42,973 bases of DNA from a virus: positions 1 to 42,973 of IMG/VR virus record IMGVR_UViG_3300021093_002296. One strand, 5' to 3'. The notes below the pieces were generated by a model. It had not been told where the DNA came from. It saw only the letters and a program-made list of their open reading frames with translations, and made no database searches. A program made the position numbers and the translations under genes. The number at the start of each line of letters is the position of its first letter. Position 1 is the stretch's first letter. Below are positions 1 through 42,973 of this stretch, one piece after another.

Positions 1-640
1 TACATTTGTCCCACCTGTAATAGTTACGGTTTGGTCAGGAGCTGAGTTAACCAAAGTAAAATTAGGATATGTTCCTCCTGTTGTAATACCTGTTCCGCCA
101 CTAATAGTTACGGTTTGGTCAGGAGCCGTATTTGTTATTGTTACATTTCCATTACTAGTTGTTGACGTAATACCAGTTCCATTTGTAATACCGCTTATTG
201 GTAAATTATTGTATGTTGTTGCAGATATTGTATTTGCAGTTAAACCATTTGTAAAATTAGTAGCACCTGTTACTGTTCCACCCGTAAAGTTGGAACCTGT
301 TGTACCTGTAAAGTTAACTCCAAAATTTGGATAGGTTCCCGCAATTTGTATGTTTGTCCCTCCTGTAATTGTAACAACTTGGTCGGGAGCTGAGTTAACC
401 AAAGTAAAATTTGGGTAGGTACCTCCTGTTGTAATACCTGTACCTCCACTTATTGTAACAACTTTGTCGGGAGATGTGTTAGTTATAATTACATGACCAT
501 TACTTATTGTCGCAGAAATACCCGTTCCATTAGTGACAGCACTTACTGGAAGATTATAATATGTTGTTGCAGATATTGTATTAGCGGTTAGTCCGCTTTG
601 AAATACTGTTCCTCCTGTTACAGTTCCACCACTTAATGGT
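1..640 (-). repeat. 348-bp direct repeat inside fibre gene
   Basis: Two diverged copies, roughly 1-292 and 349-640, align with a constant offset of 348 bp. For example, gctgagttaacc occurs at 41 and 389, and agatattgta-type sequence at 223 and 571. The offset equals 116 codons, so the repeat is in frame and encodes a repeated fibre module. The first copy may begin outside the window. Confidence 0.85.
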
Positions 641-816
641 AAATAATTACCACTAACAGTAATACCACTAGTTAAATAATTTTGTAAATCTGAAACATAT
701 GTGTGAACAGTATCTCCTGTTACAGCACTAAAATAGGTAACTAAAGGAACAAGAGTGTTTCCAGAAATTTCACCTCCATTAATATATGGTAATTCAGATA
801 TTTTTTTATTTGACAT
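1..816 (-). CDS. Tail-fibre-like repeat protein, N-terminal part (runs off window)
   Basis: An open frame of 272 codons runs from the ATG at 816 to the window edge without a stop, so the C-terminus is missing. The protein starts MSNKKISELPYI; a short KISELP-type start is common in phage fibre and appendage proteins. The rest is rich in Gly, Thr, Asn and Ser with many short beta-type strands, and contains the unit LTANTISATTYxNLP. Internal repeats have a 116-residue period, visible in DNA as a 348-bp period. This composition is typical of trimeric beta-structured fibres, but no receptor-binding domain is visible in this part. The next gene on the strand (866-1621) shares the ISATTY module, so the two probably belong to the same appendage. 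Function is inferred from composition and context. Confidence 0.7.
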   Translation of the reverse strand, partial: MSNKKISELPYINGGEISGNTLVPLVTYFSAVTGDTVHTYVSDLQNYLTSGITVSGNYLPLSGGTVTGGTVFQSGLTANTISATTYYNLPVSAVTNGTGISATISNGHVIITNTSPDKVVTISGGTGITTGGTYPNFTLVNSAPDQVVTITGGTNIQIAGTYPNFGVNFTGTTGSNFTGGTVTGATNFTNGLTANTISATTYNNLPISGITNGTGITSTTSNGNVTITNTAPDQTVTISGGTGITTGGTYPNFTLVNSAPDQTVTITGGTNV

Positions 817-865
817 TTTTTATTTTAAAAATACATTTTATTATAATTTTTTTAAAAAAATTAAT

Positions 866-1621
866 TTAGTTATAAATTCTTATTTCTATTGGCAAGTTTG
901 AAAAATTTGGTGTTGACGCTTGTGTACCATCATGTAAAAAAATACGCACTTGTATTATGCTATTAGTTGCCCTTTGTGCGGTACAAATATATGGAACCCC
1001 ACCTCCAGTTATATTTGATACGTCAATTGAAATCTTATTTGGATTTAAAAATGCATTTGCCTTAGTAGCATTTAACACACCATTAGTCCCAACAGGAATA
1101 TTCCACACTATATCATTAGGGCTTGCGTTACTACCATCACCAATAGTGTTTTCCAATTGACTTATAGTAAATGTCCCCATGCTGAGCGTAATGAGTGCTT
1201 TATATATTGTGTAATTAACAGATGGTGTACCTCCAGTATAAAAACCACTAACATTAAAAGTACCTCCCGTATTGTTTGTAAATGTCGCAACTCCATTTGA
1301 ATATGTCCCACCAGTTAAATACGTATCTGCAGTTACGGGTAAATTCTGATATGTTGTTGCCGATATTGTTGTTGCTGTCAATCCTTTAAATGAAGTGTTT
1401 CCTGTTACAGTTAAATTTCCATTTACAGTAAGCCCTGTTACAGAATTTATTGTAACAGATTTTGTACCCCCTGTTGGGTTTGTTAAAGTAAAAACATTAT
1501 TTGAATATGAAAAACCACTTACACCTAAGTTTTGTAAGTAGTACAGATTCATATCCATATCATAAACTGATAGTTTTAAATTTTTTGCGTTCGGTCCGTA
1601 TTGTCTTGTTACTAATGGCAT
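866..1621 (-). CDS. Fibre-associated virion protein
   Basis: 251 residues starting MPLVTRQYGPNAKNL. Residues about 45-135 are Gly/Thr/Asn-rich and contain LTATTISATTYQNLPV, nearly identical to the module in the neighbouring fibre gene. The C-terminal ~110 residues (from about VNYTIYKALITL) are less repetitive and look like a separate globular beta domain, possibly a tip or trimerisation domain. The start is supported by a TATTTAT element 11 nt upstream. No enzymatic motif is visible. It could be a distal fibre subunit or an attachment protein; the assignment is inferred. Confidence 0.65.
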   Translation of the reverse strand: MPLVTRQYGPNAKNLKLSVYDMDMNLYYLQNLGVSGFSYSNNVFTLTNPTGGTKSVTINSVTGLTVNGNLTVTGNTSFKGLTATTISATTYQNLPVTADTYLTGGTYSNGVATFTNNTGGTFNVSGFYTGGTPSVNYTIYKALITLSMGTFTISQLENTIGDGSNASPNDIVWNIPVGTNGVLNATKANAFLNPNKISIDVSNITGGGVPYICTAQRATNSIIQVRIFLHDGTQASTPNFSNLPIEIRIYN

Positions 1622-1632
1622 TTTTTTATTTT

Positions 1633-1639
1633 ATAAATA
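1633..1639 (-). promoter_or_regulatory. TATTTAT element upstream of 866-1621 gene
   Basis: On the minus strand the sequence reads TTATATTTATAAAAT, with the core 11 nt before the ATG at 1621. It is one of eleven copies upstream of genes in this window, and a candidate phage late promoter. Confidence 0.5.
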
Positions 1640-1645
1640 TAAAGT

Positions 1646-3583
1646 TTATTCGAAATAATTAGGTTCGATATAATCAGGATCCACAAAACCATTAGAAATT
1701 TCACTATAACAGTTAGGACACCAAAAATCCAATAAGTCATATCTATTTTTTAATACCCTAAAATTATGTTGTATTTGTGGGGTTGTTAATGGTTCAACAT
1801 ACATCCTAAATTGTGATACCCCACCCATAAATGTCCCACCAAAATTTTGCTCCATTAATATGTCAGTAGTTAACGCCGACAATGATGTCGCCGATAAAAT
1901 ATTATTAGGGAATAATTCAGGATCTTGTATGTAAGGACCATCAGTCATTGTACTTGATGAAAAAACTAAATGGTTGTGTAATCCTTGAGTCCCCCCACCA
2001 AATGAAAAATTAAAAGGCACACCTATTTGTTTTTCTTTTTCAGTATTTAATTCTCTTGGGATTATCTCTTCAAAATTCTCTACCACCATGTAAAAATAAC
2101 CATTAACATATATTTTAAGTAATCCCATTCTATACCAAGCATCATCAAACCATTTCCTATCAAATTCAATTTTAAATATTTGATTTTCTTTTGGTGAACC
2201 TATATGTGTTTGTGGTGGCATTATTAAGTTGTAAGACGCCCCATCAAGGATTGATTGGAAAGTTCTTATTCTTAAATCACCTAAACCTCCTAAATGTAAT
2301 AAGTCGCAGTCTTCTATTGTTGTATATCTTTCAAATAAGGCACTAACCATAACCCATCTGTCCTCAGTATCTGCAGAACATGGTAAATTACATATTTCAT
2401 AAATTGGTGGTCCACAAACCTCTGTTATTGTATATCCCGTTTGGAACGTAACTCCTGTTGTTTCGCAAATACCTGTTGTAATACAATCACCCGTTATTTT
2501 TAAATATTTTACACAGATACTTGGATTTACAGGGCAACCACTAAACCTTATTGACATTGCGTTTGATAAAACATCAAATTTAGGATCGATAGGTGGTTGT
2601 GGAACAATTTCACCACAAGCGGGTTCGCCACATGTGCACCCAATATTGTGCACAACTGTAGTTGCGCTTTGTGGATATACATAAACACAATTAGAATTTG
2701 TTACACCTGTATCAGAACAAGAACATGTTTTTAAACTTTTTGATGTTGCAGTAACTCTTGTATATGTTGATGCGGTTGAGGGTTGTCCTTCTGCAAAATG
2801 ATAATATTTATTTTCTGATCTAGTTCCGAAGAAAAAAAAAGTTCCAGAATTATTCGGGTATAAATCGTTTAAATATTGTTCGGTTGATTGATTGATAGTA
2901 TACTCCTCAGTTATTCTTGGTTTCAAAAGCATCTCAACTGTCCATCCTTTATTAACTCTTTCAGGAAACACTTCATAATCATACCCAAATAATTTATAAA
3001 ACCCTTGATAAAACCCTCCGTAAAGTTGTTGGTAATACCCTACATTTGCCTCTGACTTTGAAACCATGTTATAAATGGTATTTTTAGGTAAACCTGAAAA
3101 TCTAATATTTGGTGATTGTGTATAACCCGTTACTGGTGTCATTTTAAATCTTCTGTCTCTATAATATGGGTGAAATTTATAGTCATTTCTTATACCCATA
3201 GAATAGTATAATGTTTCGCCCGACATTTTTTGATATAAACCATTATCGGTTCCGACCAACCCAACATCACAAGAACCAGTAAACGCAGAATAACAAGATA
3301 AATCTACATTACTTGGGTTATAATAATTTTTAGAAACTAATGTTGATCCCGAAATGTAATCGTAAAATCCTACCACAGGTTGTGGTGATGATTCAGAAGA
3401 ACTTAAATCCAAGTAAATTGGAAGCCTATTACCGTCATTTGCGGCAATTACATCCGTAGAGAATACAACTTCTTCATCGTAATCTCTTTCGTCAGATGCC
3501 AAAGTTAAATCAAAATATTGTCCATAATTTAATTTAGCTCGGTATCTTGGGTAATAATAACTATTTAAATTTTGACTAGGCAT
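1646..3583 (-). CDS. Large cysteine-rich virion surface protein, LamG-like features
   Basis: 645 residues with no signal peptide. The N-terminal ~200 residues are rich in Tyr and beta strands. Segments such as WTVEMLLKPRI, GTFFFFGTRSENKYYHF, EDRWVMVSALFERY and IYVNGYFYMVVENFEEI follow the alternating strand pattern of concanavalin A/LamG-type sandwich domains. C-terminal pieces such as GGVSQFRMYVEPLTTPQIQHNF fit the same fold. Between about residues 285 and 410 lies an insertion with many cysteines (CSCS, CTCGEPACG, CPVNPSIC, CNLPC). It is the first gene of a minus-strand unit followed by two fibre genes, so a tail or fibre surface role is likely. The LamG reading is by eye and would need structure prediction to confirm. 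Confidence 0.6.
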   Translation of the reverse strand: MPSQNLNSYYYPRYRAKLNYGQYFDLTLASDERDYDEEVVFSTDVIAANDGNRLPIYLDLSSSESSPQPVVGFYDYISGSTLVSKNYYNPSNVDLSCYSAFTGSCDVGLVGTDNGLYQKMSGETLYYSMGIRNDYKFHPYYRDRRFKMTPVTGYTQSPNIRFSGLPKNTIYNMVSKSEANVGYYQQLYGGFYQGFYKLFGYDYEVFPERVNKGWTVEMLLKPRITEEYTINQSTEQYLNDLYPNNSGTFFFFGTRSENKYYHFAEGQPSTASTYTRVTATSKSLKTCSCSDTGVTNSNCVYVYPQSATTVVHNIGCTCGEPACGEIVPQPPIDPKFDVLSNAMSIRFSGCPVNPSICVKYLKITGDCITTGICETTGVTFQTGYTITEVCGPPIYEICNLPCSADTEDRWVMVSALFERYTTIEDCDLLHLGGLGDLRIRTFQSILDGASYNLIMPPQTHIGSPKENQIFKIEFDRKWFDDAWYRMGLLKIYVNGYFYMVVENFEEIIPRELNTEKEKQIGVPFNFSFGGGTQGLHNHLVFSSSTMTDGPYIQDPELFPNNILSATSLSALTTDILMEQNFGGTFMGGVSQFRMYVEPLTTPQIQHNFRVLKNRYDLLDFWCPNCYSEISNGFVDPDYIEPNYFE

Positions 3584-3594
3584 TCTTTTTTAAG

Positions 3595-3601
3595 ATAAAT
3601 A
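3595..3601 (-). promoter_or_regulatory. TATTTAT element upstream of 1646-3583 gene
   Basis: On the minus strand the core reads AGTATTTATCTTAAAAAAG and ends 11 nt before the ATG at 3583. It lies in a 51-bp divergent intergenic region that carries a second copy facing the other way. Confidence 0.5.
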
Positions 3602-3613
3602 CTTTGTTGCGAG

Positions 3614-3620
3614 TATTTAT
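3614..3620 (+). promoter_or_regulatory. TATTTAT element upstream of 3635 gene
   Basis: The plus-strand core GAGTATTTATAGG ends 14 nt before the ATG at 3635. Its reverse complement reads TATAAATAC, the T4 late promoter core, on the minus strand, so this region may fire in both directions. Confidence 0.45.
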
Positions 3621-3634
3621 AGGTAAAAGACTCT

Positions 3635-4384
3635 ATGAAAACATATAAATACTCTACTAAAGAAAGAGCAGAAAGAGTTTCTAAAACATTAGGTTGTTCA
3701 GGATTTCATTACCACAATGAGGATGGTAAAAGAAAATATATGCCATGTAAAACTCATGAGATATTTAAGTCTAAAACAAAAAAAGACAAAAAAGATAGTA
3801 AAGAAGAGGAAGTAACAGAATTAATTGATGATGACGGTACTTGGACATCGTCAAGTATTCCAATATTAAATCCGGCTTCAACTATGCAAGGTATCACATT
3901 TACTGATAAGATAGTTGGTATGTCAAGAAACCCAAGAGACCCACTTTTAAGGGGATGGTACGGTTATTATGGTGAATCAGAAATTAAAGAAGTTGATATG
4001 GAAGACGCTTTTGGTTTTGAGGCAACCATGTTTATGGACTATAATGATACAGTTAAACATTACCAAAAAAAATTAGGTTTAAGTAAGGAAGACGCAATAG
4101 AGAGAGCAATACAACAAGGTAAAAAACCAAACTTACATAAAAGAGCACCTAAAAAAATCAAAAATAAAAAAAATTTTGTAGATAGGTTAATTTTAAAAGA
4201 AAAGGGCATTGATGAAAATGAGGATATCATAGAAGATATTGTTTTGTCAAGTAAAAATGATGATGAAAAAAATATTGAAATTACTGATACACTTAAAAAA
4301 AATGTTACTTCATTAAGAAATATGGCAAAAAAACAAGGAGTTTCTTTAAACCATTTAATTAAATTGATAAAAGATGAACAGTGA
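3635..4384 (+). CDS. Unknown phage protein with N-terminal Cys/His motif
   Basis: 249 residues. The first ~45 residues hold the pattern GCSGFHYH...YMPCKTH (C21, H25, H27, C38, H41), which could bind a metal. A similar short motif recurs in other phage proteins as far as I recall, but I cannot name the family. Residues ~45-65 are charged and likely disordered. The middle (about 70-150) contains conserved-looking aromatic stretches such as RGWYGYYGESEI. The C-terminal third is Lys/Glu-rich and helical. It is the first gene of a five-gene plus-strand unit and overlaps the next gene by 11 bp. Function unknown. Confidence 0.65.
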   Translation: MKTYKYSTKERAERVSKTLGCSGFHYHNEDGKRKYMPCKTHEIFKSKTKKDKKDSKEEEVTELIDDDGTWTSSSIPILNPASTMQGITFTDKIVGMSRNPRDPLLRGWYGYYGESEIKEVDMEDAFGFEATMFMDYNDTVKHYQKKLGLSKEDAIERAIQQGKKPNLHKRAPKKIKNKKNFVDRLILKEKGIDENEDIIEDIVLSSKNDDEKNIEITDTLKKNVTSLRNMAKKQGVSLNHLIKLIKDEQ

Positions 4385-4826
4385 TTTATATAATAATACT
4401 GCAGTTTTGCCTGATACGTTATTAAAACATTTAAATGATTGTTTTAATTCGGTACAAGGGGACTCAAATACTGAAGGGTTTAATAGAAATCAGGAATTAA
4501 GACAGACAAAATCTGCAACATACCAACAAATAAAAAGGATAAAAAGTTGGTTTGATAGTTATAATGGTAATAAAGAAGACGCCCCATTTATTTTAAATGG
4601 TGGTGATAGAATGAAAAATTGGTGTGATGAGGTTTTAAAGGTTTGGAGAAATAATTTAGATGGGGGTAAAAAAATAAAAAGTGATGCTGGTATGCAAAAT
4701 CAATACAATGATTCACACGAAAAAAATAATTTTAACATGAATGCGTCACACTCCTCAACCGCAGATAAACTGTCAGTTAGTGAAGAAGTTAAAAGAATAA
4801 ATAAATTAATTAAAAAAATAATATAA
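4374..4826 (+). CDS. Hypothetical phage protein
   Basis: 150 residues starting at an ATG inside the end of the previous gene. The central part (QIKRIKSWFDSYNGNKEDAP, GGDRMKNWCDEVLKVWRN) is a helical, Trp-containing globular region. The last ~40 residues are polar, ending in a basic amphipathic helix, EEVKRINKLIKKII. No signal peptide or catalytic motif is visible. Translational coupling to both neighbours (the stop overlaps the next ATG) supports it as a real gene. Function unknown. Confidence 0.6.
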   Translation: MNSDLYNNTAVLPDTLLKHLNDCFNSVQGDSNTEGFNRNQELRQTKSATYQQIKRIKSWFDSYNGNKEDAPFILNGGDRMKNWCDEVLKVWRNNLDGGKKIKSDAGMQNQYNDSHEKNNFNMNASHSSTADKLSVSEEVKRINKLIKKII

Positions 4827-5116
4827 TGTCAGTACAATCAGATAAATTAGATTTTAGTCAACCAGATAATAAATTATCTCAAATAGCTGAAGAACAAAGA
4901 AAAAAAATGTTTGCAAGAAACGACTTTAAAGAAGAGAATAAATATTCTTCTGTTCATCCTGATGCGTTAGCGGATGGTGATAAAATTGGTAGGGGTACAG
5001 GTGATTTTGATTTGTACAATCAAAAAGCCGGAACATCTACTGATATTTTTGAAAGAAAAGAAGATTTAAAAGTAAATAAATATTCATCAAATAACCCGTA
5101 CTATACTGTTAAATGA
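4826..5116 (+). CDS. Small polar hypothetical protein
   Basis: 96 residues, highly polar and low in hydrophobic residues, probably largely unstructured. The start ATG overlaps the stop of the previous gene (TAATG), and the 3' end overlaps the next start by 4 bp (ATGA), so it is held in the operon by coupling. No recognisable domain. Composition and context would fit a small virion or internal protein, but this is only inference. Confidence 0.5.
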   Translation: MSVQSDKLDFSQPDNKLSQIAEEQRKKMFARNDFKEENKYSSVHPDALADGDKIGRGTGDFDLYNQKAGTSTDIFERKEDLKVNKYSSNNPYYTVK

Positions 5117-5514
5117 AACTTTTAAATAATTTAAAAAATATCATTTCAGAAGCTGCCGCTATCTCTGATATTCAGGACTCCATTAAGAATAAGAAAGTCG
5201 TTATTATTTATTATGACGGTGATGATAATGGAGGTAAAGGATATAGAACAATTGAACCCGTTTGTTTTGGTGTCAGTAAAAAGGGTAATCAAGTTTTGAG
5301 GGCCTGGGAAACAGAAGGCGCTTCATGGTCAGAAAAAAACGAAGGTAATTATTTACCGGGTTGGAGGTTCTTTAGAGTGGATAAAATATTTACTTACAAA
5401 CCAACCTTTGATAATTTTAGTGAAGTAAGACCTAACTATAACCCTAACGGTGATAGATCAATGGATAGGGTTTTTATAAACGCAAAATTCGATAATGAAG
5501 AAAATATAACGTAA
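5113..5514 (+). CDS. WYL-like domain protein with putative capsid-targeting leader
   Basis: 133 residues. Residues 1-13 form a short amphipathic leader ending I11-S12-E13 before A14, matching the T4 prohead protease rule (I/L)-x-E. Two other genes here have comparable leaders (27377-27820 and 27817-28569). The body resembles a stand-alone WYL-type ligand-binding barrel: a strand IIYYDG at 31-36, RTIEPVCFG at 45-53, NQVLRAW at 59-65, and GWRFFRVDKI at 83-92, the last matching the C-terminal FRLDRI-type strand of WYL domains. There is no HTH or other effector domain. Known WYL domains act as ligand sensors or allosteric modules in transcription factors and defence proteins. A role as an injected regulator is inference. 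Confidence 0.55.
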   Translation: MKLLNNLKNIISEAAAISDIQDSIKNKKVVIIYYDGDDNGGKGYRTIEPVCFGVSKKGNQVLRAWETEGASWSEKNEGNYLPGWRFFRVDKIFTYKPTFDNFSEVRPNYNPNGDRSMDRVFINAKFDNEENIT

Positions 5515-5515
5515 T

Positions 5516-6151
5516 ATGGGATCATCAGCAGAAGAACTAATGCAAAGACTTGCAGTTTCAAAAAAAATAATGGAAAGATCTGAACAAATAAAAAGTGTGG
5601 ATACAAGAAAAATTAACGCCCCGATGGTTGAAGAATTTGAATCAGTTAACGCCAAGTATAATTTACCTCAAGAATTAATTTCAGAACAAACACAACAAAA
5701 ATCATTTCACGATCCAACAAAACCATTAGATGAGAATAGAATTATTAATTCTAAATTACCTGATGAAATAAAAAGATTAATGATAGAACAACCAATTGTT
5801 CAGCCTAGCGGTATTAACGGGTCGGCAAATATTTCAGAAGAGGTAATACAGGGAGCACAAAGATTAATGAATTTAAATTCAAGTAAAATAAGTGATAATC
5901 CTACAGTGGTTTCAGAACAAATAAATATTCCACAACAAATGAACGGATCATCAAATGTTAGTGTTAGTGAAATTAAAACAATGTTGAGGGATATTGTTAG
6001 AGATACGGTTAGGGATGTTGTAAGAGAAGAACTAAAAGAAGCTGGAATGTTAGTTGAGTCCACTTCAAACTCAAATGAAGTTATACAGTTTAAAGTAGGA
6101 CAACATTTATTCATAGGTAAAGTAACAAAAATTAAAAAGTTAGAAAAATAA
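5516..6151 (+). CDS. Hypothetical protein with coiled coil and C-terminal beta segment
   Basis: 211 residues. The first ~150 are polar (Gln, Asn, Ser, Glu) and probably flexible. The region SEIKTMLRDIVRDTVRDVVREELKEAG (about 155-181, given here as its span) is a regular amphipathic helix likely to oligomerise. It is followed by a short beta-rich end, VIQFKVGQHLFIGKVTKI. It is the last gene of the 3635-6151 unit; an intrinsic terminator begins 20 bp after its stop. Function unknown; the architecture suggests an oligomeric structural or scaffolding role. Confidence 0.6.
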   Translation: MGSSAEELMQRLAVSKKIMERSEQIKSVDTRKINAPMVEEFESVNAKYNLPQELISEQTQQKSFHDPTKPLDENRIINSKLPDEIKRLMIEQPIVQPSGINGSANISEEVIQGAQRLMNLNSSKISDNPTVVSEQINIPQQMNGSSNVSVSEIKTMLRDIVRDTVRDVVREELKEAGMLVESTSNSNEVIQFKVGQHLFIGKVTKIKKLEK

Positions 6152-6170
6152 AAATCGTGCATCATCGATT

Positions 6171-6203
6171 AAATCCACCCCCAAAAGGTGGATTTTTTGT
6201 TTT
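6171..6203 (+). terminator. Intrinsic terminator
   Basis: A 9-bp perfect stem, aaatccacc (6171-6179) paired with ggtggattt (6187-6195), has a 7-nt loop and is followed by tttgtttt. It closes the 3635-6151 transcription unit and separates it from the glycan island. Confidence 0.85.
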
Positions 6204-6234
6204 ATTAATATTATATTTTATTAAAAGTTTATAT

Positions 6235-7446
6235 ATGAGTAAAATCAAAGTATTAGTATTACCATCAGATAAGACAGGTGTTGGTAAATTCAGAAGTGTC
6301 GATCCACATGTAATGTTACAAAACCTTTACCCTAACGATTTCCATGTTGACATAGATTACGAACCAAAAATTAATGATTTAAATTATTGGAAACAATATC
6401 AAATAGTACATTTTCATAGAAGTATTGGTCAAGATTACGATATGGCGGTTCAGATTATTAAAATGTTAAATAATATGGGGATTTTAACTATTATGGATTT
6501 AGATGATTATTGGTTACCAACAAAGGAACACCCTATTCATCAATTGATTTTACAAAATAAAATAAATCAAAAAATAATGGCTAACCTGAAAGTTGCTGGT
6601 TATGTAACAACAACAACTTCTTTATTTGCTAAAGAAATTGAAAAACTTAATAAAAATGTTTTTGTTTTACCTAACGCTATTAACCCAAATGAACCCCAAT
6701 TTAAAGCTGAAACACAACCTTCAGATAGGTTAAGATTTGGTTGGTTAGGTGGTTCTTCTCACTTACATGATTTAAAACTTTTAGATGGTACTTTTAATAA
6801 GTTAAATAATTTAAAAGATAAATTTTCTGTCTATCTGTGTGGATTTGACACAAGGGGTACTGTGACTGAAGTTAATAAACAGACAGGTGAACAAAAACAA
6901 AGACCAATTAAACCTGAAGAAACTGTTTGGGCAAGGTACGAAGAAATATTTACAGATAAGTACAGATTAGTCACAAACGAACAAAAAGACGAATTAATAA
7001 AATTTGAAGAAGGTGATTTAGTTAACCCTAACTTTCCAACATATAATCGTATTTGGACTAAACCTGTTACAAGTTATGCATCAAATTATAGATGGTTTGA
7101 CGTTTCTTTAGCACCCATTAAAAACCACATTTTTAATAGAGTAAAATCTCAATTAAAAGTAATCGAGGCGGGGTTTTATAAAAAGGCAATAATTGCTTCT
7201 AATGTTGGTCCTTACACTATAGATTTAAAACACTCACTTAAAAATGGTGAATTCACAGATGGTAATGCACTTTTAGTTGAGGAAGTTAGAAGCGGTGATT
7301 GGGCTAAGTATATAAAAAAATTAATAGATAACCCCAATTGGGCACAAGACTTAGGTGAAAGATTATACGAGACAGTTAAAGACAAATACGATTTAAATAT
7401 CGTAACTAAAGAAAGAGCAGAACTTTATAAAACATTAGTAAAATGA
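6235..7446 (+). CDS. Glycosyltransferase, GT-B fold (GT4-like)
   Basis: 403 residues when started at the ATG at 6235. An upstream in-frame ATG at 6157 would place 26 extra residues across the terminator hairpin and is rejected. The N-terminal half begins KIKVLVLPSDKTGVGKFR and has VHFHRS and IMDLDDYW, as in glycosyltransferase family 4-like N-domains. The C-terminal half has FGWLGGSSHLHDL, SLAPIKNHIFNRVKSQLKVIEAG and FYKKAIIASNVGPY, the donor-binding half with its E-containing loop (KVIEAG). It probably transfers a sugar from a nucleotide donor; donor and acceptor cannot be read from sequence. First gene of the island, overlapping the exonuclease gene by an ATGA. Confidence 0.8.
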   Translation: MSKIKVLVLPSDKTGVGKFRSVDPHVMLQNLYPNDFHVDIDYEPKINDLNYWKQYQIVHFHRSIGQDYDMAVQIIKMLNNMGILTIMDLDDYWLPTKEHPIHQLILQNKINQKIMANLKVAGYVTTTTSLFAKEIEKLNKNVFVLPNAINPNEPQFKAETQPSDRLRFGWLGGSSHLHDLKLLDGTFNKLNNLKDKFSVYLCGFDTRGTVTEVNKQTGEQKQRPIKPEETVWARYEEIFTDKYRLVTNEQKDELIKFEEGDLVNPNFPTYNRIWTKPVTSYASNYRWFDVSLAPIKNHIFNRVKSQLKVIEAGFYKKAIIASNVGPYTIDLKHSLKNGEFTDGNALLVEEVRSGDWAKYIKKLIDNPNWAQDLGERLYETVKDKYDLNIVTKERAELYKTLVK

Positions 7447-8144
7447 TAAACATACCTATTACAAAAATATTATTCTTAGACATTGAAACCGTTGGTGGGT
7501 GTCCTGATTTAGAATCATGTGAAAGATTTAGTCCTGAAATTGCAGAACAGTTTGAAAAATATTTTGATTGGTTTTTAAAAAGATTTCCTGAAGATATTAA
7601 TTTATCTAAAGATGATGTATTTAAAAAACGATCAGCCCTTGTTCCTGAATTTGCAAAAATAGTTTGTGTTTCTATGGCATTTGTTATGGAAAATGGAGAA
7701 GTAAAAAAACAAACATTTTCAGGTGACGACGAAAAAGAGTTATTACTACAAGTAAGAAATCTTTTAGATAGATGTCAAAAATTAGATTTTTATCTTTGTG
7801 GACACAACCTAAAGAATTTTGATATACCAATGTTGGCAAAAAGAACGATAATAAACGGAATTTTACCGTCTAAGTTATTACCATCTTACGATACTAAGCC
7901 TTGGGAGGTGAAAGCCATCGATACAAAAGAAATATGGCAATACGGGGCATACACGTCTATCGGATCTCTTGACTTAGTTTGTTCCACAATGGGTATACCA
8001 ACACCTAAAGACGGTGATGTAACAGGTGGTAAAGTACATCAAGCATATTGGGTGGAACAAAATTTACCACAAATTTCAGAATATTGTGAAAAGGATGTTG
8101 ATGTTTTAATACAATTCATAAAAAAATTAAAAGAACTTAAGTAA
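7443..8144 (+). CDS. 3'-5' exonuclease, DnaQ-like (PolB-exonuclease-related)
   Basis: 233 residues with the three exonuclease motifs of the DEDD superfamily: ExoI FLDIETVG (D13, E15), ExoII HNLKNFDIP (121-129, D127) and ExoIII YCEKD (214-218, D218; Y-x3-D type). This spacing matches the family of stand-alone exonucleases related to the proofreading domain of PolB. It should remove nucleotides from DNA 3' ends with two metal ions; a role in replication, repair or host DNA breakdown is possible. Start and stop overlap both neighbours by ATGA-type junctions, placing a DNA enzyme inside a glycan operon. Confidence 0.85.
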   Translation: MINIPITKILFLDIETVGGCPDLESCERFSPEIAEQFEKYFDWFLKRFPEDINLSKDDVFKKRSALVPEFAKIVCVSMAFVMENGEVKKQTFSGDDEKELLLQVRNLLDRCQKLDFYLCGHNLKNFDIPMLAKRTIINGILPSKLLPSYDTKPWEVKAIDTKEIWQYGAYTSIGSLDLVCSTMGIPTPKDGDVTGGKVHQAYWVEQNLPQISEYCEKDVDVLIQFIKKLKELK

Positions 8145-8755
8145 TGATTGAAAGATTAAAAGAAGTAAAAGAACAAATGGACATGTTAAAAAGTTTGCAG
8201 GAAAATGTAAACAATATCGATATGACTAATCCCGAGTCAATGTTAGAATCTATGGGTATTAATATGGAAGATATGGAAAAACATTTTCTTGAAATGAACA
8301 ACCATATGGGGTTTGAAAAAATTCCTTTACAGTATGTTAATGAAAGTGACAATAAAAATCCTGAGTATGCTTATGAATCTGATTCAGGATTTGACTTAAG
8401 ATCAACTGAAGATATTTGGATTCAAGCAAACGATAGAAAACTAATACCTACGGGTTTAAGATTTGATATTCCTGAAGGTTATGAAATTCAAGTTAGAAGT
8501 AAAAGTGGTTTAGCACTTAAACAAGGGCTTATGGTTTTAAACTCACCAGGAACTGTAGATAATGGGTATCAAGGAGAAGTTAAAGTAATCATGTTTAACA
8601 CAACCAATGAAAGAATTAAAATAGAAAAAGGGCAAAAAATTGCACAAGCAGTTTTATGTCCGGTAATGTGTGGTATGTGGGTTAATTTGGTTAAAGTTGA
8701 AGAGATTGGTGAAAAAGATAGAAACGATAAAGGATTTGGTAGTACAGGGTTATGA
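8144..8755 (+). CDS. dut: dUTPase (deoxyuridine 5'-triphosphate nucleotidohydrolase) with N-terminal extension
   Basis: 203 residues. The trimeric dUTPase motifs are all present: motif 1 AYESDSGFDLR (76-86), motif 2 RSKSG (118-122), motif 3 PGTVDNGYQGE (135-145) with the catalytic Asp and substrate Tyr region, motif 4 EKGQKIAQ (161-168) and motif 5 GFGSTG (197-202). It hydrolyses dUTP to dUMP and pyrophosphate, keeping uracil out of phage DNA and supplying dUMP. Typical phage dUTPases are about 140-160 residues; the first ~58 residues here are an extra Met/Glu/Lys-rich helical segment not part of the enzyme fold. Confidence 0.92.
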   Translation: MIERLKEVKEQMDMLKSLQENVNNIDMTNPESMLESMGINMEDMEKHFLEMNNHMGFEKIPLQYVNESDNKNPEYAYESDSGFDLRSTEDIWIQANDRKLIPTGLRFDIPEGYEIQVRSKSGLALKQGLMVLNSPGTVDNGYQGEVKVIMFNTTNERIKIEKGQKIAQAVLCPVMCGMWVNLVKVEEIGEKDRNDKGFGSTGL

Positions 8756-10176
8756 TTACAATAGGGGTTTCAACAAGACAACATAATCAAGAATATATTG
8801 ATTATTTACAAAAAACTTCAATGTACAAAGAAGTTGAAATTATTGAAAAAGTCAATAATGGGGAAAAATCCTTATCTCAAGTTTATAATGAAATATTAAA
8901 TGAATCTAAACATGACATCGTTGTTTTATGTCATGATGATTTAGAAATGGATACTAAGAATTGGGGTGACAAGATACTAAAACATTTTCAAAAGGCACCA
9001 GAATATGGTATTTTAGGGTTAGCAGGGACAAAATACTTAGACACAAATGCTAAGTGGTGGGAAGTTTTTAATACTATGTATGGTGTTGTTAATCATAAAC
9101 ATGAAGGTAAAAAATGGACTAGTACATATTCAAAAGATATTGGTAATAAATTAGAGGATGTTGTTTTAATTGATGGGTTGTTTATTGTTGTGAATAAAAA
9201 GAATATTAAACACAATTTCGATGAGTCAATTGAAGGATTTCATTTTTATGATTTAGGTTTTTGTTTACCTAACTTTTTAGACAATGTAAAGATCGGGGTT
9301 ATGTTTGATGTTAGAGTAACACATCTTTCTATTGGACAAACGAATCAACAATGGGAAGATAATAGAGTTAAATTTGCGGAAAGGTATAAGGATAGCTTAC
9401 CAATAGATATAAATAAAAAAGACGAGTCAGAAACTTTCATTTTTGTTCACGATCAAGATTTAATTATCGAATTTGAAAATAAAAAGAAATTTTCTAATCT
9501 ATACAATTATAGGTACGTATTTTTAGGTAATCGTGATATTGATAAATTAGAAAATTATAACAACGTAATAATTGCAAGGAATTATGATGGTAATTTGGAA
9601 GAATACCCATTATTTACTTCATACACGGGATGGTATTGTTTATGGAAAAATAATTTAATAAAAACAAAATATGTAAATTTATTTGAATACGATACCCTTT
9701 TAAATAAAAATATTGATCAGTTTCACACCAAACTTTATAATGAAAATGTAGAAATGATAGGTTATGTACCCTTCCCAATATCTCATTTTCAGTTTGTTCA
9801 AAATCCTGAATGGAACCAACACATTTTACCAATTATAAAAGAAGTAAACAAAATAGATTTAATTAGTTATTATTCTAAAGTTTTACAAAAAAATCCAAAT
9901 GCAGTTTGGTCCTCAACATCAAATACAACATTTAGAACAGACATTTTTAATGAGTACATGAAATGGTTTGAACCAATGGCGGATAGAATTAAAGAAACAA
10001 AAACTTGTGGACATGCACATGAAAGATCAATTACGTACTTTTCACATATAAAAAATAAAAAAATGTTAATCACAAATAATATTTTAAAACATTTACAACT
10101 AGACTCACACGTAACACAAGGACATAATGTAAATATGGATGTAAGTCTTAATAAACTTTACCAAAACATATTTTAA
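8752..10176 (+). CDS. Two-domain glycosyltransferase-like protein
   Basis: 474 residues. The N-terminal ~220 residues resemble a GT2-like GT-A domain: ITIGVSTRQHN at the start, HDIVVLCHDDLEM at about 55-67 as the DxD-like metal site (HDD), then DVVLIDGLFIVVNKK and GFHFYDLGFCL, as in glycosyltransferase-like family members. The C-terminal ~240 residues form a second domain with short acidic motifs and an aromatic core (FTSYTGWYCLWKNNL, PISHFQFVQNP, CGHAHERSITYF) that looks like another, divergent GT-A-type unit. Overlaps dut by 4 bp. Substrates unknown; the second domain is less certain. Confidence 0.72.
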   Translation: MITIGVSTRQHNQEYIDYLQKTSMYKEVEIIEKVNNGEKSLSQVYNEILNESKHDIVVLCHDDLEMDTKNWGDKILKHFQKAPEYGILGLAGTKYLDTNAKWWEVFNTMYGVVNHKHEGKKWTSTYSKDIGNKLEDVVLIDGLFIVVNKKNIKHNFDESIEGFHFYDLGFCLPNFLDNVKIGVMFDVRVTHLSIGQTNQQWEDNRVKFAERYKDSLPIDINKKDESETFIFVHDQDLIIEFENKKKFSNLYNYRYVFLGNRDIDKLENYNNVIIARNYDGNLEEYPLFTSYTGWYCLWKNNLIKTKYVNLFEYDTLLNKNIDQFHTKLYNENVEMIGYVPFPISHFQFVQNPEWNQHILPIIKEVNKIDLISYYSKVLQKNPNAVWSSTSNTTFRTDIFNEYMKWFEPMADRIKETKTCGHAHERSITYFSHIKNKKMLITNNILKHLQLDSHVTQGHNVNMDVSLNKLYQNIF

Positions 10177-10835
10177 TGAATTATTTAAGTTATAGTTTAT
10201 GGGGAGATAACCCATTATATAATGTAGGAGCAATTAGAAATTCTGAACAAATTAAAGAGATATACCATAATTGGAAAATGATTTTATATTATGATAATAC
10301 CGTACCTAAAGAGACAATAAAAAATTTAGAAAGGAATGGAGCGGTTTGTATTGACTCAACTAATAACGGCATTTATGGAATGTTTTGGAGGTTCTTGGTT
10401 TCTGATTTAGAGAATGCTGAATACGTTTGTTTTAGAGACTGTGATTCAAGACTTTCCGAAAGGGAGTCGGTAGCAGTTAAAGAATGGATAGACAGTAAAA
10501 AAACATTACACGTAATGAGAGATCACCCAGCACATGGAATACCTTATGGTAACGATCAGTTAGGTATCTTAGGGGGTATGTGGGGAATTAAGGCAAAACA
10601 GGTACCAATGACTGAAATGATATTAAAATTCAATAAAGACGTAAAATTAGGGTACGGATCCGATCAAACATTTTTAAAAACAATTTATCAGGTGTTTCAA
10701 AATGATAGACATACCCACGACGAGTTTTTTGAAAAAAAACCGTTCACTATTAAGAGAGAGAATGGTAGATTTATAGGGGAAAGAATTAATATAGATGAAA
10801 CCCCATTAACTAACGATCATTTAATACTTTTATAA
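10176..10835 (+). CDS. Glycosyltransferase-like protein with DCDSR motif
   Basis: 219 residues starting MNYLSYSLWGDNPLYNVG. It contains YVCFRDCDSRLSERE, a DxD-type metal-binding motif (DCDS), after a Rossmann-like first half, and a GNDQLGILGGMWGIKA segment typical of a small GT-A acceptor loop. A later GYGSDQTFL also fits such enzymes. Small proteins of this shape occur in phage and bacterial glycan clusters. The start overlaps the previous stop (TAATG). It likely adds a sugar within the island's product; specificity unknown. Confidence 0.65.
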   Translation: MNYLSYSLWGDNPLYNVGAIRNSEQIKEIYHNWKMILYYDNTVPKETIKNLERNGAVCIDSTNNGIYGMFWRFLVSDLENAEYVCFRDCDSRLSERESVAVKEWIDSKKTLHVMRDHPAHGIPYGNDQLGILGGMWGIKAKQVPMTEMILKFNKDVKLGYGSDQTFLKTIYQVFQNDRHTHDEFFEKKPFTIKRENGRFIGERINIDETPLTNDHLILL

Positions 10836-10836
10836 C

Positions 10837-11478
10837 ATGATAAGTGTAATTATACCCACATACAATAGATATGAATTAGTAAATAGAGCTATTGATTCAG
10901 TAATTAATCAAACATATAAAGATATTGAAATAATAGTTGTAGATGATTGTTCTGATGATCCAAGATATGAAGAACTTAAAAACAATAAAAATATAAAATA
11001 TATTCGTTTAGAAAACAGAAGTGGGTTACCAGCTTGTGGAAGAAACGTAGGTATTAAAAATTCTTCTGGTGAATGGGTGGCATTTTTAGATGATGACGAC
11101 ATATGGATGGCAACAAAATTAGAAAAACAAATGATATATTCAGATAAGTTTGATTTTATTTCATCTGAAGCAAATGCTCAAGGTAATAAATGGGCAAAAG
11201 GAATTCATTTAGGAGTTTGGCATCATTTTAACCCATTGAACATTTTAGAGTTTGATTTTGAATTAATTAATAAACATAATCTTATAATTAATTCTTCTGT
11301 TTTAGTAAAAAAAGAATTACTATTAAATATAGGTTTAATAACTGAAGAACCTAAATATCGTGGAACTGAAGATTACCACACTTGGAAAGAGATTTTAAAA
11401 TTGGGAAAAAAATGTTTATTCATTGAGGAACCTCTCATCGAATACGAAACTAAAACATATAAATATTGGAAGAATTAA
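10837..11478 (+). CDS. Glycosyltransferase family 2
   Basis: 213 residues. Classical GT2 signature: ISVIIPTYNRYELVNRAIDS at the N-terminus, IVVDDCSDD at 33-41, GLPACGRNVGI at 63-73, and the DxD metal site FLDDDD at 83-88. A TEDYHTW motif near residue 180 supplies the usual ED catalytic base. It inverts a nucleotide-sugar donor to form beta linkages; acceptor unknown. It follows the previous gene by a single base and has no membrane segment, so it acts as a soluble enzyme. Confidence 0.9.
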   Translation: MISVIIPTYNRYELVNRAIDSVINQTYKDIEIIVVDDCSDDPRYEELKNNKNIKYIRLENRSGLPACGRNVGIKNSSGEWVAFLDDDDIWMATKLEKQMIYSDKFDFISSEANAQGNKWAKGIHLGVWHHFNPLNILEFDFELINKHNLIINSSVLVKKELLLNIGLITEEPKYRGTEDYHTWKEILKLGKKCLFIEEPLIEYETKTYKYWKN

Positions 11479-11484
11479 CTTATT

Positions 11485-12105
11485 ATGCTTTTAAATTTAA
11501 ACGAACTTAATAAAAAATATAACTTAAATATAACTGGAGTTATACATATTGGTGGTCACCATGGGGAAGAGGATCCAACCTATAACTCATTAGGGATAAA
11601 AAATGTAATTTATTTTGAACCATTACAGGAATCTTTTAACACTCTTAAAAGTAGGGTTTCACCTGATAGAATTTTATACAATGTTGCACTTGGAAACGAA
11701 GAAAGGGAAGTTGAAATGTATGTTGAGGAAAATAATCAAAGGATGTCGTCGTCAATATTAGAACCTAAAATACATTTAACCCAATACCCACACATTGTTT
11801 TTAATAAAAAAGAAACTGTAAAAATGATGAAATTAGATTCGATAGAATTTAATAGAGAAGATTATAATATGATTAATATAGATGTTCAGGGTTATGAGTT
11901 AGAGGTATTTAAAGGAGGTAAAAAAACTTTAGATAGTATAGATTATATTATATCGGAAATAAACAAAGTTCATCTTTATGAAAATGGTACATTAATTACT
12001 GAACTAATTGACTTTTTAAAAGAACACAATTTTGAATTGGTTGAGGAAAGTTGGGACGGAGTGACATGGGGGGATGGACTTTTCATAAAACAAAATAAAA
12101 AATAA
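11485..12105 (+). CDS. FkbM-family SAM-dependent methyltransferase
   Basis: 206 residues. The SAM site is VIHIGGHHGEED (19-30), then YFEPLQES (43-50) for the ribose-binding acid, YNVALGN, and the FkbM hallmark MINIDVQGYELEVFKGG (from about 129). The family O-methylates sugars and polyketides. Within this island the likely substrate is a hydroxyl of a transferred sugar, which could cap the chain. Confidence 0.88.
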   Translation: MLLNLNELNKKYNLNITGVIHIGGHHGEEDPTYNSLGIKNVIYFEPLQESFNTLKSRVSPDRILYNVALGNEEREVEMYVEENNQRMSSSILEPKIHLTQYPHIVFNKKETVKMMKLDSIEFNREDYNMINIDVQGYELEVFKGGKKTLDSIDYIISEINKVHLYENGTLITELIDFLKEHNFELVEESWDGVTWGDGLFIKQNKK

Positions 12106-12107
12106 TT

Positions 12108-12656
12108 ATGCCAACATTACTAAAAAAAGACTTAGAATCGATATTAGAAAAATTAAATGATGAGTTACCAACATACCCTAATTTTGTTGAGACGGGGACA
12201 TATATGGGGGAGACTATTTTAAGATTTGTTAATGATTTTAACAAATTATTTACAATAGAGCTAAGTGAGTCTTTGTATAAAAATTTTAATTTGATTGATT
12301 ATGATAAAACTAAACTTAAAAGTTTTTTAGGTGATAGTGCAGTTGTTTTAAGTAAAGTTATAGAAGAGTTAGAGGATAAAACAATCTTTTTTTTGGACGG
12401 TCACTATTCTTCAGGTAATACCGCAAAAGGAATAAAAGATGTACCATTAAATGAAGAATTAAAAAATATAAACGATTCATATATATACGATGGTTTAATA
12501 ATTATCGATGATTTAAGATTATTTGGAACAAATTTAGCTGAAGATTGGAGTCAAGTAAATAAAGACTCGTTACTGTCAATTTTAGGTAGTAGAGTAGAAT
12601 CGTATTTAGAAGAAAACGATAGGTTTATAATAAAAATTAAAAAAATTAATATATGA
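12108..12656 (+). CDS. Class I SAM-dependent methyltransferase-like protein
   Basis: 182 residues. FVETGTYMGETI (26-37) replaces the usual glycine-rich SAM loop, followed by FTIELSES (48-55), FLGDSAVVL (73-81) and IFFLDGHYSSGNTAKG (93-108). This FLDGHYS form recurs in small methyltransferases of glycan gene clusters. The product is likely a sugar methyl ether, but no substrate can be assigned. The 3' end overlaps the next gene by ATGA. Confidence 0.72.
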   Translation: MPTLLKKDLESILEKLNDELPTYPNFVETGTYMGETILRFVNDFNKLFTIELSESLYKNFNLIDYDKTKLKSFLGDSAVVLSKVIEELEDKTIFFLDGHYSSGNTAKGIKDVPLNEELKNINDSYIYDGLIIIDDLRLFGTNLAEDWSQVNKDSLLSILGSRVESYLEENDRFIIKIKKINI

Positions 12657-13282
12657 AAGATTACTCACAACATGGGGAAAGTATAATTTTAAAAGAAATT
12701 ATAGAAAAAATAGGAGAGGAAAATAAATTTTGCGTTGAGTTTGGTGCATCTGATGGGTATTGGTTATCTAATATAAGAATGTTTTTAGATAGTGGGTGGG
12801 ATGGTCTACAAATGGATGGAGGACCAAAGGCCGGAGTAAATGGAGTACATAAAGAATTCATAACTAAAAACAACATAAACTTTTTATTTGACAAATACTC
12901 TGTACCAAACGTTTTTGATATTTTAAGTATAGACATTGACGGTAACGATTATTGGGTATGGGAAGAAATAAATAGAACACCAAACATTGTGATAATAGAA
13001 TACAATTCAAATTTTGATATTAATACTTCAGTTTCTTTAGAATATGACGAATCTCATTTTTTTGATGGTTCTCACGCATATAGTGCATCTTTTAAAGCGT
13101 TATGTTCATTGGCTGAGAAAAAAGGTTATTATCTTTACTGTGAAGTTGCTTATTGCAATTTAATATTTGTTAATAAAAAATTTATAGATAAGGCTCCACC
13201 AATCTTTAACGAATCTTTAATAAACTTACCGAAGTTTCAACACGAAAGAGAATTAAAAAATAAAAAGTTTGTAATAGTTTAA
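12653..13282 (+). CDS. FkbM-like SAM-dependent methyltransferase
   Basis: 209 residues. It begins MKDYSQHGES and has FCVEFGASDGYWLSN (26-40) as the SAM loop and ILSIDIDGNDYWVW (90-103), corresponding to the FkbM IDIDG motif. EFGASDG and SIDIDG together are typical of the FkbM-like branch found beside O-antigen genes. It is one of three methyltransferases in a row (11485-13282), suggesting a multiply methylated glycan or alternative substrates. Confidence 0.75.
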   Translation: MKDYSQHGESIILKEIIEKIGEENKFCVEFGASDGYWLSNIRMFLDSGWDGLQMDGGPKAGVNGVHKEFITKNNINFLFDKYSVPNVFDILSIDIDGNDYWVWEEINRTPNIVIIEYNSNFDINTSVSLEYDESHFFDGSHAYSASFKALCSLAEKKGYYLYCEVAYCNLIFVNKKFIDKAPPIFNESLINLPKFQHERELKNKKFVIV

Positions 13283-13283
13283 T

Positions 13284-14063
13284 ATGAATATTGTTAAATT
13301 ACAAGGTGGGTTAGGAAATCAATTATTTCAATGGGCATTTTATAAACATTTAAAACACAAATATAAGGTTGATTGTTACCTTGATGTCGGTTTATATAAC
13401 AATCAAGTCGGTATAACAAAAAGAGAGTTTTCTTTAAACAAGTTTCCAAATATTAATTATGAAATAAATTCGAAAATAGATAATTTTAATTATAGTAATA
13501 TTTTTGATAATTTTTACCACACGGAACACAATCTATCACCAAACATTAATTATTATTTTGAAGGTTATTGGCAAACAGAAAAGTATTTTAAGGAAATTGA
13601 AAATGAAATTAAATATGACCTCTCACCAGGAGAAGAAATTAAAAAAAAATTAAATAAAATAATTCCAATTAATAACAATTCAATTTCTTTACATATTAGA
13701 AGGGGAGATTATTTAAATAATACTAATTTTCATCCTGTACAAAGTATGGACTATTATAAAAAAGCATTAGAAATTATTGGACACTATGATAATATTTTAG
13801 TATTTTCTGATGACATAGAATGGTGTAAAAATAACATAAAGTTTGAAAACGTTAATTTTATTGAAGGGATATCCGATATTGAAAATATTTTTTTAATGAG
13901 TATGTGTAAAGATAATATAATTGCAAATTCATCTTTTAGTTGGTGGGGGGCTTGGCTTAATAATAACAAAGATAAGAAAATAATTGCGCCCAAAAATTGG
14001 TTTGGTCCACAATTAGGACTTAATACTTCAGACATAGTTCCTGAAACTTGGATTAAAATTTAA
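13284..14063 (+). CDS. Alpha-1,2-fucosyltransferase (GT11)
   Basis: 259 residues with the full GT11 signature: LQGGLGNQLFQWAFY (6-20), SLHIRRGDYL (135-144), the HxRRGDY motif that binds GDP-fucose, and NSSFSWWGAWL (215-225) near the C-terminus, plus IAPKNWFGP. It transfers L-fucose from GDP-fucose, usually to a galactose 2-hydroxyl. Its donor can be made by the two enzymes at 15383-17264, so the pathway is self-contained from GDP-mannose onward. Cytosolic, no signal peptide. Confidence 0.93.
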   Translation: MNIVKLQGGLGNQLFQWAFYKHLKHKYKVDCYLDVGLYNNQVGITKREFSLNKFPNINYEINSKIDNFNYSNIFDNFYHTEHNLSPNINYYFEGYWQTEKYFKEIENEIKYDLSPGEEIKKKLNKIIPINNNSISLHIRRGDYLNNTNFHPVQSMDYYKKALEIIGHYDNILVFSDDIEWCKNNIKFENVNFIEGISDIENIFLMSMCKDNIIANSSFSWWGAWLNNNKDKKIIAPKNWFGPQLGLNTSDIVPETWIKI

Positions 14064-14073
14064 ATAAAATGTA

Positions 14074-14760
14074 ATGGAAAAAAATGAAGTATATATTTTT
14101 CATCATTTAGGGATGGGTGATCACATTATTTGTAATGGTTTAGTTAGGTGCATTAAAGAAAAATACGATATTTTAAATGTATTTTGTCACCCATATCATT
14201 ATGGTAGTGTTGAATTTATGTATAGGGATGATGTTAATATTAACGTTATTCCTGTTGGTGTCGTGTCTGAAATAGAAAATTACATAATAAAAAATAATTT
14301 AAATGAAAAAACTATAAGGGTAACGGCATCCCCGACAAGTCCACATAGTAAGTTTAGCTGGGACGAATTGTTTTATACCCAACACGGGATTGATCCTAAT
14401 GAAAGGTGGAAAAAATTTAAAGTTCTTCGTGATTATGAAAGAGAAAAAAAATTATATAATCAACTTAACCCTAATAATGAAAAGTTTGTATTAATACATT
14501 CTGCAGGTAGTGATAATGTAGATAGGATTGATTATTCAAAAATTAACGATGAGTATAAAAAAATATTTGTTAAAAAATACAGTGAAAATATTTTTGATTT
14601 TCTTTATTTAATTGAAAAAGCAGAAGAAGTTCATTGTGTTGAGTCGTCATTTCATTTATTAGTTGACTTAGTAGATTTAAATGATAATATATTTTTTCAT
14701 ACACTACAAAAAAGTCGCGGTTATTCACATAAATTAAGAAATAAATGGAAAATAGTATGA
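14074..14760 (+). CDS. GT-B-like glycosyltransferase (heptosyltransferase-like)
   Basis: 228 residues. The N-terminal IFHHLGMGDHIICNGLVR (8-25) resembles the GxGDxI loop that opens family 9 (ADP-heptose type) transferases, and VHCVESSFHLLVDLV (about 189-203) resembles the C-terminal site that follows the donor pocket in that group. The protein is shorter than bacterial family 9 enzymes (usually 320 or more residues), so it may be a compact relative or use a different donor. Preceded by a 10-bp gap after the fucosyltransferase gene. Confidence 0.6.
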   Translation: MEKNEVYIFHHLGMGDHIICNGLVRCIKEKYDILNVFCHPYHYGSVEFMYRDDVNINVIPVGVVSEIENYIIKNNLNEKTIRVTASPTSPHSKFSWDELFYTQHGIDPNERWKKFKVLRDYEREKKLYNQLNPNNEKFVLIHSAGSDNVDRIDYSKINDEYKKIFVKKYSENIFDFLYLIEKAEEVHCVESSFHLLVDLVDLNDNIFFHTLQKSRGYSHKLRNKWKIV

Positions 14761-15386
14761 TTGAAAATTATGAAATATTACCTAATGGTTTAATAAAACA
14801 GATTAGTATAAAAAACAAGTTACAGACATATGATAAAAAGTATATTGATGAAAGATATAATCAATACGGAATAAAAGGATTTCAAATGTCAGGATTAAGA
14901 TTAGGGTATTTAATATCATCAATTAATAAAATTCCAGAATCTATTTTAGATGTTGGTTACGGTAATGGTGATTTTTTAAAATTATGTTCAGAAACAAAAA
15001 TTAAGTGTTACGGAAACGATGTTTCAGGATATCCAGTCCCATCAAATGTTGAATTTGTTAATAGTATTTTTGATGATTACTATGAGGTTATTTCTTTTTT
15101 TGATGTTTTAGAACATTTTGAGGATATTACTTTTATAAAAAATTTAAATTGTAAGTATGTCTTTATAAGTGTTCCTTGGTGTCATAATTTTAATGATGAT
15201 TGGTTTGAAAAATGGAAACATAGACGTGAAGACGAGCATTTATGGCATTTTAACGATGTTTCTATTGTTAACTTTTTTAACGAAATGGGTTACAAACTAG
15301 TATCAAAATCTAATGTGGAAGATACTATTAGAACACCTATAGATAATGATGAAAATATTTTAACTTGTATATTTAAAAAATTATGA
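14757..15386 (+). CDS. SAM-dependent methyltransferase (Methyltransf_23-like)
   Basis: 209 residues from the ATG at 14757, which overlaps the previous stop as ATGA; an in-frame ATG at 14745 would add four residues. SAM loop ILDVGYGNGDFLKL (about 63-76), FFDVLEHFED (114-123) as motif IV, and a C-terminal HLWHFNDVSIVNFFNEMGY typical of type 11/23 methyltransferases. Likely methylates a sugar or lipid-linked intermediate. Overlaps gmd by ATGA. Confidence 0.82.
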   Translation: MIENYEILPNGLIKQISIKNKLQTYDKKYIDERYNQYGIKGFQMSGLRLGYLISSINKIPESILDVGYGNGDFLKLCSETKIKCYGNDVSGYPVPSNVEFVNSIFDDYYEVISFFDVLEHFEDITFIKNLNCKYVFISVPWCHNFNDDWFEKWKHRREDEHLWHFNDVSIVNFFNEMGYKLVSKSNVEDTIRTPIDNDENILTCIFKKL

Positions 15387-16360
15387 TTAGAGCATTAATA
15401 ACAGGCATAAACGGACAAGATGGTTCATATTTAGCCGAACTTTTGGTTGATAAAGGTTACGAAGTGTGGGGTACCGTAAAAAGAAATTCAGTATCTGAAA
15501 CACAATCATCAAGAATTAATAATTTAAGAGATGAAAATAAAATAAATTTAGAATACGCAGATTTAACGGATATGGCATCTTTAGTAAGAGTATTACAAAA
15601 AGTCCAACCAGATGAGGTATATAATTTAGCCGCACAATCTCACGTAAGAATTAGTTTTGATCAACCATTGTATACAGCAAACGCAACAGGTTTAGGGACT
15701 CTAAATTTATTAGAGGCGGTAAGAATGGTATCACCACACTCTAAAATCTATCAAGCGTCGTCTTCAGAAATGTTTGGTAATAACATAGATAATGACGGGT
15801 ACCAAAGAGAAACTACCCCCATGGATCCGGTTTCTCCTTATGGGTGTGCAAAAGTATTTTCATACAATATTTGTAGAAATTATAGAAACTCTTATGGTAT
15901 GAAAATATGGAACGGCATTTTGTTTAATCACGAATCACCAAGACGAGGAACTAACTTTGTTACAAATAAAGTTGTAAAGGCGGCTGTTAGAATTAGTTTA
16001 GGTTTACAAGATAAATTACATATTGGTAATTTATCGGCAACTAGAGATTGGGGTCACGCAAAAGATTATGTTTACGCTATGTGGTTAATGTTACAAACAG
16101 AAAAACCGGATGATTATGTTTGTTCAACCGGAGTATCACATTCAGTAAAAGATTTGTGTGAATACGTATTCAAATCGTTAGGTTTAAATTATTTAGATTA
16201 TATTGTTGTTGATGAAAAACACTTTAGACCTGAAGAATTGGAAAACTTAAAAGGGGATTCAACAAAACTAAGAAAAGAATTATTATGGCAACCAGAGTAT
16301 ACATTTGAATCAATGTTAGATGAAATGATTAAATATTGGTTAGAGTATTATGGAAAGTAA
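15383..16360 (+). CDS. gmd: GDP-mannose 4,6-dehydratase
   Basis: 325 residues, close to the usual ~320-370. NAD(P)-binding loop GINGQDG (8-14), NLAAQSHVRISFDQP (81-95), active-site YQASSSEMFG (123-132) and SPYGCAKVF (151-159) with catalytic Y153 and K157. LFNHESPRRGTNFVTNKV is a near-diagnostic Gmd segment. It converts GDP-D-mannose to GDP-4-keto-6-deoxy-mannose, the first step to GDP-L-fucose. Overlaps fcl by 11 bp, so the two enzymes are co-translated. Confidence 0.96.
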   Translation: MIRALITGINGQDGSYLAELLVDKGYEVWGTVKRNSVSETQSSRINNLRDENKINLEYADLTDMASLVRVLQKVQPDEVYNLAAQSHVRISFDQPLYTANATGLGTLNLLEAVRMVSPHSKIYQASSSEMFGNNIDNDGYQRETTPMDPVSPYGCAKVFSYNICRNYRNSYGMKIWNGILFNHESPRRGTNFVTNKVVKAAVRISLGLQDKLHIGNLSATRDWGHAKDYVYAMWLMLQTEKPDDYVCSTGVSHSVKDLCEYVFKSLGLNYLDYIVVDEKHFRPEELENLKGDSTKLRKELLWQPEYTFESMLDEMIKYWLEYYGK

Positions 16361-17264
16361 AATATTAGTTACAGGTGGGTATGGTTTAGTAGGGACAGAA
16401 TTCTCACAAAAAAAATACGTTAAACCAACGTCCATTGATGTCGATCTTAAAGACACAAATAAAGTTGATGAATTTTTTAATCAAAATCATTTTGATGGTG
16501 TTATTCATTGTGCAGCAAAAGTTGGGGGTGTTGGTGGTAATATGAAGTATAAGGGTGAATTTTTTTATGATAACATTATGATGAATACAAATGTTATTGA
16601 AACTGCAAGAAAATATAATATAAAAAAATTAGTATGCTTTTTATCAACTTGTGTTTTTCCAAATAATGTTGAATATCCATTAACAGAATCTAAAATACAT
16701 TTAGGCCCACCACACTTTTCAAATGACGCATACGCATATGCTAAAAGAATGGGTGACATTCAAATAAGGGCATATAAAGAACAATATGGATTAAATTATA
16801 AATCAGTTATACCAACGAACATTTATGGACCAAACGACAATTATGATATTGTAAATGGGCACGTAATCCCTTCATTAATTCATAAATGTTACTTAGCAAG
16901 AGAAAATAAAACAGATTTTACAATATGGGGTTCAGGAAAACCTTTAAGAGAATTTATATTTAGCCGTGATGTTGCAAAACTAACAGAATGGGTTTTGGAA
17001 AATTATGAGGAAAATGAACCAATAATATTTTCAACATCAGATGAAATATCAATAAAAGATGTTGTTGACGTAATTGTAGAATTAATGAATTATAAAGGTA
17101 ATGTTGTCTGGGATAAAGAAAAACCTGAAGGGCAATACAGAAAACCAAGTGATAATAGTAAAATAAAAAAATATTTACCTGATTTTAAATTTACACCATT
17201 TTACGATGGACTAAAAGAAACTATTGAATATTTTGAAAACAACTATAATATTATAAGAAAATAA
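16350..17264 (+). CDS. fcl: GDP-L-fucose synthase (epimerase/reductase)
   Basis: 304 residues, normal length. NADP-binding GGYGLVG (9-15), HCAAKVGGVGGN (53-64), STCVFP (99-104) and YAYAKR (128-133) with catalytic Y128 and K132. The VGGVGGN segment distinguishes Fcl from other short-chain epimerases. It epimerises C3 and C5 and reduces C4 of the Gmd product to give GDP-L-fucose, the donor for the GT11 enzyme at 13284. Also known as WcaG. Confidence 0.95.
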   Translation: MESKILVTGGYGLVGTEFSQKKYVKPTSIDVDLKDTNKVDEFFNQNHFDGVIHCAAKVGGVGGNMKYKGEFFYDNIMMNTNVIETARKYNIKKLVCFLSTCVFPNNVEYPLTESKIHLGPPHFSNDAYAYAKRMGDIQIRAYKEQYGLNYKSVIPTNIYGPNDNYDIVNGHVIPSLIHKCYLARENKTDFTIWGSGKPLREFIFSRDVAKLTEWVLENYEENEPIIFSTSDEISIKDVVDVIVELMNYKGNVVWDKEKPEGQYRKPSDNSKIKKYLPDFKFTPFYDGLKETIEYFENNYNIIRK

Positions 17265-17265
17265 T

Positions 17266-18000
17266 ATGACAAGAAAAAAACAACAACCACAAACTGAAGA
17301 ACAAGAATCCAAACCATTTTCAAGAAAAGATTTTATAAATTCAGTAATCAAAAAAAAAGTAAAAAATAAATTCCTAACAGAAAATCAAGAACATTACTAT
17401 AATCTTTTAAAGAACAATCAAATAACTATTTGTTCAGGTCCCGCAGGTGTTGGTAAATCTTACATCGCAATGAAAGCGGCAGTAGATTTATTAATGGACC
17501 CAACCAATCATTATGAAAAACTTGTGATTGTTAGACCGGCAGTTGAAGCCGAAGAAAAATTAGGTTCACTTCCAGGTAACTTAGAAGAAAAATTAGATCC
17601 ATATATTTTCCCATCGTATTATCTTTTAAATAAAATTATTGGAAAAGACGCAAGAGAAAAATTAAAAGATGCTGAAATTATTGAGGTATTCGCATTAGCT
17701 TACATGAGGGGTATGAATATAGATAACACAATTTTAATATTTGAAGAATCACAAAACTCAAGCCCAAATCAAATGAAATTACTATTGACAAGAATAGGTT
17801 TCAATAGTAAATTCTTTATATCAGGAGATATTGAACAAACTGACCGTTATAGAGACAAAAAACAATCGGGTTTATATGATGCGATTAGGAAGTTTAATGA
17901 TGTAAATGATGTGGGTGTATTCGAATTTGGTGACAAAGACGTTGTAAGAAACCCACTAATTAGTAGAATATTAAAAAAATATGAAGAGAATAGGGATTGA
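17266..18000 (+). CDS. phoH: PhoH-like ATPase
   Basis: 244 residues. Walker A GPAGVGKS (58-65), IVRPAVEAEEKLGSLPGN (88-105), which is the diagnostic PhoH loop, Walker B ILIFEE (156-161) followed by SQNSSPNQMK, and the sensor region FISGDIEQTD. PhoH proteins are RecA-like ATPases related to the helicase domain of RNA-processing enzymes and are common in T4-like and marine phages; the biological role is unsettled. The first ~30 residues are a basic, Gln-rich tail. Overlaps the next gene by 20 bp. Confidence 0.93.
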   Translation: MTRKKQQPQTEEQESKPFSRKDFINSVIKKKVKNKFLTENQEHYYNLLKNNQITICSGPAGVGKSYIAMKAAVDLLMDPTNHYEKLVIVRPAVEAEEKLGSLPGNLEEKLDPYIFPSYYLLNKIIGKDAREKLKDAEIIEVFALAYMRGMNIDNTILIFEESQNSSPNQMKLLLTRIGFNSKFFISGDIEQTDRYRDKKQSGLYDAIRKFNDVNDVGVFEFGDKDVVRNPLISRILKKYEENRD

Positions 18001-18622
18001 AATTAACGGGGTTTTAAGGGACACTATTGGTAAATTTACTCAGTTATATGAAAAACATATGATTGAAGAAAAAGAGGATGAATCAAAAACCTACGAACTT
18101 GATATGTCCGGTAATACCGAAGAGTTAGTACCAAAAGAAAATTTTGAATATAAAATTTTAAGTGATGTTACTTCATTAAATTTGATGGATCATTTTAGTT
18201 TCAATAGTGAAGACGAATTATATTCATTTATGTATGAAGATTTTGCAATGCAAATTTTTGGACATGCGGGTTCAACCGAAACATTTACTTTTAACGATCT
18301 CAATGAAATATATCACAAGTATAGAGACAATAATGAGTTATTAATAGTTTCAGACGAAATGGGTAAATCAAAACCAGCATCATTATTTTTCTTATCTAAA
18401 TTTGGTTGTCTTTTAGAAAAAGTAAAATTTTATTCAAATTTTACAATAAATTCAATGTGGGATGAAATTGATGTTTTACTTACGTCAAATCCTCAACTAT
18501 TATTAGAAAAACCAAAAGATAAAATCGTTGTTAAATATAACACGAATTATAATAAAAATGTTGACTGTGAATATGAGATTAATTCATTGAAGGAGTTTGA
18601 CAAAATTTTAGAAAAAATATAA
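17981..18622 (+). CDS. HAD-like protein with degenerate catalytic site
   Basis: 213 residues. The N-terminus RIGIEINGVLRDTIGKF aligns with HAD motif I (hhhhDxDGhhxD), but the nucleophile and acid/base positions are E7 and N9 instead of two Asp. LLIVSDEMGKSKP (121-132) fits motifs II/III (S124 and K129 or K131), and IDVLLTSNP (163-171) fits motif IV as in 5'-deoxynucleotidases (ADVLLDDNP-type), again with the acids reduced. The fold is likely, phosphatase activity doubtful. It may retain nucleotide binding. The start lies inside the phoH end. Confidence 0.6.
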   Translation: MKRIGIEINGVLRDTIGKFTQLYEKHMIEEKEDESKTYELDMSGNTEELVPKENFEYKILSDVTSLNLMDHFSFNSEDELYSFMYEDFAMQIFGHAGSTETFTFNDLNEIYHKYRDNNELLIVSDEMGKSKPASLFFLSKFGCLLEKVKFYSNFTINSMWDEIDVLLTSNPQLLLEKPKDKIVVKYNTNYNKNVDCEYEINSLKEFDKILEKI

Positions 18623-18623
18623 A

Positions 18624-18911
18624 ATGTTACAATTTTTAGGAGAAAACTATTACTTGGATATTGACGAATTAGAAAAACAAGTAAGTTATGAAAAATCGGT
18701 GTTGCCTGTAGTTTCAGGAGAAACTGAAACGCCCGAGCAACAAATAAGCGTAACCAGATACGACACATTCAAAAGTCTTATCGAGGTTTTACTTACTGAA
18801 AGAGAAGAGTTGGACGAAAGTTTAGGTATACACGGGGCAAAAGATCTAACAATACCTTTTAAAATTTCTTTCAACACCTTATTAATAAATAAAATACTTA
18901 AAAAGTTTTAA
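18624..18911 (+). CDS. Small conserved-looking hypothetical protein
   Basis: 95 residues. The N-terminal FLGENYYLDIDELEKQV is followed by a linker and a C-terminal DTFKSLIEVLLTERE...PFKISFNTLLINKILKKF. The pairing of a YYLDIDELEK start with an SFNTLL.NKIL end resembles small proteins I recall from other Bacteroidota phages and mobile elements, but I cannot name a function. It starts one base after the previous stop; the 3-bp gap to the next gene places it in the operon. Confidence 0.6.
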   Translation: MLQFLGENYYLDIDELEKQVSYEKSVLPVVSGETETPEQQISVTRYDTFKSLIEVLLTEREELDESLGIHGAKDLTIPFKISFNTLLINKILKKF

Positions 18912-18914
18912 AAA

Positions 18915-19979
18915 ATGGAATTAGAAAAAATTCAAAAAGTAGAAAAGTCGTTAGAAAATTTAAATAATAAATCCGCTAGAATTTATTTTTTAGTTCAAGA
19001 CACAAAAGGAAATCCTAAGGCAGGTATAAAATACATTTATGATATGGCATTAACATTAAAAAATAATGGATTTAATTCTATTATCATACATGAAACAAAA
19101 GATTATAATGGTGTTTCTGAATGGTTAGGAGAAGAGTATATGTCACTACCACACCAACCAATAGAGAATCAAAATTTAGCAATATCACCAGAGGATTTTA
19201 TTGTTATTCCTGAAATTTATGCTCACGTAATGGAACAATTAAAAAATTTCCCTTGTGGAAAAATTGTTTTATGTCAAGCTTACGATCAAATACTTGAAAC
19301 ATTACCTCCTGGTATAACTTGGGCACAATACGGATTTATTAAATGTATTACAACTTCTGAATTACAAAAAAAATACGTTTTAGAGATTATGAAAAACGTT
19401 AACATTGACATTGTTGAACCTTTTATTTCAGAACATTTTACAAGAAAAGAAAAACCGTCAAAACCGATTATCTCTATACACACAAGAGAACCTAGAGATA
19501 CCGCAAAAATTATAAAAACTTTTTATCTAAAATATCCACAATACAGATGGATTACTTTTAGAGATATGAGAGGTATTAAACAAGAAGATTTTTCTAAATT
19601 TTTAAAAGATTCTTATGTTTCTGTTTGGGTTGATAATGAATCTGCCTTTGGAACATATCCTTTAGAGTGTATGATTACCGGTACTCCTGTAATTGGTAAA
19701 GTACCTAATTTAAAACCCGAATGGATGAATGAAGAAAACGGTATATGGACATATCAATTTAATGAAATTGTTGACATAATTGCAAACTACACACAAAATT
19801 GGCTTGAGGATAATATATCTGAAGAATTATATAATAAGATGTATGAAACAGGAATCAAATATTCACAAAAAAATTCATTTGAGGAATCGGTATTAACATT
19901 ATTTAATGAATATTTTGAAAAAAGAGCAAATTCGTTTTCTGAACAATTAGAAAAAATAAAAGTATCTGAAGAAAAATAA
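18915..19979 (+). CDS. Glycosyltransferase, GT-B fold
   Basis: 354 residues. The N-domain has IYFLVQDTKGNPKAGIKYIYDMAL (about 23-46), a GT4-like opening with the acceptor loop GNPKAG. The C-domain has ISIHTREPRDTAKIIKTF and SYVSVWVDNESAFGTYPLECMITGTPVIGK, where the Glu of the FxxxPLEcM motif is the usual donor-contact residue of GT4 enzymes. The last ~30 residues are a charged helix. Donor and acceptor unknown. Confidence 0.75.
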   Translation: MELEKIQKVEKSLENLNNKSARIYFLVQDTKGNPKAGIKYIYDMALTLKNNGFNSIIIHETKDYNGVSEWLGEEYMSLPHQPIENQNLAISPEDFIVIPEIYAHVMEQLKNFPCGKIVLCQAYDQILETLPPGITWAQYGFIKCITTSELQKKYVLEIMKNVNIDIVEPFISEHFTRKEKPSKPIISIHTREPRDTAKIIKTFYLKYPQYRWITFRDMRGIKQEDFSKFLKDSYVSVWVDNESAFGTYPLECMITGTPVIGKVPNLKPEWMNEENGIWTYQFNEIVDIIANYTQNWLEDNISEELYNKMYETGIKYSQKNSFEESVLTLFNEYFEKRANSFSEQLEKIKVSEEK

Positions 19980-19990
19980 AAATAATAAAA

Positions 19991-20794
19991 ATGGAAAAAT
20001 TTAACGTATCAGTAATATTACCAGTAAATTCATCGACACATAGAGGATTTGATGATTTATTTGACAGAGCAATAAAATCTCTATCAATACAAAACTTACC
20101 TATTAACGAATTGGTTATCGTACATTCAGGTGAAGACACATTAAAGAATTTTTTATCTAACTACGACTTTAGTGGGTTAACAACTAACATAATTCAAAAT
20201 GATGGTGACTTTGATTTTTGTACACAAGTAAACTTGGGGGTTGATAATGCAAAAAGTGAATGGGTTAGTGTTTTAGAGTTTGATGATGAATATTCAAGTA
20301 TTTGGTTTAAAAATGTAAAAAGGTTTGTTGATGCGTATCCTGAAGTTGACGCATTTCTTCCTTTAGTGGTTGACACCGACGATAAAGGAATGTTTGTTGG
20401 GTTTACTAATGAAGCAACCTTTGCCGCTAGTTTAAATTCAGAAATTGGTTATTTAACTAATGATGTTTTATTATCATATCAAAATTTCCAAACAAGTGGT
20501 ATGGTAATTAAAAAGTCCACATTTAAAGATAATGGAGGATTTAAACCATCGATGAAGTTAACGTTTGTGTATGAATTATTATTAAGACTTACATACAACT
20601 CAACAAAAATTATGACTATTCCAAAAATTGGTTACAAACATATGAACCTAAGAGAGGGATCTATTTTTTGGAATTACAAAAATGGAGAAGAAAAAATCTC
20701 AGACAATGAAGTTTCGTTTTGGATTGACTCAGCGAAAAAAGAACATTTCTTTACAAATGATAGAAATATAAAATATGCCCCTGAACAACAGTAA
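19991..20794 (+). CDS. Glycosyltransferase family 2, divergent
   Basis: 267 residues. VSVILPVNSS at the N-terminus, FDFCTQVNLGVDNAKSEWVSVLEFDDEYS with an FDDE metal site (about residue 96), and MVIKKSTFKDNGGFKPSM, the acceptor-side strand of GT2 enzymes. The canonical D-D after the first strand is replaced (LVIVHSGED). It is the last gene of the glycan island, two bases before the sigma gene. Confidence 0.75.
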   Translation: MEKFNVSVILPVNSSTHRGFDDLFDRAIKSLSIQNLPINELVIVHSGEDTLKNFLSNYDFSGLTTNIIQNDGDFDFCTQVNLGVDNAKSEWVSVLEFDDEYSSIWFKNVKRFVDAYPEVDAFLPLVVDTDDKGMFVGFTNEATFAASLNSEIGYLTNDVLLSYQNFQTSGMVIKKSTFKDNGGFKPSMKLTFVYELLLRLTYNSTKIMTIPKIGYKHMNLREGSIFWNYKNGEEKISDNEVSFWIDSAKKEHFFTNDRNIKYAPEQQ

Positions 20795-20796
20795 TA

Positions 20797-21546
20797 ATGT
20801 TTCTATCAAATGATAACAATGAAAATACATATGAATCGAATAAGACGGTAAAAAAACCAAAAAGTAACAACTATTTTGATGTCCGTGAAGAAGAGGCTGT
20901 TAGAGATTATATTTTAGCAGAAACTAAAGAAGAAAAAGAAAAAATTTATAATGAGTATCTTCGTATGCCATTAGACAAAATGATTGAGTCTATCATACGA
21001 AGATATAAATTATATAGAAAAGATATGGACTATATCGAAGTCCATCACGATACACATTCTTTTTTGATGACTAAAGTTGATAAGTTTAAACCCGCAAAGA
21101 ATAAAAAGGCGTATTCATATTTTGGCACCATTTGTAAGAACTACTTAATGGGTCAGATACTAAAAGATCAAAAAGAAACTAATAGAAAAATTTCTTACGA
21201 AGACATTTCCGCAACTTTAGAAAACCGTCCTGACATGGTTTACTATATGGAATTTGAGAAAATAGACGCTGAAAGAATTATTGATGTTTTTTTAGTTGAT
21301 TTAAAAGCATACGTTTACGAAAATACTTTAGTTGAAAATGAATTTAAATTGGGTCAGGCATTAATAGAATTGTTTGATAATTATGGTAATATTTTTATAG
21401 GTAACGATAATAATAAATTTAATAAAAATATTGTTTTACTGTCTTTAAGAGAAATGACAAATATGAACACTAAAGAAATTAGAATTTTTTTAAAAAAATA
21501 CAAAATACTTTATTTAGAGACTGTAAAAAAAATACATAATCAATGA
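20797..21546 (+). CDS. gp55: Late-transcription sigma factor, T4 gp55-like
   Basis: 249 residues. Residues about 45-130 fit sigma-70 region 2: LRMPLDKMIESIIRRYKLY, DTHSFLMTKVDKFKP and KAYSYFGTICKNYLMGQIL, the last matching the YFGTIIRN-type helix of T4-like late sigma factors that contacts the -10 element. The C-terminal part (about 150-249) is helical, ending in SLREMTNMNTKEIRIFLKKYK, which resembles a region-4-like helix-turn-helix. It should direct host RNA polymerase to phage late promoters. The first structural gene after it carries a TATTTAT element, a possible target. Confidence 0.8.
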   Translation: MFLSNDNNENTYESNKTVKKPKSNNYFDVREEEAVRDYILAETKEEKEKIYNEYLRMPLDKMIESIIRRYKLYRKDMDYIEVHHDTHSFLMTKVDKFKPAKNKKAYSYFGTICKNYLMGQILKDQKETNRKISYEDISATLENRPDMVYYMEFEKIDAERIIDVFLVDLKAYVYENTLVENEFKLGQALIELFDNYGNIFIGNDNNKFNKNIVLLSLREMTNMNTKEIRIFLKKYKILYLETVKKIHNQ

Positions 21547-21551
21547 TTAAA

Positions 21552-21558
21552 TATTTAT
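21552..21558 (+). promoter_or_regulatory. TATTTAT element upstream of 21563 gene
   Basis: The core AATATTTATAG ends only 4 nt before the ATG at 21563 and lies 5 nt after the sigma stop. Spacing is the shortest of the set, so either the transcript is nearly leaderless or this copy serves the following genes. Confidence 0.4.
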
Positions 21559-21562
21559 AGTT

Positions 21563-21928
21563 ATGAATAGAGCAAGAAAAAAAGAAATATCACTTAATAA
21601 AGATTCTGTTTTAGGTTTAATGCAAGAAATTTATAATGAGTTAGTTGAGCAGAGATCAACAGCAATTAGAATTCAAAATAAAATGTTGGCATTATTAAAA
21701 GATCCTGAAGACATGACACTTATCGGTCCAGTAATTAAAGAACAACAAAAAATAATTAATGACACGATAGAAAAAAAATTAACCCTTTCAAAATTACAAT
21801 CTTCAATATGGGAAAAATCTTCTTCTACCAAAGAAGACAATTTTACGTTATCGGATATGGATGACGAAACTTTAAGACTATTAATAAATAAGGATGTTGA
21901 TGGTGGTGATACAAAATATAAAATGTAA
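21563..21928 (+). CDS. Small helical hypothetical protein
   Basis: 121 residues, almost entirely helical. About 20-85 (LMQEIYNELVEQRSTAIRIQ onward) has heptad-like spacing suggesting a coiled coil. The C-terminus is acidic. The stop overlaps the ATG of the large structural gene (TAATG), so it may be a partner or chaperone of that product. Function unknown. Confidence 0.6.
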   Translation: MNRARKKEISLNKDSVLGLMQEIYNELVEQRSTAIRIQNKMLALLKDPEDMTLIGPVIKEQQKIINDTIEKKLTLSKLQSSIWEKSSSTKEDNFTLSDMDDETLRLLINKDVDGGDTKYKM

Positions 21929-23907
21929 TGGGACTTGATTTAAATAATGATTACGAAAAGGCAAAAAGTAAGGTTAGTGCTTACCAAACAACATTGCAGA
22001 ATAAAAAAAATGATGTAATAGCTAAAAAACAAAAAGCAAAAACTTCTTTAGATAAAAAAAAGAGTGACGTTACAAAACAACTTAATGAGTTAAAAAGTGG
22101 GACTAACGACATTAAAAATCAATTAAAAAATGAAGTTAAAAATCAACTAGAACAACTTTTAGATTTATTTAAACAATCATTACCAAAGTCAGGAAATAAA
22201 TCATTAAACACTATTAGTAGGTTTTTTTTAGAGGCTGCTGAATCAACAAAAAGTAGAATAAATGAAATATTAATAGAAGAAGTAGTTTCAACTATTGGAT
22301 GTTCAGAAGAACAGTCATATGAAGATAAACTAAACCAACCGATTTATATTAAGGTAAGTCAGGTAGATTTATTTAAAAGATTAAAATATTCTCCTGACGA
22401 TAAAGATGCTAAATTTTATTACGAAGAATCAACAACCGGACCTGGTGTTATACCTAACTCAGTAAATAGGGCTTTATATGATAGATTACAAAACTTAGGA
22501 CAATCATACCAAACACAATTAGGTTCAGATTATAGGGGTGTTTCAGGTCAAGATTTATTTGATATTGAATACGTTCAATTTTATCCGGCTATTGCCCCAA
22601 CAAACTTTGGGGACTTTTTCAAAATAACTTTAAAACCACAATTAAATAATAGAACCACTGTTTCTGATTTTTTAAGAGATTATTATGGTAGTATAGACAT
22701 TTTACAGTTTGATGTTTTGACGGCAGAAATTATGAATACGTTAACAGGTGCATTTGATTTTAGTATTGGTCTAACAACCGATGAAATGAGGGAACAAACA
22801 AAATTTGATTTAATATTAAAAAGAATTATGGGTGTTTGTACCGATCCAACAAAAAAGATTGATGTTGCAGGTACCGCCAAACTAAGTGATCAAGATTTTA
22901 TTGACGATACGTTTTTTGAAATATCAAACCAAGAACTTAGATTTATTGAAGAAAAAATAAATAACACAATTAATGGTGTTGTGCAATTTGAAGATTGTGG
23001 AGATTTAAAATTACCTATTAATGTCCAAGCAAACAGAACGATTGTTGAAGATGTTATTACTGAAAAAGTTGGTTCTAAAAAAATAGATAGGGTTGAACAG
23101 GCAATTGCAGAATTAGCTAACGATCCAAAATGGAAGGAATTGGTACCATCATTAGGTTTAGATATAAATTTTAAAGCATCTTTAGATACAAGTTTAATTA
23201 CACAGATACCAAAAATAGTATTTAAAACAATAATTTCACCTAAGGTAATGTTGGGATTTCTAATAATGGTTAAAGCGATAAGTAGTCAATTTTCCGCACA
23301 GTTAGATAACTTATTCGACGATTTAGAAAAATTTATGAAAACATTTAAGAAATTCGTTGTGAATTTTATGCAAAGAGTTACTTCTATTTTTGTTGAGGAA
23401 TTATTTAAAATTGTTAAAAAACAAATCAAACAATTAGTTGAGAAAATTTTGTCTGATATTGTAAAAGAGGCTAAAAATAAACAATTAACCATGTATTCCT
23501 CCATAGTTTACGCACTATTAGTTTTAGGACAGGCATTTATTGATTATCGTAATTGTAAAAGTGTTATTGACGAAATTTTAAAATTACTTAATTTAGGTAT
23601 ATCACAATTAAATTTAGGATTACCCCTTTTTGCTCTTGCAGGTTCTTCACTACTTGGTGGAGTATCAAATACGAGAGCGTTTGCTAATGTGATAGAAAAT
23701 TTGCAAGGGTTGGGGTTACCTACTGGAGATGCTCCTGATGGTGGACCTAATTTAATGAATATGGCAATGATGGCACAAATAAAGGGGAGTAATGAAGAAA
23801 TGTTTACCAACGGTAAAGTTGAGGTATATAATCCACCGCCAGTAGGGTTTGCCGGACCTTTCCCAATTACTGCTAAACCATCAAAAGGACGAGGTAAATT
23901 TATGTAA
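21928..23907 (+). CDS. Large virion structural protein (baseplate/tail candidate)
   Basis: 659 residues. Residues 1-85 are a Lys-rich coiled coil (repeats of KKxK and SDVTKQLNEL). The middle (about 115-330) contains beta-rich segments with DIEYVQFYPAIAPTNFGDFF. Residues about 410-590 carry long amphipathic helices and hydrophobic stretches (VMLGFLIMVKAISSQF, SSIVYALLVLGQAFIDY, GLPLFALAGSSLLGG) that could insert in or pass a membrane. The C-terminus is Gly/Pro-rich. It sits between a coiled-coil protein and the gp5-like OB protein, so a tail or baseplate role fits. A tape-measure-like or membrane-contacting function is possible but not shown. Confidence 0.6.
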   Translation: MGLDLNNDYEKAKSKVSAYQTTLQNKKNDVIAKKQKAKTSLDKKKSDVTKQLNELKSGTNDIKNQLKNEVKNQLEQLLDLFKQSLPKSGNKSLNTISRFFLEAAESTKSRINEILIEEVVSTIGCSEEQSYEDKLNQPIYIKVSQVDLFKRLKYSPDDKDAKFYYEESTTGPGVIPNSVNRALYDRLQNLGQSYQTQLGSDYRGVSGQDLFDIEYVQFYPAIAPTNFGDFFKITLKPQLNNRTTVSDFLRDYYGSIDILQFDVLTAEIMNTLTGAFDFSIGLTTDEMREQTKFDLILKRIMGVCTDPTKKIDVAGTAKLSDQDFIDDTFFEISNQELRFIEEKINNTINGVVQFEDCGDLKLPINVQANRTIVEDVITEKVGSKKIDRVEQAIAELANDPKWKELVPSLGLDINFKASLDTSLITQIPKIVFKTIISPKVMLGFLIMVKAISSQFSAQLDNLFDDLEKFMKTFKKFVVNFMQRVTSIFVEELFKIVKKQIKQLVEKILSDIVKEAKNKQLTMYSSIVYALLVLGQAFIDYRNCKSVIDEILKLLNLGISQLNLGLPLFALAGSSLLGGVSNTRAFANVIENLQGLGLPTGDAPDGGPNLMNMAMMAQIKGSNEEMFTNGKVEVYNPPPVGFAGPFPITAKPSKGRGKFM

Positions 23908-23908
23908 T

Positions 23909-24115
23909 ATGGAAACAAAAGAAGTATTAAATATTTTAAACGATTATAAAAATAGTTCAAATAGTGATTTAACAAAAGTTATGGATTTTTTACAAACCGA
24001 CTTTGAAAAAACTAAAGACTTAATAATAAAATTGACAAGGCATTTAGATGTGACTGAACAGTCATATAATAAAGTTTTTGAAGAGTATAAAAAAAGAATA
24101 AATAATGTCGGCTAA
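23909..24115 (+). CDS. Small helical protein between structural genes
   Basis: 68 residues from the ATG at 23909, which overlaps the previous stop (TAATATGG). An upstream in-frame ATG at 23849 would lie inside the previous gene and is less likely. Entirely helical, charged, with an EQSYNKVFEEYKKR end. The 3' end overlaps the next gene by 11 bp, consistent with coupled expression with the gp5-like protein. Function unknown. Confidence 0.55.
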   Translation: METKEVLNILNDYKNSSNSDLTKVMDFLQTDFEKTKDLIIKLTRHLDVTEQSYNKVFEEYKKRINNVG

Positions 24116-25676
24116 TTTACAAGATACACAAAATATATTTTTTGGGGTATGTATTGATAATGATGATCCCTTAATGCTTGGTAGAATAAGGGTTGAACCT
24201 ATTATACAAAATATAACTGCTGCCGATAAAACTTATGTGGGGTTTGATGAGAACTCTAAAACTCCTGAGAAAAATGGTCCTTGGTCACCTTTAGATCCAT
24301 TTATTTATTTACCTTTACTTCCGTACTTTGTTAATCAAGTACCAAAACCAGGTGAAAATGTAATGATATTTTATTATAACACAAATATCAAAACAACTAA
24401 GAATAAGTTTTACATGATTGCAACTTATTCTTCACCGGCAACTATTAATTATGAAAATTATTCATCATCTAAAACAAATTTAGATTCCGGTTCTTTAAAT
24501 TCAACAAAGAATATTCCACCTATTAAAAACTTTAATGGGACATATAAAAACCAATCAAATAAAGGGGTTTTTGCAGAACCTATTGATATATCATTGAATG
24601 GTAGAAATAGTTCGGACATTATTTTGAAAGAGGATGAATTATTATTAAGGGCTGGTAAACACAAACAATTCAAAACGGGAGAAATTCCTGAAGCAGATGA
24701 TAGTAGAGCATTCTTACAATTATCTAAATATTATTCTAAAATTACTTATGGAGAACCAACATCAAAAACAAGGTTAGTTTCAAATGAAAAACCTATTAAA
24801 TACTTAATAGAGTATGATGTTATTAACCCTGAAAATCAATTTTCAGCATTTACCGCCAACTTATATATCTACGCATTAAGAACTGACGAAAAAGCATATA
24901 AAACATTAACATCTAATTTTGACTATAACAGTGATTTAGATTTGACAGGTTCTACTGATGGTGTAAGACTAATTAAGATGGTTAATTTTCCGGTTGGTTT
25001 AAATTTAATTGATTTATCCAATCAAATTAACCAAAGACTTAAACAAGTGATAACTGATCCTAAAACTTCTTTGTTAAATCCAAATTTATCACTTAATGAA
25101 CAATTTCCTTTTTACTTTCGTCCATCTAAAAGATTAAGGGACTTAACAACAAATTTTGTTAGTACAGGAGATTTAATTGCATCGATAAACATGGCATTGT
25201 TACAAAGTCTTGTAAAAATATCGTCAACAGACATTACACCTGGTTATAGTTTGGTACTTAATGCTAAATTAACCCCCGAATTACCGTATGATATTGTAAA
25301 AGATGTTTCTGTCCCATCGAATGCTGAATTAATTAATAACAGTGTTGCTTTAATGGGAGCTAACCAGTTATTTTTATTATCACATGATTCTATAATTCCG
25401 GGTAAAGGAAAAATAGACATTCCAAATACAGTTTATGGGATTGATCAACCATTAGTTTTTGATGAAATAGAACCAAAAACCTCATCTATGGTTAGAGGTG
25501 AAGAACTTTTAGAATTATTAAATTTAATTGTTAGATTTTGTTTAACTCACGTCCACCCATATCCATTAATGCCACCATCATCAGTAACATTAGATGGTTT
25601 ATCAACAGATGACTTACTTGCAAAAATGCAAGAAGCGTATCAAAAAGTTTTAAATAGCAATATTCGTATTAACTAA
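24105..25676 (+). CDS. Baseplate hub protein with gp5-type OB fold, no lysozyme domain
   Basis: 523 residues. Residues about 11-115 (IFFGVCIDNDDPLMLGRIRV, then GPWSPLDPF, PKPGENVMIFYYN) follow the T4 gp5 N-terminal OB-fold pattern: a DP.mLGRiRV strand and a PGE-turn strand pair. The middle region (about 150-440) is a long Asn/Ser/Thr/Lys-rich extension. The C-terminus has RFCLTHVHPYPLMPPSS (from about residue 475) then a helix. A THxHP motif near the C-terminus is common in spike/hub OB proteins. No lysozyme motif is seen, unlike T4 gp5. Likely the hub or its central plug. Confidence 0.7.
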   Translation: MSANLQDTQNIFFGVCIDNDDPLMLGRIRVEPIIQNITAADKTYVGFDENSKTPEKNGPWSPLDPFIYLPLLPYFVNQVPKPGENVMIFYYNTNIKTTKNKFYMIATYSSPATINYENYSSSKTNLDSGSLNSTKNIPPIKNFNGTYKNQSNKGVFAEPIDISLNGRNSSDIILKEDELLLRAGKHKQFKTGEIPEADDSRAFLQLSKYYSKITYGEPTSKTRLVSNEKPIKYLIEYDVINPENQFSAFTANLYIYALRTDEKAYKTLTSNFDYNSDLDLTGSTDGVRLIKMVNFPVGLNLIDLSNQINQRLKQVITDPKTSLLNPNLSLNEQFPFYFRPSKRLRDLTTNFVSTGDLIASINMALLQSLVKISSTDITPGYSLVLNAKLTPELPYDIVKDVSVPSNAELINNSVALMGANQLFLLSHDSIIPGKGKIDIPNTVYGIDQPLVFDEIEPKTSSMVRGEELLELLNLIVRFCLTHVHPYPLMPPSSVTLDGLSTDDLLAKMQEAYQKVLNSNIRIN

Positions 25677-25677
25677 C

Positions 25678-25684
25678 TATTTAT
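25678..25684 (+). promoter_or_regulatory. TATTTAT element upstream of 25699 gene
   Basis: The core CTATTTATATAAAAAAG starts 2 nt after the TAA of the previous gene and ends 14 nt before the ATG at 25699. Confidence 0.5.
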
Positions 25685-25698
25685 ATAAAAAAGTTAAT

Positions 25699-27177
25699 AT
25701 GTCAATATATAGATCATACTTTGATAAGTCGGATACTCTTATGTATAATTCCTATACTAACACAGGAAGAAATCCGATTATTGAGTTATTTTATGGTAAA
25801 GCAAACAACAGTTCAGCTCCCATAGGATTTAGCCGTTATATTTTTAATATAGATTTAAGTGGTTTAACAAAACAAATAACAGATAAAGTCATTTCCACTA
25901 ATTGTGGAGTACCATTAACCCACACTCTTAGAATGACTAATACATCTTTTTTCGATAAAGAATTATTAAATGATACCACATCACAAGGTAGAAGAAGAGC
26001 AACTTCATTTGATTTAATTTTATTTAGAATTCCTAAAACTTCAGGTTCAACAGGAAATCCACAAAATTGGGATTCGGGTGTTGGTTACGATTATTATGAT
26101 TTTAATATAACCAATTTAAATGATAGATCGTTTTCCAATAGACCGGTTAATTGGTTTCAAACAACAACAATTTCTGATTGGTCATATCCTGGAATTTATG
26201 ATAATGCAAACTCTTTAACGGGTAATACAGGACTAAATTATAGTGGATTAACAATTATTGATACCCAACACTTTGAGTTTGGTAACGAAGATATTGAATT
26301 TGACATGTCTAATGAAATTAATTCAATATTGAATGGTACCTTGACGGGGGTTACAGGATGGGGAGTTGCTTTCTACCCTCAAGTAGAAAATATTTCGGGT
26401 ATGTCTGAAAACTATTCAGTAGGTTTCTTTTCTCCACATACTCAAACGTTCTATGAACCATATTTAGAGACAGTATATGATGATTTAATCTTGGACGATA
26501 GAAACGCATTTTATGCTGGTAACAATAACAACTTATATCTTTATGTTTATGAAAACGGTAACGCAATAAGTTTCGACTCAAACCCAACTGTGGATATTGT
26601 AGATATAAACGGTAATTATGTTTTACCTTACACTGGATTAACAACATGTTTAGTAACAAATGGTGTCTATAAAGTAAATGTTAGTGGTTTAACAAGTAAT
26701 TCAATACCTTGTCTTTATTATGATATATGGAAAGGTTTGTCTGTTAATAGTGTACCTATTGATGATGCAGAAAACGAATTTGTGTTACTAAAGAAAAATG
26801 GTAACTATAAAATTGGTACTCTTACAAATAGTCCTAAAATTTATGGTTTTAGTTTTGATGGTATTAAACAAAATGAAAAAATATTAAATACAGATTTAAG
26901 AAAAGTTAACGTAACTATAAAAAAAGCATATTCATCTAAAGATATTTTAGAAAATATTGAAGCATATTATAGAATATATGTGAGAGAGGGTGCGAATACT
27001 GAAGTACAAGTACAGGATTGGACTATGATTAATAGAACTCCTGACGCTTATTATTTTATGTTTGACACTAAAGATAAAATTCCGAATGAATATTTTGTAG
27101 ATATTAAAGTGATTTCAGACAGAAACGTAGATACTTATAAAAGAGAGTTACAATTTCAAATAGTAAATAAAAAATAA
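25699..27177 (+). CDS. Beta-rich virion structural protein
   Basis: 492 residues beginning MSIYRSYFDKSDTLMYNSYTN. The N-terminal ~260 residues include RNPIIELFYGKANN, FSRYIFNIDLSGL and EFDMSNEINSIL, with alternating strands and few helices. The C-terminal ~220 residues contain two Ig-like sandwich-type segments (NNLYLYVYENGNAISF; VDIKVISDRNVDTYKREL). No enzymatic motif and no signal peptide. Position within the tail gene block points to a tail or baseplate component. I do not recognise the family well enough to name a T4 counterpart. Confidence 0.6.
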   Translation: MSIYRSYFDKSDTLMYNSYTNTGRNPIIELFYGKANNSSAPIGFSRYIFNIDLSGLTKQITDKVISTNCGVPLTHTLRMTNTSFFDKELLNDTTSQGRRRATSFDLILFRIPKTSGSTGNPQNWDSGVGYDYYDFNITNLNDRSFSNRPVNWFQTTTISDWSYPGIYDNANSLTGNTGLNYSGLTIIDTQHFEFGNEDIEFDMSNEINSILNGTLTGVTGWGVAFYPQVENISGMSENYSVGFFSPHTQTFYEPYLETVYDDLILDDRNAFYAGNNNNLYLYVYENGNAISFDSNPTVDIVDINGNYVLPYTGLTTCLVTNGVYKVNVSGLTSNSIPCLYYDIWKGLSVNSVPIDDAENEFVLLKKNGNYKIGTLTNSPKIYGFSFDGIKQNEKILNTDLRKVNVTIKKAYSSKDILENIEAYYRIYVREGANTEVQVQDWTMINRTPDAYYFMFDTKDKIPNEYFVDIKVISDRNVDTYKRELQFQIVNKK

Positions 27178-27189
27178 AAAATAGAAAAA

Positions 27190-27372
27190 ATGGCAAACAC
27201 AAGTGCAGGTACAGAAAATATAATTTGTCAATTAGTATGTAGTTCTGGAGCAACAGGTCTTGAATCGATACAAATAATACCGCCACATCCAGTTTTTAGT
27301 GATTTAACAGGAGGTACGGTAACACAACTAAACATGGTTCAATTAGGAGGAACTAACGGATTATATGCGTAA
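27190..27372 (+). CDS. Small hypothetical protein
   Basis: 60 residues, Gly/Thr/Ser-rich with IICQLVCSSGATGLESIQII at the centre. No membrane segment or known motif. It starts 12 bp after the previous stop behind an A-rich stretch (ATAGAAAAA) of the type that serves initiation in Bacteroidota. The compact operon spacing and beta-like composition suggest a minor virion component. Function unknown. Confidence 0.5.
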   Translation: MANTSAGTENIICQLVCSSGATGLESIQIIPPHPVFSDLTGGTVTQLNMVQLGGTNGLYA

Positions 27373-27376
27373 TATT

Positions 27377-27820
27377 ATGAATATAGATAGAATTATTAGA
27401 AAAGTTATTAGAGAAGAACACGAGTCAAGTAGATATATGTTCTTTTCTAACTTAGAGCAAATGAAACGTCAATGTGAAATGTTATTAGATATGGATAAAG
27501 AAGAAATAGAGAATATCTTAGAACATGGACATGATTGGGCTCAGGATCATATTGCAGAAGCAAAAAATAATATGGATCAAGTATTTGATTTTATTATGAA
27601 TGAAACAAATGGTGATGATGACAATTATGAAGAAGACGATACGTTAGAAGAAGGTAGAAAAAAAACAGGAACTAAACTTTGTGCAAGAGGTAAGGCAGCC
27701 GCAAAGTCAAAATTTGACGTATACCCAAGTGCTTATGCTAATGGTTACGCAGTACAAGTATGTAAAGGTACAAAACCAGGTCTTGATGGTAAAAAAAGGT
27801 GTTCTGGTAGTTATTGTTAA
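27377..27820 (+). CDS. Putative internal head protein with targeting leader and Cys/Lys C-terminal domain
   Basis: 147 residues from the ATG at 27377; an in-frame ATG at 27365 adds four residues but would disturb the leader shared with other genes. Residues 1-14 (MNIDRIIRKVIREE) form an amphipathic leader with I11-R12-E13, a T4 gp21-type cleavage site. Then comes an acidic middle (about 20-95). The C-terminal ~50 residues contain LCARGKAAAKSKFDVYPSAY and VQVCKG, ending GSYC; this CARGKAAAK...YPSAYAN pattern recurs in many phages as I recall. Likely a basic DNA- or metal-contacting module. It converges on the 28569 gene with a 4-bp overlap. Confidence 0.62.
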   Translation: MNIDRIIRKVIREEHESSRYMFFSNLEQMKRQCEMLLDMDKEEIENILEHGHDWAQDHIAEAKNNMDQVFDFIMNETNGDDDNYEEDDTLEEGRKKTGTKLCARGKAAAKSKFDVYPSAYANGYAVQVCKGTKPGLDGKKRCSGSYC

Positions 27821-28569
27821 ATATTACTTAAAATATTTCTAACAATAATATCTAAAGACTCTTTTTGAGTCTTTTTTGTTTTATAAGATGTCATAACAGG
27901 TTTTTGTCCTTTTCCTGATTGTGAGTCATTTTTTTCTGCCCTTCTTTTTTGTTGACATGCTGCTCTTTTTTGTGAATCAGACATTTTACCAGCAACCCCA
28001 GCCGCCCGACATTTAGGATAAGAACCTTTATCAGCATCACTTCTTCCACAAGGTGGGTGTTTACCATCGACTTTTCTACAAATATCAACCCAAGGACCTT
28101 TTGGTTGTTTTGAACCTTTTGGTTTTTTCTTTTTACCAAACCATACTGCTAAATCCTCATTTAAAGGTATTTTATTTAACTCAACCCATTCACCAAGTTT
28201 TACTACTGTTTTTTTTGGATCGAAATTTTTAATCGGTTTTGCGTTTATATTTTTACCTGGTAAAGAGTTCATAATTCCAGCATCTCCGTCCCATGCAAAC
28301 GAGTCAGGATTATTTTTAATAAATTTTGCAATTTTTTCTGCTCTATTTTCTCTTTTTTTAATTTCACTTTTTTTTGTTGACATTTTACCGTCCATACTAT
28401 CGTGATCTAACATAGGGTCGTCCCATTCTGTTGCGTAATTAATAAATGGGGCGTTTATATTCGGTTCAAATTCTCTATATCCTGGTAATAATGGAGAAAC
28501 ATAAGATCCCTTATTACCATTACCTGTCGCTTCTTTTAATACCTTTTTAATAATTAAATCTAAATTCAT
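27817..28569 (-). CDS. Putative internal head protein with targeting leader and DUF5872-like domain
   Basis: 250 residues. Leader MNLDLIIKKVLKEA has L11-K12-E13 followed by A14, the (I/L)-x-E|A prohead protease site. The middle is polar and Pro/Asn-rich. Residues about 155-215 (PWVDICRKVDGKHPPCGR, then YPKCRAAGVAGKM, KRAACQQKRRAE) match a Cys/Lys module I know from phages and large viruses as DUF5872 (name from memory). The C-terminus ESLDIIVRNILSNI resembles the leader helix again. The ATG overlaps the membrane-protein stop as ATGA. Likely packaged with DNA; inference. Confidence 0.65.
   Translation of the reverse strand: MNLDLIIKKVLKEATGNGNKGSYVSPLLPGYREFEPNINAPFINYATEWDDPMLDHDSMDGKMSTKKSEIKKRENRAEKIAKFIKNNPDSFAWDGDAGIMNSLPGKNINAKPIKNFDPKKTVVKLGEWVELNKIPLNEDLAVWFGKKKKPKGSKQPKGPWVDICRKVDGKHPPCGRSDADKGSYPKCRAAGVAGKMSDSQKRAACQQKRRAEKNDSQSGKGQKPVMTSYKTKKTQKESLDIIVRNILSNI
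27854..27884 (+). terminator. Intrinsic terminator inside the end of a convergent gene
   Basis: An 8-bp perfect stem AAAGACTC (27854-27861) pairs with GAGTCTTT (27867-27874) around a T5 loop and is followed by TTTGTTTT on the plus strand. It begins 34 bp after the 27820 stop. On the minus strand the same hairpin has no U-tract, so it is directional. It is fully inside the coding sequence of the minus-strand gene 27817-28569. Confidence 0.8.
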
Positions 28570-29024
28570 CTTCTTTTTTCTAATAAATATCTATATATGG
28601 TTAAATGTGTATGATAAAACACTAATGTTATAATACCCCAAGTCTCAGCCCAAAATAAACCGTCAAATAAAAAAACTGCGGACATCAAAAATATAAAAAA
28701 ATAATATCTAAACTTTTTTATACTCCATAAAGAAACGGCAGAGAAAATAAAAAATAGTATTGCAAAAATATTATGTAATATAAAATGGTTAGTAACAGAA
28801 AAAGAAGTTAAAAGAAGTAGTAGTGTTGCGGGTATTCTCCATTTAGGTAATTTAAAAAAGAAAAAACTGACAAGTGTATTTGTGATAATAAATAAAGGTT
28901 GTAGTGGTGTGTCCCATGCTCTTGATATTGCGTGATTGTCACCGTTTAGGAAATAAATGATAAAAGGTTGGATTACCGCAATTACCGATGTAAACAACCT
29001 TTCAAACATATCCCATCTATTCAT
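28566..29024 (-). CDS. Multi-pass membrane protein, unknown function
   Basis: 152 residues with five or six hydrophobic segments: about 9-26 (LFTSVIAVIQPFIIYFL), 44-58, 66-80 (IPATLLLLLTSFSV), 84-102, 107-123 and 127-140. Short basic loops and a KRR C-terminus suggest an inner-membrane location. GDNHAISRAWDTPLQPLF between segments 1 and 2 looks like a conserved loop. Too many segments for a typical holin. It is directly downstream of the secreted protein gene, suggesting the two work together or came together from a host. Function unknown. Confidence 0.65.
   Translation of the reverse strand: MNRWDMFERLFTSVIAVIQPFIIYFLNGDNHAISRAWDTPLQPLFIITNTLVSFFFFKLPKWRIPATLLLLLTSFSVTNHFILHNIFAILFFIFSAVSLWSIKKFRYYFFIFLMSAVFLFDGLFWAETWGIITLVFYHTHLTIYRYLLEKRR
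28583..28589 (-). promoter_or_regulatory. TATTTAT element upstream of 28569 gene
   Basis: On the minus strand the core reads GATATTTATTAG and ends 13 nt before the ATG at 28569. It lies inside the 3' end of the membrane-protein gene, so it would be an internal promoter of this unit. Confidence 0.45.
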
Positions 29025-31052
29025 CTACCTAATCTTTTTTTTCATAGTCCCATCATCATAGATTTCAATTATAACGCCTGTTGTATTATCAGGGTTTACT
29101 TCTTGACCCATTAAATTTATGTACTTGACAATTTTTTTATCAGTTATTGTTTTTGTTACTGATATCGGTCCATAAGTTTTAAATTGTCCGTCAATATCAA
29201 ATTGTTTTAATCTATAATATGTTACAGGATTTAAGTTATAATCAATATAAGAATATTTTATTTCTTGTGTAGAATTACCTGCGGCAAATTTAGTTGTAAT
29301 CTTTCTCCAATTTTCACCGTCAGTACTTGATTCTAAATCAAAATGACTTGAGTTATTTTCACTTGCGGTTACCCATTTAACAACGTTAAATTGTGGATAA
29401 GGTATCGCCTCAAATTGTGTTAATTCCACTGGCAGTGCGATAGGATCAGATAATCTCACCGTATATTCCTCTATTTCACCCCATCTATATGCTACTGCTG
29501 AGTAAGCATCAGTTGATGGTGTTGTATTCCAAACTGATAGAACTCTCATTATAACATCTCCTGTAAATGCATCTAATGGTACTGTAAATAATTGTGAAGT
29601 ACTATTAGCAGGTGCTTTTTGCATTATGTTTTCTGAGGTTTGAAAAACCCCATCTCCATTCCAATCAATCCACGCAGCGTATCCCTGACCGGGATCGAAA
29701 GTGTTTGTTGCGGTAACTGATAAACCATATGGTTCTCCTTTCGTTAATTCAATAACTTGGGATTTAAAATTTTGATAAGAATCACCATCATTTGTTGAGG
29801 TGTTGTTTATGTTTGCTAAAGTTACGTTAGAGATATAATCACCATCTTGTATTCCATAAGATCCGCTAGCGGTAGTATATGGTGTTGCATTACTTAAATT
29901 AACTGTTACAATATTTGAATTGCCCGAAGGACAAGTACCATCTTTTGATGTTGTTCTAAAATAAATCTGTGATTGTTGAACATTCATTATAATAGTATAT
30001 GGATTGGAGGGGCTCGATACAGATCCCGCAACACTCGTAAAATTATTAAATGACCATTCTAATTTAGTTATAGTTCCACCATTTCCGGAAGTTGTAAGTG
30101 TTGTTGCATCATTAACTACTGTATTAGTTTTTGTTGATGATAATGTTCCCCCATTTGTTGGTGTTGTACATATGGTTACTGATGTGATGCTTGCCAAAAA
30201 TCCGCCCCAAGTACCAACATTTGAAATATCTGTAGTCCATCTTATTGTTAATTGTCCTGCTGCATTCTCTGCGGTTATCGCACTTGGTATTGTTGTACCA
30301 TTCAAGGTTGCAAGCAACGGAGCTGATGTGTTTGCACCATCATAAATGTATAAATAATCGTAACTCGTTTCCAAATCCAATTGACTAAAATTTAATTGTA
30401 ATTTCTTTGTATTATCAGATGGCGTTAAGGTAATTGTTCTATTTACACTATTACCATATCCTGTCGAAGTAGGACCTGCAGGTCCACCATCATCAGAGAG
30501 GGAATACGTTAAAGATGAATTTAATGTTTGGGTACAAGCACCTAAAATAGGTATCAATGTATTAGTAGATGATGAGGTTGAAGTAACTCCAAAATCATCT
30601 AAATACCATAAATTTGTTCCAGATACTCTAGTATCTCTTACCCGAATAAACACATTAGTTAAACTTAAACTAGTTAAATCAACTACTCGTTGTACGTATG
30701 TAGTTGACATTGTGCCTGAATATGTGTTCCTAGATGTCCAGGTTGTACCATCTGGGGATGTTTCTACAACGAATCCGTGAGTTGCACTAGTGTTGCTTCG
30801 TCTAAACCAAAACGAAACCACTCCAGGATTTGCTATTTGAGGTGTTCGAATAATATCACCAGCACCATTGAAGGATAGATTGTGTGTACCAGTTCTTAAA
30901 GATGCAGTGCTGTATGTAATTGAAGTCTGAGCCCATGTACCTCCTTGGGTTGGTAATGTACTTGTAAAACTTTCGTAAATTCGATAATTGTTGCATTGTG
31001 TTCTAACGACTAAAGTTATTAGAAGCGATAAAAATAAAAATAGTTTTTTCAT
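29025..31052 (-). CDS. Secreted multidomain protein with T9SS-like C-terminal tail
   Basis: 675 residues. Residues 1-18 (MKKLFLFLSLLITLVVRT) form a signal peptide. Residues about 22-158 form a Bacteroidota-type jelly-roll ending LWYLDDFGV. A CUB-like domain follows at about 170-295 (DYLYIYDGA). About 395-535 is a GEVED-type domain (YAAWIDWNGDGVFQ and RWGEIEEYTV). From 543, LPVELTQFEA and WVTASENNSSHFDLESS are typical of Bacteroidota secreted proteins. The last ~35 residues (VKYINLMGQEV, then IIEIYDDGTMKKKI) resemble a type A T9SS sorting tail. It would be exported by Sec and perhaps displayed on the host surface by T9SS. Adhesion, superinfection exclusion or receptor masking are possible roles. 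Flanked by phage head genes. Confidence 0.82.
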   Translation of the reverse strand: MKKLFLFLSLLITLVVRTQCNNYRIYESFTSTLPTQGGTWAQTSITYSTASLRTGTHNLSFNGAGDIIRTPQIANPGVVSFWFRRSNTSATHGFVVETSPDGTTWTSRNTYSGTMSTTYVQRVVDLTSLSLTNVFIRVRDTRVSGTNLWYLDDFGVTSTSSSTNTLIPILGACTQTLNSSLTYSLSDDGGPAGPTSTGYGNSVNRTITLTPSDNTKKLQLNFSQLDLETSYDYLYIYDGANTSAPLLATLNGTTIPSAITAENAAGQLTIRWTTDISNVGTWGGFLASITSVTICTTPTNGGTLSSTKTNTVVNDATTLTTSGNGGTITKLEWSFNNFTSVAGSVSSPSNPYTIIMNVQQSQIYFRTTSKDGTCPSGNSNIVTVNLSNATPYTTASGSYGIQDGDYISNVTLANINNTSTNDGDSYQNFKSQVIELTKGEPYGLSVTATNTFDPGQGYAAWIDWNGDGVFQTSENIMQKAPANSTSQLFTVPLDAFTGDVIMRVLSVWNTTPSTDAYSAVAYRWGEIEEYTVRLSDPIALPVELTQFEAIPYPQFNVVKWVTASENNSSHFDLESSTDGENWRKITTKFAAGNSTQEIKYSYIDYNLNPVTYYRLKQFDIDGQFKTYGPISVTKTITDKKIVKYINLMGQEVNPDNTTGVIIEIYDDGTMKKKIR

Positions 31053-31073
31053 AAAAATAAATGTTAATATCTA

Positions 31074-31080
31074 ATAAATA
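31074..31080 (-). promoter_or_regulatory. TATTTAT element upstream of secreted-protein gene
   Basis: On the minus strand the core reads AATATTTATTAGAT and ends 21 nt before the ATG at 31052, downstream of the capsid terminator. The secreted protein is thus likely expressed from its own late promoter. Confidence 0.45.
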
Positions 31081-31148
31081 TTTAGATTATATTTTATTGT
31101 AAAGTCATTTATCTTTTAATTGTTTAAAATGTCTATTTAAATTAACAT

Positions 31149-31182
31149 ATAACAAAAAAGGAGACAATTTCTTGTCTCCTTT
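31149..31182 (-). terminator. Strong intrinsic terminator after major capsid gene
   Basis: An 11-bp perfect stem AAAGGAGACAA / TTGTCTCCTTT (31157-31167 with 31172-31182) has a 4-nt loop and, on the minus strand, is followed by TTTTTTGTT. It sits 22 bp after the capsid stop. Confidence 0.92.
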
Positions 31183-31204
31183 CCGTAGATATTTAAGATA
31201 TTGA

Positions 31205-33070
31205 TTATCTCAATTCTCGTAAGTCGAATGTTCTAACTCCATCAACTGTGATACGTCCGTAGAAACGGTTGTTAACCATTTTCTTAGCGTATCTTGTCAT
31301 AATACCTTTGATAGGTGTGAAGTTGAATGGGTTATACATTGTAGGTGTTAATTGTAGAGGTACGTACGGTGCGTAAACATAACCTGTGTCTAACAATGAA
31401 GAACCTTTGTGTCCAATCAAAATTTGATTTGATGGGAAGTAAGGGTCTCTATACACTTGGTATCTTCCTGCTAATGTACCAACTCTTTCAATACCCATGT
31501 TGTATTGATCTTGCTCAGGTGAAGCGTTAGATACGTGGAAGTATTCTAAGTCATCAAAGATTGCAGAAACCTCAGAAGATACAACGATCCAGTTAGCACC
31601 ACCTCTCAAAGTAGATTTGTGGATTTGTGCTGACAATTGGTTGATTGCTGTAATCAACGTTTGGTTCCAATCTTTTTGAGTGTAAGAATTAACTCCTTGT
31701 ACTCTTCTCCATCCGTTGTAATCCCAACGTAAGTTCCAAGCCGCTCCTTTTCTAAGGTCTCTCAAGATTTCTCTATCGATTTCAGCCGCCACTTGCTCAG
31801 ACAATAAAGCTGTTAATTCAGCTTCAGCGTCGATGTTATGGAATGCTGAAACGTCTTGTGCCAATTCAGGTGACCATTGTGCTCTTAGTTTTCTTTCAGT
31901 TACAGAAACAGTTACTGATTCTAAATCGAAAGAAACCTCACCAATTTGATCTTCGAATTCTAAGTTAGCGTATCTTCTCCAAACTACAGTAAATGCATCA
32001 CCATTTAAAGTATCGTTTAAAGTAGAACCTGTATAACCATCTAAAGATGTTGAACCACAATTAGCACATGCTGGACATGATAAATCAACTTCTAAATAGA
32101 TACATCCGTCTTGAGAACAAATGTTGTAGTATGAACCACCATTACCTTCACCTGGGTAAGGAACAGGAGTTAATGTTGATGTAGGTGAAACAATTCCTTG
32201 TCCGTATTGTTGAGTAACAACTCTAAACAATAATGAGTTAGGATCACCAGCTGCATTAAATACTGTATCACATGGAGTAGTGTCAAACACGTTACCGTTA
32301 GAATTAGCGAAAACTCTTAAGTCAGAAAGGAAAGTTTCAGAATCAACTTCAGAACCATCAGGACCGATTAATTTACCGTTGCCAGCAATTGGAGTCCATC
32401 CGCAAAGTTTAACAATAACTTTTCTTACGTTATCACCACTTGCAAATTCATTAGTGGCTCCTGTTAATGATGAACCGTTCCATACTTGTACAGTAGCGTC
32501 TTGAGTTACTGCAGTCCATTTACCTTTAGAGTAGTCAAATACTCCTGGAGGATCTAATTGTCCTTCAGCACCTTCGTAGAATAAATCATAAAGATTTTTC
32601 TTGAATGAAGTTCCTGAACCACCTGGATATCCTGCACCAATACCTGTAGTGTTATTAGGTGCACCAACAGGTGAGTAGTGAGTTCCATAACCATCATATT
32701 CGTTAGCTGCGGTTTGTTCTTGACCTGTCTCATAACCTTGGATTCTTGGTACAAAGTAGAACAATTTACCGATAGGTAAGTTCATTGCTTGTACAGAAAC
32801 TAAGTCATTAGCCAACAATTTAGAGAATACTCTTCTTACGATAGGAAATACTACAGTTTCGAAAGAACCTGAACTATCAGTAGATGCTGCTTCATTGATT
32901 AAGTGAGATGCTTGGTTTTCATATAATTGTGCCATGTTCTCTTTAACGTGTCCTCTTAGACCGTCTAGGAATCCTAATCTATCCCATTTGTTAATTGTAT
33001 CTTCTTTGATAACTTTAAGGTGTTTCAACCCAATGTTACCTACAAGACCTGATTCTAATAATGCTCCCAT
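31205..33070 (-). CDS. gp23: Major capsid protein, T4 gp23-like
   Basis: 621 residues (T4 gp23 has 521). The strongest match is PELAQDVSAFHNIDAEAEL (401-419), equivalent to the T4 segment around SIELAQDLRAVHGMDADAEL, then EIDREILRDLR. RYQVYRDPYFPSNQILIGHKG and VYAPYVPLQLTP correspond to late gp23 strands. H56-L-I-N-E60 before A61 is a prohead protease site, close to the T4 cleavage position (E65). A Cys-rich insertion (C318, C323, C332, C335, C338) is unusual. It assembles into the capsid lattice and is matured by the gp21-like protease. It ends at a strong terminator and shares a unit with the scaffold gene. Confidence 0.93.
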   Translation of the reverse strand: MGALLESGLVGNIGLKHLKVIKEDTINKWDRLGFLDGLRGHVKENMAQLYENQASHLINEAASTDSSGSFETVVFPIVRRVFSKLLANDLVSVQAMNLPIGKLFYFVPRIQGYETGQEQTAANEYDGYGTHYSPVGAPNNTTGIGAGYPGGSGTSFKKNLYDLFYEGAEGQLDPPGVFDYSKGKWTAVTQDATVQVWNGSSLTGATNEFASGDNVRKVIVKLCGWTPIAGNGKLIGPDGSEVDSETFLSDLRVFANSNGNVFDTTPCDTVFNAAGDPNSLLFRVVTQQYGQGIVSPTSTLTPVPYPGEGNGGSYYNICSQDGCIYLEVDLSCPACANCGSTSLDGYTGSTLNDTLNGDAFTVVWRRYANLEFEDQIGEVSFDLESVTVSVTERKLRAQWSPELAQDVSAFHNIDAEAELTALLSEQVAAEIDREILRDLRKGAAWNLRWDYNGWRRVQGVNSYTQKDWNQTLITAINQLSAQIHKSTLRGGANWIVVSSEVSAIFDDLEYFHVSNASPEQDQYNMGIERVGTLAGRYQVYRDPYFPSNQILIGHKGSSLLDTGYVYAPYVPLQLTPTMYNPFNFTPIKGIMTRYAKKMVNNRFYGRITVDGVRTFDLRELR

Positions 33071-33105
33071 TTTTTTATTTTTAAATTGAGTTTATTTTTA
33101 TTTGT

Positions 33106-34563
33106 TTATTTTATTTTTGCCATCAAATCCTTCATTCTTAAAAACTGAGGATTCTCATAAGTTTTAGTTTCAATCAAATTACTTGCTGAACCACTTTGTG
33201 GAGTTTTAATTACTTTTCTTTCAATAGATTCAGTAAATACTCCAGTATTTGTTGATTCAGATCCTAATTCCGATTTAATTGTTTGATAAAGATTTTTTGA
33301 TTCTTTGATTGAATTAACGTTATCAAATCTTCTTAAAATGTTTATCTTTTCTTGTTTAGTTGTTGTGTGCTCTGTGAACAATCTTGTTGAGTAAGCCAAG
33401 TTAGAATTGAAAACAGCAACTTCGTTTAATTTATTTCTGAAGAAATCAAGTGCTTTTCTGTACTCTTCATTTTTCTCTCTTAATAAATTAACTTCTCTGT
33501 TAACTGATTCTACCTCTAAATGTCTTGGTGCGGTTCTTGGTTTTGGTAAACCTTTTCTACCCCATTTTCTTCCATTTCCAAGTGTTCTTGCCGCTTCTAC
33601 AGTTTCACCATCTTTTGTATAATCAATTTTAATCATTCCGTCTTTATCAGACATAATACCTTCTTCTTTTTCAACAAATGGATCATATGATGATTCGTTC
33701 CACTCCTTTTCCTTTTCCATGTCACCCATTTCGGTAACACCTTTTTTAAGTTTCGAAGGGTATTTAAATTTCATTTTACCGATTCTACCTTTTGGTTTAA
33801 AGTTTTCGCCGATTTCAAGCTCATAAACAACTTCGTCACGTTTTCCTTCTGCAGTAAATGCTGCTCCAGTTTCCTGTGAAGTATCTGTAGGATCGACAGC
33901 TTCATCAAATTCATAAGATAATTCTTCAAAATCATTATCATCATCATCATCATCATCTTCATATGATCTCATTTCAAAACTATCTCCCATAGGATTTTTA
34001 CTATCGTCAAAACGTAACTCATATAAAACACTTTCGTTTGTTTGTGCTCTCATTGGTGTAACGTTATTTTCCATTTCGTCCATTTGAATATAATATTCAG
34101 AATCTTTGTTAGTATCACTTAAGTGAATATTTCCACCTTCATCTTTTTTAACAATTATTCCGTCCTCATCTCCCATTGCCTTAAATACTTTAATTACATC
34201 AGACATTGGTGATTGAGTCATGTCCAAAGGAGCCATGGCGTCTTGATTATCATTCGGTACGTCTGTAGGCATTACCCCTACTTCGGCATCGAACTCAGTA
34301 TCATCAAAGTCTTCTACGTCGTCGTCGTCATCTTCTGTTGTGTCGTCGTCATATTCTGTTGTGTCGTCGTCATCTTCTTCTTGTTCAAACAAAGACTTTT
34401 TTGATTTTTTTGAACCCCCTAAAGATTCCCTTACTAATTCACTGATTTCTTCCTTCATTGTAGAAGCAAGTATTCCTTTTGCATTCTCATTAATAGCGTC
34501 CTCAACCGCCTTCATTTGTAGAAGGGCTTCCTCCACTATTGAATTATTTTTTTCCATACTCAT
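33106..34563 (-). CDS. gp22: Prohead scaffold protein, T4 gp22-like
   Basis: 485 residues from the ATG at 34563; a TTG-initiated version from 34575 is less likely, and a second ATG at 34557 is possible. The N-terminal ~60 residues are helical. Then comes a long acidic tract (EDDDDTTEYDDDTTEDDDDD) and a Glu/Asp-rich flexible middle. The C-terminal ~130 residues (about 355-485) are helical, with FNSNLAYSTRLFTEHTTT and EKINILRRFDNVNSIKESK, typical of scaffold C-termini that bind the shell. Many (I/L)-x-E sites suit degradation by the adjacent protease. Immediately upstream of gp23 as in T4. Confidence 0.78.
   Translation of the reverse strand: MSMEKNNSIVEEALLQMKAVEDAINENAKGILASTMKEEISELVRESLGGSKKSKKSLFEQEEDDDDTTEYDDDTTEDDDDDVEDFDDTEFDAEVGVMPTDVPNDNQDAMAPLDMTQSPMSDVIKVFKAMGDEDGIIVKKDEGGNIHLSDTNKDSEYYIQMDEMENNVTPMRAQTNESVLYELRFDDSKNPMGDSFEMRSYEDDDDDDDNDFEELSYEFDEAVDPTDTSQETGAAFTAEGKRDEVVYELEIGENFKPKGRIGKMKFKYPSKLKKGVTEMGDMEKEKEWNESSYDPFVEKEEGIMSDKDGMIKIDYTKDGETVEAARTLGNGRKWGRKGLPKPRTAPRHLEVESVNREVNLLREKNEEYRKALDFFRNKLNEVAVFNSNLAYSTRLFTEHTTTKQEKINILRRFDNVNSIKESKNLYQTIKSELGSESTNTGVFTESIERKVIKTPQSGSASNLIETKTYENPQFLRMKDLMAKIK
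34321..34380 (-). repeat. 21-bp tandem repeat encoding acidic tract of scaffold
   Basis: Copies at 34321-34341, 34342-34362 (one mismatch) and 34363-34380 (partial) encode the heptad TTEDDDD/TTEYDDD. In-frame and within the scaffold gene. Confidence 0.8.
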
Positions 34564-34598
34564 AGTATTATGCAATTCGCTGTGCGTTTATTTATTCA

Positions 34599-34605
34599 AT
34601 AAATA
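34599..34605 (-). promoter_or_regulatory. TATTTAT element upstream of scaffold/capsid unit
   Basis: On the minus strand the core reads ATATATTTATTGAATAA and ends 35 nt before the ATG at 34563, the longest spacing of the set. It would drive scaffold and capsid together, ending at the terminator at 31182. Confidence 0.45.
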
Positions 34606-34658
34606 TATCATACTTTTAAAAAAGTAAAAAAAATGTTAGATTTTAGTATGTTTAAGCA

Positions 34659-34698
34659 ATAAAAAAAAGGGATAGTAAAAATATCATCCCTTTTTTAA
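34659..34698 (-). terminator. Intrinsic terminator after the protease unit
   Basis: AAAAAAGGGAT (34663-34673) pairs with ATCCCTTTTTT (34686-34696) around a 12-nt loop. Both strands have a U-tract, so it can act in either direction; on the minus strand it follows the 34720 stop. Confidence 0.8.
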
Positions 34699-34719
34699 AC
34701 TAAGTTTTTAATAAAAAAA

Positions 34720-34929
34720 TTATTCTATAACCTCATCAATTTTACTTTCTACTATTGCTGTAATTCTCCAATCCATAGTGTAAGTCTCATAAGCTTTAGT
34801 TACTTTAGCCTCTACATCTGTTGGCGAATAACCTTTTACTAATTTTTCTTCTTTAATTTTTTTAACTTTACCTGTGTTTTCATCTACCATATCAGTAGTT
34901 ACTCTTGCTACAAAATATTTTTCATCCAT
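34720..34929 (-). CDS. Small DUF4494-like protein
   Basis: 69 residues. YFVARVTTDMVDENTGKVKK, EKLVKGYSPTDVEAKVTKAY and MDWRITAIVESKIDEVI give a strand-helix-strand order that resembles DUF4494, a short family frequent in Bacteroidota and their phages (name from memory). Function unknown; between the protease and its terminator, probably in the head unit. It may be a host-derived small regulator. Confidence 0.55.
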   Translation of the reverse strand: MDEKYFVARVTTDMVDENTGKVKKIKEEKLVKGYSPTDVEAKVTKAYETYTMDWRITAIVESKIDEVIE

Positions 34930-34941
34930 GTCTTAAATTTT

Positions 34942-35649
34942 TTATTTATCCAAATAATCGGATAATCTTCTCATTAAGTCAATAGATTTATCTATTCCTG
35001 TGTTTGAATTTTCTACTTTATGTTCCTCAAGTTTTTCTTCATATTTCGATTTATCATCTTGATTTAAATAAAGGTATGCACCTGGAGTTGATGGTGATGA
35101 AACTAAATCAAAACAAATTAATTCAAAGTCATCTTGTACTTCATTTTGTTCACCCTTTTTAACAAGGGAACCAACACCTCTTGAAGATACTCCCATAGTA
35201 ACCCCTTGTCTCATCATGTTAGCAGCAACATCCCCCTTAGATGATACAATACCTCTTTCATGAAATCCTGGTGTGGTTAGTAATTTTATTTTACCCATGA
35301 GAACGTTATCTTCCCACCAAATATCTGTAATAATATGTGCGACTCTATCTAAATCAATTAATGAGGACTCAGGGTGATTCAATTCTGAAATTGACATACC
35401 CCTATTAATCATATCTTTATATTTTTCAGCTTCTCTTTTTAAGATTTTTTCAGGGTATACTCTACCATTTCTATTTGGTACACCATGCTTTTGTAATGTT
35501 GCATAAAATACAAATGGTTTAGAATGATCTAATTGTCCGTAGGATTCTTTAATAACCTGACTATTTCTAAAGTCATTAGGGTTAATAACCCCAGCATCCC
35601 ACTCAACTAATATACCCTTTCCTGTATCTTTAGGTCCTAATATTTTCAT
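34942..35649 (-). CDS. gp21: Prohead core protease, T4 gp21-like
   Basis: 235 residues (T4 gp21 has 212). GVPNRNGRVYP (56-66), ELNHPE (89-94) with the putative catalytic H92, GVSSRGVG (153-160) with the serine (S155 or S156), and FDLVSSPSTPGAYL (180-193) are the S77-family landmarks. It should cleave scaffold, capsid and internal proteins after (I/L)-x-E during head maturation. The C-terminal ~45 residues are charged and may be autoprocessed. Sites obeying this rule occur in gp23 at E60 and in three small proteins at E13. Confidence 0.9.
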   Translation of the reverse strand: MKILGPKDTGKGILVEWDAGVINPNDFRNSQVIKESYGQLDHSKPFVFYATLQKHGVPNRNGRVYPEKILKREAEKYKDMINRGMSISELNHPESSLIDLDRVAHIITDIWWEDNVLMGKIKLLTTPGFHERGIVSSKGDVAANMMRQGVTMGVSSRGVGSLVKKGEQNEVQDDFELICFDLVSSPSTPGAYLYLNQDDKSKYEEKLEEHKVENSNTGIDKSIDLMRRLSDYLDK

Positions 35650-35663
35650 AATCGTTTTTAATG

Positions 35664-35670
35664 ATAAATA
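35664..35670 (-). promoter_or_regulatory. TATTTAT element upstream of protease gene
   Basis: On the minus strand the core reads AATATTTATCATTAAAAA and ends 14 nt before the ATG at 35649. It is almost identical to the copy at 37398, including the following C-A-x-T-A5 stretch. Confidence 0.55.
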
Positions 35671-36120
35671 TTATATACTTACAGTTTCTTTCAATTTCGT
35701 TATACTTAATATGAAATACTTTGAGTTTTTTAAATCGTCAACATAAATCGATTCTAAAATTCTTTTTATTTTTACCCTCAAAATTAATGATTTAAAATTA
35801 ATATTTTGATTACTCATAAATAACGTTATTTCAAGATTTAGAAAACTTTTTTTATTTTTTTGTATCCCACTTGTTCTTAAATCCAAATCTACTATATATT
35901 TTTTTTCAAATGTGGTAGGGTCAGCAACTTCTAATAAAGTGTGTAATATTTGACGTTTTAGTTCCCCTATTATTTTATTCCAATTACTGTGTTCTACTAT
36001 CGGTTCAATCCATGTTTGTAATACAATATAAATTGATTTAAAATTTTTGGAATCAACTGTTCCATAGTGACACTTTGCTTCATCAAAAAGATTTAATTTT
36101 GATGTTTTTCCTTTTTTCAT
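35671..36120 (-). CDS. Hypothetical protein in head cluster
   Basis: 149 residues, mixed alpha/beta. It contains IYIVLQTWIEPIVEHSNWNK and KIIGELKRQILHTLLEV (helical), then paired strands (KKYIVDLDLRTSGIQ, SFLNLEITLFMSNQ, LILRVKIKRIL). No known motif. It sits between the portal-side genes and the protease, where T4 has prohead core genes 67 and 68; sequence does not let me claim homology. Function unknown. Confidence 0.6.
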   Translation of the reverse strand: MKKGKTSKLNLFDEAKCHYGTVDSKNFKSIYIVLQTWIEPIVEHSNWNKIIGELKRQILHTLLEVADPTTFEKKYIVDLDLRTSGIQKNKKSFLNLEITLFMSNQNINFKSLILRVKIKRILESIYVDDLKNSKYFILSITKLKETVSI

Positions 36121-36200
36121 TCTTCATACGTTATACGTTTATTGTTTAAAAAAATATAATAAAACTTTTTTGTGTTGTCAAAATTTGAAAAAATTACTTA

Positions 36201-36207
36201 TATTTAT
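36201..36207 (+). promoter_or_regulatory. TATTTAT element upstream of the bS21 gene
   Basis: The plus-strand core reads TTATATTTATAACAT and ends 19 nt before the ATG at 36227, leaving room for the SD-like sequence between them. Confidence 0.5.
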
Positions 36208-36214
36208 AACATAA

Positions 36215-36220
36215 AAGGAA
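36215..36220 (+). promoter_or_regulatory. SD-like sequence of the bS21 gene
   Basis: AAGGAA, with AGGA at 36216-36219, is centred about 9 nt before the ATG at 36227. Most genes here have only A-rich leaders, so this purine-G site is exceptional in this window. Confidence 0.6.
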
Positions 36221-36226
36221 AAAAAT

Positions 36227-36415
36227 ATGATTATAGTGCAAGTTAAAAATGAAAAGTCTATAGAGCAGGCTTTGAAAAATTATAAATTTAAAGTTTATAA
36301 AACAAAACAAATTCAAAAATTACAAGAAAGACAGGAATATAAAAAACCCTCCGTGAAACGAAGGGCTGAGATTAAAAAAGCACAATACAAACAAAAAAAT
36401 CAACTCTCTTCTTGA
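36227..36415 (+). CDS. rpsU: Ribosomal protein bS21, phage-encoded
   Basis: 62 residues (Bacteroidota bS21 is about 64-66). MIIVQVKNEKSIEQALKNYK at the start, then KLQERQEYKKPSVKRR and a Lys-rich end. It matches bS21 throughout: I-x-V-x-(3)-E-S-I-(2)-A-L-(2)-Y-(2)-K, KPSV(K/V)(K/R)R, and the K-A-Q-Y turn with Y54. bS21 binds the 30S platform next to the 16S rRNA 3' end. In Flavobacterium johnsoniae its Tyr54 helps sequester the anti-SD (from memory of published work). It is the only plus-strand gene in a minus-strand head cluster, with its own candidate promoter and SD-like site. Its 3' end overlaps the 36400 gene by 16 bp on the opposite strand. Confidence 0.93.
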   Translation: MIIVQVKNEKSIEQALKNYKFKVYKTKQIQKLQERQEYKKPSVKRRAEIKKAQYKQKNQLSS

Positions 36416-36660
36416 GTTTCTTCTTTTTTAGGTTCATTTTTTTTACCAAATATAGCTTCTGTTGATGTCAAACCTAAAGAACCAAAAGATAATAATGCAA
36501 TAACATCTATTAACGATTCATTTGGTGTTAATTTCCCTCCTGAAAATAAGGATACGAATAAACAGATAACTAATGAAACCACACAAATGATACCTGTGAA
36601 TCTTTTTGATGATAGTGTTGTCGGACCAGAACCCATCAACGATTTAAAAAATTTTGTCAT
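36400..36660 (-). CDS. Two-helix membrane protein, possible holin
   Basis: 86 residues. A short charged start and SSKRFTGI are followed by two hydrophobic segments: about 23-40 (GIICVVSLVICLFVSLF) and 51-68 (LIDVIALLSFGSLGLTS), then a highly charged tail KKNEPKKEETQEES. Two helices with charged ends fit a holin-like or other small membrane protein. Its start overlaps the end of the 36657 gene by 4 bp (ATGA). No endolysin is visible nearby, so the holin reading is weak. Confidence 0.6.
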   Translation of the reverse strand: MTKFFKSLMGSGPTTLSSKRFTGIICVVSLVICLFVSLFSGGKLTPNESLIDVIALLSFGSLGLTSTEAIFGKKNEPKKEETQEES

Positions 36661-37385
36661 AACCCCAAACTTAATTTTTTAAGTTTATAATAATCATAAT
36701 GGTTACATTTTGTTTCCATTATTTTATTTATTGTTTGATTAATTTTATTTTGTAATTCAGAATCACTACTTTCGTTCAAAGTATTTTTTAATTTTAATTT
36801 AACATCTTCTTTTAATTTACTCATCTCTTTCTTCAACTCGACTTTATCTAAAGACATTATTTCTTTCAATTCTTTTCTATCTCCTTCTGATAAATTTGAA
36901 AATTGTTTTGATAATGTTTTATTTGCTATAGTCACCATAGAACTTATTGGTAAATTAATACTTTCTTTAATATTTGTTTTCTCCTCGCTTATTAAAGTTT
37001 TTTTAATATTTTTTTTAGACTCTAAAACTGATTCTAAATTTTTTATACCAGTTTTGTATATTGCAGTATCAATGTCGAAATAATTATTTGATGTGGTTTT
37101 ATTCCAAGAATTAATCCATGTATTTACATCATTCAACTTTTTAGTTTGACTTTCTAATAGAATTTGTGAATATTCAATAGATTCGTTAATGTAATCATTC
37201 GCAATATCAATAGGTAATCTTTTGTTTGAAGATAAATCGTCATAGATATAATAAAGTTCTGATAAGTCTTTATCTTCTAAAACAATGTGTTTGAACTCAA
37301 ACATAAACCTTTTGAACTCAGGTTTTTTAGCTAATTCAATAGCGGTATTTTCTATTTTTGTTTTTATAGTTCCAAATGTACTCAT
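36657..37385 (-). CDS. Helical head-region protein, possible prohead core component
   Basis: 242 residues, almost wholly helical and Lys/Glu/Asn/Ser-rich, with MFEFKHIVLEDKDLSELYYIYDD (about 28-50) as its most distinctive stretch. SSMVTIANKTLSKQFSNLSE and KVELKKEMSKLKEDVKLKLK make long amphipathic helices. Directly after the portal gene, the position of T4 genes 67/68, suggesting a core or scaffold-like role; homology is not demonstrable by eye. Its own TATTTAT element is 12 nt before the start. Confidence 0.6.
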   Translation of the reverse strand: MSTFGTIKTKIENTAIELAKKPEFKRFMFEFKHIVLEDKDLSELYYIYDDLSSNKRLPIDIANDYINESIEYSQILLESQTKKLNDVNTWINSWNKTTSNNYFDIDTAIYKTGIKNLESVLESKKNIKKTLISEEKTNIKESINLPISSMVTIANKTLSKQFSNLSEGDRKELKEIMSLDKVELKKEMSKLKEDVKLKLKNTLNESSDSELQNKINQTINKIMETKCNHYDYYKLKKLSLGL

Positions 37386-37397
37386 GTCTTTTTATTG

Positions 37398-37404
37398 ATA
37401 AATA
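37398..37404 (-). promoter_or_regulatory. TATTTAT element upstream of 37385 gene
   Basis: On the minus strand the core reads AATATTTATCAATAAAAAG and ends 12 nt before the ATG at 37385. It fills the gap directly after the portal stop at 37405. Confidence 0.55.
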
Positions 37405-39204
37405 TTACTTATCTATTAAATTTTTCAATCTGTCGTCTATTTCAATTAAAGAATTTCTTCCTTTTGATAAATCCATGTAATTTTTACCACTAAATAAATT
37501 CTCTTCAATTAATAAATCTAAGTCACTTCTAACCAATCTTTCGGTTGTTGGTGGTTCGGGTCCTCCTGATGGTGGTTCTGATCCTCCTGATGGTGGTGGA
37601 GGTGTAGATCCTCCACTGTCTCCACTATCTCCACCAGCTTCTGCACCTTTTTCACCTTCTTTTTTACCGTATAGATTATCAATGTTATCGAATACCCCTG
37701 TTTTAGTAATAACTTCAGCAGTTTTCCCAAGTTCAGCAGAAACCGCTCGTTCTATTCTTTGTTGTTGTAAATCAAGTCTAATTTCTTCATCAGAGAATCC
37801 TAAAATGTGTTTTTTAGCCCAAGATGCTGAAACAGGAGCAACTGAATCTTGAATAGGTGATACGGCATCCTTAAACAACGTTATTTTTTCTTTCCATAAT
37901 TCTACAGATAATAAATCCGCTTGTTTTGATGGGTTATGTAAACCTAAAGTAAAATTAGTTAACTCATCTTCAAAACCTAATAAAAATAAATGTATGATTG
38001 CAATTTTATTTAATTCAGCAATCATAGATTTTTGAATTCTATTAATTGTTCTTGCAAATCTAATATCAAGTAAAGAAAGGTTTTTACCATCCCCAACCGC
38101 CTCTTCAAAACCTAAATATGCTTTTGGTATTCTAAGTGCTGTTACTAATTTCTTTTGGATGTACTCTATATCGGCAATTTCCGCTAAGTTAGTACCACCA
38201 GGTAGTGTCTCAATGGGGTTAGTTGCTCCCGCATCTCTTACAGGAATAAAGAAATCTTGATCAACCGCCAATTGATTATATCTCATATCTACGTTACCTG
38301 TTTTAGGATCCGCAATCTGATCTCTTTTAAATTTAGAAGCAACTCTTTGTACATAAGCATCAACATCTTTGTCGTCCATGTTACCAACAAAGACTTTAAA
38401 AACTCTTCGTTCAGGGGCTCTTGATACCCTATAAATTAACATGGCATCTTCAGAAAGTAATAATTGTTTCCAAATACGTCTAGCCTTTTCTAACATTGAT
38501 GTACCATAAGGTAGTTTTCTATCGTCACCAAGTATTCTAAAATGTCCAATCTCCCAAGTATTAAATTCCATATTTTTTTCTTTCCAAACAAACTTTAATG
38601 CATCGTTTTCCATTTCTTGGGAATACTTATCAGGTTGAAATCTCATACCTTTTTCTAACCTTTCTATTTGGATATTAGGTAATTGTTGACACCCGACAAT
38701 TCCTTTTTCTGGATCCAATTTTAGATATATAAAATTATCCCCAAATTTACATGTGTTTCTAGTCCACATAGGTAGGTTTGTATTAATATCTAATTTACTT
38801 ATAAATAAATCTGTTAATACCGATTTAATTCTTTTTGATTCTGAATAAATCTTTATAATGTGTCCGTCTTGATCGGGAGTTGTTGACTCTTCGGCATATA
38901 TATCTAACGCAGCAGATATTTCAGGAGTGTATTCCATAGATTCGTAATCATAATATGACGCCATCCTTGTTGGTTCATAATAAACCGCTTGTTGATATAA
39001 ATTACTTTCAACTTTTTGCCATTGTTTACCAATGTACATTGTTTGTTGCGCTTGTAATTTTTCTTTTTCGAATTCAGTTTTGTCTGTTGTTTTTAATAGT
39101 TCTTTTTTGTCAAACTTAAATACAGGTGATTGTTGATCCATAGTTGAGTTTGGACCGAACGCCTTACTCAATCTTTGCCAAACAGTATATTTTTCTTGTG
39201 CCAT
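37405..39204 (-). CDS. gp20: Portal protein, T4 gp20-like
   Basis: 599 residues (T4 gp20 has 524). ASYYDYESMEYTPEISAALDIYAEE (around 82-106), the long central LPYGTSMLEKARRIWKQLLLSEDAMLIYRVSRAPERRVF, and LPGGTNLAEIADIEYIQKKL follow the T4 portal family. A Gly/Pro/Ser-rich linker at about 529-555 (GGDSGDSGG, PPPPSGGSEPP) precedes a separate C-terminal segment. It forms the dodecameric head vertex channel through which the terminase packages DNA. Lies 39 bp downstream of the terminase gene, so likely co-transcribed. Confidence 0.92.
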   Translation of the reverse strand: MAQEKYTVWQRLSKAFGPNSTMDQQSPVFKFDKKELLKTTDKTEFEKEKLQAQQTMYIGKQWQKVESNLYQQAVYYEPTRMASYYDYESMEYTPEISAALDIYAEESTTPDQDGHIIKIYSESKRIKSVLTDLFISKLDINTNLPMWTRNTCKFGDNFIYLKLDPEKGIVGCQQLPNIQIERLEKGMRFQPDKYSQEMENDALKFVWKEKNMEFNTWEIGHFRILGDDRKLPYGTSMLEKARRIWKQLLLSEDAMLIYRVSRAPERRVFKVFVGNMDDKDVDAYVQRVASKFKRDQIADPKTGNVDMRYNQLAVDQDFFIPVRDAGATNPIETLPGGTNLAEIADIEYIQKKLVTALRIPKAYLGFEEAVGDGKNLSLLDIRFARTINRIQKSMIAELNKIAIIHLFLLGFEDELTNFTLGLHNPSKQADLLSVELWKEKITLFKDAVSPIQDSVAPVSASWAKKHILGFSDEEIRLDLQQQRIERAVSAELGKTAEVITKTGVFDNIDNLYGKKEGEKGAEAGGDSGDSGGSTPPPPSGGSEPPSGGPEPPTTERLVRSDLDLLIEENLFSGKNYMDLSKGRNSLIEIDDRLKNLIDK

Positions 39205-39243
39205 ATTACATATTTTTTAAAAAGTAGTATCGTTTAATTTAAA

Positions 39244-41022
39244 TTAAACCCTTTTACCACCGAATAACCATAAATAGTTTTCATAATCACTTTTAGTTGG
39301 TTGATTCCTACCATACCCGAAATTATTGTTTGGATCAACAGGTAATCCAGGGTTAAAATTCTGAGAAGATTCTTTAAATGTGTTAGTCTCCGTAGTCCAA
39401 GAATCTATCATTGCCTTTGCCTGTTGTGTGGATTTTTCTAATTCAGCAAAAGATGTCTCACCAACGTATATTGCCATAGCTAATGACATTATTAAATCAT
39501 CATGTTGTCCCTTTTGGTGGTCAGGTCTACCATTTACATACACAAAAGTGTTTAACTCATTAAACAATCTTTGTGATCTTAAAGCAAAATCAAACCTTAA
39601 TGCCTCTTCAAACGCCTGCACAATTAATACTCTTTTGGAATTAAAATTTATTCCTGGTATCTTATCTTGTGCTTTTGGATCCCATTTCCATTTATCGGCG
39701 GGATTTACACCATCAACATATAAATTTTTATAACCTAATTCTTGTAACTTTCTTGAGGTGGAAACTCCCATACCTCCAGTAATATCTATTACTATGAAAG
39801 AGTTATACATTGTACCCCATTTGTATGCAATTTCGGCTAATACGTCAGGCGGTACCTTACCAACATATTCTAATACTTGTTCTCGCTCATCAAAATCAAT
39901 AACTATTAAAGTACTAAAATCTTCACTATCGCCACGAGAAACGTCAACACCCATTATATATCTATGTCCCTCAATAGGTTCTTTCCATTGCCAAAGAGCA
40001 CCACCCATCATTTTATTTTCAGGTTCTCTTATATATTTTTCTTTTATTTTTTTCATAGTCTCTGTAGGGATAACATTATCTCCCGAGCCTAAAAAGTTAC
40101 ATTCTAATTCTTGTGAAATTTTTCTTTTATCAAATTTTAATTTTTTTGCCATGTTTTCAAACCACGAACTATAAGCCTTGTATCCTTCATTTTCGACTTT
40201 TTTCTTTATTTCTTCAAAATCCCTGTCACTTACTTTTATGTCGGAGTAGTCAACAGTAATTTCACTATCTTTATAGTCAGTCCGATTAAGCATATAATGA
40301 ACTATATCATCACATTTGATAAGTTTTAAATCTTTAGAATATCTTGGATCCCTAAACCAATACATTTCTGTTATTTTAAAGTCATTCATACCTTTAACTG
40401 CCTGACTATAAATTGAGTAGTATATCGGATCGAATCCGTTTGGTGTTGAAATAACAATTACTTTACCTCCTGTTGAAAGGGACGCCATACAAGCCGACCA
40501 AAAGTCTTCATCGGCATTTATATATGCCGCCTCATCAAAAATTAATATTGTTGGTGTATACCCTCTTAAGGCATCTTTTGATGTTGCAACCGCTTTAACT
40601 TCACATCCATTTGTTAGTTTAAAATGTCTTTGTGAGTTTTTTTCTGCTGAAAAAGTCACTCCTAACCATTTAGGCCATTGTTCGACAAACGAACGAACTT
40701 TATTAGCCATCTCAACAGCGGTATCCATCTTATTTGCAATAATTAGAATTTTTTCAGGTTTTTCTTTACGGGCGAATACTAATCTTTTAGAAGCCCATGC
40801 TGATGTTACTGTTGATACTCCCGCTTGTCGGTACTTTAGTGCTATATTTTCTTCAGAAGTGTCGTAATCGTTAACCAACGTAACCTGATCATTAAATAAT
40901 TCTAATGGTACATATTTAGATTGTGTATTATCGTATGTTTGAAGATAAGTTTTTAATGCGTATGGTGTGTCTTTTACGCATTTAGCATATTCTAATAATA
41001 TTTGTTCTTTTGATAAAGACAT
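39244..41022 (-). CDS. gp17: Large terminase subunit, T4 gp17-like
   Basis: 592 residues (T4 gp17 has 610). ATPase: Walker A-like RQAGVST (65-71), Walker B ILIFDEA (159-165), coupling motif VISTPNG (190-196). Nuclease: MGVDVSRGD (357-365, first Asp D360), FIVIDITGG (409-417) and HDDLIMS (507-513) with the metal-binding acids. It cuts concatemeric DNA and pumps it into the head through the portal. No obvious small terminase (gp16) is recognised upstream; the two small ORFs at 41026-42007 are candidates only by position. Confidence 0.95.
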   Translation of the reverse strand: MSLSKEQILLEYAKCVKDTPYALKTYLQTYDNTQSKYVPLELFNDQVTLVNDYDTSEENIALKYRQAGVSTVTSAWASKRLVFARKEKPEKILIIANKMDTAVEMANKVRSFVEQWPKWLGVTFSAEKNSQRHFKLTNGCEVKAVATSKDALRGYTPTILIFDEAAYINADEDFWSACMASLSTGGKVIVISTPNGFDPIYYSIYSQAVKGMNDFKITEMYWFRDPRYSKDLKLIKCDDIVHYMLNRTDYKDSEITVDYSDIKVSDRDFEEIKKKVENEGYKAYSSWFENMAKKLKFDKRKISQELECNFLGSGDNVIPTETMKKIKEKYIREPENKMMGGALWQWKEPIEGHRYIMGVDVSRGDSEDFSTLIVIDFDEREQVLEYVGKVPPDVLAEIAYKWGTMYNSFIVIDITGGMGVSTSRKLQELGYKNLYVDGVNPADKWKWDPKAQDKIPGINFNSKRVLIVQAFEEALRFDFALRSQRLFNELNTFVYVNGRPDHQKGQHDDLIMSLAMAIYVGETSFAELEKSTQQAKAMIDSWTTETNTFKESSQNFNPGLPVDPNNNFGYGRNQPTKSDYENYLWLFGGKRV

Positions 41023-41025
41023 TCA

Positions 41026-41607
41026 TTATCTTTTATACTTTTTAATTGTATTTAACAGTTCAGATTTTGTTATATTAGGGTGAATATGTGATTCAACCAA
41101 TTTAAGAATACTCTCTTCAAGTTTTTTAACGTCCTCTTTATTAACTTTCTTTTCCCCAATTTCTTTGTCTGATGTTTTAGCAAAATCACCTATCTGTTTT
41201 TTTGACATTGATCCTACAACTTTTTTTACTTTTCCTCTATAACTATTAGGGATGTCTTTTAATTCTTTATCTCCTTTTTCTACAGAATAAGCGGCACCCA
41301 TTAATCCCCTTTGTTTTTTAGATACAGATTTTTCAGTTACTTCACCTTCCTTAGTGACTGTTACTGTATCATCTTGGTTAATTGTAACGTTAACGTCATC
41401 ATCTTTACTAAAAGTTTTACCTTTAACCTCATCATTTGAATATGTTGTACTAGTTGTAGTTTTTGTTACCGCTTCCTTAGTCTCCTTTTTAGATTTTTTT
41501 ACTTTTTCGTATAATAATGATATCTGAGAACTATTCATATTCTCAAGAGTAATAATAGAAACCCCCTCTTTTAAAAGGAATACCATTTTAGGATTCATAT
41601 GTTTCAT
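41026..41607 (-). CDS. Hypothetical protein next to terminase
   Basis: 193 residues. N-terminal ~40 residues helical, then a Thr/Val/Asp/Lys-rich stretch (TTTSTTYSNDEVKGK, DVNVTINQDDTVTVTKEGEV), then helical KQRGLMGAAYSVEKGDKELK and a charged C-terminus with KLVESHIHPNITKSELLN. No known motif. The gap to the terminase start is 3 bp. A small terminase or DNA-binding role is possible by position alone. Confidence 0.55.
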   Translation of the reverse strand: MKHMNPKMVFLLKEGVSIITLENMNSSQISLLYEKVKKSKKETKEAVTKTTTSTTYSNDEVKGKTFSKDDDVNVTINQDDTVTVTKEGEVTEKSVSKKQRGLMGAAYSVEKGDKELKDIPNSYRGKVKKVVGSMSKKQIGDFAKTSDKEIGEKKVNKEDVKKLEESILKLVESHIHPNITKSELLNTIKKYKR

Positions 41608-42007
41608 CGCTCACTAAATTTTTTTCCCATTTTAATACGATATCTCTTTCGTATAATTTATTCTCAACACTTTCGATAGATTCCCCATATTGGAAAACTA
41701 ATCTTTTTCTTTTATTAATTAAAATTTCATCACTATCGGACTTTTCCCAAGCCAATGATATAACACCATCGATAGCATCATACACACCAAAAAAATCTGA
41801 GTCTTGTATTAATGTTAAACTAATTTCTGAATTTTTAAGTACCCCAACAGTTTTTATATAATTAACATCAGGAGGTAATGGTTTACCTGCCGCTGGTTCA
41901 GCATCCCAATCTTCCCCCCAAACATCATCAACATCCGAAAAAATAAATTCATATAAATTATCACCTTTATAATTTGGACCTAATTCGTTAACGTAAACTA
42001 AATTCAT
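41588..42007 (-). CDS. Hypothetical protein in terminase operon
   Basis: 139 residues, mixed alpha/beta and acidic. LVYVNELGPNYKGDNLYEFIFSD and DDVWGEDWDAEP are rich in acidic and aromatic residues. GVISLAWEKSDSDEILINKR and FQYGESIESVENKLYERDIV follow. No catalytic motif. Start overlaps the end of the upstream gene by ATGA; its 3' end overlaps the next gene by 20 bp. Function unknown. Confidence 0.55.
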   Translation of the reverse strand: MNLVYVNELGPNYKGDNLYEFIFSDVDDVWGEDWDAEPAAGKPLPPDVNYIKTVGVLKNSEISLTLIQDSDFFGVYDAIDGVISLAWEKSDSDEILINKRKRLVFQYGESIESVENKLYERDIVLKWEKNLVSDETYES

Positions 42008-42973
42008 ATAACTCTACCGTTTGGTGTAACTTTTATTTGTTTACCTTTTATTGTAAAAACTAAATTCTCTTTATTTGTTTTACCAACAAATTTTATATTT
42101 AAATTCTCAGAAAATAATTTTTTAGCAACTAATTCTTGTTTTCTTGTTTCAGAAAGATTAGTAATTTCATTATTAATTTTTACTCTTTTTAGTTTTTCAT
42201 TTATAAAATCTTTTTTTCTTTTTTCTTCTAAAATTGGTTTTTCGTTTTCATTAATTTTAAAATACTTAGATAATACTTTTTCGACTCTAGATTCTGCAAA
42301 TGTTTCTTCAGGTGCTGGTGGTGCAGGTAATTCCTCACTTCCCATACCTTCAGATTCACCTCCCATTGGTGGCATTCCCATACCAAACTCATCTTCGGCA
42401 CCCAAATCTAAATCTCCTTCTTCTCCCATTCCGTAATCTTCAAAAGAATCAAACTTATCCAAAATATCTTCTTTATCATCCTCATCTAATTTTGATAAGT
42501 CTATTGCAGATAATATAGAATTTACAACATATTTTATGTCTTGCGAATCCATTCCTTTATCTTTATCAAATGATCTTATTTTTTGACTTAGTCTCCCTGT
42601 TAATTTTTGTATAGTTTTTAACCCAACAGGACCTCCTTCTTCACCTTCTTCACCCCCCATTGGTGTCATTCCCATATCAGGTGCCGGTGCTCCTTCTTCA
42701 CCCCCCATTGGTGGCATTCCTAAATCGGGTGCCGGTGGCATTCCCATATCAGATGCCGGTGGCATTCCCATATCAGGTGCCGGTGGCATTCCCATATCAG
42801 GTGCCGGTGCTCCTTCTTCACCCCCCATTGGTGGCATTCCTAAATCGGGTGCCGGTGGGGCAGGTGTACCTAAATCTGCAGGAGGTGCCGGTGGGGCAGG
42901 TGTACCTAAATCTGCAGGAGGTGCCGGTGGGGCAGGTGTACCTAAATCTGCAGGAGGTGCCGGTAAGTCACCA
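42004..42973 (-). CDS. Proline-rich repeat protein, C-terminal part (runs off window)
   Basis: The frame stays open to the window edge (323 codons, no start identified). The first part is low-complexity: 12-residue units PADLGTPAPPAP, then 8-residue units PDMGMPPA and GGEEGAPA. Next comes a helical core (about IQKLTGRLSQKIRSFDKD onward, QDIKYVVNSILSAIDLSKLDEDD), another acidic/Gly-Met stretch, and a C-terminal Lys/Glu-rich helical region ending in a beta tail NLVFTIKGKQIKVTPNGRVI. The helical core suggests a conserved domain; the Pro-rich part is probably a flexible arm. Lies upstream of the terminase genes; virion role possible. Confidence 0.6.
   Translation of the reverse strand, partial: GDLPAPPADLGTPAPPAPPADLGTPAPPAPPADLGTPAPPAPDLGMPPMGGEEGAPAPDMGMPPAPDMGMPPASDMGMPPAPDLGMPPMGGEEGAPAPDMGMTPMGGEEGEEGGPVGLKTIQKLTGRLSQKIRSFDKDKGMDSQDIKYVVNSILSAIDLSKLDEDDKEDILDKFDSFEDYGMGEEGDLDLGAEDEFGMGMPPMGGESEGMGSEELPAPPAPEETFAESRVEKVLSKYFKINENEKPILEEKRKKDFINEKLKRVKINNEITNLSETRKQELVAKKLFSENLNIKFVGKTNKENLVFTIKGKQIKVTPNGRVI
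42668..42858 (-). repeat. 120-bp direct repeat in Pro-rich gene
   Basis: Sequence at about 42668-42738 recurs almost exactly at 42788-42858 (offset 120 bp, 40 codons), encoding GGEEGAPAPDMGMPPA-type units. Confidence 0.8.
42849..42965 (-). repeat. 36-bp tandem repeat in Pro-rich gene
   Basis: Three identical 36-bp copies at 42849-42884, 42885-42920 and 42921-42956, with a 9-bp start of a fourth, encode a 12-residue unit. There are no spacers between copies. Confidence 0.9.

Follow-up and report, generated by a model that had tools for sequence, protein, structure and literature searches.

Among ribosomal proteins, bS21 is the one most often found in phages, and a gene for it that lies among phage head genes raises the question of what the phage protein would do on the ribosomes of its host and how the gene itself is controlled. 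In many Bacteroidota the host gene, rpsU, is under a known ribosome-sensing feedback. We examined one such locus in a window that comprises the whole of a 42,973-base viral record, a 43-kb fragment.

The bS21 gene and its product

One open frame runs on the plus strand from an ATG at 36227 to a TGA at 36415 and encodes a 62-residue product, MIIVQVKNEKSIEQALKNYKFKVYKTKQIQKLQERQEYKKPSVKRRAEIKKAQYKQKNQLSS; the antisense frame of the same interval is interrupted by a stop.

36227-36415, plus strand: coding sequence of bS21, 62 residues
36386-36388, plus strand: TAC codon of Tyr54, which pairs with Tyr54 of Flavobacterium johnsoniae bS21

The Pfam profile Ribosomal_S21 (PF01165) matched residues 4-56 over profile positions 2-54 of 55 and scored 43.5 bits where the curated cutoff is 27 (E = 2.5e-11), and the top match in the PDB was chain z of 7jil (E = 8e-10), the F. 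johnsoniae ribosome (PMC9723584, PMC9976891). The first-pass annotation had called a 62-residue bS21 with a tyrosine at position 54, in the motif K-A-Q-Y, and had proposed an alignment as a check; the frame and the profile match bear out the call, and in the PDB alignment, which covers residues 1-57 without gaps, Tyr54 falls on the Tyr54 of F. johnsoniae. A predicted model of the protein had a mean pLDDT of 88 and two helices, and a Foldseek search of that model against the PDB returned no useful match.

We regard the frame as a real gene because 80 close loci in IMG/VR carry bS21 and because the median pairwise dN/dS among 40 distinct phage coding sequences is 0.13, a value that marks clear purifying selection. 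The 80 loci yielded 37 distinct protein strings, partial ones included, of which 35 are full-length, and since the loci are related to one another, their counts do not represent independent events. Residue 54 is Tyr or His in all 35 full-length relatives, with His in three close variants, and is Tyr in all 77 distinct bacterial bS21 proteins sampled. In a tree built on few columns, the 35 phage proteins fell to one side of a branch with a support of 100/99; the nearest bacterial proteins are those of Bacteroidota, with the closest matches in Saprospiraceae.

The differences between phage and bacterial proteins are unevenly distributed. As the bacterial comparison set consisted of the proteins nearest to the phage ones, the contrast is a conservative one. 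Residue overlap between the two groups was below 10% at 13 of 58 positions, twelve of them in residues 8-37 and one at residue 58. Identity between phage and bacteria was 0.37 over residues 8-38 and 0.62 over residues 39-57; the corresponding values among the bacterial proteins were 0.71 and 0.62. Residues 1-38 hold a mean of 5.6 arginines in bacteria and 0.9 in the phages, and the residues that took their place at key sites were Gln, Phe, or Thr and not Lys, a pattern that base composition cannot by itself explain. On this evidence the C-terminal helix that would contact the anti-Shine-Dalgarno (anti-SD) sequence is bacterial-like in its residues, and divergence is concentrated in residues 8-37; the helix was compared by conservation across its residue range, with Tyr54 as the single contact residue that was aligned.

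In F. johnsoniae, a Y54A substitution or a C-terminal truncation of bS21 raises SD-dependent translation (PMC9976891). The first-pass annotation had allowed that the phage protein either keeps the sequestration of the 16S rRNA 3' tail or alters it through a changed surface. Retention of Tyr54 and of the contact helix agrees with the former, and the N-terminal half is indeed changed; an alteration that would favor SD-bearing mRNAs is not supported, as SD-like pairing before the phage genes showed no enrichment over a mock window. A phage bS21 that loosens the sequestration, such that ribosomes prefer SD-bearing phage mRNAs over host mRNAs, would accord with an N-terminal half so unlike that of host bS21 and with the His54 of some relatives, but the retained residue and helix, together with the lack of SD enrichment, make it very unlikely.

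Head-gene setting and transcription signals

The bS21 gene lies within the head cluster yet on the opposite strand, as the genes for the terminase large subunit (TerL), the portal protein, the protease, and the major capsid protein (MCP) are all on the minus strand.

39244-41022, minus strand: TerL (PF03237, E = 4e-14; PHROG 2)
37405-39204, minus strand: T4-type portal protein (PF07230, E = 3e-77)
36657-37385, minus strand: 242-residue gene of the unit opposing bS21, with TATTTAT at 37398-37404
36400-36660, minus strand: 86-residue protein with two hydrophobic segments, convergent with bS21
36201-36207, plus strand: TATTTAT promoter-like element of bS21, beginning 26 nt before the ATG
36153-36181, minus strand: sigma-70-like site (TTGACA-17-TATATT, 11 of 12) upstream of the 149-residue gene, by consensus match only
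35671-36120, minus strand: conserved 149-residue protein, divergent from bS21 across a 106-nt gap
34942-35649, minus strand: prohead protease (PF03420, E = 2.5e-23), with TATTTAT at 35664-35670
33106-34575, minus strand: first gene of the MCP unit, with TATTTAT at 34599-34605
31205-33070, minus strand: MCP, Gp23 type (PF07068, E = 6e-75)

The order of the 149-residue gene (minus), bS21 (plus), and the 86-residue gene (minus) is conserved among relatives, the 3' ends of bS21 and the 86-residue gene overlapping by 16 nt in 77 of 79 of them and the gap to the 149-residue gene measuring 104-109 nt in most. Both neighbors are tightly linked to bS21, which was present in 152 of the 158 loci retrieved by way of the neighbor genes. 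The 149-residue protein had no confident family match and the 86-residue protein no clear one, and either of these flanking genes is a candidate for the 'bS21_CN' of Chen et al. The 86-residue protein has invariant SSKR and LTSTE motifs and a holin-like look.

Several other features of the window were recorded. No RNA element was found in it by Rfam, nor any tRNA. A plus-strand run of sugar genes (6157-17264) includes glycosyltransferases, a GDP-mannose 4,6-dehydratase (15383-16360), an epimerase (16350-17264), and a family 11 glycosyltransferase (13284-14063), which suggests a fucose-type modification of surface sugars. Directly after the capsid gene, a minus-strand gene (29025-31052) encodes a 675-residue protein with CUB and GEVED domains that is possibly a surface or adhesion protein. 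A proline-rich repeat (APPAPDLG-like, at about 42838-42900, minus strand) lies in frame upstream of the annotated start of the gene at 42004-42837, the true start of which may be further upstream, beyond the end of the window.

The location of bS21 inside the head cluster had been read as a sign of late expression. That argument does not hold, because the gene is antisense to the head genes, and being located there is not enough to imply late co-transcription. Late-phase expression is pointed to by other evidence, namely the TATTTAT element that bS21 has in common with head-gene units and the metatranscriptomes of related phages, in which bS21 is highly transcribed together with capsid genes in the late phase (Chen et al. 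2022, PMC9723584). An extraribosomal role, for instance as part of the virion or as a regulator that binds RNA, would also suit a gene located among head genes, and packaging in virions was raised as a possibility by Chen et al. (PMC9723584), but the part of the protein that stayed unchanged is its ribosome-contacting C-terminal half, and we hold such a role to be highly improbable.

A sense-strand TATTTAT stands 25-29 nt ahead of the bS21 ATG in all 79 testable phage loci and in none of 80 bacterial rpsU leaders. Sense VTATTTAT precedes 11 genes in the window and 46, 26, and 27 genes in three related contigs of greater length, compared with expected numbers of 0.5 to 2.9, and the class of element was found at 98 of 211 transcription-unit starts versus 12 of 205 internal genes. 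Its places in the window include those ahead of the protease unit, the MCP-containing unit, the 242-residue gene after the portal, and bS21. Loci without bS21 bear on which gene the element serves: three of them (L201, L193, and L215) keep the 149-residue neighbor and have neither bS21 nor the element; two others (L203 and L200) keep that neighbor and retain the element, here ahead of another small ORF, lipoprotein-like, that occupies the plus-strand slot of bS21. The conservation of the element suggests that bS21 is transcribed from a promoter-like site of its own. Few of the sampled element-bearing genes have a known function, so a strictly late class is at most a possibility, and a literature search found no paper on the TATTTAT motif as a late promoter.

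Another candidate reading took TATTTATA for a minus-strand late promoter of T4 type (TATAAATA) that serves the 149-residue gene; we rejected it because the site is gone in the three loci that keep this gene without bS21, and stands ahead of the different plus-strand ORF in the other two. The ORFs in the bS21 slot of the latter (L203:2674-2946, minus strand, and L200) have a lipoprotein-like start (MSTFIILIIVLLLSSCKNYS). In G001, G002, and G005 (L084-L099), as in the window, many genes have a VTATTTAT that begins just 13-15 nt upstream of the ATG; were it a -10 element, genes with this spacing would give leaderless or near-leaderless mRNAs, which is of interest in a phage that carries bS21.

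A second signal lies inside the bS21 gene, where AGCCCTTCGTTTCACGGAGGGTTTTTT occurs on the minus strand opposite codons 39-47.

36345-36367, minus strand: predicted intrinsic terminator inside bS21 (codons 40-47), with a T-run opposite Lys39-Lys40 at 36341-36346
34666-34693, fits both strands: predicted terminator after the protease unit
31156-31183, minus strand: predicted terminator after the MCP gene

The hairpin was present in 38 of 42 distinct bS21 coding sequences with folding energies from -9.5 to -14.6 kcal/mol, where synonymous recodings gave about -2.5 (sd 2); of the remaining four, one has a weaker hairpin (L059) and three practically none (L043, L075, L080). Its stem codons are mostly rare ones in this A+T-rich phage (CCC 5.5%, TCC 4.7%, CGA 3.1%, AGG 15%), with a joint usage, GCT included, of about 3e-6, and the codons that vary are those of the loop, 43 and 44. 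Bacterial rpsU folds weakly at the same codons (median -5.0). Since the T-run follows the stem on the minus strand only, the hairpin, which lies 33-55 nt past the stop of the 86-residue gene, would terminate that gene's transcript inside bS21. Codons 39-47 are thereby predicted to have a second role, as an intrinsic terminator antisense to bS21 that serves the opposing unit of head genes. The same hairpin forms in the sense RNA, where it might act on mRNA stability or translation, or it might be a by-product of codon choice. We judge both quite unlikely: synonymous recoding destroys the hairpin, the strand-specific T-run sits just beyond a minus-strand gene, L201, which has no bS21, carries a different G+C-rich hairpin, likewise with a T-run, directly downstream of the 86-residue gene, and intergenic hairpins occur in several deeper relatives. 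An antisense terminator is also consistent with two further unit ends predicted among the head genes, and the predicted units delimited by the elements and the three terminators match those mapped by RNA in Chen et al., namely the MCP with its upstream gene and the protease with its downstream gene (PMC9723584).

The bS21 leader and feedback on host rpsU

SD strength was scored as the energy of pairing between the 16S tail, which we took to be UCACCUCCUUUCU, and the 22 nt upstream of the start codon; pairing below -13 kcal/mol was counted as an extended SD. This tail agrees with the numbering in PMC9976891.

36205-36226, plus strand: translation start region of bS21, without the extended SD typical of host rpsU

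Bacterial rpsU leaders had a median pairing of -17.5 kcal/mol, with 60% below -13; in a clade made mostly of Flavobacteriales, 32 of 35 had an extended SD. The 39 distinct leaders of close phage bS21 genes had a median of +0.8 and a best value of -6.2 kcal/mol, none below -7 and thus 0/39 with an extended SD, and no leader fell below -13 among more distant phage bS21 genes in a related cassette (0/34) or in other contexts (0/20). The related-cassette set includes a few loci of the first, and the total is roughly 85 phage leaders. Two loci in bins labelled Pelagibacter and Limnohabitans (L108, L117) carry a Flavobacteriales-type rpsU with an extended SD and are probably mis-binned contigs.

In F. 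johnsoniae, rpsU has an extended SD and is preferentially translated by ribosomes that lack bS21 (McNutt et al. 2023, PMC9976891), and the same authors raise, as a speculation, that host bS21 is displaced by phages, a change that the feedback would work against. Given its leader, the phage gene should escape the feedback, on condition that the host has it: about 40% of the sampled bacterial rpsU genes, those of the nearest matches (Saprospiraceae) among them, also have no extended SD.

Replacement of host bS21 by the phage protein is plausible, and the reading that we consider probable, by a modest measure, is that it takes place during virion production with Tyr54 sequestration kept, from the gene's own promoter and an SD-less leader, and free of host feedback. 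The bS21 transcript would start at a sense promoter of the TATTTAT class common to several head-gene units and be translated from its SD-less leader, and transcription arriving from the opposing head genes would stop at the antisense terminator, short of the 5' part of bS21. The protein would then compete with host bS21 for Bacteroidota 30S subunits, its C-terminal helix and Tyr54 holding the 16S 3' tail sequestered so that ribosomes stay SD-independent, as phage mRNAs would need. Its gene, with no extended SD, would lie outside the loop in which bS21-less ribosomes translate rpsU, and ribosomes filled with the phage protein should also keep translation of host rpsU low. The rewritten N-terminal half, with about five conserved arginines lost, may be the seat of any altered mRNA preference or exchange behavior.

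A stronger version would have the phage take over the feedback loop itself: bS21-less ribosomes would fail to accumulate because phage bS21, made without an extended SD, fills them, host bS21 would fall, and the Tyr54-keeping phage protein, its N-terminal helix altered, would be locked in, with the internal terminator shielding its gene from transcription of the head genes opposite. We offer this tentatively, as possible and short of probable. Phage bS21 might otherwise mainly top up the supply at a time of high phage demand and leave ribosome behavior unchanged; a conserved contact helix and a leader that would permit feedback-free synthesis suit such a role, but it has no need of the 12 fixed differences in residues 8-37 that are conserved across the phage clade, and we find it fairly unlikely. 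Phage copies consistently lack the host-type control site and keep the sequestering residue, from which it is predicted that the phage protein should repress host rpsU while being itself resistant to the feedback. F. johnsoniae, for which strains and reporters have been published, is a system in which this prediction is testable.

Comparison with known systems

The closest known systems are the 47 Bacteroidetes phage genomes of Chen et al. 2022, in which bS21 lies opposite the TerL-portal-protease-MCP cluster and has an aromatic residue 54 and a divergent N-terminal helix, and for which replacement of host bS21 was proposed (PMC9723584). Like the jumbo phages of that study (TerL clades a-e, with genomes near 300 kb and Bacteroidota hosts), the present locus has bS21 opposite the genes for TerL, portal, prohead protease, and MCP with hypothetical genes on both sides, an aromatic residue 54, a divergent N-terminal region, and a phage clade of its own in the bS21 tree. 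Four divergent positions in the N-terminal region were named for those phages; the loss of arginines is a point added here.

The host rpsU/bS21 of Flavobacteriales (PMC9976891) belongs to the same family and has the same Tyr54 and conserved C-terminal helix, but the phage gene differs in having no extended SD, in having a phage promoter-like element, and in residues 8-37. The bS21 of Pelagibacter phage HTVC008M, which enters E. coli 70S ribosomes (Mizuno et al. 2019, as cited in PMC9723584), is by that description a further phage-encoded bS21, from another phage and another host phylum.

The core interpretation, a phage bS21 that retains residue 54 and replaces host bS21, is thus already published for the lake-phage group. 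That account (PMC9723584) makes no mention of a promoter or of autoregulation, and the promoter-like element, the comparison of leader SDs, and the embedded terminator are absent from it; the control elements described here, namely a promoter-like site of the gene's own, the lack of a host-type regulatory site, and an internal terminator, appear to be new details.
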